From: a virus
Virus record (IMG/VR): IMGVR_UViG_3300021961_000162
Coordinates: 1-46,722 of that record
Strand: one strand, 5' to 3'
Length of the DNA: 46,722 bases
Shown: positions 1-46,722 of the stretch, piece by piece
How the letters are laid out: the number at the start of each line of letters is the position of its first letter
How positions within the stretch are numbered: position 1 is the stretch's first letter
Translations under genes and position numbers: made by a program
The notes under the pieces: model-generated
The model's database searches: none
What the model was told of the DNA's origin: nothing
Seen by the model: only the letters and a program-made list of their open reading frames with translations

Positions 1-87
1 AGCCACAATGCTAGTGGAAGTCTTAGTGGTGCAACTCTTGACGTAAGAGTTCAATATATTGATGTTGTTGTTGGTCGCAAAAACTAA
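1..87 (+). CDS. 3' end of an unidentified gene (partial)
   Basis: The frame is open from base 1 and ends with TAA at 85-87, giving the last 28 residues of a protein that ends DVVVGRKN. The alternating hydrophobic pattern (LDVRVQYIDVVVG) suggests a beta strand, as at the end of a tail or fibre protein, but this is too short to assign. The downstream chaperone-like gene starts 14 bases after the stop, so the two are probably co-transcribed, and this may be the structural protein that the chaperone serves (inference). Confidence 0.6.
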   Translation, partial: SHNASGSLSGATLDVRVQYIDVVVGRKN

Positions 88-101
88 TAGGAGACAGAAC
101 A

Positions 102-716
102 ATGAGATTAAAAGTAATTGTTGGAAGATATCCCTCTGATGGGGAAATCACAAAAAATGGTGTCACAATCAAATGTGATATGACCGAATATATTTCCCAA
201 GGAGTTTGGTCACTAACCTATGACAATTCTGTTTCTCCTACAGAGTGCAGTATTGAATTTAATGATGGAAGAGAAAATGACGAATTATTTGCATCTACAG
301 TAGAATACTTCCTTAATGTATTTGATCAAAAAAATACAATTATTCTTCAAGATGAACATAGAAGAAGAAAGTTGATGGCGGAAGAATATCTTAATGATTG
401 GTCTATTGCCAGAAGAAAGAGAGATGAATTATTATCTCTAACAGACTGGATTACTCTTCCAGATGTTAATATGGCAACAGAATTAAAAAATCAGTGGTTA
501 TCTTGGAGATCTCAATTGAGAGATATCACCGATAGTGCATCAACACCAGGAGGAATTTCTTGGCCTGCACCACCATCGGATCTTGGAAATGTAACTGCAA
601 GATATAACATGTTATTAGAAAATTACTCTAATAGAAAGAACTTCCTTGAAAATTGGGTGGAAGTTCCATCAGTATCAAGTTTGGAAGAATACGAAGAATC
701 TGGAACTTGGTTCTAA
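102..716 (+). CDS. Tail-fibre assembly chaperone-like protein
   Basis: A 204-residue protein. Residues about 104-143 carry the pattern RRKRDELLSLTDW followed by TLPDV and then W..WR.QLRDI. This matches the family of short phage tail assembly chaperones (Phage_tail_APC type), in which a helical Arg-rich segment precedes a DW..LPD motif. The N-terminal 90 residues look like a small beta domain (VIVGRYPSDGE...) that I do not recognise. The family helps fibre or tail subunits fold or assemble and is usually not part of the virion. The ATG at 102 has a clear ribosome site (AGGAGA about 8 bases upstream) just after the preceding stop. It lies on the strand opposite the giant fibre gene, so its client may be the truncated upstream gene or the fibre beyond the terminator. 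The family call is from motif resemblance only. Confidence 0.62.
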   Translation: MRLKVIVGRYPSDGEITKNGVTIKCDMTEYISQGVWSLTYDNSVSPTECSIEFNDGRENDELFASTVEYFLNVFDQKNTIILQDEHRRRKLMAEEYLNDWSIARRKRDELLSLTDWITLPDVNMATELKNQWLSWRSQLRDITDSASTPGGISWPAPPSDLGNVTARYNMLLENYSNRKNFLENWVEVPSVSSLEEYEESGTWF

Positions 717-724
717 TATAAATT
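717..724 (+). promoter_or_regulatory. Possible T4-type late promoter
   Basis: TATAAATT lies in the short gap between two plus-strand genes and differs from the T4 late -10 element TATAAATA at one base. It ends 25 bases before the ATG at 750, a distance typical of late leaders. The gap is very AT-rich, so a chance match is possible. Confidence 0.35.
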
Positions 725-749
725 AAATTAGCTTTATTATTTAATTGAT

Positions 750-1100
750 ATGTCAAAAAAAATTGAAAAGGGTGACTGGTGCCCTCTTATAAAAAAACCT
801 TGTGTTGGTTTAAAATGCGCTTGGTATACCAAAGTTAGGGGACTAAACCCTAATACTGGAGAAGAACTTGATCATTGGGATTGTGCAGTTGCTTGGATGC
901 CTATGATGGCTGTAGAAGTTGCACAAAAATCTAATCAGACTGGAGCGGCTGTAGAGTCATTCAGAAATGAAGTTGTAAAAGCCAATGAACAAAATCAACA
1001 ACTTTATGTAAATGCATTAAATCAAGGAGTTGTTCCTGCACAAATTACACCACTTAATCAACCAATAAATTATCTTCCCCCAGAGGAAGATCAACAATAA
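750..1100 (+). CDS. Small Cys/Trp-rich conserved protein
   Basis: A 116-residue protein with two parts. The N-terminal half has a tight set of cysteines and tryptophans: WCPLIKKPCVGLKCAWY at residues about 10-26, then WDCAVAW near residue 43. Four Cys in this spacing could bind a metal or an iron-sulfur cluster. The C-terminal half is a low-complexity, Gln/Asn-rich tail (NEQNQQLY, PPEEDQQ) that looks helical and then disordered. I recall similar small proteins in T4-like cyanophages without an assigned function. It starts at ATG 750 after a 33-base AT-rich gap, has no obvious ribosome site, and ends just before the bidirectional terminator, so it is the last gene of the plus-strand unit. Confidence 0.7.
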   Translation: MSKKIEKGDWCPLIKKPCVGLKCAWYTKVRGLNPNTGEELDHWDCAVAWMPMMAVEVAQKSNQTGAAVESFRNEVVKANEQNQQLYVNALNQGVVPAQITPLNQPINYLPPEEDQQ

Positions 1101-1116
1101 AAAAAATAAGTAATAA

Positions 1117-1142
1117 AAAACCCCCTCACAAGAGGGGGTTTT
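1117..1142. terminator. Bidirectional intrinsic terminator
   Basis: The inverted repeat CCCCCTC-ACAA-GAGGGGG (1121-1127 and 1132-1138) is extended by AAAA before and TTTT after, giving an 11-bp stem with a 4-base loop and A/T tracts on both sides. It lies between convergent genes ending at 1100 (plus) and 1153 (minus) and so should end transcription from both sides. Confidence 0.93.
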
Positions 1143-1152
1143 GTTTTGGGTA

Positions 1153-4100
1153 TCAACCCATCATCTTTTTAAGTTCCTCAACTTGTTTCTTGAGGTCTTC
1201 AATTGACTTGTTCTGTTCCTTGATTGCTTCAATCAGGACAGCGACGATATTTTGATAAGCGACAGATTTAATTCCGTCAATACCAGTTACAACGACTTCT
1301 GGAATTACTTCCTCAATCTCTTGGGCAACAACACCTATTTGACGTGGTTCACCTTCAAGATCTATTCTATTGTAGGAAACGCCTCTGAGTGCATTAACCA
1401 TTCCAAGCGCGCCCGTAATGGTCTCAACATTGCTCTTAAGTCTGATATCAGAGTTCGCGGTTACAGTACCAGTTGCAGTAAAGTTTCCACTTGTTCTAGT
1501 AAAGGTCCATCTTGTTGTTGTGTTATCTCTAATAAAGAGATTACCAACATTGAGATCCATGTAGTTGTCAGTTCCATTATGGAAGAGCTCCCAATCATCA
1601 CTAGATCCGAGTCTTAAGATATCACTATCTGCAAGATCAATTGCGGTACGAACGTTTAGAGTTCCGTTAATAGTTACGTCAGAAACGAAAGTTGGCGAGG
1701 TGGTTAGGTTGTATGCAGAACCGTTACCAATTAGGATCGCGCCCGAGGCAGGTAAACCTGTTTGTCCAGTACCACCTCTGTTGATTGGAATTGTTCCGGT
1801 GTGGTTTGCAGAATTCAGGTAGTATGCAGCATTGTTCGCGCCCAATGTTGAAGCGTCAACATCTCCTGTTAGAGAGTTCTTAAGGCTTACTGCACCATCA
1901 GTACCAATTTCAAATGTTGATGTCTTGAATTTGGAAACACCCAAGGTTGAATATAGATCAAGAGTGCTCTGAACTCTATTGAGAGTTAGATTTACATTTC
2001 CATAGTAAGTGTTAAGTCCAACACCACCAGGAGCGAAATCAACGCTTGATCCAGTTGCACCCATTGGTTGAGTTGTACCAATTCCAACTGAGAATACTGC
2101 CTTTCTGTATGCGGAAATACCAGTAAGTACCGTATCAGAGTTTGCGGAACCAGAACCAAGTCTTGAAGGTGCAACAATACCACTGATGATATTTGCAGCA
2201 TCAATATCTTGTTGTGCAAGTAGTGACCAGTTATCTGGATCAGTTGACGATGTGTTTACTGTAGCCGCGTATCTTACATTCTGTTTGGTAAATGTACAAA
2301 TGCCAGAAGTAGTTGTGGTAATCGCAACCTGGTTAAATGTAACTCCATTTGCGGAGAAAGCGGCGTCAGTTTGGGTGTTATGTAGTGTGAAGGAGTTGGT
2401 TGTTGCAGAACCAACGAAGTAGTAACCTCCAGTAGTGATTCCTGGTGGAACAACACCAGAAACTCTTACAGGATCTGCAGTCTGGAATCCGTGACCAACA
2501 AATACAACGGTATCCTTAGCCCATGATACTGCGTCTCTAATAAGAGCATGAGTACCAATACCAGAACCAGTAATATTGATCTTAGAGGCGATTGCATATG
2601 TTGGGTGCAATTCAACCGATGTAACTCCAACTCTCTTAATATAATAGGTATTATTGTTAATAAGACCAGTTACAGGAGTTCCTCCTTGTGCGCTATACTT
2701 GACTGGATCTCCATCAGAGAAAGTATTTGCTCCAATAACAACTCTACTGTTTGCAAAGTCAATACTACCCGCTGTTAGGATATCAGTTGGATCAAATTCT
2801 GCAAGTACCTGAGAACTTAACTCAGTTGAAAGTCCAACTGCGTCTCCATCTTCAACATAATCTGGTAGATCTGCGGTTCCAACAAACTTACTATTATTTG
2901 TAAGAGTTAGATACAGTCTAGTTTCAACATCGCCTACAGTTGCCTGGAAGTCTGCACCTCCAGTTCTTCCACCAATTAATCCATTTGCGACGTTAACAAT
3001 ATCACCATTTGCGTATCCCTTACCACCAGTAATCAGAGTGAACTGGGAGACGTTTCCTGATGCATTAACTGTGACCGTCGCAGTAGCACCAGCACCAACA
3101 CCACTTACGGTGGTTACAGGGACGCCAGTGTAGATTCCGGCGGAGTTATATCCCGAACCAGCATTGGTTAGAGTTGTGTTAAGCATTACGCCCTTAACCA
3201 AACCAGTAGAACCATATCCAACATATGGTTTGATGGTTGTTCCGATTCCAACTCCTTCTGGAGGAGTAGTTACAATACCAATCGCAGTACCAGTTAGAGC
3301 ACTAGTTACTTCCTGTCCATTTACAAAGTTATAATCTCTAGCTGGAGTATCAAGGATTAGATATTGCGAAACAACGTCGTTTACAAGAACGTAAGCATTT
3401 TCTGGTTCAACAACTGTATCGCCCTGTTTGATATCTTTCGCTGGGATCTGGTTAACTAAAACTGTTCTACCTGCACCAACGTTTGTTCTTGTGTAAGTAA
3501 CAACTTGTGGTGGAATGAGGTCTGCGTTAATCTGACCAGCAGAGTTAAGTTGTACAACTGCACCTGGGATAGCGTTGGTTGATACGGTCTTATCAATGAA
3601 GGTTCCCAGTCTATTAGAAAGGAAACTTCTGACAGCCAACTGGGTAGAAACTCTCTTATTCTGAGGTCCACCAAGTTCAGTATCACCCAAGTTTGTATCA
3701 GTTGAGAATTCTTCAACAGCAACACCACCAGAAAGAGTTAGTCGGATAGAATCCAGTTCTCCAATGGATACCTTGTTGTTAAAGACAATATTACCAGTTC
3801 TGTTGTATGCAGTAATCTGAGAACCAATCTTAAAGTCACCCAGTTCGTTAGTACCAGAGGCATAAACGCGACCACCGAGTTCGGAAACCTGTTCAGTTGT
3901 TACATCACCAGTACCACCGTTTTGTGGTAGTGCATTGTAGTCAGTACCAGAACCAGAGAATTCCCAAGTGTGGGAAGAAGAGTTAACAATAGATGGTCTG
4001 TGTAAGTGACATCTGTAAGCGATTGGTAGACTTCCAATACCTTGAATAACGTTTCCAGGTACTGTTGAATCAACTTTAAAGTTAATTGTATAGTATGAAC

Positions 4101-7100
4101 TGATTCCTGAAACAGCAGTAACCGCAACTCCTATCAAATTAGCACTATGGTCAGTAATAGTACCAGATCCACCATCTGCAGAGAAGTATCTTCTTACACC
4201 ACCAACCTCTTCAACAGAAACAATAAGAGATCTGGATGTTGGGTTGAATGTTAAAGCATAACCAACTGCGACTCCACCGGTTACTGACTGTGTAACTTCT
4301 TGGCCAGAATTGAATACCGCTGTACTTCCCACACCAGCGAGAATAACGCTTTGATATGCTTGGTGAGAATCAATGATTTCATTAACAACAAATTCTTGGT
4401 TGTTCTTCTGGAAGGTGTTAACTCCAACAGGAGCTGTGGTGAGATCAACGGGTTTTCTGAACGACTCGTCTTCAAATAGTTTGAATTGAGTTGCATTAAT
4501 ATATTGTACGTAGTAAATATTTCCGTTTACCAATCCATCAATAACAATTGGGGGATTTGCTCTTTCATTTCCTAGATATACAACACTATCGCCATCTGCA
4601 AATGGGTGTCCAGAAATTGTTATAATTTCAGTATCAATGTCAACAGCAGTTGATGGGTTGAAAGTACTTTCGGTAACTAGTGGTTTGAATAGGTTTGTAC
4701 TATCTGTACCATTATCAGCAAAGAATCTTAGAACATATAGATCCTGATCACTTCTTCCAACACCAATAACTCTTAGGGTCTGTAAACCACCACTTGTACC
4801 AGTATCTGCAACACGTCCTCTGTCAAATACGAATGAATTTGGACTAAATCCAGTTGCCCTCAGAGCAATGTTACCAAAGTTTGTTGCGGAGTTTGTGATG
4901 GATAGATAACCACCAGACTGGGATAGAGAACCATAACGACAGAAAATCTGGAAGCAAGAAACAACCTGTGCATAACCATCGTTAATTGTTCTCCAACCAA
5001 TACCGTCAAAGGAAATCATGGTAAAGGTTGCAGCAACCATTGACTTACCAAATTCTGGAGTTGATCCAACTACTGGATTTTCAGCCAGTAGTTGTACACC
5101 TGGAATGTTGAATGGTACTACCTTGTCACCATCAACAAGAATACCATTACCACCCAATGAAGATAGAATGGAACAGTTCTGAATGTATGGAGACTTGTTA
5201 ATTACTGGTCTGGATAGTCTTGCAGTTCCGCCCTTAGTATAATAGTGTCTGATAGAAGGAATTAGATTTCCTCTAAAGGTAAACTCATTCGTCGCCACAG
5301 CAGATACAACTTGGAAGTCAATTCTTCCATCCTGGTGGTCATCTGGGTAGTACTTAACAGTTTGAATTGTTGGTACTTTTTCAACAACAGGAACTTTCTT
5401 AGCAGTACCGCCACCAAGATATGCATGAGCAATTGTTGTTACACCAGCATTAACTGTAAATGTTGTTGTATCTGCAACATCAGTAACTCTGAAGGTGTAT
5501 CCGTAAGGACCACTTCCATCTGGGAAGATGCTTGTAGTTACACCAGCAGTAGCAGTACCACCAGAAACATAGGTGTGTGCAATTGTGGATACTCCACAAT
5601 TAATTACAATAGTATTTCCAGTTGTACCGGTAGTGCATCTGAATACATCGTATCCATAGATGGCATTTGAATTATGTAATGGTGTTGGGAAGATAGTTGT
5701 GGAAATTCCTGCATGTTCTGCAGCACAAGAGAATTCAAGTCCTCCTAACTGTACTGTAGAATCTGGATCTAATCCATGTGCAGAATCTGTTGTAATAGTA
5801 ATAATACCAACAACCTCATTGTAATCTGCAGCCGTGATGTTTACAGTTGGTCCAGTTGAATAACCATTGCAAGTAAACTGTAAAGAATCTAGAGTTACAT
5901 AATCACCGACACTTAATCCGTGTGGAGAACTTGTAAGTGCGGTTGAGAATCCAGTTTGATATGTATATTCAAAGGTAGAAATTCCAACGGATCCAAATCC
6001 ATCATAAATGTGAGCAATAGTTGAAATACCCGCATTAAATGTAAAGCTGTTTGTAGTTACTCCAGTAATTGTGAAGGTATAACCATCAACGTTGTAGGAG
6101 TTGATTGTGCCATCTGGGAACAGTGTTGTTGTTACTCCAGCATGTGCTACTGCACAAGAGAATGGAAGATCTCTCAGAGTAATCTTATCATTTACTTGAT
6201 AACCATGGTCTTCTCTAGTTACACCAGTACATACACCTGTAGATTCGGTGTATTGGAATGTACTAATTCCAAGTTTTTGCCAACCAATGTAAATATGTGG
6301 AATGGTAGTTATACCACCCTGAACGGTAATTGTTTTGGCAGCAGTGTTAACACCAATAATTGGATAAACTGCACCGTAAGTTCCAAGACCAGCATATGGG
6401 AAGATAGTAGTTGTTACCCCTGCGTGTTCTGCAGCACAAGCAAACTGGAAGTTATGTAAGAATAATTCATCTCCAATTGTATAACTTCCACCGTTATCGG
6501 TTCTATTTGGTGCAGAGCGAAGAGTGAGTGTTGAAATACCAACCACTTCATTATATCTAATAGATGAAATACCAGTTTCATCGTATCCACATGTCCAACC
6601 AAGTCCAGTAAGTCTTACACTATTTCCTGGATATAATTCGTGATCACTAGAAGTTACTACAGTACAAATTCCAGTAATTGCGTTATCATAAATTGCAGAA
6701 ACAATTCCAACTGTAGCTGTAGCAGCATATCCAGCCCTTGAGTATGATGTATCAAAAGGATCGTCAAATGCTACGGAATAATCAAATGTGTGTTGTGGAA
6801 TTTTATTGATCGGATCTACATAGTCGGTTAAAGTTAGTCCAGTAATATAGTTACCATTTCTTACCTTGAATAGGTCTTTACCTGCATTTAGAGGTCTTAC
6901 AACAACGTTTCTGAGAGATTCTGCAACAATGTTGACATTATCATATAGGATTAATGGGTTATCTTCTACATAATCCCCAGAATCTACGAGAACTGTTGCA
7001 CCAGTGTTGAAGAAGTAACCTAGGAATGATGCAATTTGACATCCTTTCTTAATGGATTGGACAGGTTGAGTTCTTCCATCATTTGCATCATCTCCAGCTT

Positions 7101-9144
7101 GTTGAGATACTCTTACAACAACCTTAGAACCACTTCCTCCTCCAGTTGCAAATCCAATGTTTCCATCACCATCAGTAGTGAGTACTTGTCCTTTTATACC
7201 ATCACCCGATGGGAATGTTAAAACACCAATAGTTGTTATTCCTGAGAATTTCGCTCTACCATATGAAGGAACATGAAGATCTTGTACAAGAGTATCATTA
7301 GAATATAGTGTATTAACACTTAGAGTTGAATCGTCTTCTTGGATTCTTTTAATATTTACAGCTTCTCCAATTGGAACTGTACCAATTCCGGTAATTGAAC
7401 TTAAACCAACAGTTACGTAATCAGCAAAAGTAGTTACTGTTGAAATTGAAACTGTTGTTCCTGGATTAATTTGCTGATTAACTGTAGATCCACTAGAAAT
7501 AAGTACGGAAGGACCGGCTACCTGAAGTACTTCAGATATAATAACTTGATCACCTGCGGTTAATGTGGTCGTAATTCCACTAAAGACCTCTACAGCAGGA
7601 TTATAATTATTAGTTAATGTACTAATTGCAACAACCGACTGTCTGATAAATGTATCTGCCGCTCCAACATTTGCAATAATAGTATCTGCAGTTGCAATAT
7701 AATCATAGTAAGTAACTCCATCAGAAGCAAAAAGTGATACGCCAATTCCAGCTGCAACAGTAACTGTAGTTGCACCGTAACCAGTAATTTGCGTCTTCGC
7801 TAATACAATTGATCCCTCATTGGTTGTTCCCGCTCCAGCGGTAACCTCAATGTAGTTACCTGTATCAACTCCGACTATACTATCAACGTAAATTACGGTG
7901 CTTCCACTAGGAACCAACTCTGCAATAGTTGTATTTCCTGTAGAGAAATAAAATGGATCAACAGCCTGAGATCCAAAAGCAGTTATACGAGCATTAGTAA
8001 ATGCTCCAGTAACGGAGAATGAATTTCCAATAGAAACTCCAGAAATACTCGTTACAGGAACAATGGTTGATCCAAGTGATACGGTGGCAGCCGCAGATAC
8101 GTTTACTAAAGCAGTATTGCTTTGAGATACAATGATGGAAGTTACTCCAACAATTGGAATGTAATTAATTCTTCCATCTCTTGTTCCACCAACAGAACTA
8201 CTCAATGAGTTACCAATGGAAACTAATGAAGTATCATCAATTGGAATAATGGTTGTATTAACTCCCGCAGTTATTGATACAACCGTTGCAGTTTTATCAT
8301 TATTTGTTGGTACAGCAACAGTTGAAAAACCTACGATTGGAGCATAAGTAATAATTCCAGCAATACTTAAGGAACTTCCAATTGAAATTGATGAAGTGTT
8401 TGCTAATCCAATATTTGAAGATCCAGCAGCTACGATAGCGCTTACTGTAGTGTTATAAACATTTTTATTCCATGCTTCTACAGCAGTACCATAACCAACT
8501 TGATTAATAGCAATATTACTGAAGAATGTGCTTACGCCAATTAAATCCCCAACAGAAACAAGAGTTACATCAGAAAGTGGGAAAATAGTTGATCCAGATG
8601 CTACCGTTCCTTGAATAGTTGCATTTAATTCATATGTGGTCGTTCCAATACCAGTTAGTGTTAGATTTCTTGCAGAAACAACATCAAGGGAAGCAATCGC
8701 TGCAGCAAGAGTGTCTGTAGTAACAACACCACCCGTTTCCGTATTGGTAAATCCTTGTTCATCAATTACAACTGGACCAATGTTAATTGTTTTTGAATCT
8801 CCATCAATAATAATTGATGATGAACCAACTGATAGGTAACCAGTAACTCTTGCAGGACCATCAACGTATAGAGCTGTGGTTCCAATTCCGACTGTTACTG
8901 TTCCGATACCATTATTAGAACCTAAAGTAGTAATTCCGGTAACAGATAAGTTGCCTGTTAGATTTAAATCTGCTTCTGATACATTGGAGAAGTCACTTCT
9001 AGCTAGACCTATTCCTCCTTGCGTTGTTCCATCATGAACAAAAACTGTCTTTTTGTCGGTATCATAGGTAAGTTCTGCGAGCGCACCAGTGAAAACCTCA
9101 TGTTGTGCAGTTGTACCCCTTCTTATCTGTACCTGTTTAGTCAT
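1153..9144 (-). CDS. Giant tail fibre with S74 self-cleaving chaperone
   Basis: A 2,663-residue fibre-like protein. Residues 1-50 resemble the Mtd N-terminal domain (VQIRRGTTAQH...FTGALAELTYDTD, then HDGTT). Residues about 60-660 are short beta repeats around VSIGNSxxVTG and GIGTT. A pectate-lyase-like right-handed helix starts near 672 (DDANDGRTQPVQS), is interrupted at about 830-1250 by FPDG modules, and resumes at about 1310 (SPYIQNCSI). Residues 2430-2550 carry NRGGTGQTG and LRLGSSDDWELFHNGT, typical of fibre ends. The last 99 residues are an S74 intramolecular chaperone: SDIRLK at 2565-2570 gives the Ser/Lys pair known from endosialidase, then a C-terminal coiled coil (NKSIEDLKKQVEELKK). 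By family knowledge it trimerises, folds the fibre and is then clipped off. A late promoter lies 34 bases upstream. Confidence 0.9.
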   Translation of the reverse strand: MTKQVQIRRGTTAQHEVFTGALAELTYDTDKKTVFVHDGTTQGGIGLARSDFSNVSEADLNLTGNLSVTGITTLGSNNGIGTVTVGIGTTALYVDGPARVTGYLSVGSSSIIIDGDSKTINIGPVVIDEQGFTNTETGGVVTTDTLAAAIASLDVVSARNLTLTGIGTTTYELNATIQGTVASGSTIFPLSDVTLVSVGDLIGVSTFFSNIAINQVGYGTAVEAWNKNVYNTTVSAIVAAGSSNIGLANTSSISIGSSLSIAGIITYAPIVGFSTVAVPTNNDKTATVVSITAGVNTTIIPIDDTSLVSIGNSLSSSVGGTRDGRINYIPIVGVTSIIVSQSNTALVNVSAAATVSLGSTIVPVTSISGVSIGNSFSVTGAFTNARITAFGSQAVDPFYFSTGNTTIAELVPSGSTVIYVDSIVGVDTGNYIEVTAGAGTTNEGSIVLAKTQITGYGATTVTVAAGIGVSLFASDGVTYYDYIATADTIIANVGAADTFIRQSVVAISTLTNNYNPAVEVFSGITTTLTAGDQVIISEVLQVAGPSVLISSGSTVNQQINPGTTVSISTVTTFADYVTVGLSSITGIGTVPIGEAVNIKRIQEDDSTLSVNTLYSNDTLVQDLHVPSYGRAKFSGITTIGVLTFPSGDGIKGQVLTTDGDGNIGFATGGGSGSKVVVRVSQQAGDDANDGRTQPVQSIKKGCQIASFLGYFFNTGATVLVDSGDYVEDNPLILYDNVNIVAESLRNVVVRPLNAGKDLFKVRNGNYITGLTLTDYVDPINKIPQHTFDYSVAFDDPFDTSYSRAGYAATATVGIVSAIYDNAITGICTVVTSSDHELYPGNSVRLTGLGWTCGYDETGISSIRYNEVVGISTLTLRSAPNRTDNGGSYTIGDELFLHNFQFACAAEHAGVTTTIFPYAGLGTYGAVYPIIGVNTAAKTITVQGGITTIPHIYIGWQKLGISTFQYTESTGVCTGVTREDHGYQVNDKITLRDLPFSCAVAHAGVTTTLFPDGTINSYNVDGYTFTITGVTTNSFTFNAGISTIAHIYDGFGSVGISTFEYTYQTGFSTALTSSPHGLSVGDYVTLDSLQFTCNGYSTGPTVNITAADYNEVVGIITITTDSAHGLDPDSTVQLGGLEFSCAAEHAGISTTIFPTPLHNSNAIYGYDVFRCTTGTTGNTIVINCGVSTIAHTYVSGGTATAGVTTSIFPDGSGPYGYTFRVTDVADTTTFTVNAGVTTIAHAYLGGGTAKKVPVVEKVPTIQTVKYYPDDHQDGRIDFQVVSAVATNEFTFRGNLIPSIRHYYTKGGTARLSRPVINKSPYIQNCSILSSLGGNGILVDGDKVVPFNIPGVQLLAENPVVGSTPEFGKSMVAATFTMISFDGIGWRTINDGYAQVVSCFQIFCRYGSLSQSGGYLSITNSATNFGNIALRATGFSPNSFVFDRGRVADTGTSGGLQTLRVIGVGRSDQDLYVLRFFADNGTDSTNLFKPLVTESTFNPSTAVDIDTEIITISGHPFADGDSVVYLGNERANPPIVIDGLVNGNIYYVQYINATQFKLFEDESFRKPVDLTTAPVGVNTFQKNNQEFVVNEIIDSHQAYQSVILAGVGSTAVFNSGQEVTQSVTGGVAVGYALTFNPTSRSLIVSVEEVGGVRRYFSADGGSGTITDHSANLIGVAVTAVSGISSYYTINFKVDSTVPGNVIQGIGSLPIAYRCHLHRPSIVNSSSHTWEFSGSGTDYNALPQNGGTGDVTTEQVSELGGRVYASGTNELGDFKIGSQITAYNRTGNIVFNNKVSIGELDSIRLTLSGGVAVEEFSTDTNLGDTELGGPQNKRVSTQLAVRSFLSNRLGTFIDKTVSTNAIPGAVVQLNSAGQINADLIPPQVVTYTRTNVGAGRTVLVNQIPAKDIKQGDTVVEPENAYVLVNDVVSQYLILDTPARDYNFVNGQEVTSALTGTAIGIVTTPPEGVGIGTTIKPYVGYGSTGLVKGVMLNTTLTNAGSGYNSAGIYTGVPVTTVSGVGAGATATVTVNASGNVSQFTLITGGKGYANGDIVNVANGLIGGRTGGADFQATVGDVETRLYLTLTNNSKFVGTADLPDYVEDGDAVGLSTELSSQVLAEFDPTDILTAGSIDFANSRVVIGANTFSDGDPVKYSAQGGTPVTGLINNNTYYIKRVGVTSVELHPTYAIASKINITGSGIGTHALIRDAVSWAKDTVVFVGHGFQTADPVRVSGVVPPGITTGGYYFVGSATTNSFTLHNTQTDAAFSANGVTFNQVAITTTTSGICTFTKQNVRYAATVNTSSTDPDNWSLLAQQDIDAANIISGIVAPSRLGSGSANSDTVLTGISAYRKAVFSVGIGTTQPMGATGSSVDFAPGGVGLNTYYGNVNLTLNRVQSTLDLYSTLGVSKFKTSTFEIGTDGAVSLKNSLTGDVDASTLGANNAAYYLNSANHTGTIPINRGGTGQTGLPASGAILIGNGSAYNLTTSPTFVSDVTINGTLNVRTAIDLADSDILRLGSSDDWELFHNGTDNYMDLNVGNLFIRDNTTTRWTFTRTSGNFTATGTVTANSDIRLKSNVETITGALGMVNALRGVSYNRIDLEGEPRQIGVVAQEIEEVIPEVVVTGIDGIKSVAYQNIVAVLIEAIKEQNKSIEDLKKQVEELKKMMG
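5390..6650 (-). repeat. FPDG repeat modules inside the tail fibre
   Basis: This part of the fibre gene encodes four to five degenerate copies of a module of about 60-90 residues: HGLxxGDxVxLxxLxFxC, then AGVTTTIFPDG, YGYTFxVxxV, and AGISTIAHxYxGG. The last copy ends in GGGTAKKVP. The stretch sits between two halves of a beta-helix domain. Nearly the same module is found in gp7 at about 29080-29840. Boundaries are approximate. Confidence 0.75.
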
Positions 9145-9177
9145 GGAACTTCTTAATGACGGTTTATCTTCTTCATT

Positions 9178-9185
9178 TATTTATA
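9178..9185 (-). promoter_or_regulatory. T4-type late promoter for the tail fibre
   Basis: The minus strand reads TATAAATA exactly, the T4 late -10 element used by RNA polymerase with gp55/gp33. It lies wholly in the 43-base gap upstream of the fibre gene, 34 bases before the ATG. Confidence 0.75.
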
Positions 9186-9187
9186 CT

Positions 9188-12100
9188 TTAAATTATGCAT
9201 ACATAGGATCTCGCAATCTGGAATGGATTGTTTGTTGTAATGCCAGATATCGTAGAATCGTAGAATATAGTACCAAGTCCAGTGTAGGTTGGTTTTCCAA
9301 TTGACTCCAAACCAGAGGAGAATGTAAACAATGTTCCAAAGGTCTGATCGTAATTCTTTGTGAGAGAATTTTCGGATATTCCAGAAGTTCTAATTCTTCC
9401 AAATCCAATTCCAACAGGAATGAATTTGACCCCAGTTGGTTCAATAACTTCTCCTGAAATTGTAATAATTCCACTTCCACTTTCTGCAGAAGTCTTTCTC
9501 TCCGCAGTCTCGCTGAGGAATACATATAGTGATACATTACCAACTCCAACATATTCATATTCACTCTCAACTCTGGTTTCTGCAGATCCATTGAGATTGA
9601 ATAGTACAGAATCTTCAATTGGATTAATGACTCTACTTTCTGCAGATCCAGAAAGCAAGGTAATAGTTCCAAATCCTGTGTAAGAAATTGGACCTTTTTC
9701 AACAACACTTCCGAATGTGAATAGAGTACCAATTCCAACATAATCTTTTGTAGTTTTGAGATCTGTTGCGTTACCGGAGAATTCAAATAGACCCGCAGTA
9801 GAATACTGGTAGAAGTCAATTTTAGCAGTTGATCCATTTCCACCAACGATAAGTTCAACCGTATTCTCTGGTGGATTAGTGGTGAAGGAAGAAACTCCGT
9901 CATCATAACGATCACAGGTATATTCTTCAGAATCACAAGTTGGATAATCTTTATCCCCAGTGATTGAAACAAATCTAATTCCGCCAAATGCTGGTATTTT
10001 TGGTTGGAATGGAGTTATTGCAGAACCAGAAATTGTTACTGTTCCAGAACCAACTTCGGAGTGGGTTAGTTGAATATCTGAAACAGATCCATAGAATGTA
10101 TAGAGAGCAGAATCTTCTACAGGTTGTGCAACAAATGCAGACTCTGCGGATCCGGAAATAGTTACATCTAAAGTAGTTTCTGGTAAATCTACCGTAAATG
10201 ACTCATATGCAGAAGTTGGTACTTCATCAAATGTTCTATTATCAATATCAAATGTAAGATCAGAACTATCAAGGGTTGTAAGAATATTTGTTTTAAATGT
10301 TCCGGATCCAGAGTAAGAATTCGTCTCTCTAAATGATATTGTCTCGGATAGTGTAATTTGACCGAATCCAACATAACTTTCGGTATTCTTCTCAACAGAA
10401 AGTGCAGTCTGAGTTGAGAGGTATATTATTCCATCGGCAGGTGATACATAAGTGAATACATCTATCTGTCTGGTAGATGCAATTCCGGAAATATTGAAGA
10501 GACCAGTTCCAACTGCAGTTGCTGGAGTGAAACTTTCCTTAGCACCAATTTCAACTCCATCAAGATCACCATTTCCAGCAGTACCGATACCAAGAATGTA
10601 AATTTTACCCTTAGCAAATATTGGTAAAACAGCTCTGGTGAACGCAAGGCCTTTATCATCATTGATTCTGATGGTTCCAATACCGGAACCAGGATCACCA
10701 ATCAGAGCATTTCTTGGATATACTGGTGAGTAGTATCTTGTAAATTCATTGGATATGGTAATTTGTCCACCAATACCACCTGTAGGAATACCGGTTGTAT
10801 TGGTACTTATCCCAGCTATTGGTACAAATCTCGTAAACGACTCCGCTACGCCATCATCAAGAACTACTGTTCCAAGACCAATATAAGAATCAGATTCGGA
10901 TTCAAGTCCGGTTCCGATTAGTTGAATTCCAGTTGTTCCAATACCAATATTCTTCTCAATACCATAATGTGGAGTATAATCAATATCAGGATGATTGAGT
11001 TCACCATAAATTGTGAAGAGTTGAGTTCCATCTGGAGTGTCTCCAGTAAACTTCTCAATCAGAGAACCAGAGAGACTTATGATACCAGAAGCTACATACG
11101 ATTCGGATTCGGATTCTAGAGCATTGTCAGATAGAATTATAGTTTCTATACCAACATAAGATCTGGCTCTTGCAATTAGAGCCGGACTTGCTACACCCTC
11201 TCTATCAAGGACAATAGTTCCAATTCCAACATAATCTTCCGTATTCTTCTCAATGGCACAACCATTAAATCTAATGTTTCCACCACGTCGGCGGCCACTT
11301 CCAAAATCATCAGTTTCACTTTCAAGAGCAGTTCCACTTATTGTTAGAGTACCACTACCGGTGTAAGAAGGAGTATAATCAATATCTGGATGTGTCAGAT
11401 CAGCAGAAATTGTTATTGTTCCGTATGGATATTCTGTAGAAACACCAGAAATTATTAATCCATAATCTTCGGACTTACCTGCAATGCCTTCATTAACAAA
11501 TCCATAATCATTAATAACACCAGTAAGTGTGTCATCAAGTTGACCATAATCAATATATGGATAGAGTATGGAACTCTCGTTATAGTTGTAAGTGGTGGAT
11601 TCATCAACAACACCGGATAATGTAGTTCTATCAGAAGCAACAAAGTCTGGAGAGAATGCAACATCTGCAGATCCACCAACAACAAGAGTACCAGAACCAT
11701 CTGGAGATGGAGTGTAATCTGTATATGATGTACCAGAAACAACAAATAGTGATGTGCCAACTTCCGAATATGTTAATATCTCTGGTTCTGTGGTTCCAGA
11801 AATTGATATAGTACCAAATGGATAAATGGTTTCTGGTACACCAAATCCAGAATCAAGAAGTCCATAGTTATCAATTCCAACATATACTTCGGAAACTAAT
11901 CCAAAGTCTTCGGATTGAGTTGAAGCAACAGATACTAAACCATAGTCATTGACTATGAAGAAGAAAATACTGGATTCACTATAATCATATGTTACCGATT
12001 CATATTTCTCACCAAATCCAAAGAGAGTTCCACTAGTATCATCAGGACTATATGTTACACGTACTATTCCACTTCCATAGATATCATAATTCTGGAATAT

Positions 12101-14584
12101 GACGCCTGCAGATCCACTTAACGTTAATTGTCCGAATGGGTAGTCGGTTTCAACGTCTTCAATTAATCCATAGGACTCAATTCCTTGAGATATTGGAGAA
12201 ATTAAATCTCCATAATCAGAAGAATCGGAATGTCCTACAGACACATCACCATAATCTTCGGTGATCAAGTATAGAATAGAATCTTCGTTGTAATCATAAG
12301 TTACAGACTCTTCAAGTTCTCCGAAGTTGAAGAGAGATCCTCCACCAACTTCGCTATATGTTGCTGGAACTATTCCACCAGATCCAGTTAACTTGATGTC
12401 TGGTACTTCTTCTGTGGAATCAAAGGTCTGATTAATTGAATCAAATGTTAGTTCTGTGGATCCAAGTTCCTTCTGATATAGTCTTGGATTGATCGGTGGA
12501 GTATATGTAATACTTTCATCACCAACTCCGGAGATTTCGGTGAGGATAGTATTTTCTGGAGTATTGAAAGAAACAATCTCCGAAGATATCTCACCAGAAA
12601 GTGTAATAGTTCCAAATGGATAGATATCTTCAGTTGTTGAAGATCCAATCAAATCACCATAATCATCGGATGGTCCATGTGGTATGGATATAAATCCATA
12701 ATCACTTGAACTTAGTACTGGATTTATTAACTGACCAAAGTCAGTGTCTCCAACTACATAAATGGAATCTTCATTATAATCATATGTTACTTTTTCTGTA
12801 ATATCTCCGAAACTGAACAATGTTCCAGAAGTATCATCTGGACTATAGACTACCTTGACTTCGGCTCCTGTTACATATCCATAGAAGTTCTTATTGATAT
12901 GTTCGGTTTCTGCAGATCCAGATACCGAGAATAAACCAAATGGATACGTTGTTGATACGATATCAAAAGTTCCATAATCAGAAATTCCTGCAACTGGTTC
13001 AGAAAGGAATCCATCATCAGCAAATTCTGTTGCTACTCCAGATACAGATCCATAATCAAGAGTTTCAAATATTATTGCAGAACTTTCATTATATGAATAT
13101 GTAACCGTTTCTTCAATATCACCGAATCCAAATAGAGATCCAGAAGTATCATCTGGACTATAGACTACCTTGACTTCGGCTCCTGTTACATATCCATAGA
13201 AGTTCTTATTAATGTATTCAACACCAGCAGAACCAGATACACCAAATAATCCAAATGGATATAGAGAACTTGTTATCTCTATTGATCCATAATCCCCAGT
13301 CTCAGTTATAAATGTACTGGTTATTAATCCATAATCTTCAGATGATGTTGGTGAAGATGAAATATCTTGATAGTCTTCAAGCTCCAATAATATTATGGAA
13401 CTTTCATTATAATCATATACAATATTTTCTACCTTTCTTTCACCAAAAGTAAACAGTGAAGCTTCATTTTCCGGTGGATTATATGAGACTCTATAACTTG
13501 CACCAGTGTTGTACGTCCTTATATCTGGCAATTCAACTACAAATGCAGATCCATTTACTACAATTGTTCCAAATGGATTTAAAGTTTCTGTAAATCTTAT
13601 ATCTCCATATGACTCTTCGCCTTGGGTTAATGGAGATATTAGAGATCCATAATCTCCAAAAGAATCTGCAGGGAAATCAATAGTACCATAAAGTTCTATA
13701 TCATATAAATTGACAGAATCAATATTATAGTCATATCCAACCCTCTCTATAGAAGAAATGGTAGTTGTTATTAGAGGAGTTTCTTCTGGAGGATTAGAAT
13801 CCGAACGAATAGTGGCAGAACCAACAAGTTTTATATTTGGTTTTGGCTCATTGGAATCAAAGGTTAAAGTTATATCATCATAAGTTATTGAATCCGAATC
13901 CATAGGATTCAGATATGTTTCATCAATTGGTGGTTCAAAGGTTACATTTTCTGCACATCCAGAATATATCTGAATAGTTGTTGCGATAATATCTTCGGAA
14001 GATATAAACGAATCTAAGGAACTTCCATTTACAGTTAAAGTTCCAAATGGATTTGTGGTCTGGAGTATCTCTGTACTTCCAAAATCGTCTGTTCCTTCTA
14101 ACGGATTTAATATAAAACCATAATCATCATATGCATCTATTGGGAACTCTGGTCCAGTAGAACCATAATCCAATATTTCATAGAATTCTGTAGAATCTAT
14201 GTTGTAATCATAGGTTACTTTTTCTATTCCTGCTCCAGAAGTGAAGACATTGAAATCTACAAGATCTTCACTGTATATTACTTGTTCGTCAGTAGCTGCT
14301 CCAGAGAAGGTAAGAACACATGTTTCCTCTGGGGTATTAAATATTACTCTTTCTACACAAATGCCGGTGAAGGAAATCTCTGGAAGATCACCAACATATT
14401 GTTTTATTACTTGTTCATTAGTTGCAGAACCATAAAGAGTTTTCGTTACATATGGTTCTTGCGCTGGATATTCATATATTACCCTTTCTAGAGCTTGACC
14501 ACTTATTGATACGTTTCCTGTGGTACTTCCTCCGCCCCAGATTTCTGGATCTGGTTGTCTGCCGCAATCGTATTGGTAAATCAT
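9188..14584 (-). CDS. Giant repeat-built virion protein (DYG/PFG repeats)
   Basis: A 1,798-residue protein made almost wholly of repeats. The first 1,150 or so residues hold about eight copies of a unit of about 105 residues: VTYDYNESS, two or three DYG motifs, YPFGxxxxSGSA, a Y.PDDTSG segment, then LFxFGxxxE. The remainder uses a shorter unit of about 35 residues (YVGxGTIxLSGSAxES). Such alternating short strands with SGS turns suggest a long beta-solenoid or fibrous shaft (inference). I know of no enzyme motif in it. The C-terminus is RSYVCII. The ATG at 14584 overlaps the stop of the 124-residue gene (ATGA), which points to coupled translation; the upstream protein carries the same repeat. 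Being next to the fibre gene, it is probably part of the adsorption apparatus. Its family is not known to me. Confidence 0.8.
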   Translation of the reverse strand: MIYQYDCGRQPDPEIWGGGSTTGNVSISGQALERVIYEYPAQEPYVTKTLYGSATNEQVIKQYVGDLPEISFTGICVERVIFNTPEETCVLTFSGAATDEQVIYSEDLVDFNVFTSGAGIEKVTYDYNIDSTEFYEILDYGSTGPEFPIDAYDDYGFILNPLEGTDDFGSTEILQTTNPFGTLTVNGSSLDSFISSEDIIATTIQIYSGCAENVTFEPPIDETYLNPMDSDSITYDDITLTFDSNEPKPNIKLVGSATIRSDSNPPEETPLITTTISSIERVGYDYNIDSVNLYDIELYGTIDFPADSFGDYGSLISPLTQGEESYGDIRFTETLNPFGTIVVNGSAFVVELPDIRTYNTGASYRVSYNPPENEASLFTFGERKVENIVYDYNESSIILLELEDYQDISSSPTSSEDYGLITSTFITETGDYGSIEITSSLYPFGLFGVSGSAGVEYINKNFYGYVTGAEVKVVYSPDDTSGSLFGFGDIEETVTYSYNESSAIIFETLDYGSVSGVATEFADDGFLSEPVAGISDYGTFDIVSTTYPFGLFSVSGSAETEHINKNFYGYVTGAEVKVVYSPDDTSGTLFSFGDITEKVTYDYNEDSIYVVGDTDFGQLINPVLSSSDYGFISIPHGPSDDYGDLIGSSTTEDIYPFGTITLSGEISSEIVSFNTPENTILTEISGVGDESITYTPPINPRLYQKELGSTELTFDSINQTFDSTEEVPDIKLTGSGGIVPATYSEVGGGSLFNFGELEESVTYDYNEDSILYLITEDYGDVSVGHSDSSDYGDLISPISQGIESYGLIEDVETDYPFGQLTLSGSAGVIFQNYDIYGSGIVRVTYSPDDTSGTLFGFGEKYESVTYDYSESSIFFFIVNDYGLVSVASTQSEDFGLVSEVYVGIDNYGLLDSGFGVPETIYPFGTISISGTTEPEILTYSEVGTSLFVVSGTSYTDYTPSPDGSGTLVVGGSADVAFSPDFVASDRTTLSGVVDESTTYNYNESSILYPYIDYGQLDDTLTGVINDYGFVNEGIAGKSEDYGLIISGVSTEYPYGTITISADLTHPDIDYTPSYTGSGTLTISGTALESETDDFGSGRRRGGNIRFNGCAIEKNTEDYVGIGTIVLDREGVASPALIARARSYVGIETIILSDNALESESESYVASGIISLSGSLIEKFTGDTPDGTQLFTIYGELNHPDIDYTPHYGIEKNIGIGTTGIQLIGTGLESESDSYIGLGTVVLDDGVAESFTRFVPIAGISTNTTGIPTGGIGGQITISNEFTRYYSPVYPRNALIGDPGSGIGTIRINDDKGLAFTRAVLPIFAKGKIYILGIGTAGNGDLDGVEIGAKESFTPATAVGTGLFNISGIASTRQIDVFTYVSPADGIIYLSTQTALSVEKNTESYVGFGQITLSETISFRETNSYSGSGTFKTNILTTLDSSDLTFDIDNRTFDEVPTSAYESFTVDLPETTLDVTISGSAESAFVAQPVEDSALYTFYGSVSDIQLTHSEVGSGTVTISGSAITPFQPKIPAFGGIRFVSITGDKDYPTCDSEEYTCDRYDDGVSSFTTNPPENTVELIVGGNGSTAKIDFYQYSTAGLFEFSGNATDLKTTKDYVGIGTLFTFGSVVEKGPISYTGFGTITLLSGSAESRVINPIEDSVLFNLNGSAETRVESEYEYVGVGNVSLYVFLSETAERKTSAESGSGIITISGEVIEPTGVKFIPVGIGFGRIRTSGISENSLTKNYDQTFGTLFTFSSGLESIGKPTYTGLGTIFYDSTISGITTNNPFQIARSYVCII
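12824..13210 (-). repeat. 72-bp exact direct repeat pair in the DYG protein
   Basis: Bases 12824-12895 and 13139-13210 are identical (72 bp), 315 bp apart, which is exactly 105 codons. They encode the same 24 residues (starting NKNFYGYVTGAEV, ending PDDTSG) in two neighbouring repeat units. Flanking sequence is clearly diverged, so this points to recent duplication or gene conversion of one segment. Confidence 0.9.
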
Positions 14585-14955
14585 AATGACCTACCTCCAC
14601 CAGATACATCTGGAATCACATTTCTAGATAAATCATTTGAAAGTTGGAAAATTATACTAAATCCAATCCATCTAAATATAACTCCTGTTAACAGAATGGA
14701 GTTATATGTTGTTTGTTTTAGTTTTTCAAGAATATTGTTCTTTTTAGTATAGATTACTTTTTTACTAGTTACTTTGATTCCACCGAAAGGAACTAAAGTT
14801 TTATTACAATCAATATAATAATTATCATCTGAGTCGGCTATATCTGAAGACAAATCCCCATAGTCATCAACCCCCAAAGAAGAGGAGGTCAACAAACCAC
14901 AATCTTCTTCGGAGTACAAATTTACAGTGGTAGAATTGTACTCGTATACTGCCAT
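14581..14955 (-). CDS. 124-residue stand-alone DYG-repeat protein
   Basis: The first 65 residues (YEYNSTTVNLYSEEDCG, DDYGDL, PFGGIKV) form one clear copy of the DYG/PFG unit that builds the next protein. The second half differs: a Lys-rich segment (KKVIYTKKNNILEKLK), a hydrophobic stretch (ILLTGVIFRWIGFSIIFQL, about residues 86-104), and the tail PDVSGGGRSL. Its TGA stop overlaps the ATG of the 1,798-residue gene, so the two are translated together. The product may be a small adaptor or cap for the large repeat protein, or the detached first repeat of a formerly longer gene; the sequence does not decide. The ATG at 14955 lies 15 bases after the T-tract of a terminator. Confidence 0.72.
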   Translation of the reverse strand: MAVYEYNSTTVNLYSEEDCGLLTSSSLGVDDYGDLSSDIADSDDNYYIDCNKTLVPFGGIKVTSKKVIYTKKNNILEKLKQTTYNSILLTGVIFRWIGFSIIFQLSNDLSRNVIPDVSGGGRSL

Positions 14956-14970
14956 TAGATTACAAATGGT

Positions 14971-15006
14971 AAAGAAAAAAATAGGGGACTGTAATGAACA
15001 ATCCCC
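14971..15006 (-). terminator. Intrinsic terminator after the 335-residue gene
   Basis: On the minus strand GGGGATTGT-TCATT-ACAGTCCCC forms a 9-bp stem with one G-U pair and a 5-base loop (14984-15006), followed directly by TATTTTTTCTTT (14972-14983). It lies 30 bases after the stop of the 335-residue gene and just before the 124-residue gene, so it should limit expression of the latter and of the DYG protein. Confidence 0.85.
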
Positions 15007-15022
15007 AAGAAAATCAATGATG

Positions 15023-15034
15023 TATTTATTTATT
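15023..15034 (-). promoter_or_regulatory. Possible late promoter, AATAAATA twice
   Basis: The minus strand reads AATAAATAAATA, two overlapping copies of the NATAAATA form found in other gaps here. It lies in the gap upstream of the 124-residue gene, but the terminator at 14971-15006 stands between it and the gene, which makes its role unclear. Confidence 0.35.
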
Positions 15035-15036
15035 AA

Positions 15037-16044
15037 TCAGTCAAGAGCAACGTTTAGAGTGATCTTAATTTGGTCTCCGTTGTTCTGAATGCTGTAAGGA
15101 CCATTTGTAAATCTTTCAGCATACATGATTGAACTGTACAGTGTGCAGGTATCTAAACCTACTGCACTATTCAGAACTGGTGAAAGTGCAGGTGTTGTAT
15201 AGAACTCATCAGCATTAGGAACGCTGAATACTGTGTATGTCCCTGCCTCGGTAGTGGTGTTTCCTGTTCCAGCAGAAACATAGATAACATCGCCAGCAAC
15301 TAGTTGGTGGCCAGTAACAGAGATCTTACCATAACTGAACTCTACAGTTGGGTTAGTAGCAACCTGAATGTTATCAATTAGTGGTAGATCCAAGTAAATT
15401 ACTTGTAGAGCTCTGTCAATACCGATAACTTTTGTTCCAGTTTGGATACCAGCATTACCACCAACAACCATTCCTAGTGTAAGATCGTTAACGTTTAGAT
15501 CTCCATCAATGGTGATGTAGTAGTTACCAACAACTCCAATGGTTGGGTCTGTGTTATCACCCTTACTTACAGTCGTTCCGATACCAACACCAGCAAAGTG
15601 TTCAACACCTTGAACAGATACTGGCATATTGTTTGCACGAGTTACATAATAACCATATACATCACCTGCGTCACCAGTGAATGTAAATGTTTGTTCTGGA
15701 TAAGTAGCGGTTGTACCAGAACCAATGTTATTGATTGCCCAACGGGAACCGTTTAGAAGAATACCTGTTTGTGAGGTATAGTTCTGATCAGCTCTGTTGT
15801 TTACGCAATATGGATAACCAGTGGTTGGCGCATATCCATAAGCATTAGTATTACCAACTCCATAAGGCTCAAAATAAGCGGTTGTGGAAGGAACATCCGA
15901 TTCCGCTGGAGTCGTGTTGCTGGTAAATAATTTTAAAACTAGGTTTCTAGGAGATTGATCAGCTAATGAAGCGGTATGATTATTCTGAGCAATCAAATAC
16001 CTTAGTGACTCAATTTCTCCAATATTTGGGACTAATAGTGCCAT
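15037..16044 (-). CDS. Tail/virion structural protein (MALLVPNIGE family)
   Basis: A 335-residue protein opening MALLVPNIGEIESLRYLIAQ, a start seen in small tail proteins of many marine myoviruses, followed by beta-rich sequence (GVEHFAGVGIGTTV, YYITIDGDLNVND, TGHQLVAGDVIYVSAGTG). No enzyme motif is visible. It has the best expression signals in the window: an exact TATAAATA 45 bases upstream, a strong ribosome site (AAGGAG about 8 bases before ATG) and its own terminator. Its base composition is visibly higher in GC than gp7 or the DUF4815 gene, as expected for a heavily expressed gene. It is probably an abundant virion part, such as a fibre or collar element (inference). Confidence 0.75.
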   Translation of the reverse strand: MALLVPNIGEIESLRYLIAQNNHTASLADQSPRNLVLKLFTSNTTPAESDVPSTTAYFEPYGVGNTNAYGYAPTTGYPYCVNNRADQNYTSQTGILLNGSRWAINNIGSGTTATYPEQTFTFTGDAGDVYGYYVTRANNMPVSVQGVEHFAGVGIGTTVSKGDNTDPTIGVVGNYYITIDGDLNVNDLTLGMVVGGNAGIQTGTKVIGIDRALQVIYLDLPLIDNIQVATNPTVEFSYGKISVTGHQLVAGDVIYVSAGTGNTTTEAGTYTVFSVPNADEFYTTPALSPVLNSAVGLDTCTLYSSIMYAERFTNGPYSIQNNGDQIKITLNVALD

Positions 16045-16088
16045 TTAAACAACTCCTTGCAACTTGGTGACGTTTTGATAACTATCTT

Positions 16089-16096
16089 TATTTATA
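16089..16096 (-). promoter_or_regulatory. T4-type late promoter for the 335-residue gene
   Basis: The minus strand reads TATAAATA exactly, overlapping the stop of the 225-residue gene and lying 45 bases before the ATG at 16044. The leader holds AAGGAG close to the start codon. Confidence 0.7.
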
Positions 16097-16769
16097 ATTT
16101 TAATTTTAAAGAGATAAGAAAACGATTTATGTTATTGACTGCAACAACATCAAAGGTCAAAATATCACCAGCCACTATTGATGTGTCCCAACTATTTAGG
16201 ACATCATCTCTCAGTTTTCTTGAATTTGTAAATTGTGGGTAGGTTCCTCCAACTATTGATGTAAAGGTTGGAAAATTCGTATAATTTGATTTCTTAATAT
16301 CTATTGTAAGATCGCCTTGTTGATCAGAAAGAATTGTTAGTGATTCTAAAATTCCACTAACATCTAGAGTAACTGATCCCTTGTTACCAGCTAACATTGC
16401 AATAGATCCACTATCAACCACATAATTAATTGTTCTTGTTAAATCTGCAGTTGTTGCAAGAGCAATAATAAAGACATCATCACCAGGACTCGGAGCAACA
16501 GTGAAGATAATATTATCAGTAGAGGTCGTATAATCCTCTATTGGTTCCATTACCAGATTATTTTTAACAACAATTAGTTGCTGATCATTTATTGGAACAT
16601 ATGAATTACCAGAAGATGTTAATCCAAAAGTATGAGCTACTCCAGTAAATTGGGCATTTAACTCATCAAGAATAATGTTTCCATACTGTATTGACTTGGT
16701 AGGAATTTCATAATCTACGCCAATCCTATAAGGACCCGGTTCGTTAAGAGTTACTATGTAATCTGTCAT
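16092..16769 (-). CDS. Virion structural protein, 225 residues
   Basis: The N-terminal part (TDYIVTLNEPGPYRIGVDYEIP, later VPINDQQLIVVKNNLVMEPIEDYTTSTDNIIFT) resembles the repeated 'expected-position' beta modules of phage tail proteins. The C-terminal 50 residues (NSWDTSIVAGDILTFDVVAVNNINRFLISLKLK) match a jelly-roll-like end that I associate with baseplate and fibre proteins of T4-like marine phages. Its ATG shares one base with the stop of the 110-residue gene (TAATG), so translation is coupled. It carries no catalytic motif. A structural role is likely from context; the exact position in the virion is unknown. Confidence 0.75.
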   Translation of the reverse strand: MTDYIVTLNEPGPYRIGVDYEIPTKSIQYGNIILDELNAQFTGVAHTFGLTSSGNSYVPINDQQLIVVKNNLVMEPIEDYTTSTDNIIFTVAPSPGDDVFIIALATTADLTRTINYVVDSGSIAMLAGNKGSVTLDVSGILESLTILSDQQGDLTIDIKKSNYTNFPTFTSIVGGTYPQFTNSRKLRDDVLNSWDTSIVAGDILTFDVVAVNNINRFLISLKLKL

Positions 16770-17101
16770 TATGATACTCCTGGTGTTACCAACACATTTC
16801 CTTGAACTGCTCTAGTTCTATATGTATTTGGAGAAATCAAGATAACATCATAAACATATCTCCCCCCTTCTATTGCGTCAGTGGCAGTATATCCCATAGA
16901 AACTGCAATTTTTCCATTCAATCTATCCACAAAAGAAAGAGTTAATGGATAAGCAGTAGAAGAACTGGGATGTTTTCTAATGGATGAAATTCCAGTGTAT
17001 CCTGTCAAATTTAATGGTGCATTATTAGTATTCCTGATTGTAAAGGTGGCTTGAAAGTCAACCCCTTGTTCAAGAACTAAGTTTACATTCCTTGCCGCCA
17101 T
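16769..17101 (-). CDS. Small baseplate/tail beta-domain protein
   Basis: A 110-residue protein: NVNLVLEQGVDFQATFTIRN, then PLNLTGYTGISSIRK, then GKIAVSMGYTATDAIEGGRYVYDVILI. This order (a strand pair, a Leu-Thr-Gly-Tyr turn, and a GRYVYDV strand before a final G.V.V.PG segment) is the pattern of a small immunoglobulin-like domain common in phage tail and baseplate proteins. It starts 22 bases after a NATAAATA element, with GGATTC as a weak ribosome site, and runs straight into the 225-residue gene (shared base TAATG). The two products probably act together. The function beyond a structural part is not known. Confidence 0.75.
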   Translation of the reverse strand: MAARNVNLVLEQGVDFQATFTIRNTNNAPLNLTGYTGISSIRKHPSSSTAYPLTLSFVDRLNGKIAVSMGYTATDAIEGGRYVYDVILISPNTYRTRAVQGNVLVTPGVS

Positions 17102-17121
17102 TATTAGAATCCGTTTTTAGT

Positions 17122-17129
17122 TATTTATG
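17122..17129 (-). promoter_or_regulatory. Variant late promoter (CATAAATA)
   Basis: The minus strand reads CATAAATA, overlapping the end of the 70-residue gene and lying 20 bases before the ATG at 17101. With the following bases it shares ATAAATAACTAAAAA (15 identical bases) with the element in front of gp8 at 26470. Confidence 0.5.
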
Positions 17130-17337
17130 ATGTAGTATCTAATTTTGATAAAATTAACTTCATCATATCTTTAAGTTCATTGACATCACCTCTCAGTTCA
17201 TTGATCTCTTGTTTTTCTTTAAGAGATATTTGTTTTGACCTTTGATATGCACTGAATTGTGCATCGGAACTATTAATAATAGCTCCTGTTTCAGAATCTC
17301 TATAGAGACCTGGTTGACCCTCTACTGGAATTTTCAT
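17125..17337 (-). CDS. Small coiled-coil protein, 70 residues
   Basis: I place the start at ATG 17337 (MKIPVEGQPGLYRD), one base after the stop of the DUF4815 gene. An upstream in-frame TTG at 17352 would overlap that gene and has no better ribosome site. The first 35 residues include GLYRDSETGAIINSSDAQFSAY. The second half is a heptad-like helix (SLKEKQEINELRGDVNELKDMMKLILSKL), most likely a dimeric or trimeric coiled coil. I recall short proteins of this type in many T4-like cyanophages next to the large baseplate genes. Function unknown; coupling to the giant gene suggests a virion or assembly role. Confidence 0.75.
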   Translation of the reverse strand: MKIPVEGQPGLYRDSETGAIINSSDAQFSAYQRSKQISLKEKQEINELRGDVNELKDMMKLILSKLDTTS

Positions 17338-17338
17338 A

Positions 17339-20300
17339 TTAAACTGTAGCAATTACTCTCAGATTTTCTATTTGTGGAACATATGAAGTGTTTGTACCTG
17401 TCATAATAATTTTTACCTGGAATCCATTGAATAAAGGTAAATTATTTGCTGTAAATTCATAAGATCCTAGATCAGTAATTGTAGTTGATGGAACCACAAT
17501 TTTATCCGGTCTTCCATTGTTATTTGCAGGATCAATAACTTCATCATTTTCATCTAGGTTATCATATCCTGGGAATAATTCATAGAGTTGTTTTGATGGA
17601 TCAGAATCGGATCTAAACAATCTATACATTACTCTAATATCGTTACTTGAATGTCTATATGCATCAAATAGTACTTTTAGATTATCAGAACTCTTCTCCA
17701 ATTTAACTATTTTGGTAACATAACTAGCAATACTAGGATCAAACAATAAAGAATTAACTCTAGAATCGGTAGAATAATCACTAACCTTGGAATTTATTCT
17801 ATTGGAAGTAGTTATTACATTGACTCTTTCCAAGTCAATCATTGGAGAAACTTTATCATCATCAGTTGAAAGAGTAAACTCCATAGTAAATGATTTTTTG
17901 CCAGGATAACTTGTTAAATACTGATTTTCATTAACTTGTGAACAAATTATTCTTGGAGTAGTTAAGTAATTATTTGAGGTCAGTGATACAGATTCAAATC
18001 CTTGATCAATAAAGGCCGTTTGACTATTATTGTCTGGTGAACTTCCTGAGAATGTTCTAATTTTTGCATCAATGCTGGTTTCTGGTGGAATCAATGTTCC
18101 AATATTTGGTCTAATTATATTGAAAGGTATATTTTGAGTTGCTTTTGGAGTTTTATTTGATTGTATTAGTGCTAGTGGATTATAAGATCCACAAGTCTTA
18201 TCTTGATTGAAATGTAATTCTGGGAAAGAATTTGCGTTTCCTGTAGTTCTATCTGTACCATTGGCACTCATATCAACTTTAATCCAATAATAATCCGTAT
18301 CAGCAGGATAAGTATTATAATCAGTAAATCCAAATGAATGTGTCTTATTGATTCTTCTTAGAGATACGCCATTTAATTCATACTTAAATACAGCATCAGA
18401 TTTTGTATGCAGTGTTGGTGTAGTTGAGTCTATTCCTCTTGTTATTCCGGTGAGTGTTTTGGCAGAAGTATTAATTCCAGTATATCTTATTATTTCATCA
18501 TCTATCAAAACATATCCTGGATTCAAAGCAGAAATAGGAAGATTTTCAAAGCTGGTAAAAATGCCCACTGCACTGACACCAATATTTGCTGTAGATGATG
18601 CGGAATAATTTGCATTAAGTGTTCTTGGTTTTATATTAGATTCAATACTACTAATAGTAACAAAATCATTTATGGAATACATTCCATGATTTCTGTGAGT
18701 TACTTTGAAGTGTAGTCCATCTGCCAAATTCTCAATATAATTTACAGTAGCATTTGTAAGTAGTGTAGTTCCACTAGTACCAACATAAATGAGTTCAGAA
18801 ACAGCATCTTGATTTACTTGTCCTTGAACCCTATCAAGAATGAGAGAGTTGAAAGCAGAAATAACTCCAACATTTTCTGGTATAGATAAAATCAAATTTC
18901 TGCCCAATCCACTGGTTTCTGAATAATTGACTCTCAGAGAATCGCCAAAAGAATATCCAGTTCCACCAACGGATACGGTTGCAGCAACAGCTACTGATCC
19001 ATCAATAGTAATATTTACTTTTGCACCGCTACCTCTTCCTGTTAAAGAAACAAGACTTACATTTGAGTACGTTCTACTTGAATCTGTAAATCCAAATCCG
19101 GGATTTGTAATTGTTAGTTCACTTGAAACACCGATAGATCCCAAAACATTATCTAATTTTGCACTAAAATTAGGATTGTTTTCTTGAAGAATAGTAATTC
19201 CTGGAGTTAAATTAGATTGTTCAGTTGAGGTAAAACTCTTTGCAGTTCCAACTAAAACTCTGTTAGATAAACATCTAATTGGATTTTGCTTGAGAGTTGC
19301 TACTTGTTTGTTACCGATATCTAATTGTGGATTGTAGAATCTAACCGTGGAAGATCCTTTATAGAACTTAGCTCTATAAAGTTTCATTTTCAAATCTTCT
19401 AGTTGACTTGGATCCCAAGTTGCGCCGTTTTGCGACTTGAACAGTGATCCTAATAGTGGTTGTTGAGATACCAATATTTTTTCGGACTCTGCTTTATTGA
19501 TTGTACTAATGTCTTCTTCTCCCATTCTGGAAATATAAACGGTATAAGCGTTTGAAGCTGACAGTAGAACTACGCAATATGCTTGTCCAGGATCTAAGTA
19601 TACTGGAGATGGGAACGTAAATGTAGTTGGAACACTTCCATCATCAGATATTTTTACCTTAGATGGACTCAATACAATTTCGCCAAAAGGAACAATAGTT
19701 GTAGTAGGCAAACCAGTTTGCATGGTTCTGATTTGCATCGTTATTGGCAACTCGTTCGTATCTTTTGTTTTGAAGTATACATCACATTTTGTGATATAAA
19801 CTCCATTGGCATCTACGACTTCAAATGATTGAGCAAGAGGATCAACCCATTTTGTTTGTGTTTTAACCTTTGTCTTAAAGGTAGTATTTGCCACTAAGGA
19901 AGTGCTTGATTCGGTTAGTGTTTGTTCCTTACTTAGAGTGGTTTTTTCTACTTTTGCATTTTTAATTTTTAAAGTAACATCTTCAACATTATTAAGAGTT
20001 CCTGCAGAAGTAAATTTGCCGTCTGCAGAACTTCCAACTGTACCTACTACTGTAGAATTTGTTTTACTAGAAGTTAGGGTAAAAGTCTTTGGACCAGTTT
20101 CAAATTTTGGATTTGATGGGAGTTTGGAATCTGGAATAAACAGAGATCCCAGTACACTTCCCGCTTTATCAGTAATTAATCTGACATTGGATATAGTAGC
20201 AACTGCTCCACTAGATTTTCCAGTCAATTTCATGTTTTTAACAACATATCCATAGAAACCGGAAGCGGTTTGCAATTGTAGAGAAGCCGTGTCTACATTG

Positions 20301-23300
20301 AGAAGTGTGGAAGTGGTAGAATAGGATGTTGATACGTTTTCAGAAGTATTATATGGATTTTGAGTAAATTTTTCATCAGGGCTATTATATGGACCATACT
20401 TGTGATCGGCTTTTGCTAATCTAAGACTAATGGATACAGAACCAGATGTTCCCGTGACAGTTTCGCCCAGCTGGAAAGTTCCTGAAACCATCTTTATTTC
20501 AAGAAGTTTTGGAATGATATATTTGGACATATCAACATTATCAAAGAATGGATAAACCTGTGTATTAGGTTTCATTCTCTTTGCGATAAATTCAATATTT
20601 CTACTTCTTAGAGTTAAAATCGTATCTGTTGAAACAACACTTGGACCAAGTGGTATTTCATCCCATTTTTCACTAACCTTATATTGAATTCCCTTTGCGG
20701 TTTGTTGTGTTGTTTTTTCTGTAGTTACATTTGTAAACTTCGTGTATTGATCTTGAATCGTTGTCTTTGTTGTAATTGGAATACCCTTTCCACTAACATA
20801 TGATCCTTTTTGAGTATTGGTATCTGTTACTTTAGATCCAACTAATAGACTTCCCATTGACTGGGTGTTGGTTACTTTTTCTCCCGTCCAGGTAGTTTCC
20901 CAAGCTCCCCACTCAATAGGAGAAAGTCCAGTATTAGTATCAATAGAGTATTGTTCAATAGTATCATTATAATTTCCTTCAATATTTTTAACTTTTTCTA
21001 CAGTGCTTGTTTCTATCCAAGTATCAGATTCGGGATCTAAAGTAATGTCTCCAATCCAATTAACAACGTGGAATGGATTGACATTTTCAACTCTGGTAGC
21101 AAACTTATTTTCTACATAAACGACATGAGAATATTTTAACGTTACGGTTTTTCCTTTTTTTACAACGTTCGGAGAACCCAAATTTGAAACATAGTTATAA
21201 TCTGCAGTAGGATTAGAAGTGCTAGCTACTCCAACTATTGCTTCAGATCCCAATAATAAATCAAGAGATGTTGTGTAATGTTGGGGTCTAAGAATACCAT
21301 TCGCTGTATCAATACTACATTTGTAAGAAGGATCGGAAAGATTTCCCGAAAGAGCACTCTTAAAATTATCTACAAAAAATCCGCACTTAAATTTATCAAG
21401 TCCAGTAGTAGTATCTTTTATTGTTAAAGATTTGGTTTCACTTTCAAGTAAAGAAAGAGAAGTATAATATTCAACATTCTTAATTCTATTTTCAAGAGAT
21501 TGAATGTCTTTCATTCTGAATCTCTTATGTGATACATTATTAATAATTACATTTTTAATATTATAGACATATGGTGGTAGTTTAATAGTTGCTACCTCTA
21601 GAGCATTGTCTAACGTATTTGGAGTCTTAGGATCTAAAGAAGGTACTCCAGAATTTATTACAAATTTGCCATCTTTTGTTAAGAATAACTTATCTATTCT
21701 ACCAACGTAATAATAGTAAGATATATTTAAATTTTTATCTTTTGCAAATAAATGTGGTGATGAGTTTGTTTGCGATTGGAAATTCCTTGCATCAAATTCA
21801 AATGGAGATGAAGTAGCGGAAGAGGGATCATAAGGAGAAACTCTTGGTCTAACATCAATAATGTCACTACCGGAAATTCCATCAACGAAAACCATATCAT
21901 TTTTATATCTTGCAATATCATATGAATTTACACTTACAAAATCACCATCGTCATTATCTTCAAATACATAATGATCAAAGACAATTTTCAGTTTTTTAGT
22001 AGGAATTGAATTTTCTTCTTTTCTAGTAATGAATGAATAGTCTGCATAATCGGATCTTTGTCCAGGATCTAGAACAAAGTCATCAACAATATTTCTATCT
22101 CCTTCAACAAAACTTAAAACAACGGCAGTTATATTTGATTCTTTAAAAGTTACAGTTTCTCCATTTATGAAAGAATTTTCATTTAAATAAATAAACTCTA
22201 TTTCATTGGTGCCATTATTAGACACCAAAAGAGCGGTTGTGTTGCTATCGGATCCTACAATTTTCTCGCCTTGAACACTATTAAGTATATTTGAACTTAA
22301 GTCGCTGAGAATTAGTTTTGGTAGATCTGGATCATTTTCATCATTTGCTTCATAAATCGCATATACATTAGCAACATCTGGTACATTAAGAGAAATATCG
22401 GTATCTTGAACTCTAGTTCCATAATAAGCGTTATATGTTAAACCATCGCCAAGAGTGGTTGATCCAATTCCAGAAGATGTTTTTGAAGATTTATCAACAA
22501 TAAGAGTTGAACACTTAGAAAATACTTTATTTCTGGATTTAACATTTTCTTTTTTAAACGTAACTGTCAATAGAGCGCTTCCATTTTCACTTATATTTGT
22601 TAAGTTAATGGTGTTTCCACTTACAGAAAGTTTTTGATCATTAAGAGACTCAACATTTCCAGAAGAAGTAAATGTCAGTGTATAATCTTCCTCATCAAAG
22701 GGTTCTAAAGAGTAACTAGAATCCGACTCTAAAGCATTACTATAAGTACCAGAAGAAACAGTAATTGGATAAGTTCTTCTAATAACAATATCACTTCCAG
22801 TAAAATCAATGTTGGAAACATTATTATACTGAAGTTTTGAATATAAGTATGCTTGATTATTATTAATAATATCTGTTGTTGCTTTATAAAGGTTAGTAAC
22901 AGTTAGAGTTGATGATGGTAGAGATCCATTACTTACATTAGAAACACTAGTTGTTGCTTCAACAGTTATTGAATTTCCTGTAGTTGAAACAGACTTTACC
23001 CTATTATAACTTACAAGTGTATCCGATGGTTTTGCATATGCTACTATATCTCCAGTTTTTATTCCAACGACAAAGGTGTTATTTGCCGAAGTTACAGTAC
23101 TAACACCCCCAGATCCTGTTGTGATAGTAAATGAAGCTCCTGGTGTTGAAAGATAACTGAATTTTGAAAGTATAGGATCGGCAGTAAATGAGACTCCAGA
23201 TGTACCAACAATTTGGTGAATATCAGATACATCATAATCTCTAACTGATGTTATTATTCTGGAATTTTGTTCCCCATTAATTTTTATTGATTCATTCTGA

Positions 23301-24847
23301 GAAAAAGTTCCATTAACTTGGTAAAGAACTAGTTGTGATTTGTTTGAAACACTATCAACAAGATACCCAGAAGCTCCACTGTTTGATCCTTCAATAAAAG
23401 CGGGTGTTGATAAAGTTATAGTTGAGTTTAATTGCAAATAGTTATAAGTTTGAACATCGTACAATGAAACTTGGAATTTTGTAGCATCATTTTGATATTC
23501 CGCATTCTTGAGTTTAAAATCATAAACTCTACCCACACCAATAGGTATTCCAGATGCACTACCTGGAGATGAAGTTCTGTTTGAATAGAACGAAACAATA
23601 GAAGTTGATCCGAATCCAACCGGAACCGATCCATATACATTATTTACTTCTAATTGTTTTCCTAGAGTAAATGGAATATTTTCATTTTTAGAATATTCAG
23701 TTGTTCTTGGTTTAGATACATCCAATGATGTGGTATCTAGGGTTTCAATTTCATATCCCCTTACATAAGCTTTTCCTGGAGCAATCTGCAGAGTTAACAG
23801 ATCATCGGAAGGTATATTTCCAGATTTTGTAATTTGATTTTCAAAGTATACTCCATTATTTCCAGAGTTATCATTTAAGCATTCCTTAGCCACAGACTTA
23901 AATGGAATGATGTAATAATCTCCAGATTCATCATATGTTCTTCTTGCTAATTCATCTCTTATTAAATTATAATTCGTATCTTTTACAAATTTTTGAATTA
24001 CACCATTTTCTACTCTGATTAATTCTATAAAATTTTCGTCATTAAAGTCATCAAGACTTTTTTTAATCAACTCTGTTGAAATTTTAAGTCTGTCAGCACC
24101 AGGCGCCGCAAAGTTTGAGAATCCTCTAGCATTATCATAAAGGTCTGGATTATTTTGTGATGCTACTTCTACGGTCTCATTGACAAAAAGACCTATTCTG
24201 TAAGATGGGGTGCTTGAATATTGGTCAAGAATTATTGTTTGAGCAGGAACTTCTACAAAAAATCCTCTTATAAAGAAAACTCCAGTTTCAATCTTTGCAG
24301 CTGATCCGGTTCCAGTTGCATTGGAGATTAAACACGTAGCAAAAGTTGAATTTTCTCTAATCGTTGATAGTCCATAATCTAAATCTTCTAATAAAATTAA
24401 ATTTTCTCCATCAACAAATTCCGATGAACCAAAATCAGTTTCACTTGATCCTTGATACTTAACATATAAAGTATAGACTCCAATTTCGGACTCAGAATCA
24501 GTAATATAATTTTCTATTATTGCCTTTACTCCGCTTGTTTCTCCTTTAATATATTTTCCTACTAATAAAGAAATATAAGCAGCTACTGGAATTCCTAAAT
24601 GGCTGGCATCAATACGAACATAAAAATAGTCATCATCATAAGCGGATTGACCAGGAATAACTACAGAACCTTCTTTAAAGAAGTGTTTTCCAAACTTTTC
24701 TACTTGATCTTGTAAGATTGACTGTAAAGTTGTAAGTTCTCTAGCCTGAATTGGAATTCCTGGCTTAAACAACACTCTATGATAATTCTTTGACGAATTA
24801 TAATCGTCAAAGTATGGTGATGCATTTAGGTTGGTATTTTGTGCCAT
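17339..24847 (-). CDS. Giant DUF4815-type virion structural protein
   Basis: A 2,502-residue protein. The N-terminus (SPYFDDYNSSKNYHRVLFKPG, then IQARELTTLQSILQDQVEKFG) is the hallmark of the DUF4815 domain of large marine phage structural proteins. Further marks are DYADYSFITRKEE and YYYVGRIDKLFLTKDGKF, then RFRMKDIQSLENRIKNVEYY at about residue 1105, and NPFHVVNWIGDITLDPESDTW near 1265. A GxGY pair (NPGFGFTDSS, GGTGYSFGDSL) occurs at about 1920-1980. The end holds a conserved-looking block with SPMIDLERVNVITTSNRIN. It follows gp8 by six bases, and GGAG in the gp8 end can serve as its ribosome site. In T4 this slot holds gp9 and gp10, which link fibres to the wedge; equivalence is plausible but not shown. 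Confidence 0.85.
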   Translation of the reverse strand: MAQNTNLNASPYFDDYNSSKNYHRVLFKPGIPIQARELTTLQSILQDQVEKFGKHFFKEGSVVIPGQSAYDDDYFYVRIDASHLGIPVAAYISLLVGKYIKGETSGVKAIIENYITDSESEIGVYTLYVKYQGSSETDFGSSEFVDGENLILLEDLDYGLSTIRENSTFATCLISNATGTGSAAKIETGVFFIRGFFVEVPAQTIILDQYSSTPSYRIGLFVNETVEVASQNNPDLYDNARGFSNFAAPGADRLKISTELIKKSLDDFNDENFIELIRVENGVIQKFVKDTNYNLIRDELARRTYDESGDYYIIPFKSVAKECLNDNSGNNGVYFENQITKSGNIPSDDLLTLQIAPGKAYVRGYEIETLDTTSLDVSKPRTTEYSKNENIPFTLGKQLEVNNVYGSVPVGFGSTSIVSFYSNRTSSPGSASGIPIGVGRVYDFKLKNAEYQNDATKFQVSLYDVQTYNYLQLNSTITLSTPAFIEGSNSGASGYLVDSVSNKSQLVLYQVNGTFSQNESIKINGEQNSRIITSVRDYDVSDIHQIVGTSGVSFTADPILSKFSYLSTPGASFTITTGSGGVSTVTSANNTFVVGIKTGDIVAYAKPSDTLVSYNRVKSVSTTGNSITVEATTSVSNVSNGSLPSSTLTVTNLYKATTDIINNNQAYLYSKLQYNNVSNIDFTGSDIVIRRTYPITVSSGTYSNALESDSSYSLEPFDEEDYTLTFTSSGNVESLNDQKLSVSGNTINLTNISENGSALLTVTFKKENVKSRNKVFSKCSTLIVDKSSKTSSGIGSTTLGDGLTYNAYYGTRVQDTDISLNVPDVANVYAIYEANDENDPDLPKLILSDLSSNILNSVQGEKIVGSDSNTTALLVSNNGTNEIEFIYLNENSFINGETVTFKESNITAVVLSFVEGDRNIVDDFVLDPGQRSDYADYSFITRKEENSIPTKKLKIVFDHYVFEDNDDGDFVSVNSYDIARYKNDMVFVDGISGSDIIDVRPRVSPYDPSSATSSPFEFDARNFQSQTNSSPHLFAKDKNLNISYYYYVGRIDKLFLTKDGKFVINSGVPSLDPKTPNTLDNALEVATIKLPPYVYNIKNVIINNVSHKRFRMKDIQSLENRIKNVEYYTSLSLLESETKSLTIKDTTTGLDKFKCGFFVDNFKSALSGNLSDPSYKCSIDTANGILRPQHYTTSLDLLLGSEAIVGVASTSNPTADYNYVSNLGSPNVVKKGKTVTLKYSHVVYVENKFATRVENVNPFHVVNWIGDITLDPESDTWIETSTVEKVKNIEGNYNDTIEQYSIDTNTGLSPIEWGAWETTWTGEKVTNTQSMGSLLVGSKVTDTNTQKGSYVSGKGIPITTKTTIQDQYTKFTNVTTEKTTQQTAKGIQYKVSEKWDEIPLGPSVVSTDTILTLRSRNIEFIAKRMKPNTQVYPFFDNVDMSKYIIPKLLEIKMVSGTFQLGETVTGTSGSVSISLRLAKADHKYGPYNSPDEKFTQNPYNTSENVSTSYSTTSTLLNVDTASLQLQTASGFYGYVVKNMKLTGKSSGAVATISNVRLITDKAGSVLGSLFIPDSKLPSNPKFETGPKTFTLTSSKTNSTVVGTVGSSADGKFTSAGTLNNVEDVTLKIKNAKVEKTTLSKEQTLTESSTSLVANTTFKTKVKTQTKWVDPLAQSFEVVDANGVYITKCDVYFKTKDTNELPITMQIRTMQTGLPTTTIVPFGEIVLSPSKVKISDDGSVPTTFTFPSPVYLDPGQAYCVVLLSASNAYTVYISRMGEEDISTINKAESEKILVSQQPLLGSLFKSQNGATWDPSQLEDLKMKLYRAKFYKGSSTVRFYNPQLDIGNKQVATLKQNPIRCLSNRVLVGTAKSFTSTEQSNLTPGITILQENNPNFSAKLDNVLGSIGVSSELTITNPGFGFTDSSRTYSNVSLVSLTGRGSGAKVNITIDGSVAVAATVSVGGTGYSFGDSLRVNYSETSGLGRNLILSIPENVGVISAFNSLILDRVQGQVNQDAVSELIYVGTSGTTLLTNATVNYIENLADGLHFKVTHRNHGMYSINDFVTISSIESNIKPRTLNANYSASSTANIGVSAVGIFTSFENLPISALNPGYVLIDDEIIRYTGINTSAKTLTGITRGIDSTTPTLHTKSDAVFKYELNGVSLRRINKTHSFGFTDYNTYPADTDYYWIKVDMSANGTDRTTGNANSFPELHFNQDKTCGSYNPLALIQSNKTPKATQNIPFNIIRPNIGTLIPPETSIDAKIRTFSGSSPDNNSQTAFIDQGFESVSLTSNNYLTTPRIICSQVNENQYLTSYPGKKSFTMEFTLSTDDDKVSPMIDLERVNVITTSNRINSKVSDYSTDSRVNSLLFDPSIASYVTKIVKLEKSSDNLKVLFDAYRHSSNDIRVMYRLFRSDSDPSKQLYELFPGYDNLDENDEVIDPANNNGRPDKIVVPSTTITDLGSYEFTANNLPLFNGFQVKIIMTGTNTSYVPQIENLRVIATV

Positions 24848-24853
24848 TTTGAT

Positions 24854-26449
24854 TTAGAACTCCAGTACAACTTTGATATCTTCTTTTTGGCTAGATGATC
24901 TAGGAATTGGTTGTCTATTGTCTATGTAGACAATCTCACCAGATTTTTTATTGAATTCTGCGGATCCTATTCCAGATACAAAATCAATACCCAACTGGTA
25001 TATCTTATTATTTATTGTGGTGGTTATACCGTTAAAGTTTGTATCAATGGAAAGAGCGGGTCCAATTATAGAAGAACAGTCAATTGTAGTTCCATACCCA
25101 ACATCTGGTTCAGAAGTAAACTTAATAATTTTAAATGCGGACTCACTAGAAGCTAATCCTGTTGGTTGATAATATTTCAATACACCAGTGATGGAATCCC
25201 AAGAAGCAACATATCCAATAGCGGTTGAACCTAGTCCAACTGTTTGTTTAATAATAGAATCAACACCATATGTAGTATTAGTTGTAACCCCGGACAACTT
25301 TAAGGATTCTAATCCACTAACCAAAGAAACATCCAGAACTTGAGTTGCACTATTTGGTATAGTTGGATTTTTCATTATACCAACTCTAGCGAAATCATTT
25401 CCCAAGATTATATCTGGATTACTTTCCAAAGTTTCAAATCTTGAATAAAGAAGAACTCTATAAGCTCCAAGTTCTCGGTAAACATCATAACCATGACCAC
25501 CCTTTGGAGGAATAACAACGTTAAATGAAGCCAAAGATGTGGTTCCTATTCCAGTATTTGTTAACGCATTTATTGGACCTCCGATTTCAGACCCAGGAGC
25601 TCCCTGATAAAGTTGAACAGTTCCATATGTATACCCAGAACCACCATCAGTTACAAATATTTCAGATACTTTGCCAAAAGAATCAATAGTAACTGTAGCT
25701 TTTCCACCAGCACCATCTCCAAGAATAGGTACATTTGAAAAAGAAGTTGAAATTGGTTGATATCCAGATCCCCTATCATTGATTAAGACTACTTCAACCT
25801 TTCCATCTATTGCATTATTTTTTGTAGATATACTTTCACCTTCCAGTCCCCAATTTTCTGGAACTGGAATATATTCAATTGAATCAAATTTTACTATTTC
25901 TGATGGTTTAATGGTATAAAGATATTTCCAAATATATCCATCTCCACTAGTTCCAGCAGCTCTTGGTTCCAAGTCAACGAATGTTGGTTGGTCATAAGAT
26001 GGTCTACCTTTTGGGTTTTCTGGATCCGTTCCGTTCTGTAAGCAGATATAAACCCTTAGATCTTCATTAATTACATAATAGTTTGATTCATATAATGAAG
26101 TTGATGCGGAAACGGGGGTGGTGTTATATACATTATAATCATGTCTATACATTTCAAATGTATTTCCAGCAACCCATTCAACTTTTCTTACAAGTCTCCT
26201 CACATCTTGAGGAGTTACTTGTTTCATTGCAATTATAGTTTGTTTTATTTCGTTCTCCTCTTTAAACCCATCTAAAGGTGATGGAACATTTGTATTCCAA
26301 GTAGGAGAACCTCCCGACTGAACTGAAAGAGAGTTCGGTTGGCCAATAAAAGTATAATATTTATCAGTAGTACTGGCGGCACCAGTAACATTCTTGATAA
26401 AATTCTCAGCATTCAATATTCTGAATTGATCTGATATAATTGCAGGCAT
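24854..26449 (-). CDS. gp8: Baseplate wedge protein gp8
   Basis: The C-terminus (GEIVYIDNRQPIPRSSSQKEDIKVVLEF) aligns by eye with the T4 gp8 end (GEMIYMENRPPI...EEINILFTF). The N-terminal half has the expected YTFIGQP..W, VRRLVRKVEWVAG, VYICLQN and GDGYIWKYLYTI..EIVKFDSIEYIPVP blocks. In T4, two gp8 copies sit in each wedge and contact gp7 and gp10. This protein has 531 residues against 334 in T4; much of the extra length lies in the middle, where two GxGY units (NDRGSGYQP, TDGGSGYTYG) have been added. Start ATG 26449 follows a NATAAATA element by 20 bases; no strong ribosome site is seen. Confidence 0.93.
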   Translation of the reverse strand: MPAIISDQFRILNAENFIKNVTGAASTTDKYYTFIGQPNSLSVQSGGSPTWNTNVPSPLDGFKEENEIKQTIIAMKQVTPQDVRRLVRKVEWVAGNTFEMYRHDYNVYNTTPVSASTSLYESNYYVINEDLRVYICLQNGTDPENPKGRPSYDQPTFVDLEPRAAGTSGDGYIWKYLYTIKPSEIVKFDSIEYIPVPENWGLEGESISTKNNAIDGKVEVVLINDRGSGYQPISTSFSNVPILGDGAGGKATVTIDSFGKVSEIFVTDGGSGYTYGTVQLYQGAPGSEIGGPINALTNTGIGTTSLASFNVVIPPKGGHGYDVYRELGAYRVLLYSRFETLESNPDIILGNDFARVGIMKNPTIPNSATQVLDVSLVSGLESLKLSGVTTNTTYGVDSIIKQTVGLGSTAIGYVASWDSITGVLKYYQPTGLASSESAFKIIKFTSEPDVGYGTTIDCSSIIGPALSIDTNFNGITTTINNKIYQLGIDFVSGIGSAEFNKKSGEIVYIDNRQPIPRSSSQKEDIKVVLEF

Positions 26450-26469
26450 TTTAGTAAAACTTTTTTAGT

Positions 26470-26477
26470 TATTTATT
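26470..26477 (-). promoter_or_regulatory. Variant late promoter in front of gp8
   Basis: The minus strand reads AATAAATA in the 34-base gap between gp7 and gp8, followed by ACTAAAAA as at 17122. It lies 20 bases before the gp8 ATG and would let gp8 and the DUF4815 gene be transcribed independently of the 14-kb gp7 gene. Confidence 0.5.
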
Positions 26478-26483
26478 TAAAAA

Positions 26484-29400
26484 TTACAAACCTCTTGTTC
26501 TAAAGATTTGTGGATTGGTTGAAATTCCAGTTAGTCCGCCATTATTATAAACTTCAAATGATTTTGGATCACTGAGTATTCTATTCTGGAAATCATAGAT
26601 CTTAGACCAAGAGTATCTTCCATAGAAGTTATTAGTTCCAATTCCAGTATCAGATTCACCTCTTGCATATACATTTACATAATATGGTGGAGTTGAATTT
26701 GGAGCAGGAGCAAAGTTACAAGTTACAGTAACTATTCCTAAAGATGGTGATGTTACATTTTCAACTCTATAGACTCCATCCAAGAAGGAAACTGCTGTTC
26801 CAACAACAGAAGTTGGATAATTCGTCATTCCTCCCAAAGAGGTTGTTATTCCAGTTAGAGCATGACCAACTTGAACATTACTGTCAGTAATTACAAAGTA
26901 ATCACCTTTTGAAAGTTGACTATATGTTACTCCATAATTATTGAGGGCAGAATATCCAACACCAAGGGTACTGTTATCATAAGTCTCCGATTGAAGAATA
27001 AAATCAATCTTTGGAGTGACTGTACCGAATCCAGGAGTACCAGCAATGAAGGTGTTTATTCCTATAATTGTACCAAAATCTCCTACAACTTTAAATGATA
27101 CTATTTTTTCAGTTTTTGATGGATCTGGTTCAATTAGTACCGATGGTGGATTTTCTTCAGTATATCCAAATCCACCATTAATGATGTTAATTGAAGTAAC
27201 GATGCCATTTGTTACGGAGGCCTCTGCTGTAGCTCTGTTCAATATAGGATCTGAATAAATTGCAGTTCCTGCAGAACCAACAGCCAAATACCTACCCTCA
27301 AGACCAATGTTATCTTCAAATATGATATTATTTAAAGTATTATATTGAAGTGTTTCTCTATAGATCCAATTAGAAAGATCAAAAGAATAATATAGATTTC
27401 CAGCGGAGGTTAAAATTACATAGAAGTCTTTAAAGTAGATATCAATAATATCTTCTACTACATTATTTCCTATAGATTCAAAAGAAGATGGTCCGTTAGA
27501 TCTAAGTATTACTCCACCATTACCAACAACAATAAATCTACCATCAACAGAAATAATTTTATTAAGATTTTGTGCAACTGGACTACTTAAAGATTCCCAA
27601 ACTTGATTGTTAACAGAACCCAATATTGTTCCGTTATTAGCCACTGCAACTATCTTAGTGTTGTCAGAAGTAACATCATTAATTCTTTGAAGAGTTCCAG
27701 AGAATCTACTTGTCAAAACAGTAGTTCCTATTCCAACTCCACCAAATATTGATCCGGCAGCACCAACAACTGTCCAAGTATCAAAATATGGGGAATAGTG
27801 AGCTCCAAAAAGATCACCTGTATAAGAACTTCCCACTCTATTAATAACTCCAAGACCAGGAACAATTACTTCTTCAACCAGTGACAATTGGTTCCAAGAT
27901 CCAATTGTTAAACCATATCCGATAGACTTAGTTGCTACTGCATACTCACCTACCGCCATAAAGATATTTGTTCCACCACAAGATATAGCGTTAAATCCAA
28001 TTGTTCCCGCATATCCCACATCACCATAGTACCAATCAGATCCAGTTTCACTAAATGCATAAATGGAACTTGATCCTACAGAAACAAATACATTACCATA
28101 GTCAACGGAAGACAAATCATATGCGCTAGTAAGTCCAGTAGAATAAGTCCAATTTTTTATAGGATCTTTTCTAGTAATAGCACTCTGAGAAATTGTAACT
28201 GTTGGATTATTAGTATAAGCATAACCAACACCAGAATCATTCAAAATTAATGAAGATACTGTGGAAGCACTAGAAACTACTGATGTTGATAGAGCTGGTG
28301 AAGTTTCTCTAGTCTCAGTTACTATAATGTCTCTGAGATTTTCTGTTAGAGCATCAACCTCGGTAAATATTGGGAATGCATTATCAACATAAATCTCAGT
28401 ATCACTCGTTTCTAACTTTTTGATCAATTTTGCTGAAGGTCTAATAATACTAGACAAACTAGGTCTAGCTTTGGAATATAATGATCCATTTATAACTCTA
28501 TCTTGTTTTTGTTTTCTCCATCTAAGAGGTCTGAATTTAGTCGGATCAGTATCAATACCAACACTACTATAAGTGAAAGTATCAAATTGATCAGAAGCAA
28601 CTATTTTTTTAACTACTCTTTCAAATTGTGTGGTATCCAATAAATCATTACGATTTTCAACGATTGTAATTAAATCACCTTCCTTAATTGTTTTTGGTGG
28701 TTGAATTTCTTCAACATCTAAAGAAGAACCTCTATAATAGAATATAGAACATTTTGAGTCAGCTTTTGGAGATTCTCTAAATGAAATTCTAGATCCAAAA
28801 TAAGTATAAGAATCTCCAGGAATCTGTAATATATTGTTTATATAAACAAATATATTATTTGTAATGTCTAAATCTGACCCCTGTTCTGTTCTCAAACTCA
28901 ATATCTCTTTAACGCCACTAATAGTTACGGAAAGAGTAAACTTCTTCCTAAATCCATTGAAAGAAGGCGAGATATCATCAAATTTTATAAACTGTCCAGG
29001 ATAGAATCCAGCAAACTTATCTGTTTGTACTTCTTTGACCGTAAATGTAGCAGATTCAAATCCTCTAAAACTTACTATTCCAGACTGAGTGTAGTAATGT
29101 GTTATTGTTGATCCAGCCGAAAGGAATGTAAATTCATTTGTGGATCCAATTCCAATAACTCTGAATTCATAAGCACCGTCAGTGCTTGCATCTGGGAATC
29201 TAAGAACTCTTTGTACTGTTGGAACTTTCTTAGCATATCCACCACCATTATAATAATGGACAATTGTAGAAATTCCTGCAAGGAACTCAAACTCTGTAGA
29301 ACTATTGACAGAAGTTACAGTAAATGTATATCCATATTCAGAAGTTCCATCTGGGAATATAGTTGTAGTTAAACCTGCATAAGCAGAATTACATGTAAAT

Positions 29401-32400
29401 GCCAATCCAGAAAGAGTAACTTTATCACCAACTTCAAATTGGTGATCAGATGAAGTTGTAACTGTAGATAATCCAGTAACTTGATAATATGCAAAAGTGG
29501 TAATTCCAATTTCTGGCCAACCTTCAAAGATGTGTGGAATAGTTGAAATTCCTGCATTCATAGTAAAGGTATTCAATCCAACAGAACTTAATACAGGGAA
29601 AACTTTACCATAAGATGAAGTTCCATCTGGGAATATAGTTGTAGTAACACCAGCATGTTCTGCAGCACAAGAGAATGGTAAATTAAACAAGAATACTTCA
29701 CTACTTGTTTTATTTGCATCAACATCTGTTCTTAAAAGTCCATGTGGAGAATAAGTAACAACGGTACAAATTCCAGTAACATTGTCATAAGAGAATGTTT
29801 GTATTCCAACCTCATCGTAACCACATGTAAATGCTGCACCAGATAATCTTACATTATCATTTAACTGTAAATTATGTTCGGTAAGAGTCGTTACAGTATT
29901 GACTCCAGATGTATTATCATAAACAAAATTTACAATGTCAATTATATCAGTTCTAAATCCACTATCCTTTACTAAAAGATCTGGAATATTTAAAACGTCA
30001 CCAATTTTATATCCGACTCCAGGATTATCAACTTTGAAAGATATTACACTAGATCCTTGGCCAACAACTACTGATAATTTAGCTCCATCTCCAACTCCAC
30101 TTGTTCCAGAGGTATATCCAACTCCAAGATTACTGTATCCTGTAGGAATTCCAATGACAACTGTTGGTAAAGAAGTTGAAGTGTATCCAGATCCAGGATT
30201 AACTACAGTGAATCCTGTAATTGTACCAGAAGATCCAACAGAAGCAGTAATACTTGCACCAAATCCTATTGTTGATGCTAAACTTACAGTGGGGGGAAGT
30301 CTATATCCAGAACCAATTCCTATTAGATTTACTGAAGAAATTGTACCAGAAGCGGAAACTACAGCCTCTGCAGTAGCTACAAGTGGAACAACATATCCAA
30401 ATCCGGGATCAATGTCTAAGGTGACAATCCTTCCAGCTGATGGAGTTCCACTCAAAAATCTAAGAACATTCTCAGAAGATCCATCAACAGTATAATCTTT
30501 TGAAGATTCCTGAGCGACATTATTAATTAGTATTATAGGATTGTTGTTTATTTCACTTGCATTATTAGTATCATTGTATAACGCTTTAGTAGTTTGTCCA
30601 TTTACTCTAACAGTAAACTCAGTTGCGGCAATACCAGTAAATGCAAGAGATATATCATCCAATATTACATTTCTATCATCAACATCTGTACCATCAAATT
30701 TTCTAGAAAATACTCTACCACCAAAAATTGATCCAGTTTGAAGTCCTGTTGGTCCAATTTTTCCATATGGTGGGGTTGTAAAATAGATAGTATCTCCAAT
30801 AACATTGTAATCGCCACTTAAAACGGTCGCAGAGGACCCGACAGTATGAATACCAGGTAAAGTACCCAAGGATCCCCTTTCTACCTGTAGGAGGTCTGTT
30901 GATCCAGTGGCAACGTTAGATACTCTGAGGTACTCAGAACCAATATTAATTATATCTCCAGAGGATACAGAATTTATTCCAGAAGATACCTGAACGATCG
31001 TTGTAGTAGCAGTTGAAACAGAAGACCCCAAACCTATGGATAATGACTTATTTCTGAGTTGTGTTTGAATTACGCCATCTATTGTTATAATAGTACTTGG
31101 GTTTGGATCTTTAAATTCCAAAGAATGTGTACCCGTACCCAGAGAAGTTATATCTAAGAATATTGAAGTTGATAGACCAGAAACTCTAAAATTACTATCA
31201 TTAAGTTTATAAACAAATAACGTTTCTGGTAAAATATTTGTACCCAGTTCAGTTGGCACAAAAGTAACAGTGTCCTGTGGAGTTAACCCCCCAATGTAAG
31301 TTCCGGCAATAGAAACAATAGATGTGACTGCATATCCAGATCCACCATTTACAACATCAATAATGGATATTCTGCCGTCATTATCTCTGGACACATTAAA
31401 TAATGCGCCAGAAGAATCTTCTGAAGGAACTGAAAGATAAGCATTATTAGCTTCCGTTTGTATTCCAGTAGGAGCTGTAGTTGATACAACAAAACTCAAA
31501 TCATCAGCAGGAGTAGATCCACCAAGGTAAGTTCCAGCAATAGAAACAACATCTCCAACTGAATATCCATAACCACCACTAACTAGAGAAATTGATGTGG
31601 ATAGGGGTTGTCCCGTTACAGATGCATATGTAACTAGAACATCAAAAGTGGCTCCAAAACCACCTGTAGTAGTTACTCCAATCACATCATTAAATAATTG
31701 ATTAGTAGGCCCAGCAGGAACAAGAACGGTTGAAAGTCCAGTAATTGATGTTGTCAAATAGGTTCCATATCCATTCTCAAAAACTGCGGTTCCATCAAAA
31801 CTTCCGACATTCATAAGAATGTCTCTATTTCCTGTAGTATAAGAAGTTGTTGCTATTCCTATCGGAGAACCAGATCCATAACTATAAATTAATTCTTGTC
31901 CTGTTTGGAAATTATGATTTGGTAGTATAAATGTATTTTCACTCAATGAAACTGTAGTTGATGATGAAGATACAAACTCTCTCTTGAAGAGTGGGTAACC
32001 CTTATTTTTGAGTTTGAAAGTAGATAATCCAACAACCATTCCACCTCTGCTTGTAGATGGGAATGTTATTGTAGGAACGGAAGTTGTACCAATGCCAATT
32101 ATTGTTGTAATTATTCCAACATAACTACCAATGGCAAACCAAACATCAGCACAACAATTTTCACTATAACTTGGGCTGCAGTCAGAATCAACAATAATTC
32201 TATTGTCAAAATACTGTTGAGTAGTAACAAAACCTTCCTGTACTGTGCCTCCACTAACATAACTATGAGTTATTGTAGATACTCCTGGATTAACTACAAA
32301 AGATGTTGAGTTTATAACTTCAACTTGATATGCAAATCCTTTTGGAGATAGTGGACCATTTCCATCAGGACCATTACCTAGACTTGGGAATATAGCGGTA

Positions 32401-35400
32401 TTAATTCCACCACCAGAATCACAAGAAAATACTAAGTCTTTCAATACGACTCTATCTCCAGTAGATAACCCATGTGGAGAAGTTGTTACTATTGAAGTTT
32501 CTCCAGTAAGATTATTATATGAAGCGCTACTAATGCCAACTGAAGCTCCTAACTGGTAGGAAGTATTGACACCAACATTGTTAATAATAAATTTTGATAG
32601 TTGAATGATATAATTAAATCCAGCTATAGTTTCTTCAACCTCACCATCAACAGCATTAACAGCCCCTTCCCAATATGCTAATCCAGCTTCAACAGATCTA
32701 TTATTGGACTTATACTTTACATCATGAGATATTGCATCTACGATATATCCAACATCTCTATAACAAGTAGTTCTGTTCCAATCTGGATTAGTAGTAATTC
32801 CTGGATAAGTTGCAGTTATAAATCCAACTACTTCTTCTTGTATAAATGATTTGTTTAACTCCAGTAAATCCGAAGCGTCTGCGTATCTTCCATCTAAAGA
32901 TTGAAGGGAAGTTCCGTCAAACTGATCACTAATATCATCAATTTTTAAAACTTTGTTTGTTTTATTAACAATAAAGTTCCTTAGAGCAGGACCTTCATTA
33001 ATAAAAACTCTTTCAACAGATCCATCATCTAAAGAATCTTCTTCATAGACTACCGCAAATCCAGATTTATCCGTTATATCAACTTCATTATCTATGTTTA
33101 CAAGGAAAGTGGATGCATTTGATAATACTCTTGGTTTTAAATTAGTTGATACAGCTATACCAACGTTAACTTCGTTTTCTGTAGCTTTTGTTACGATCTC
33201 AAGATCGGAAAATTCTTTGAATCCTGATGGGTGAATGATTGATCTAACAGACTCTTTCCAAACATCATAAGGAATTTCGCTCTTAATTGAATAAGAAAAC
33301 TTTTGATAATAGAAGTTGTCCGAAATTCTTTGTTGGAAATCATTCAAAATTCCAACCGAGTTGTCTATCTGACCGATCTTATCTCTAGTTACACCAAGAG
33401 TTGAATTTAAATCAAAAGTACTAAAGGTTTCTACAGTTCCTTTTATCTTTGAATTTTCTCCAGTTAGTTTATCACCAACATTGAGTATACCGAAAGAATC
33501 TGAAACTCTCATTTGGTTAAGATCATTATCCCAACCACCTTCCATTACTGTTGCGCTGAAGGAATTAGAAGTTACTCTTTCTTTAGAAAAATATTCGGCA
33601 TCATCAGATAATACCATTTCAAAAACAGGCAAATCTTTCTTATTAACAACAAATCCTAAAGTTCTTTCGTCATCATAAGTACCAAAAGATCCAGTACTTA
33701 TTCCCGACATAGAATAAGAAACTGTATAATTATTTTCGTCAACAGATGTAACTGTAAAGAATTGATAGTCGTATGAAGAAGAATTGAAATTAGCGTTTGA
33801 TTTAGTAGATTCAGTTAATCTGCAATTTTCAATGAAAATTTCATCCCCTGGTGCGAATGGGAATACGGTTACAGTTGACCCATATCCCGACGTTATTAAT
33901 GGATTGGTATCAGAAACAGAGAGTTCTAGGGTTACTGTTGATCCCGCAACAGTAACAAAATCAATATCATATCCATTGCTGTTATAGGTTGATATAATGT
34001 TCAGTGGACTTCTAAGATCCTTCACATTTTGAATTACTTGTACTTCATTTATAGATCCACCAAAAACAGATGCCTCTAATTTTATGTAAGGATGCTCTTT
34101 GACTATTAATGTTGGAGCCTGATTGTATCCTCTTCCACCAGTTACTATTCCAACATAATCTATTGTTCTAATATCTTTTACAGAAATTACAGACGGAATA
34201 CTTAAAGAAGGTGATAAGGTTGGATCTGTTGGATAATCAAATCCATCTTTAATTCTATCAAACTCTTCAACTCTACCAATGGTTGGAGAAATTAGTTTTA
34301 AGACAGCATCTTTTCCAAGATCACTTTCTATATTTGAAACATATGGTGGCTTTGTATATCCCTTTCCTGAGAAGTTTATTCTTGTTTTTGAGATAGGTCC
34401 ATATGCAGTCTTTGAATTTGTAATATATGAAATATTTGCCGAATCATATTCAAGAAGTTCAAGATCTTTTGGAACTTCACCAACATTAATAAAAAATGTT
34501 TTTGGTCCAGAAACTGATATTGTTTGTTCGTTAGCGAATGCGTTATTTTTTATAGTTATCTTATTACTTCCAACAATATCAGTGTCAACAGAAATTTCAG
34601 TTTTTCTGACATCACTTGGACTCTTAGGAATTAAATTATAATAAAGTGGATTTGGGGTATATGGACTGTCAGTATTTACAGTGACCTTTGCGCCAGAAAA
34701 TCCTGGGGTTCCTGTTCTATTAATAGAAAATCCTTCATCAAGATTACCAGATAATTCAATTTTTTTCCTAAATTGATTATCAAGATAGAATTCCAAATTC
34801 ATATCCAAAATACTTTCATCAGAAAGATCAAACTCTAGTATTGATCCTTTAATGGCAGTAATTGCTGGATTGATCAAATGTAAATACTGAGTTGATGCTC
34901 CGGTACTTGAGAATTCAATTTTAATTTTATCATTTATATCACTTTCATAGTTACAAAGAGTTATCTTATCAAAATCATTTTTAGAAACAAAATAAGTACC
35001 GTTATTTTGAAGTCCACCTATTACTGATGATGAAATATAAACAACTTTATCACCCGTCTTTAAGTTTGAACCAGGAAGATAAATTGTATTATCATCTAGA
35101 GATACATCAGAATTTGAGAAGGATATTGGATCTGTTACGAGTTTCCTTATTTGTGGATTATATACAATTTTTACCGAATCAATCTTAACATCAGAAATGT
35201 TAAGATGCACAACATCGCCACTAACAAGGCCATGATCATCTTTTGTTGTTACTATTCCGGAGTATCTTTGGATAGATCCAGTTAGTATTGGATTCAAAGT
35301 TGTGAGTGAATGTGCAAATCCTATTGTCTCATAAGAATTAAAATCTAAGAAATAAACAGAATTTAATTGCGTACCAATACCCGTAGTACTGGTAAATCCA

Positions 35401-38400
35401 ATAGTAGACAAACCAATGTAATCTCTTCCAAGTTTTACAGCATAAACTGTTTGTCCATCAGATAATGCTATTGATGAACCAACTGAAGTATTGGTAATGT
35501 ACATGCTCGTACCACCAAATCCAACATTGTACTGTAATGGTTGTCCCGTGTAGTATGGATGATTCGGAATATAAATTGATTTTTCTGGAATAAATCTAGA
35601 TTCTATGGTACTTGTACCTATTCCGACTAAAGACCTTGTAACGCCTAAAGTTCCAACACCAACTGTTTCTTTTGGATCAAAATAAAATACACTATTGGGT
35701 GTTGTATAAAAATCGGATGGTTTTGGTAATGAGTAGGTAAATTTTGTAGGTATTAATTCAACAATATCTCCCGCAGTATGAATACCAGTATTTGATAGTC
35801 TATTTACATAAAATCCAGATTTTGTGTCAGAAACTGTAGTTATCCTCAGAACTTCGGTTCCAATACCTATGAGATCATTGGAACTAAATCCAGATACATC
35901 TTTAACTGATATGAAAGTTGAAACTCCAGTGACTACTTCTGTGTCAATATCATTTAAAAGTTCAACAGATTTATTGAAAACATTGATCGTCACAAATCCT
36001 TCAATGTTTGAAAACTGTTGATCTGAAATTGAAGAAACATATATTTTTTCATTATTTAAGAGGTTGTGTGGATCATTATTTTTAACAGTTACATTGCTTG
36101 CTGCAACATTAAAATTGATACTAGTTATTTGATCATCAATAACTGAAAATCCACTTACCTCTTTTCCACTTATTTGAGAAACTACTATATTGGCTCCAGC
36201 ACCTTCATCATTCAATGATGAAACAACTACTCTATCATCTACTTGATAATCATTTCCTGGAGAGAATATTGAAACTGATCCTATTCCAGAAGAATTTATT
36301 TTATTTACTCTGATTTCTTGTTTGAAGTTTGAAGAAACTTTATCAATTAGATCATAGAATGAATTATTTTTAGTCAAATAGTATGGACCCACATTTCTTG
36401 TTATTTGTAACTTATCAAAATCTATATTTTGAGTAAATGCAGGATCAAAATTTTCGGTTATTGGACTTCCTTTAAAGTATTGACCGACAATATATGGATA
36501 TACTGGTTTTGACTTCCTTGTAGAATCAATAGTTATAGAAGTAAAATATGCATAAGTTCCATTAGGATATTGTGGGGTGATACAATACCTTCCATTATAT
36601 TCATCAAGATCGCCAGAGCCGGTATAAACGTAATCGTCTATAAAGTATCCAGGATTAAATCCTGGTGGTCTTACGCCGGGTTCTAAATTTGGTACAAGTT
36701 CATAACTTGTTCTTATTTGTCTGACAGTTCCTCCAACAAGGGGATCATATCCATATGGTCCATAAATTGGATTTCCGTCATATGCATATCCAAGAATGGG
36801 CGAATGGACAGATCCAGAAACAACTTCTTTATTAGTTTCGGTAAAATTATCTTCAAGTTGATATCTTATTTTATTTGGAACATAAAAATGAATGTATTGT
36901 AATCCAAAATTTGGATCTTTGCTTGGATATATTAATCCCTGATCATCGGCATTAATATATGAAGATGACTTTACAGCCTGATCTATTTTCCACTCAGTAA
37001 CATCTGCTAAGAATTTAGCATTACTTCCTCTATTTTGAACAACCAGAGTGGTATCGGAGGATGCATATCCAACACCACCTTTGATGATATTAACTGATAT
37101 AACTCTACCATTTTCAACGATCGGTTCAAGTTCAGCATATTTTCCAGAACCATAAACAATAATATCGGAATCTACTCTATATCCTCTACCTTTATTAATA
37201 ATTTTAATATCATTGATAACCCCATTTAATATAATTGGTTTTAATACACATACTGAACTAATACTACCAAACCCAACCTCGGGTCTTCTGTGGAAGTTCA
37301 CTACATTGGTTGAACCATAAGAAACTCCACCATCCTCAAGATAGACATCAGATATACTACCAAAAACAAGAGGTTTTAATACAGGAGAAACTATATCAGT
37401 ACTTCCTATAGCGGATAATGATTCCACAGTTATTTGAATTGGAGGATATGAAATTGTATGTGTTCCAACTCCTATTGAATTAAATTTTACATATTTTTTC
37501 TTATTAAAATTATCCAGATTAGCAGTTAATCCAGTTCCTACCACAGAAAGTTTAAATCTATCAGAATCTAAAACTTTTACATAGTATTCAGATTCTGTAG
37601 ATAGTCCAGATATTACACTATTAGTAGTACTATAAATTACAAGTTCACCATCATGGAATCCGTGTGAAGGAGCATAAACATATGAATCAAATGTGTTGAT
37701 TCCACTAAATCCGCCCACTGTTGCTCTTGATGGGACCTTTACTGCTCTATTTGAGTATCCAGAACCACTTTCTTTAACATATACTTCGGTAATTGTATTT
37801 TTGCTCTTAAGAGTTTGGATATTGTGGAATCCGGAACTTATTCCGGTAAGATTTATTGGATTAGATTTTGAAACAGCATCAGAAAATGTGTTATATAATT
37901 TTATTTGTGTTTCACTAGTAACACCAACATAATAGTGAGATTGGTCTACAATTCCAGTAATATCTACGTTTCCATTTGAAAAATAAATTATTTCTTCAGC
38001 ATCGTCAAGGTTATGATTTTGGCTAAAAGTTATCGTATCATTAGCAAGATCAAGATCGTTCTGTGGTCTAAATCCCACAGAAATTCTTGATTTTACCAAA
38101 TTTGACTCCAAAACACACCCTGTTCCATTTCCACCACTGATATTAATTTTTGGTTTTTCTTGATATCCTATTCCAGGTGTTACTACTTTTATTCCTTTTA
38201 TATCACCAACCAAATTTACGTGAGCTTTTGCTGAAAATCCGGTTAAGTCATCTATTTGGATGGTGGGTGGATTTACAACATCATAATTAATTCCGGAATC
38301 CGTTACTTTTATAGATTCAATTGGACCATAATAAATGTTTTCATCAAAAAGTGTTGGAGACAATAACTCAACACCATTGATAAGAAGTCCAATTTCTCTA

Positions 38401-40466
38401 TTATTTGTAGCTCTTTTATTTTTATCATCAAATAAAGTTTCAGTGGAATTTAAATTAAACTTTTTGAAAATTTTCTGATTTTTTAAAGTTTTAAACTCAT
38501 ATCCATTTCTTACTATAGTTGCAGCAGTTACTCCAGGTAACAGTGAAATGTATTTTTTGGAATATACATCATTTTTACTATAGGATAATTTTACATTATT
38601 TTCATCTACTTTTGTTACAAAGAAATAACCATCTTTAATAGTTTCCAACGAAGAACTTGATGTTAAATGTAAAAATATAGAATCTCCCGTTGAGAATCCA
38701 TGATCAATTGCGGAAAATATTTCACCAGAAACTGCATTTACTTCAACTTTTGTGTCTTGACCAAAGATTTCATAGGTTGGAGCACCGGTTGACGATACGT
38801 ATAGATATTCGCCACTAAAATCAATATACGTATTCTGCACACCTGTGGGGATTGATTGCAAATTTGCAAAATAATCGGAATTGTGTTTTGTTTTTATTAT
38901 AATTTTTTTCAGTGTAACTGAATCTAATATAGAAGACTCAGGAGAAATTACTTGTACTAATATTCTACTTGAATATTTTCTGATTGTATCTCCAGTTTCA
39001 AACTCAACAGAAATTATATTAGCTTCAGATTCATTACCGAATCTATCTTTTAATATTATCTTTTCTCCCTTATAAAAAGTAACTCTATCATATAAATTAA
39101 TTCTATATTTTGTAGAGTCCTCTTGATTAATATTTTTTATATTATGATTTGTTGGTATATTATAAATCCAAGTATTAAATCTAAAGTTATCAGAAAGATC
39201 TTTACCAAATCCAGAGAGTCCAATTCTATCACCAACTCTTAAATTGGAAGTTGATGAGAAATCAACATCTTGTATGACATTAACTATTCTAAATTCAACT
39301 AAGGATGTATTTCCCAAACCGACATAGCCATAAGCAAATTTATCCTCAACAATGTCTAGTCCGTAAGTTAATGGTTTTGTTATTCCAGAAACACCCAAAA
39401 ATTGATTTATAGTAGTGTCAGTATATGTAAGTTCAATATAATCAGAATCTTCTGGTTTTATGAGTATAGTTCCGGACTTTGAAAATCCGATTGTAGAATC
39501 AACTAGAATATTATCAGAACCAACTGAAACATCTTCTAAAATTTTTGTTTTACCAGTTACCTGAAATGTTCCGGAAAAAGAAGTAGAGTCTAAAGATAAC
39601 TCATAAAAATTCTTATCGTAAATTGGTCTATATTCAACGTTAAATATTGAAGCACTTACTGTTCCTATTCCGGAAAGATTTTGATATAAAAAATTGCCCT
39701 TCAAATTAACAGGATCTGGGCCCGAAATTTTTTCTACAAGAATATTTTTTGTAATAAAATAATTATTAGCTGATGGTATAATTGTATAGTCTTGGGGTTT
39801 TATTAATTCAATATCTTTGCCATATAAAAGTTTGAATAAAATTTTATATGAACTGTCTGTTCCTTTTGCAATATAAAAATCTTTTGCTTTTGAGAGAACA
39901 TTTTGTATTGAAATGCCATTTACAAAATTCCTAGCTTCAAATCCAGGTAAAAATTCGGACTTAAATTTAGTAAAAAATTCTTGGATAAAAAGATTGCTTA
40001 AATTATATACAAAAGTTCCTAAAGAATGTTCTTCTGATGTAGTAGTAGAAAATTCTAAAAACTCGGAATTATCAAGAGATTTTATACTATCAATTCCACT
40101 AAATCCTCTAACACAACCAAAGAAAGTTGTATCATTCTTTTCTTTATAAGTTATAATTTCATTATCTATTTTTAGAAGACCATATGTTTCTGGCCAACCA
40201 ACGGTTGATGCTACTGTAATTTCAGTATCAAAGACCAACACCTCATCGGTTAAAACGGAATATGGTACAAGATTACTATAAGTAAAATTTTCAATTTTTT
40301 TATAATCTTGTAGATTTTTAGCCAAATCAATAGCACCAGACTTATGCTCTAATGAAGTATAATAAGTCTTTAAAAAGTCCTTAAAAATAGGAGATTCTTC
40401 GTTTAGATATTCTGGAATCTGTGATTCTAGAATATCATTGATGCTTACCTTCTGATTATCTGCCAT
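26484..40466 (-). CDS. gp7: Giant baseplate wedge protein gp7 homologue
   Basis: A 4,660-residue protein. Residues about 130-220 include FIQEFFTKFKSEF and DFYIAKGTDSSYKILFKLLYG, matching the late part of T4 gp7 (DFYSTKGIEASYKFLFKVLY). A second gp7 block (SIKSEIPYDVWKESV, then HPSGF) is at about 2390-2415. In T4, as I recall it, the two are about 115 residues apart; here about 2,170 residues lie between, with GxGY repeats and a YHYH-like segment (YAYDGNPIYGPYGYDP, about 1228-1243). After the second block come CYRDVGYIVDAISHDVKYK (about 2600), FPDG modules (about 2640-2750 and 3540-3800), a probable seven-bladed propeller (about 4100-4400) and a conserved-looking end (NNFYGRYSWSKIYDFQNRILS). 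gp7 is the hinge of the wedge in T4. ATG 40466 is one base after the gp6 stop. Confidence 0.87.
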   Translation of the reverse strand: MADNQKVSINDILESQIPEYLNEESPIFKDFLKTYYTSLEHKSGAIDLAKNLQDYKKIENFTYSNLVPYSVLTDEVLVFDTEITVASTVGWPETYGLLKIDNEIITYKEKNDTTFFGCVRGFSGIDSIKSLDNSEFLEFSTTTSEEHSLGTFVYNLSNLFIQEFFTKFKSEFLPGFEARNFVNGISIQNVLSKAKDFYIAKGTDSSYKILFKLLYGKDIELIKPQDYTIIPSANNYFITKNILVEKISGPDPVNLKGNFLYQNLSGIGTVSASIFNVEYRPIYDKNFYELSLDSTSFSGTFQVTGKTKILEDVSVGSDNILVDSTIGFSKSGTILIKPEDSDYIELTYTDTTINQFLGVSGITKPLTYGLDIVEDKFAYGYVGLGNTSLVEFRIVNVIQDVDFSSTSNLRVGDRIGLSGFGKDLSDNFRFNTWIYNIPTNHNIKNINQEDSTKYRINLYDRVTFYKGEKIILKDRFGNESEANIISVEFETGDTIRKYSSRILVQVISPESSILDSVTLKKIIIKTKHNSDYFANLQSIPTGVQNTYIDFSGEYLYVSSTGAPTYEIFGQDTKVEVNAVSGEIFSAIDHGFSTGDSIFLHLTSSSSLETIKDGYFFVTKVDENNVKLSYSKNDVYSKKYISLLPGVTAATIVRNGYEFKTLKNQKIFKKFNLNSTETLFDDKNKRATNNREIGLLINGVELLSPTLFDENIYYGPIESIKVTDSGINYDVVNPPTIQIDDLTGFSAKAHVNLVGDIKGIKVVTPGIGYQEKPKINISGGNGTGCVLESNLVKSRISVGFRPQNDLDLANDTITFSQNHNLDDAEEIIYFSNGNVDITGIVDQSHYYVGVTSETQIKLYNTFSDAVSKSNPINLTGISSGFHNIQTLKSKNTITEVYVKESGSGYSNRAVKVPSRATVGGFSGINTFDSYVYAPSHGFHDGELVIYSTTNSVISGLSTESEYYVKVLDSDRFKLSVVGTGLTANLDNFNKKKYVKFNSIGVGTHTISYPPIQITVESLSAIGSTDIVSPVLKPLVFGSISDVYLEDGGVSYGSTNVVNFHRRPEVGFGSISSVCVLKPIILNGVINDIKIINKGRGYRVDSDIIVYGSGKYAELEPIVENGRVISVNIIKGGVGYASSDTTLVVQNRGSNAKFLADVTEWKIDQAVKSSSYINADDQGLIYPSKDPNFGLQYIHFYVPNKIRYQLEDNFTETNKEVVSGSVHSPILGYAYDGNPIYGPYGYDPLVGGTVRQIRTSYELVPNLEPGVRPPGFNPGYFIDDYVYTGSGDLDEYNGRYCITPQYPNGTYAYFTSITIDSTRKSKPVYPYIVGQYFKGSPITENFDPAFTQNIDFDKLQITRNVGPYYLTKNNSFYDLIDKVSSNFKQEIRVNKINSSGIGSVSIFSPGNDYQVDDRVVVSSLNDEGAGANIVVSQISGKEVSGFSVIDDQITSINFNVAASNVTVKNNDPHNLLNNEKIYVSSISDQQFSNIEGFVTINVFNKSVELLNDIDTEVVTGVSTFISVKDVSGFSSNDLIGIGTEVLRITTVSDTKSGFYVNRLSNTGIHTAGDIVELIPTKFTYSLPKPSDFYTTPNSVFYFDPKETVGVGTLGVTRSLVGIGTSTIESRFIPEKSIYIPNHPYYTGQPLQYNVGFGGTSMYITNTSVGSSIALSDGQTVYAVKLGRDYIGLSTIGFTSTTGIGTQLNSVYFLDFNSYETIGFAHSLTTLNPILTGSIQRYSGIVTTKDDHGLVSGDVVHLNISDVKIDSVKIVYNPQIRKLVTDPISFSNSDVSLDDNTIYLPGSNLKTGDKVVYISSSVIGGLQNNGTYFVSKNDFDKITLCNYESDINDKIKIEFSSTGASTQYLHLINPAITAIKGSILEFDLSDESILDMNLEFYLDNQFRKKIELSGNLDEGFSINRTGTPGFSGAKVTVNTDSPYTPNPLYYNLIPKSPSDVRKTEISVDTDIVGSNKITIKNNAFANEQTISVSGPKTFFINVGEVPKDLELLEYDSANISYITNSKTAYGPISKTRINFSGKGYTKPPYVSNIESDLGKDAVLKLISPTIGRVEEFDRIKDGFDYPTDPTLSPSLSIPSVISVKDIRTIDYVGIVTGGRGYNQAPTLIVKEHPYIKLEASVFGGSINEVQVIQNVKDLRSPLNIISTYNSNGYDIDFVTVAGSTVTLELSVSDTNPLITSGYGSTVTVFPFAPGDEIFIENCRLTESTKSNANFNSSSYDYQFFTVTSVDENNYTVSYSMSGISTGSFGTYDDERTLGFVVNKKDLPVFEMVLSDDAEYFSKERVTSNSFSATVMEGGWDNDLNQMRVSDSFGILNVGDKLTGENSKIKGTVETFSTFDLNSTLGVTRDKIGQIDNSVGILNDFQQRISDNFYYQKFSYSIKSEIPYDVWKESVRSIIHPSGFKEFSDLEIVTKATENEVNVGIAVSTNLKPRVLSNASTFLVNIDNEVDITDKSGFAVVYEEDSLDDGSVERVFINEGPALRNFIVNKTNKVLKIDDISDQFDGTSLQSLDGRYADASDLLELNKSFIQEEVVGFITATYPGITTNPDWNRTTCYRDVGYIVDAISHDVKYKSNNRSVEAGLAYWEGAVNAVDGEVEETIAGFNYIIQLSKFIINNVGVNTSYQLGASVGISSASYNNLTGETSIVTTSPHGLSTGDRVVLKDLVFSCDSGGGINTAIFPSLGNGPDGNGPLSPKGFAYQVEVINSTSFVVNPGVSTITHSYVSGGTVQEGFVTTQQYFDNRIIVDSDCSPSYSENCCADVWFAIGSYVGIITTIIGIGTTSVPTITFPSTSRGGMVVGLSTFKLKNKGYPLFKREFVSSSSTTVSLSENTFILPNHNFQTGQELIYSYGSGSPIGIATTSYTTGNRDILMNVGSFDGTAVFENGYGTYLTTSITGLSTVLVPAGPTNQLFNDVIGVTTTGGFGATFDVLVTYASVTGQPLSTSISLVSGGYGYSVGDVVSIAGTYLGGSTPADDLSFVVSTTAPTGIQTEANNAYLSVPSEDSSGALFNVSRDNDGRISIIDVVNGGSGYAVTSIVSIAGTYIGGLTPQDTVTFVPTELGTNILPETLFVYKLNDSNFRVSGLSTSIFLDITSLGTGTHSLEFKDPNPSTIITIDGVIQTQLRNKSLSIGLGSSVSTATTTIVQVSSGINSVSSGDIINIGSEYLRVSNVATGSTDLLQVERGSLGTLPGIHTVGSSATVLSGDYNVIGDTIYFTTPPYGKIGPTGLQTGSIFGGRVFSRKFDGTDVDDRNVILDDISLAFTGIAATEFTVRVNGQTTKALYNDTNNASEINNNPIILINNVAQESSKDYTVDGSSENVLRFLSGTPSAGRIVTLDIDPGFGYVVPLVATAEAVVSASGTISSVNLIGIGSGYRLPPTVSLASTIGFGASITASVGSSGTITGFTVVNPGSGYTSTSLPTVVIGIPTGYSNLGVGYTSGTSGVGDGAKLSVVVGQGSSVISFKVDNPGVGYKIGDVLNIPDLLVKDSGFRTDIIDIVNFVYDNTSGVNTVTTLTEHNLQLNDNVRLSGAAFTCGYDEVGIQTFSYDNVTGICTVVTYSPHGLLRTDVDANKTSSEVFLFNLPFSCAAEHAGVTTTIFPDGTSSYGKVFPVLSSVGLNTFTMNAGISTIPHIFEGWPEIGITTFAYYQVTGLSTVTTSSDHQFEVGDKVTLSGLAFTCNSAYAGLTTTIFPDGTSEYGYTFTVTSVNSSTEFEFLAGISTIVHYYNGGGYAKKVPTVQRVLRFPDASTDGAYEFRVIGIGSTNEFTFLSAGSTITHYYTQSGIVSFRGFESATFTVKEVQTDKFAGFYPGQFIKFDDISPSFNGFRKKFTLSVTISGVKEILSLRTEQGSDLDITNNIFVYINNILQIPGDSYTYFGSRISFRESPKADSKCSIFYYRGSSLDVEEIQPPKTIKEGDLITIVENRNDLLDTTQFERVVKKIVASDQFDTFTYSSVGIDTDPTKFRPLRWRKQKQDRVINGSLYSKARPSLSSIIRPSAKLIKKLETSDTEIYVDNAFPIFTEVDALTENLRDIIVTETRETSPALSTSVVSSASTVSSLILNDSGVGYAYTNNPTVTISQSAITRKDPIKNWTYSTGLTSAYDLSSVDYGNVFVSVGSSSIYAFSETGSDWYYGDVGYAGTIGFNAISCGGTNIFMAVGEYAVATKSIGYGLTIGSWNQLSLVEEVIVPGLGVINRVGSSYTGDLFGAHYSPYFDTWTVVGAAGSIFGGVGIGTTVLTSRFSGTLQRINDVTSDNTKIVAVANNGTILGSVNNQVWESLSSPVAQNLNKIISVDGRFIVVGNGGVILRSNGPSSFESIGNNVVEDIIDIYFKDFYVILTSAGNLYYSFDLSNWIYRETLQYNTLNNIIFEDNIGLEGRYLAVGSAGTAIYSDPILNRATAEASVTNGIVTSINIINGGFGYTEENPPSVLIEPDPSKTEKIVSFKVVGDFGTIIGINTFIAGTPGFGTVTPKIDFILQSETYDNSTLGVGYSALNNYGVTYSQLSKGDYFVITDSNVQVGHALTGITTSLGGMTNYPTSVVGTAVSFLDGVYRVENVTSPSLGIVTVTCNFAPAPNSTPPYYVNVYARGESDTGIGTNNFYGRYSWSKIYDFQNRILSDPKSFEVYNNGGLTGISTNPQIFRTRGL
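27260..28170 (-). repeat. Seven propeller-like repeats near the gp7 C-terminus
   Basis: About seven units of 40-50 residues follow the pattern W..., a short loop, I.F...G.FVAVG..G.I..S. Examples are GNVFVSVGSSSIYAFS, TNIFMAVGEYAVATKS, TKIVAVANNGTILGS, GRFIVVGNGGVILRS and GRYLAVGSAGTAIYSD. This is the signature of BNR/Ycf48-type beta-propellers. Limits are approximate. Confidence 0.65.
29080..29840 (-). repeat. FPDG repeat modules inside gp7
   Basis: Encodes two full copies of AGVTTTIFPDGTS.YG...FPV/FTV...AGISTI.H and a terminal unit ending GGGYAKKVP, closely like the tail fibre. Bases 29341-29369 and 29617-29645 are identical (29 bp, 276 bp apart), and 29653-29676 equals 5711-5734 in the fibre gene. 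A third, more diverged copy lies near 32270-32540. Confidence 0.78.
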
Positions 40467-40467
40467 G

Positions 40468-42336
40468 TTATCTAGTATAATTTCCGTTTAAGTAACTGGA
40501 TGTTGGGGTGAATAATGTAGCGGATGTATTTTCACCAGAAATAATAATATCTTCAATAGTAGAGACTTTTGAATTTCTAATGTCAAATTGGAGGTAGAGA
40601 TCTTTTAATCCTACAACATCATTAGATTCCGGCACTGCCTGAACCTCAATGAATCCACTGTTTAAAGAAGATCCTGTTATATTTACCACATCCAAAAGAA
40701 TCTCTCCAGTTATATAGTTAACACTTCCGGCGTTTATTTTTACAATTACCGGAACATTATTTTCTATTTTAAAGAAGAATATTTTTCCGGTTGTGTTTGA
40801 AGTTGCCGCATCCGCCATGTATAAAGTTTCAGTGACTCCATCTATAGTAAATCCTGTAGATTTGATGGAGTATCCATCTTTCTTGATGTGAATTTTATTC
40901 CCGAAACAAAGTTCGTAAGTTGCTAAAGTATTGAATTCTGGTGATAAATCCCTTCTCATTCTAACTTTAGTAATATTTGATGTTATTGCAACATCAGATT
41001 CATCTATGAGTGCATTAACTTTACTAAACTTGAATCTACCACCAAAACTATTAAGATCAACTGAAGAAGCATATTTTGTTAATGTATTTGTAACTTTAGT
41101 TCTTATCGTTTCAGAACTTGAAGATTTGTTTACATCGTAGTAAATTGTTGCTTCAACTTCAACATATAGATAGGACAAATCAATTATTTCGGGTTTAATA
41201 CCAGCAATAGAATACTGTTTAAGTGTTCTTAGAATATCAGATTTAGTAACGGCGGACAAAAATGTACCATTTCTTGGTTTAATTGATATAAAAACTTTAC
41301 CATAATCGGGTGGATCAAGTTCTTCACCACCATATGATGTAACCGACTCAACATTTGGATAAATGTATGGTATTAACGCTTTGTAGTCATTTGCAGTAAC
41401 TGCTCTAAATTGAGAAGCATAAACTCTAGGAGCCAAATATTTGATTGAATCTATTGATTCAACTTCATCTCCATTTTGTGAAGGAACTTCAGTTGTTAAT
41501 AAAGATATTCCAGAAGTTATATCTCTCTCATTATTATCTTTTAAAATGCCCGAGAAGGTAAAGTTTGAAGCACCATTTCCAAAAGTACCATTTGTAACAA
41601 TATATGTTACTGTGACCACACTACCTGATTTAGGTTTTTTACCAAGAATGCCATCACCAAATCTAATTTCATATTTCTGATCACTAACTTCTTGAATCAA
41701 AAATATTCTTGTATTTTTATCAATATTTAAAATATTTGAATAAGATGTATACTCCTCAGTTACTTGATCCCTAACAGATACTCTAATGGTTGTAGTATCA
41801 ATGTTTGCATTAGGGAGAATAAATCTCTGATTTGGTTGAGAATCGTCTATTGTAAACGTACTAGTTAGAAAAACTCCTTCATAAATTTCCAGTTGATCAA
41901 ATCTTGCAATTCCGTTACTATCAACTGGTACGGTTACTGATTCTGGTATGGAGAATATATAATTGCCGTCTACAACTGCACCTAAAGCAACTTGACCTGG
42001 ATTGAGTTTGACTGTTCTTGAGTCTGTTTGACTCATATCAACAGTAAAACTTACTTTTGCTTTGGAAGATCTTCTAGATCTAGGTACATATCCAATATTT
42101 CTGGAAAGAGAAACAACATTTTCTCTCAGAGTTGCACTATCCAAAAATACTTCATTAACCGCCATATTTGTATTGAAGGCGGTAATATAACTATTATACG
42201 CTAAAATATCAATCAGTGCAGAAAAGTTGGACCCCTCAAAATCAAAGTCGGTGAAATCACTATTTGATCTCAAATAGTCTTTGATCTGGGTTCTTAAATT
42301 CTGAAAATCTAGGTTAGTAAACTGATTGAATGCCAT
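40468..42336 (-). CDS. gp6: Baseplate wedge protein gp6 (baseplate J-like)
   Basis: A 622-residue protein, close to the 660 of T4 gp6. The N-terminus (NLRTQIKDYLRSNSDFTDFDFEGSN, then LIDILAYNSYITAFNTNMAVNEVFLDSATLRENVVSLSRNIGYVPRSRRS) is the classic wedge start of gp6 and baseplate J proteins. The middle has YEIRFGDGILGKKPKSGSVVTVTY, the J-domain core. The C-terminus is a beta region. In T4, 12 copies of gp6 form the inner ring that holds wedges together and clamps gp25 and gp53. It shares one base with the gp25 stop (TAATG) and leads into gp7 with one base between (TAA-C-ATG), so gp25, gp6 and gp7 form a coupled cassette. All key blocks look intact. Confidence 0.94.
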   Translation of the reverse strand: MAFNQFTNLDFQNLRTQIKDYLRSNSDFTDFDFEGSNFSALIDILAYNSYITAFNTNMAVNEVFLDSATLRENVVSLSRNIGYVPRSRRSSKAKVSFTVDMSQTDSRTVKLNPGQVALGAVVDGNYIFSIPESVTVPVDSNGIARFDQLEIYEGVFLTSTFTIDDSQPNQRFILPNANIDTTTIRVSVRDQVTEEYTSYSNILNIDKNTRIFLIQEVSDQKYEIRFGDGILGKKPKSGSVVTVTYIVTNGTFGNGASNFTFSGILKDNNERDITSGISLLTTEVPSQNGDEVESIDSIKYLAPRVYASQFRAVTANDYKALIPYIYPNVESVTSYGGEELDPPDYGKVFISIKPRNGTFLSAVTKSDILRTLKQYSIAGIKPEIIDLSYLYVEVEATIYYDVNKSSSSETIRTKVTNTLTKYASSVDLNSFGGRFKFSKVNALIDESDVAITSNITKVRMRRDLSPEFNTLATYELCFGNKIHIKKDGYSIKSTGFTIDGVTETLYMADAATSNTTGKIFFFKIENNVPVIVKINAGSVNYITGEILLDVVNITGSSLNSGFIEVQAVPESNDVVGLKDLYLQFDIRNSKVSTIEDIIISGENTSATLFTPTSSYLNGNYTR

Positions 42337-42734
42337 TAGACTCTAGTTGGTTGTAAAATGAAATCTATAGATTGTCGGGGAGTTGGTAAACCAACTATAT
42401 CATAAGAAATTCTTACATTTAAATCGTTTGAGTCATTTGGATATGTCACCAATACAGATGACCTTGCAATTCTTGGCTCATAATTTTTAAGTAAATTATC
42501 AATTTCAACCTGTAAGGAACTTGCTAATTCTGGTGTTTGAAGTTCAAACATAGAATTATTTACTTTAGTTCCAAGAAGACGATTGTAAAATCTTTCACCT
42601 GTTCTTGTTCTAACAAGATTAATTACAGATTTTTTGATAGCGTCTTCATTTGTAATAGCCAATACGTCACCAGTCACCGGGTTCCTCACAAAAGAGAGAC
42701 TTATATCTTTGAATTTGCGAGAAACCCTTATCAT
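42336..42734 (-). CDS. gp25: Baseplate wedge protein gp25
   Basis: 132 residues, the same length as T4 gp25. It shows FKDISLSFVRNPVTGDVLAITNEDAIKKSVINLVRTRTGERFYNRLLGTKV, the diagnostic GPW/gp25 pattern in which the conserved TRTGER(F) segment forms the core. It belongs to the wedge, binds gp6 and gp53, and marks where the contractile sheath begins to polymerise. It stands first in the wedge cassette, with a NATAAATA element 16 bases upstream of the ATG and the gp6 start overlapping its stop. There is no lysozyme-like active site, in keeping with the family's structural role. Confidence 0.96.
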   Translation of the reverse strand: MIRVSRKFKDISLSFVRNPVTGDVLAITNEDAIKKSVINLVRTRTGERFYNRLLGTKVNNSMFELQTPELASSLQVEIDNLLKNYEPRIARSSVLVTYPNDSNDLNVRISYDIVGLPTPRQSIDFILQPTRV

Positions 42735-42749
42735 TACCCAAACAAATGG

Positions 42750-42757
42750 TATTTATT
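42750..42757 (-). promoter_or_regulatory. Variant late promoter for the wedge cassette
   Basis: The minus strand reads AATAAATA in the 40-base gap between the 75-residue gene and gp25, ending 15 bases before the gp25 ATG. The leader would be very short, which lowers confidence. Confidence 0.42.
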
Positions 42758-42774
42758 ATATGTATAAGACCTTT

Positions 42775-43002
42775 CTACCACTTTTTACCGTAGGTTGGTT
42801 CTGTGCCATATTCCCAATCATCATAATCTTCATCATTACGAATTTTTTCGTGAAGATTTGTTTGTCTTTTCATATCATTGATATGATCATGAGCGACTTC
42901 ACGAAGCATATTCATATACTTGTCAGACTTTGGATCGGTTATAAGAGTCATTCCAGAGTTAATAAAATCTTTGCCCTGGTCCGGAATTGGATGATTTGAC
43001 AT
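42775..43002 (-). CDS. Small acidic/helical protein, 75 residues
   Basis: MSNHPIPDQGKDFINSG, then DPKSDKYMNMLREVAHDHINDMKRQTNLHEKIRND, ending in an acidic and aromatic tail (EDYDDWEYGTEPTYGKKW). The middle looks like one long amphipathic helix. It has a good ribosome site (AGGAG six bases before the ATG) overlapped by a small hairpin. I know of no function; position just upstream of gp25 suggests a tail or neck accessory or assembly factor. Confidence 0.75.
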   Translation of the reverse strand: MSNHPIPDQGKDFINSGMTLITDPKSDKYMNMLREVAHDHINDMKRQTNLHEKIRNDEDYDDWEYGTEPTYGKKW

Positions 43003-43008
43003 TTTTAG

Positions 43009-43029
43009 CTCCTGATTTTGTTAAATCAG
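43009..43029 (-). promoter_or_regulatory. Hairpin overlapping a ribosome binding site
   Basis: On the minus strand CTGATTT-AACA-AAATCAG (43012-43018 and 43023-43029) is a perfect 7-bp stem. Its 3' end overlaps the AGGAG (43009-43013) that serves the 75-residue gene, so folding could lower initiation. Whether this matters in the cell is inference. Confidence 0.45.
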
Positions 43030-43059
43030 AACTTTTTACGGGGTTGCTATCCCGAAATG

Positions 43060-43251
43060 TCAGTTATCTTTTAGTTTATTAATAGTTTCCAACATGTGGA
43101 ATGCTTTCATCTGTGGAGGAAGAAAGTCAATTACAGAATTTAACAATTGTTTTTCCGAATCATACAAAAAATCTTCCGATATTCCATCGGATCCTCTTTT
43201 TGATGGATCAGACTCTGGTGATCTTTGGTTATTTGGTAAAAATTCTTGCAT
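43060..43251 (-). CDS. Small protein, 63 residues
   Basis: MQEFLPNNQRSPESDPSKRGSDG, followed by a helical C-terminal half (LYDSEKQLLNSVIDFLPPQMKAFHMLETINKLKDN). The N-terminal third is Ser/Pro/charged and probably disordered. The gene begins four bases after the stop of the 154-residue gene and is followed by a 57-base gap, so it belongs to the same transcript. No family is recognised; the helix-rich end could mediate binding to another tail part. Confidence 0.7.
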   Translation of the reverse strand: MQEFLPNNQRSPESDPSKRGSDGISEDFLYDSEKQLLNSVIDFLPPQMKAFHMLETINKLKDN

Positions 43252-43255
43252 TTTA

Positions 43256-43720
43256 CTACTCCTCAGTTGTTTTTACAATATTTTCGTAGTCATCCTGAAG
43301 TATTTCTTTCAAATATTCTTCTGTCCAATAAGAATAGTACTCAGTTTCAACTAATTTCTTGCGAATTGCATTCAATTTTTTCTTTGATTGACATAAAATC
43401 AGATTAAATTTCTGATTATTTGTCTTAATTCCATTAATAAAAGTATCTCTTGATGATAAATCTTCAAAAAACTTGTAGTAAGGGAACTTTTCATTGTAAT
43501 GATCCACCCATTTCATGACTTGTTCTGGTCTCCAGAAGTCTTCAACAATAAAAATGATGACATCATGCCCGGCTTCAGGCACAATATCATCAATAGGAGT
43601 CTCTACAATTAAAGTTTTTGAGTTGGAAGCATATGGACAGACAGCAAATCCACCCAATTCTTCTCTAGATGCGGACACTTCAGCGATCCACTCGTAAATA
43701 TATGCTTCCTTCTCAGTCAT
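43256..43720 (-). CDS. Conserved protein of unknown function, 154 residues
   Basis: The protein opens TEKEAYIYEWIAEVSASREELGGFAVCPYASN, with a single FAVCPYA segment that recalls the CPFA motif of the DUF1415 family, though the rest does not match well enough to claim it. The centre has VIIFIVEDFWRPEQVMKWVDHYNEKFP, a strand followed by a helix, and the end is charged and helical (KKKLNAIRKKLVE, EEYLKEILQDDYE). It looks like a compact soluble alpha/beta protein rather than a fibre. It starts one base after the stop of the 50-residue gene upstream. Role unknown; not obviously a structural protein. Confidence 0.75.
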   Translation of the reverse strand: MTEKEAYIYEWIAEVSASREELGGFAVCPYASNSKTLIVETPIDDIVPEAGHDVIIFIVEDFWRPEQVMKWVDHYNEKFPYYKFFEDLSSRDTFINGIKTNNQKFNLILCQSKKKLNAIRKKLVETEYYSYWTEEYLKEILQDDYENIVKTTEE

Positions 43721-43721
43721 A

Positions 43722-43874
43722 TCAACCCGCAGCTAGAGGTGATTTTGGATTTACTTTCTGTGCAGGGGCTTTTCTAGATTGAGCCGCTACATTGTAACCA
43801 AAAACTTTTGCATCTTCTTGTGCCGATGAAGGTGCATCAGCTGCGGTTGGTCCTACTTTTGGTGATTCTGACAT
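43722..43874 (-). CDS. Short Ala/Pro/Ser-rich protein, 50 residues
   Basis: Reads MSESPKVGPTAADAPSS, then VFGYNVAAQSRKAP, and ends NPKSPLAAG. Low complexity and probably disordered. It is supported as a gene by its compact fit: ATG at 43874 after a late-promoter-like GATAAATA at 43900, TGA at 43722-43724, and the next gene's ATG one base later. I do not recognise a family. Confidence 0.6.
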   Translation of the reverse strand: MSESPKVGPTAADAPSSAQEDAKVFGYNVAAQSRKAPAQKVNPKSPLAAG

Positions 43875-43899
43875 TTTTCTTTTTAAACTAATTTAAAAT

Positions 43900-43907
43900 T
43901 ATTTATC
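43900..43907 (-). promoter_or_regulatory. Variant late promoter (GATAAATA)
   Basis: The minus strand reads GATAAATA within the 36-base gap before the 50-residue gene, 26 bases from its ATG. It would start the run of small genes that leads toward gp25. Confidence 0.5.
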
Positions 43908-43910
43908 AAA

Positions 43911-44063
43911 TCAACCTTTACCTTGTCCACGATACTTTTTACGAGCTTTATTACGACTCGTTGCTGCATATTTAGTATTCATAGAAGATCCCTGACGAGT
44001 CAGTTTTGGTTTACCAGGACGATAACCAGTCTTACTCAATCCACCTTTTGCTTTTACTGCCAT
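43911..44063 (-). CDS. Very basic 50-residue protein
   Basis: Reads MAVKAKGGLSKTGYRPGKPK and continues with TRQGSSMNTKYAAT and RNKARKKYRGQGKG. It has 10 Lys and 5 Arg and no Asp or Glu in 50 residues. This composition and the Gly/Arg/Lys-rich end point to binding of DNA or RNA, or of an acidic protein surface. It might be packaged in the head, as small basic proteins of T4-like phages can be (inference). A ribosome site GAGG lies 7 bases before ATG 44063. The codons use more G and C than gp6 or gp7. Confidence 0.72.
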   Translation of the reverse strand: MAVKAKGGLSKTGYRPGKPKLTRQGSSMNTKYAATSRNKARKKYRGQGKG

Positions 44064-44135
44064 TTTAATACCTCACAATTGGTTTTATTTTCGCGCCGAA
44101 ATCGTTTTCAAACGCGCCAGAACATAAGTTTACCA

Positions 44136-44185
44136 AGGGTTCCGAAGAACCCTCTTAGAGACCCGTATATCAAATGATACGAGTC
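44136..44185 (-). other. Two RNA hairpins after the glycosyltransferase gene, one C(UUCG)G
   Basis: On the minus strand AGGGTTC-TTCG-GAACCCT (44136-44153) is a perfect 7-bp stem with the very stable C(UUCG)G loop that is common between T4 genes. Just upstream, GACTCGTAT and ATACGGGTC (44177-44185 and 44160-44168) form a 9-bp stem whose loop contains the TGA stop of the glycosyltransferase gene. No T-tract follows, so mRNA stabilisation or processing is more likely than termination. Confidence 0.65.
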
Positions 44186-44922
44186 TTTTCGTGACCCACA
44201 CGAATCTTAGGATCACACCAGATCTCATAACCCGCTGCCTTTGCATCCAGACAGAAAGAAACGTCCTCACCGCACATGTCTTGAACTTCACCCGAATCAA
44301 AGACTTGCATCTTCGGAGCGAACCAAGGATATTCAAGATTCTCAAAGACACCGTTCTTGATCAGTACCCAACCAAAACCAGTGTAGTCAACAGTGAAAGG
44401 CTTACGACGTTTTTGCATCGTCTCACCAGTCTCATGATTCATGACACCACCATTGTTCTTGAAGTCATCTTCTTCAAGCCAGTGAGCAACGGAAGTAGTA
44501 TGTCCGTCTTCAGTCATATACCAACCTGCTGCAATCTCTTTGTCCATTGCAACAAGACGATAGAACTGTTCAGTATTGAAAACAATATCATTATCAATCC
44601 AAAGTTGGTAATCATACTTCAGTTTACCATCCCAAGGAATCTGTTTGGGACCACGAAGAACATTTGCACCGAGACACTTACAACGTGCAAAGTTCACCAT
44701 GGAACTATAATCTTGTGAAATCTGAATCGCAGCACCGTTCTGAACAAGATCAAAACACATCTGTACGAAATTCTTTAGAAAGATGTAAGAACAACCTCTT
44801 CCAGGCATACAGAAGACAATTGACTTACCTCTGACCATCTCCTTTGCAGCCTGAAGATCAAATTCTTCTTCACTCTTTTTTGGAGTTGGCGCATTAGCTT
44901 TAATTGTAAATCCTTTTGACAT
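44170..44922 (-). CDS. GT-A type glycosyltransferase-like protein
   Basis: A 250-residue soluble protein. It has a GT-A layout: CMPGRGCSYIFLKNF near residue 38, QDYSSMVNFAR at 70-80, a DxD-type motif in LWIDNDIVF (Asp110-Asn-Asp112), then GWYM, and DYTGFGWVLIKNGVF, then GEDVSFCLDAKAAGYEIWCDPKIRVGH (GED at 218-220, His244). The DxD would hold the metal and sugar nucleotide, and the E-D pair is the usual catalytic end of family 2-like enzymes. Such genes are frequent in cyanophages; targets are thought to be virion proteins, phage DNA or host surface sugars, which the sequence cannot decide. Codon use is higher in GC than neighbours. A CATAAATA element lies 65 bases upstream; no clear ribosome site is seen. 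Confidence 0.8.
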   Translation of the reverse strand: MSKGFTIKANAPTPKKSEEEFDLQAAKEMVRGKSIVFCMPGRGCSYIFLKNFVQMCFDLVQNGAAIQISQDYSSMVNFARCKCLGANVLRGPKQIPWDGKLKYDYQLWIDNDIVFNTEQFYRLVAMDKEIAAGWYMTEDGHTTSVAHWLEEDDFKNNGGVMNHETGETMQKRRKPFTVDYTGFGWVLIKNGVFENLEYPWFAPKMQVFDSGEVQDMCGEDVSFCLDAKAAGYEIWCDPKIRVGHEKTRII

Positions 44923-44966
44923 AAAATTAGAATAGCGACGTAATTATTCTACCACCACAAGTCAAT

Positions 44967-45131
44967 TCATGCAATGGTTTCTGGGTTATTTATGGGTTCG
45001 TAAGTTACCTTAGAAAATCTATTTTCTGGAAATAGATTACAATAAGATCTTATCTGTTCTACCTTATCTCTAAGATCAGAATATAAAACATTCTCTGCAA
45101 TAACTTTACCATCAACTAGAATGTTATACAC
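44967..45131 (-). CDS. Small protein with GTG start, 54 residues
   Basis: No ATG fits, but GTG at 45131 lies just after a very strong ribosome site (GGAGGAGG) embedded in the end of the upstream gene, and the frame then runs to TGA at 44967. It reads YNILVDGKVIAENVLYSDLRD, KVEQIRSYCNLFPENRFSKV, TYEPINNPETIA, a plausible small alpha/beta protein. The first 8 bases overlap the end of the 58-residue gene. It is too short for routine gene calling. Function unknown. Confidence 0.65.
   Translation of the reverse strand: MYNILVDGKVIAENVLYSDLRDKVEQIRSYCNLFPENRFSKVTYEPINNPETIA
44987..44994 (-). promoter_or_regulatory. Variant late promoter for the glycosyltransferase gene
   Basis: The minus strand reads CATAAATAA inside the last codons of the 54-residue gene, 65 bases before the glycosyltransferase ATG. 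The same CATAAATAAC occurs at 17122. It would allow late expression of the enzyme apart from the early-type promoter at 45333. Confidence 0.4.
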
Positions 45132-45300
45132 ATTCCTCCTCCACTCTCATTAATAAATCTTCAATCTCATTTCTGAGTGAATCATTAATAACTAGGATCT
45201 TATCAGTATACAACCTATGTTTTAAACAGTCAATGAGTAAGTCTTTCTCTTGATAGTCTAACTTCAATTCCATGTATTCTTCTTGTTGCATCTCAAACAT
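45124..45300 (-). CDS. Small helical protein, 58 residues
   Basis: Reads MFEMQQEEYMELKLDYQEKD, LLIDCLKHRLYTDKILVIND, SLRNEIEDLLMRVEEECV. It is highly charged and helical, probably a short coiled-coil or helical-bundle protein. It starts 33 bases after a good sigma70 -10 element, has no clear ribosome site, and its last codons carry the GGAGGAGG that serves the next gene. Function unknown. Confidence 0.65.
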   Translation of the reverse strand: MFEMQQEEYMELKLDYQEKDLLIDCLKHRLYTDKILVINDSLRNEIEDLLMRVEEECV

Positions 45301-45332
45301 TATATATGATTTTGTTTTCTTAAAGATGCCCC

Positions 45333-45338
45333 ATTATA
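45333..45338 (-). promoter_or_regulatory. Sigma70-type extended -10 promoter
   Basis: The minus strand reads TGTTATAAT, a full TATAAT with the TG extension one base before it. The -35 region (CGCACA at 17-base spacing) is weak, as allowed with an extended -10. It lies 33 bases before the 58-residue gene and suggests expression by unmodified host polymerase, that is, early. Confidence 0.6.
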
Positions 45339-45365
45339 ACAGATGATTTACGCTTGTGCGAGTCT

Positions 45366-45443
45366 ATGAAGTTTTATGAGCGGACCTTATGGGAGTTTTG
45401 GCCTGGCAAAAAAAATTTTGAAACGCATGAAGCTTTATGAGCG
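45366..45443. repeat. 17-bp direct repeats, with an inverted copy at 45621-45635
   Basis: 45366-45382 (ATGAAGTTTTATGAGCG) and 45427-45443 (ATGAAGCTTTATGAGCG) match at 16 of 17 bases. The bases at 45621-45635, read on the minus strand, give CTGAAGCTTATGAGC, the same element with one base deleted. In RNA the inverted copy could pair with either direct copy through about 13 bp. Confidence 0.75.
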
Positions 45444-45606
45444 CTTTTTGGGGTCGTTATAGATTAGGGTAGTTAGCGTTTTTTATTTTAGGGGGCCACC
45501 GCGCCCCGCGATATAACATAAACCCGCACAATTAACTGCTCAAACTGCACGAGGACAACGAGCATAAGAACGAGAAAGCTTTTCGTGTTCGTGTAACGAA
45601 TAGCTT

Positions 45607-45643
45607 CGTCCCCTCCAAGTGCTCATAAGCTTCAGAGGGGACG
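45607..45643 (-). other. Long hairpin after the 77-residue gene
   Basis: CGTCCCCTC (45607-45615) and GAGGGGACG (45635-45643) form a perfect 9-bp stem with a 19-base loop that contains the inverted repeat copy. It lies 14 bases after the stop of the 77-residue gene. There is no T-tract, so it is not a standard intrinsic terminator; it may stabilise the 3' end or act as an RNA element. Confidence 0.6.
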
Positions 45644-45657
45644 CTATACTTAAGACC

Positions 45658-45891
45658 TCAGAGATACTCTTTCAAAACCCAGACACATTCACCAGACTGA
45701 CGTACAGAAGGAGTGAGTTGGATAGTATCACAATCCTCCTTGAATTGTGCAGGGGTTCCGTTATACTTAAGGAACTTTGCAAACTTCTTACGTGCATCCT
45801 CAGAGTTCATCGCACGATATACTTTAGTGGTGTCACCGAAAGTGATTTGAAAAGAACCGTTTTTGATGATCGGATCGTAGGTCAGAGTCAT
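45658..45891 (-). CDS. Small protein, 77 residues
   Basis: Reads MTLTYDPIIKNGSFQITFGD, then KVYRAMNSEDARKKFAKFLK, then CDTIQLTPSVRQSGECVWVLKEYL. A beta-alpha-beta pattern with one central basic helix and two Cys. GC is near 50%, well above the AT-rich baseplate genes. Its leader is rich in C and A and nearly free of G (CACACTAAGTAACACAAACT before the ATG), lacks a ribosome site, and so depends on an unstructured start. Function unknown; the position away from the baseplate genes and the lack of a late promoter suggest an early gene. Confidence 0.72.
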   Translation of the reverse strand: MTLTYDPIIKNGSFQITFGDTTKVYRAMNSEDARKKFAKFLKYNGTPAQFKEDCDTIQLTPSVRQSGECVWVLKEYL

Positions 45892-46049
45892 GTGAGTTTG
45901 TGTTACTTAGTGTGTGTTGGGTGATGTCTCTCTCACCCATGCAGCTACAATACCACTAACACGAACCCGATGGGGAGAATAGTGGACAGATCTACGATAG
46001 GGCTAATGGGGTATGCCTTGCGAGGGCATCACGCATAAGCCCTCACACC
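45892..46049 (-). other. 158-base gap with mutually exclusive hairpins
   Basis: On the minus strand GAGGGC...GCCCTC (46039-46044 and 46022-46027) competes with ATGCC...GGCAT (46025-46029 and 46013-46017), because both use bases 46025-46027. A third hairpin, TGGGTGA...TCACCCA (45933-45939 and 45918-45924), lies before the 77-residue gene. Two stems that exclude each other are the layout of an RNA switch or attenuator, but no T-tract or known riboswitch core is visible. Confidence 0.5.
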
Positions 46050-46295
46050 TCAGCCACTGGTCTTGAAATAAGCACCTGCATTGCCCTGAGTGACAGCGTT
46101 CTGTGCAGTTACTGCATGACCGCTATACGCTTGTCCCTTACGGTTAGTGTTAGTCCGAACCCCATTCGTGCGGCTCATGATCAACTCAGACTTACGAGCT
46201 TTCCGAGTGGGTAGCACAGTGTACTTAATCTGCCCCTGAACATCAGCAACCAGAAGATCCAGTTTGCTAGCAGTTGCAACGTTGATTTCAGTCAT
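46050..46295 (-). CDS. Small basic protein, 81 residues
   Basis: Reads MTEINVATASKLDLLVADVQ, then a basic centre (PTRKARKSELIMSRTNGVRTNTNRKG), then QAYSGHAVTAQNAVTQGNAGAYFKTSG. The centre has nine Arg/Lys in 26 residues and could bind nucleic acid; the Ala/Gly/Gln-rich end looks flexible. The start ATG follows a leader low in G with no clear ribosome site. Composition is about 50% GC, like the two neighbouring small genes. No family is recognised. Confidence 0.68.
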   Translation of the reverse strand: MTEINVATASKLDLLVADVQGQIKYTVLPTRKARKSELIMSRTNGVRTNTNRKGQAYSGHAVTAQNAVTQGNAGAYFKTSG

Positions 46296-46336
46296 GATGT
46301 TAGTTAGTGGTGAACAGTTAGTGTAGACGAATCAGG

Positions 46337-46615
46337 TCAAAGTTCGGTCATCATCTCCAGCATCTCCTCCTCATTGATTGCTTCATCATCCCAACGAACT
46401 CCGTCCCCAGTGGTAACAAGGTGACGGCCAATCTGCCCATCAGTCATACAACGAACAAACTTAGCCCAAGGGGTCTCAGTGTCACTGCAGAACTCAACAC
46501 ATGCCTTTGCGGTGTTGTACAGAAACTCATCATTTCCAATCCACAGAGCAGCATTCCAGGTCTCGTAGTTAGTCCAGCCGTTGTAGGTCTCTTGAGTGGT
46601 TTGAGTGTTGGTCAT
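46337..46615 (-). CDS. NYETWN-motif small protein (DUF7249-like)
   Basis: I start it at ATG 46615 (MTNTQTTQETYNGWTNYETW), which has the ribosome site GAGAGGA six bases upstream; a longer frame from GTG 46702 lacks one. The 92 residues include GWTNYETWNAALWIGNDEFLYN, then AKACVEFCSD, and a long acidic end (DDEAINEEEMLEMMTEL). The WTNYETWNxALW block is found in small proteins of many cyanophages and of some bacteria and plasmids; I associate it with DUF7249. Function is unknown. It is about 50% GC and lies in the same unit as the 81- and 77-residue genes. Confidence 0.75.
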   Translation of the reverse strand: MTNTQTTQETYNGWTNYETWNAALWIGNDEFLYNTAKACVEFCSDTETPWAKFVRCMTDGQIGRHLVTTGDGVRWDDEAINEEEMLEMMTEL

Positions 46616-46722
46616 GTGTGTTCCTCTCAACATGGCTAAGATACCAGGCCTGGCTCCCTCTGGCACATTCTGTGGCCAGTTGTACGGCTGTCCACTATTC
46701 ACTCAGTTGTCAAGTTTCTATG
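46616..46722. other. Leader of the NYETWN gene and window edge
   Basis: I see no supportable gene here. On the minus strand there is a TTGACA (46708-46713) but no -10 at a normal distance, and a 13-base sequence (GAATAGTGGACAG, 46688-46700 on the minus strand) that recurs on the plus strand at 45977-45989. Confidence 0.4.

Follow-up and report, generated by a model that had tools for sequence, protein, structure and literature searches.

Little is known about the host recognition proteins of marine cyanophages. The 46.7-kb virus record IMGVR_UViG_3300021961_000162 (positions 1-46,722; this whole stretch of 46,722 nucleotides is referred to below as the window) carries on its minus strand, at 9188-14955, a locus made of repeated protein units, which raises the questions of what part of the virion these units form and by what process their sequence and number change. 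The answer that we favour, with a probability of about 0.6, is that the pair of open reading frames (ORFs) at 9188-14955 encodes a large fibrous component of the baseplate and tail-fibre region, likely a scaffold presenting host-contacting surfaces, and that the middle of this component homogenises by recombination.

Genomic context and family assignment

The virus of the window is a T4-like cyanomyovirus, with the gene order gp25-gp6-gp7-gp8 as in S-SSM7 and S-SCSM2R, and Synechococcus is its probable host, judging from the cultured relatives. The genes follow each other as phrog_219, phrog_2885 and phrog_438 (baseplate wedge), phrog_358, a homologue of L-shaped tail fibre assembly proteins, the virion structural protein phrog_10330, phrog_10467, the two target ORFs and a tail fibre. 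The target is flanked by the same gene order in S-SCSM2R and S-SSM7; in the latter phage the first genes are annotated as gp25, gp6, gp7 and gp8, and two small genes separate the target from the fibre. The fibre gene adjoining the target in the window (1153-9144, minus strand) encodes 2,663 amino acids (aa), starting with Mtd_N and ending with a Peptidase_S74 self-chaperone. It should also be mentioned that an unusually large protein of 4,660 aa is encoded at 26484-40466 (minus strand), with matches to baseplate wedge phrog_2885 and to several virion structural families.

Passages of PMC7029224 describe a hypervariable host recognition cluster of pelagimyophages and cyanomyophages, bounded by VrlC and gp14, in which fibre genes lie together with other structural genes. 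The position of this cluster is consistent with that of the target, which, judging from gene order, would lie within it; these passages cover the region, and not the family, its repeats or homogenisation.

In the PHROGs profile search, the main ORF matched a single family, phrog_11522 (E 4.7e-47, nine stretches matched), and relatives of the same architecture likewise matched it. The statement in the initial annotation that the family could not be recognised was thus nearly right: the family exists, but carries no assigned function. The Pfam search of the window protein returned no family at a meaningful E-value, the best being DUF3592 with E 0.28, below the cut-off, and no Pfam repeat or domain match placed it among Ig-like/Hoc, collagen-like or other described repeat proteins. 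A search of PDB sequences with profiles of both halves gave no match. Neither a fibre-family match nor an S74-type chaperone end, either of which would mark a gp37-like T4 adhesin, was found in the target, the S74 and fibre features belonging to the adjoining gene at 1153-9144. As to TolB/FG-GAP propellers, FG-GAP is absent from the window protein and was seen only as an insert in S-SCSM2R.

Architecture of the locus

The main ORF (9188-14584, minus strand) encodes 1,798 aa and, in agreement with the initial annotation, consists of two repeat types. It is laid out as an N-terminal linker domain, eight modules of 66 aa (D modules) with their linkers, and a C-terminal half of beta-type repeats of about 20 aa. 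The range 9188-14955, previously ascribed to this protein, does hold it, but also contains a second ORF of 124 aa (14581-14955, minus strand), which overlaps the main ORF by ATGA and comprises an N-terminal D module with a cap.

D modules were located with a profile HMM of 66 residues, which was derived from the long units and then improved with the sequences of relatives. Eight were found in the main ORF (E 1e-15 or better), all on the minus strand: residues 123-188 (14021-14218), 282-347 (13544-13741), 388-453 (13226-13423), 494-558 (12911-13105), 599-664 (12593-12790), 761-826 (12107-12304), 864-931 (11792-11995) and 998-1060 (11405-11593), numbered D1 to D8. One more occupies residues 3-63 of the 124-aa ORF (14767-14949, minus strand). 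The modules open with V-T-Y-D-Y-N and close with P-F-G-x-I-x-x-S-G-S-A, and as many as three DYG marks stand in the part between these. Eight units bearing DYG and PFG marks had been proposed earlier, and their count stands; their supposed period of about 105 residues does not, because successive starts are 159, 106, 106, 105, 162, 103 and 134 residues apart, so that this period is seen in four of the seven steps, where the linker has about 40 residues. It is the 66-aa module that is constant and the linker that is variable.

The C-terminal half (residues 1061-1798; 9191-11404, minus strand) carries short repeats with consensus forms like SYxGxGTIxLSGxAxES and SAQTPExTxLFxISGSAxE. Their period was taken from motif spacing and autocorrelation, as an iterated short-repeat profile shrank to 15 positions; in relatives as well as in the window, the spacing of the core motif has a sharp peak at 20-21 aa and harmonics at 41 and 62, and not the 35 residues previously suggested. 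The conserved end of the protein (9191-9370, minus strand) is NNPFQIPRTYVVII-like in most relatives. A third small motif, similar to LTFDSxxxTFDS, occurs at residues ~230-260, 715-730 and 1445-1465, in the widest linkers and in the C-terminal half. Tandem Repeats Finder, which the initial annotation had proposed for checking the array, did not report it at this locus, because the copies are too diverged.

AlphaFold models, calculated for single chains, had a pLDDT of 32 for three D units (16 aligned rows) and of 29 for the C-terminal half (24 rows). Poor fold prediction is common for intertwined fibres and proves nothing in itself. The product would be a long fibre component, probably beta-rich, and rich in Gly, Ser and Thr; its C-terminal half and end are conserved, and its N-terminal array varies.

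Exact repeats and homogenisation of central units

Two segments of 72 bp on the minus strand, 13139-13210 in the linker after D3 (residues 459-482, NKNFYGYVTGAEVKVVYSPDDTSG) and 12824-12895 in the linker after D4 (residues 564-587), are identical at 72 of 72 bases and lie exactly one 105-residue unit apart. As the initial annotation had noted, their flanks differ, and the identity indeed ends precisely at these limits, extending by 0 bases on either side. Inside the tract all 24 codons are the same, third positions included; outside it, 39 of the 81 aligned residues agree, and the same codon is used for 25 of these 39. The longest exact repeat of the window gene is 72 bp, against a mean of 19.8 and a maximum of 44 in 200 synonymous-codon shuffles. 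Relatives (denoted by locus numbers, L) gave similar results, with longest exact repeats, followed by the maximum of their own null, of 62 and 34 bp in L003, 95 and 44 in L008, 126 and 48 in L045, 186 and 45 in L056, 123 and 41 in L057, 102 and 45 in L060, and 81 and 42 in L062; in L005, L006, L010 and L034 exact repeats did not rise above their own synonymous-shuffle null. The repeat of L056 (gene 8621-12301) is a perfect tandem duplication of 186 bp at gene nucleotides 1781-2152, amounting to 62 aa or about three short repeats (seven identical loci).

We also compared as DNA the 35 linkers of nine genomes, permuting genome labels for the null. The best match lay within the same genome for 16 of the 35, compared with a permutation mean of 3.2 and a maximum of 12. 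Nearly all of these own-genome matches concerned central units, with neighbours matching each other best, and the first and last units mostly had their best match in the counterpart from another genome. Furthermore, L013 and L014, which are 97% identical over 6.7 kb, have 11 differences within 37 nt in the second of two repeats, where copy 2 of L013 equals its copy 1 and that of L014 does not. This supports the overwriting of a tract of about 40 bp in L013 by the neighbouring repeat, and the tract looks like one left by conversion. Conversion was also considered for the differences of two further pairs, L025/L027 and L064/L069, and was rejected there, the clusters having no good paralogous match. 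The ongoing homogenisation suspected earlier is hence supported by the shuffle test, by the within-genome neighbours of central units and by the L013/L014 tract.

That the 72-bp identity is a chimera or a collapse produced by metagenome assembly seems very improbable to us. The window is a record of an uncultured virus, contigs were compared as assembled, without reads, and repeats exceeding the assembly word length can be miscopied; against this, above-null exact repeats occur in many independent assemblies, and most of the eight further genomes in the comparison show the central-unit pattern too. For any single case of conversion, there is a small possibility of assembly error. A constraint at the nucleotide level, such as an RNA element or a site, would account for the identity of all 72 bases with their third positions, but is largely refuted and has hardly any probability left, since L005, in its two counterparts of the segments, has 12 and 16 of 72 bases different from the window and 8 different between the two, and other genomes carry their own sequence there.

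Length variation among relatives

Apparently complete ORFs of relatives range from 1,114 to 3,006 aa and from 1 to 11 D modules; L060 gives 12 hits, which are partial, and L043 and L019, with frame changes, were left out of these counts. The neighbouring protein has 335 aa in 59 of 62 of the same loci. The initial annotation had named a repeat number fixed across all relatives and an ancient constraint on the identical segment as what would speak against homogenisation; the range just given and the 12-16 differences per 72 bases in L005 agree with neither. In the divergent relative L060 (1287-5756) the D-module hits are paired at a distance of 25-29 aa, and the pattern repeats every ~157 aa, which is a different higher-order unit. 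L019 and L043 are homologues with frame changes, in which sequencing error and gene decay look alike.

At closer range the length is constant. Where upstream DNA is at least 98.9% identical the target gene has one length, with L043 and its broken frame as the exception. Among intact genes, L016/L047 are the most closely related pair whose lengths clearly differ (93% upstream identity; 1,295 and 1,173 aa). Equal lengths were found in the six S-CAM1 records and in the three S-CAM3 isolates, for which 7.5 kb of the gene were compared base by base and the annotated length is identical in all three. These isolate-scale comparisons, covering the cultured phages S-CAM1 and S-CAM3 and a small number of near-identical metagenome contigs, do not support the rapid change of length expected in the initial annotation, whose further suggestion of a changing surface is plausible; repeat number does vary, as expected, between lineages, but is constant in near-identical isolates. 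Since lengths are equal in near-identical isolates and contigs and differ widely between lineages, the gain or loss of units is a slower process than the rewriting of tracts.

Split N-terminus

In the window and in 14 other loci the 124-aa ORF stands by itself, and in 26 loci it forms a single ORF with the main one. Junctions at the second start were readable in 14 split genomes, the window included, and consist of ATGA or GTGA in 11, TAATG in two and TGATG in one. In the window, a Shine-Dalgarno-like GGAGG (14594-14598, minus strand) lies within the Gly codons ending the 124-aa ORF, 10-14 nt before the main ATG, and a GG-rich motif of this kind stands within glycine codons 9-14 nt before the second start at all 14 readable junctions. 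In the lineage of the window the N-terminal module would accordingly be made as a separate small protein, and the Shine-Dalgarno-like site in the last codons of its ORF may permit coupled translation of the main ORF.

Two other explanations of the split were considered and rejected. Programmed frameshifting between the ORFs is unlikely, because the stop/start overlap and the Shine-Dalgarno-like motif are constant and the second frame is already interrupted shortly upstream of the start in several loci, among them the window and L011. Sequencing error does not explain an arrangement that recurs in 14 other loci, most of them from diverged phages.

In the tree of this N-terminal domain, in which long branches are present, the split form makes one clade (97/95). 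The tree of the neighbouring 335-aa protein requires three changes for the split form, and a single change was enough in none of 200 bootstrap trees, although the starred branches alone force only one. The simplest reading would be that the gene was split once and that the split form then passed between lineages.

Inserted domains and sequence evolution

No Pfam family was matched in most relatives or in the window protein. In S-SCSM2R, on the other hand, Pfam detected five FG-GAP_2 stretches (E 4.9e-43), and Reelin_subrepeat-B was found in L010 (E 1.7e-21) and L066 (E 2.5e-15), in both cases inserted between D modules where their spacing widens. FG-GAP propellers and Reelin-type jelly rolls are frequent in ligand-binding proteins. 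These inserts are the main sign that the array may carry binding domains, and we take them as a hint in that direction.

The pair L064/L069 is 98.9% identical upstream and 95.4% identical in the target gene, with amino-acid changes mostly in the N-terminal half. Values of dN were 0.059 for the N-terminal 585 codons, 0.015 for the rest and 0.003 for the upstream gene, and dN/dS was 0.41 in the N-terminal and 0.16 in the C-terminal half, with no overall positive selection by dN/dS in this pair. In this one pair, with dN/dS below 1, the pattern would fit an outward-facing N-terminal half.

A spacer with a purely structural task in the baseplate or the fibre base, deriving its length and stiffness from the repeats, making no host contact and homogenising neutrally, is a possible alternative, if an unlikely one. 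A strongly conserved C-terminal half and end, dN/dS well under 1, the fixed length among isolates and the lack of a recognisable binding domain in the window protein all suit such a spacer, but FG-GAP and Reelin-B insertions in relatives, the apparent exchange of the N-terminal form between lineages and an N-terminal half that outpaces the upstream gene in L064/L069 speak against it. A capsid-decorating Hoc-like fibre or another head protein, which the names 'putative hoc' and 'head and packaging' given to some neighbouring cyanophage genes might suggest, is improbable with the target flanked by baseplate wedge genes and an Mtd_N/S74 tail fibre, an order that cultured phages share.

Proposed mechanism

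For the host-contacting fibrous scaffold that we favour, the following course may be envisaged. In-register recombination between neighbouring repeats, by gene conversion or unequal crossing-over and likely carried out by the phage's own T4-like recombination, would overwrite tracts in central units and, more slowly, add or remove whole units. The altered length and surface of the fibre would then change its contact with the host. Going further, and as a rather doubtful extension, the protein might be a display fibre with fixed ends, a converted centre, swappable FG-GAP or Reelin-B domains and an N-terminal module split off as a separately translated subunit and passed between lineages, acting as a standing generator of diversity in the host recognition of marine cyanophages.

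If the family does serve host recognition, its array would be a natural record of recombination, with fixed ends, a rewritten middle, inserts and an exchanged N-terminus. If true, this would explain why length and surface differ between lineages despite their constancy among isolates of one type.

Comparison with known systems

Repeat-driven variation in phage fibre genes is already known as a principle. Our search returned no literature on repeats or gene conversion in cyanophage fibres, and, as far as the literature was searched, an array with fixed ends and a rewritten centre, inserted domains and a split, exchanged N-terminus has not been described. For the long-tail-fibre adhesin gp37 of T4, duplications of small domains are mentioned in passages of PMC6365445 and PMC9603124 (Tetart et al. 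1996), and the principle shared with our locus, as far as these passages go, is that an in-frame internal duplication alters a fibre adhesin gene. No sequence relation between the two was detected, and the array of the target, in contrast, is permanent, long and homogenising. In the tail fibre of Enterococcus phage EfV12-phi1, tandem duplications of 1.8 kb arose under coevolution within one experiment (PMC6365445). The likeness here lies in in-frame tandem duplication of varying number in a phage fibre gene; the copy number of the target, however, is stable among isolates and differs between lineages, and again no sequence relation was detected.

Closest to the window protein are homologues from cultured phages, namely S-CAM1 SXBG_00232, S-SSM7_110, S-SCSM2R_111 (named 'TolB') and those of S-CAM3 and Sf-FS3, which like it belong to the phrog_11522 family and have D modules, at 24-29% identity to it. 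Named phages such as S-SSM7, S-SCSM2R, S-CAM1 and S-CAM3 make the idea testable in culture. The homologues of S-SSM7 and S-SCSM2R stand beside baseplate genes, as in the window. Unlike in the window, the N-terminal module is fused in S-SSM7 and Sf-FS3, and the S-SCSM2R homologue combines a single D module with the FG-GAP insert.

Follow-up and report, generated by a model that had tools for sequence, protein, structure and literature searches.

A 4,660-residue gp7 baseplate wedge protein of a T4-like marine cyanophage carries an insert of about 2,050 residues within its core

Introduction

The (gp6)2-gp7 unit has been described as a conserved scaffold of contractile systems (PMC10457771). In phage T4, gp7 is a monomer present in six copies per tail, in the wedge with gp6 (PMC3004832). 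In phage XM1, the 242-residue gp17 is the gp7 ortholog according to the authors, and six tail spikes are attached to its unresolved loop 80–106 and another six to its C-terminal region (PMC10457771).

For cyanophages the record is divided. According to PMC7029224, cyano- and pelagimyophages lack T4 gp7, which VrlC apparently replaces; PMC3037559 places gp7 among the non-cyanophage core genes, many of whose functions are expected as divergent cyanophage copies; and the shared morphogenesis gene list in PMC2993671 omits 7. Giant gp7s are nevertheless already annotated in cyanophage records. The 6,619-residue, 724 kDa 'baseplate wedge initiator' S-SZBM1_208 was represented by 71 peptides in CsCl-purified particles (PMC9146016), and the protein in the gp7 slot of S-CREM2 (1,937 residues by coordinates; matched by slot alone) was detected in virions (PMC10665884). 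We found no description of a split gp7 core in the literature searched (subscription papers, bioRxiv and supplements lay outside the search), which is no proof of novelty.

Results

The DNA analysed here, referred to as the window, is a 46,722-nucleotide virus record (IMGVR_UViG_3300021961_000162); coordinates written with two dots lie on its minus strand. Positions 26484..40466 translate as one open reading frame of 4,660 residues with zero internal stops and a predicted mass of 505 kDa. It matches PHROG 2885 'baseplate wedge subunit' (E 0), the best stretch, residues 4–2526, being core plus insert. The gene order is gp25 (42336..42734; PHROG 261, E 1e-45), gp6 (40468..42336; PHROG 219, E 7e-201), the giant ORF and gp8 (24854..26449; PHROG 438, E 3e-159), so that the ORF occupies the slot between gp6 and gp8. 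The gp8 product has 531 residues, versus 334 in T4, and carries at residues 216–287 one copy of a module that we call GSGY (GSGY, EIIY and HGL are our own module labels). Beyond gp8 lie a 2,502-residue DUF4815 protein (17339..24847), whose slot is labelled VrlC or structural protein in relatives, and a 2,663-residue fibre protein (1153–9144) with an N-terminal Mtd_N domain and a C-terminal S74 chaperone domain. A 1,798-residue protein at 9188–14584, repetitive by eye, had a PHROG of unknown function as its sole match. A plus-strand ORF of 204 residues at 102–716 resembles tail fibre assembly proteins; gp25, gp6, gp7, gp8 and the fibre gene are all encoded on the other strand. The phage is T4-like and belongs to the marine cyanophage group (Kyanoviridae-like), with S-SSM7 and S-SCSM2R as nearest named relatives. 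Megablast of the gp7 gene against phages gave nothing beyond 49 matching bases, present in two records from a single phage.

Two sequence blocks were located by comparison with T4 gp7 (NC_000866): block 1, DFYIAKGTDSSYKILFKLLY, at residues 196–215 (39822..39881), and block 2, IKSEIPYDVWKESVRSIIHPSGF, at residues 2394–2416 (33219..33287). In T4 gp7 they lie at 733–752 and 866–888. Thus 2,178 residues separate them in the window versus 113 in T4, and 2,244 residues follow block 2 versus 144 in T4. A preliminary description made from the window's sequence had placed both blocks in these regions of a gp7 of about 0.5 MDa retaining the gp6–gp8 slot and had put the T4 spacing at about 115 residues; all of this agrees with the comparison, the computed mass and the PHROG matches to gp6 and gp8.

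The assignment was examined with profiles built from 87 short forms, the giants and the T4 group being left out. These matched the window at residues 14–60 (3e-7), 160–224 (6e-11) and 2365–2421 (4e-16), so that both segments proposed earlier as gp7 do match gp7 profiles, and matched T4 gp7 at 652–759 (1e-10) and weakly at 865–889 (0.017); the best of 200 shuffled controls reached 0.7 and 0.5. Iterated profiles built without the T4 group matched T4 gp7 at 648–759 (3e-12) and 866–890 (2e-4) and the window at 9–63, 153–226 and 2380–2421 (best E of reversed and shuffled controls, 0.12 and 0.17). By these profiles, window residues 9–63 and 153–226 jointly correspond to T4 gp7 648–759. Similarly, an alignment of 42 short environmental forms (A1) could be matched to that of the T4 group (A3) through core 1 and the adjoining beta domain (hhalign 98.5%, E 3.9e-15); at the end of this alignment T4 block 2 is wrongly paired with a GSGY stretch, and that part has no bearing on block 2. 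Among 177,635 PDB sequences, the best two matches to A1 are named gp7 (E 2.5e-13 and 2.7e-10), with a second stretch at block 2 that is weak taken alone (0.51 and 10). A 13-row alignment of the window's clade matched the T4 group at block 1 only (32 columns; hhalign 96.3%, E 1.7e-9). The T4-side link of block 2 (2e-4; 0.017; 0.51 and 10) thus appears weaker than that of block 1. The Pfam gp7 domains PF21428, PF21427 and PF21456 all match T4 gp7 and gave no match to the window at E up to 1; their models, we assume, were built on close T4 relatives. Phmmer with the whole window gp7 likewise returned nothing from the PDB at E up to 1, while the alignment-based search did find gp7.

A short gp7 relative from viral contigs (L072) was modelled by AF2. 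The model is moderate (pLDDT 75, pTM 0.51), with the first helices of low confidence (residues 41–60 below 50). At an E cut-off of 0.001, Foldseek gave three matches to it and no others, namely chains of 9f4a, 5iv5 and 5hx2 (1e-7, 1e-6 and 2e-5) of 1,004–1,031 residues; these entries hold gp7 according to the PDB sequence search (5hx2_A is so named). VIA-align placed model residues 1–363 on T4 about 642–886 (Z 9.8, 9.7 and 9.1). The rmsd of the superposition with T4 gp7, 19.5–20.9 Å, means that the two match domain by domain only.

We conclude from the split profile matches with their controls, the gp6–gp8 slot, the fold match of the short relative and the short relatives themselves that the window protein is gp7. 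The same evidence, from independent profiles with shuffled and reversed controls, refutes the view that the block matches arose by chance in an unrelated giant adhesin or exoprotein. Much of the chain does consist of adhesin-like beta modules, and the gp7 of S-SCSM2R (L048:16001-31519; 5,172 residues) is annotated as 'large exoprotein', heme utilization or adhesion; even so, we give this view practically no chance.

The core runs through the window protein in the following order. Core part 1a (residues 9–63; 40278..40442; profile E 1e-15, matched also by the short-form-only profile) is the helical start of the T4 core. A site-1 insert follows (64–152; 40011..40277; 99 net extra residues), with a small beta module, EIIY, at 72–124 (E 8e-25; profile seed from this site). 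Core part 1b (153–226; 39789..40010; E 2e-22) contains block 1 and leads into a beta-base domain (227–306; 39549..39788; profile at 206–306, E 1e-32, seed from the window), which aligns with T4 domain V (Pfam: 766–861) in the A1–A3 comparison. Then comes the giant insert of 2,050 residues (307–2356; 33399..39548), bounded by the flanking core profiles, and finally core part 2 with block 2 (2357–2421; 33204..33398; E 9e-28 with a window seed, 4e-16 with the short-form-only profile). T4 gp7 (PDB 5iv5, 5hx2; 1,032 residues) has the same helical part, block 1, beta domain and block 2, and the same slot, but adds an N-terminal periphery of 640 residues, whereas in the window the core begins at residue 9. 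A core beginning near the N-terminus is also seen in Vibrio D504, BUCT608, BUCT-ZZ01 and HTVC008M; the T4 periphery is not a feature of the wider family.

These boundaries bear out a gp7 core split by a huge insertion (about 2,050–2,180 residues, depending on whether the insert or the block spacing is counted) and the C-terminal extension, expected at 2,200 residues and found at about 2,240. The proposal that the T4 part preceding block 1 was missing holds for T4 residues 1 to about 640, for which no counterpart was found, and fails for the helical start, which is present at 9–63 and 153–226. That the T4 N-terminal part had instead moved was not borne out: the one candidate compared, the C-terminal propeller described below, showed no relation to it (hhalign probability 0.1, E 0.53). 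Nor does anything show the insert to lie in a wedge 'hinge'; it follows the beta domain placed like T4 domain V.

Within the giant insert we identified one EIIY module (308–362), seven GSGY module matches, some overlapping, and one YHYH domain (PF14240; 1191–1313; 36528..36896; E 8e-21, 75.3 bits against a gathering cut-off of 25). Members of PF14240 presumably carry the Y-H-Y-H motif that the family name suggests. At this site the window has YAYF, as do 13 of 15 aligned rows, the others having YCYF and YAYH.

A set of 140 gp7 sequences was picked by N-terminal part or known slot, so that all have core 1. The sampling is biased, the environmental giants coming from a search with the window N-terminus and most short forms from a BUCT-ZZ01 search, with 80 of 203 relatives taken in one search and 80 of 265 in the alignment-query search with the propeller. 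Both cores were found in 124 of the 140 (111 distinct); the other 16 had core 1 only, 15 of them being open at a contig end. Residues between the blocks numbered 34 in one sequence (Vibrio D504), 105–106 in five (the T4 group), 200–300 in 60 and 301–700 in 22, and among giants 1,617 in one (S-PM2), 2,001–2,500 in 34 and 2,840 in one (P-SSM4). Short forms span 208–611 and giants 1,617–2,840; none of the 124 fell between 611 and 1,617, so that growth of the insert is not seen step by step. All 36 giants that have both cores carry the YHYH domain, as do five of five truncated gp7s extending over 1,200 residues beyond core 1; none of the 88 gp7s with shorter spacing has it. A tree was built from 94 distinct core sequences, five T4-group rows being left out as too gappy, and was rooted at midpoint and on D504; in it the 32 giants formed one clade (support 0.999). 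Viral contigs were also scanned with the Vibrio D504 protein, which yielded no relatives.

Of 13 giants compared with the window, 10 align with it in a single stretch of about 2,400–2,640 residues that spans core and insert, at 28–52% identity; for MED4-213, S-PM2 and P-SSM4 the alignment is limited to patches (the N-terminus, the surroundings of YHYH and of block 2, and a few minor ones). The P-SSM4 protein (L049:1501-23439; 7,312 residues) has about 600 extra residues at site 1 too. In slot, split core, YHYH domain and block spacing (2,199–2,261), the gp7-slot proteins of S-SSM7, S-SM2, P-SSM2, S-CAM9 and Bellamy resemble that of the window; they differ in the length and module content of the extension, which in S-SSM7 is a second gene. 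S-SZBM1_208, the protein detected in purified particles, also has the split core (8–65, 661–735, 716–815 and 3514–3578 in a profile scan) and YHYH; unlike the window protein, it is longer, has a site-1 insert of roughly 600 residues and shows no HGL or propeller match. Short gp7s share the core and lack YHYH: BUCT-ZZ01 (607 residues, 230 between the blocks), BUCT608 (503 and 290), HTVC008M (1,016 and 554) and Vibrio D504 (335 and 34). GSGY matches occupy the same loop as the window insert in BUCT-ZZ01 (one), BUCT608 (four) and HTVC008M (four).

Judged by these sequence comparisons, this phage is no exception in its split-core layout, which recurs in the 35 further sampled giants that have both cores. 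The preliminary description had counted the same spacing within an unrelated architecture in close relatives as evidence against gp7; the relatives share the gp7 architecture of the window protein. One might suspect that two genes were joined through an assembly or gene-calling artefact, since the 46,722-base window is a virus record made up of a single fragment. However, single-ORF gp7s of 3,884–7,312 residues with the same core order occur in nine phage records, and S-SZBM1 (6,619 residues) is likewise; these refute an artefact for the insert, and the extension is joined to block 2 in loci L148 and L182 too, which leaves it a negligible probability. The first 867 window residues match 466 records of the phage collection, and among the best 60 of these many bear the label gp7, baseplate wedge initiator or wedge subunit. 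The window gp7 adds a member to a family that is known chiefly from annotation.

The C-terminal extension (2422–4660, plus stop codon; 26484..33203) shows patchy similarity among relatives. A module profile finds HGL at 2644–2740 (32247..32537) and three further matches at 3511–3743 (29238..29936) that are alike to the fibre protein, making four in the extension against six in the fibre protein itself; gp7 tiles between 3506 and 3798 match the fibre protein at E down to 1e-31. HGL modules occur in 7 of 15 proteins scanned, those in which they were not found being S-SSM7 gp7a, S-CAM9, P-TIM68, Bellamy, S-SM2, S-PM2, HTVC008M and S-SZBM1_208. The second gp7 protein of S-SSM7, gp7b (L140:1651-10656), has 20 HGL module matches versus four in the window, despite fairly close kinship.

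Residues 4097–4412 (27231..28178) are predicted to form a beta-propeller (AF2 block means mostly 86–97; VIA Z up to 30), with matches to propellers by Foldseek and VIA. It is most likely seven-bladed, as judged by the best matches; eight-bladed designs match too. Four of the 15 proteins have it (the window, S-SCSM2R, S-SSM7 gp7b and S-CAM9). Against PDB sequences it gave no match at E up to 1, and a scan with part of the propeller found no relatives, although an alignment query of viral contigs did. Ycf48, a cyanobacterial photosystem II assembly factor, has the highest identity among the best 50 Foldseek matches (16–17%), and a host origin of the predicted propeller is possible. The absence of T4 gp7 among those best 50 matches listed carries no weight either way.

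The extension is a separate protein in some sister phages. In S-SSM7, gp7a (3,007 residues) matches window 1–3196 except about 2519–2806, gp7b (3,001 residues) matches stretches of 3160–4660, and a 340-residue gene labelled tail fiber connector lies between them; the break thus falls at window residues 3160–3196 (30879..30989). Locus L027 has the same two-gene split, and in L192 and L220 the connector precedes the C-terminal part. In L196, L203, L204, L212, L214 and L219, the C-terminal ORF is closed upstream, with similarity starting near window 2850–2880, and in L148 and L182 a single open frame runs from block 2 through to the propeller. A gene split in L019 was rejected: the ORF ends at 3,012 residues and the rest continues in another frame, which we read as a frameshift. 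Across these gene layouts the C-terminal half is modular, and whether it is one chain with the core or a second protein depends on the lineage.

These split genes would suit a gp7 that is cut after synthesis, insert and C-terminal arm becoming separate virion proteins and the wedge keeping only a small core, the C-terminal part being a gene of its own already in S-SSM7 and L027. The peptide coverage of S-SZBM1_208 (13.5%, from trypsin-digested lysates; PMC9146016) cannot show one intact chain. However, cuts at both insert ends would turn core 2 into a short fragment of its own, and the alignment of core and insert as one stretch, interrupted into patches only in MED4-213, S-PM2 and P-SSM4, also argues against such cleavage, which we consider improbable.

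Discussion

The arrangement that we consider probable is a gp7 wedge scaffold in which the two core halves are joined and the insert and extension form peripheral arms. Cores 1 and 2 would fold together and join the gp6 dimer as in the T4 (gp6)2-gp7 unit, the insert leaving the core as one excursion of beta modules that builds the baseplate periphery. In one lineage the insert may have grown as GSGY-type beta modules, together with one YHYH domain, were added to a loop that in the short relatives already carries GSGY modules. The fibre-like C-terminal extension would be a second peripheral arm, holding or forming part of the adsorption apparatus. That the two arms would be peripheral adsorption or rim structures is drawn solely from the analogy with XM1 gp17, whose loop and C-terminus both carry peripheral attachments; its loop is small (27 residues) compared with the window insert. 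If a tail holds six copies, as in T4, the gp7 share would come to about 3 MDa.

Alternatively, the insert might be a structural belt that links neighbouring wedges and stabilises the large baseplate, having no adsorption role and leaving receptor binding to the fibre proteins. The GSGY-type stretch of short forms matches residues 85–190 of the T4 sheath protein gp18 in the PDB sequence search, the GSGY module is present in gp8 as well, and the insert, unlike typical receptor-binding regions, shows conservation throughout in most of the giants compared, all of which would suit a belt. The HGL modules shared with the fibre protein and a propeller found in 4 of 15 proteins, a distribution that host-specific parts would be expected to show, speak against it, but they bear on the extension and not on the insert. 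We regard a belt as rather unlikely.

Returning to the wedge scaffold with peripheral arms, a broader reading is that a single gp7 loop became the platform for a rebuilt cyanophage baseplate periphery, in which six chains of about 0.3–0.8 MDa would carry the peripheral and host-contacting modules in cis, rather than through separate T4-like pin and fibre-socket proteins, with length tuned by module copy number. This reading we put forward only tentatively. The narrower statement, that one loop of the conserved gp7 wedge scaffold can accommodate as many as about 2,800 residues, applies across the whole clade sampled at the level of sequence, and the range of insert sizes at this loop makes a clean case of a conserved contractile-injection scaffold accepting very large additions. 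S-SSM7, S-PM2 and BUCT-ZZ01 stand out as structural targets.

The core profiles also settle the inconsistency between papers that omit cyanophage gp7 or call it absent (PMC3037559 and PMC7029224) and databases that label giant ORFs gp7. The reported absence of gp7 from cyano- and pelagimyophages (PMC7029224) is contradicted by profile matches, since HTVC008M has a 1,016-residue protein with a gp7 core two genes before its VrlC gene. This protein (L044:6838-9888) and that of Vibrio D504 (L045:8575-9582) are annotated 'head closure Hc2'. PHROG 460, which bears that name, also matches GSGY stretches of the window gp7 and gp8, and the 'Hc2' label may therefore spread via the shared module.
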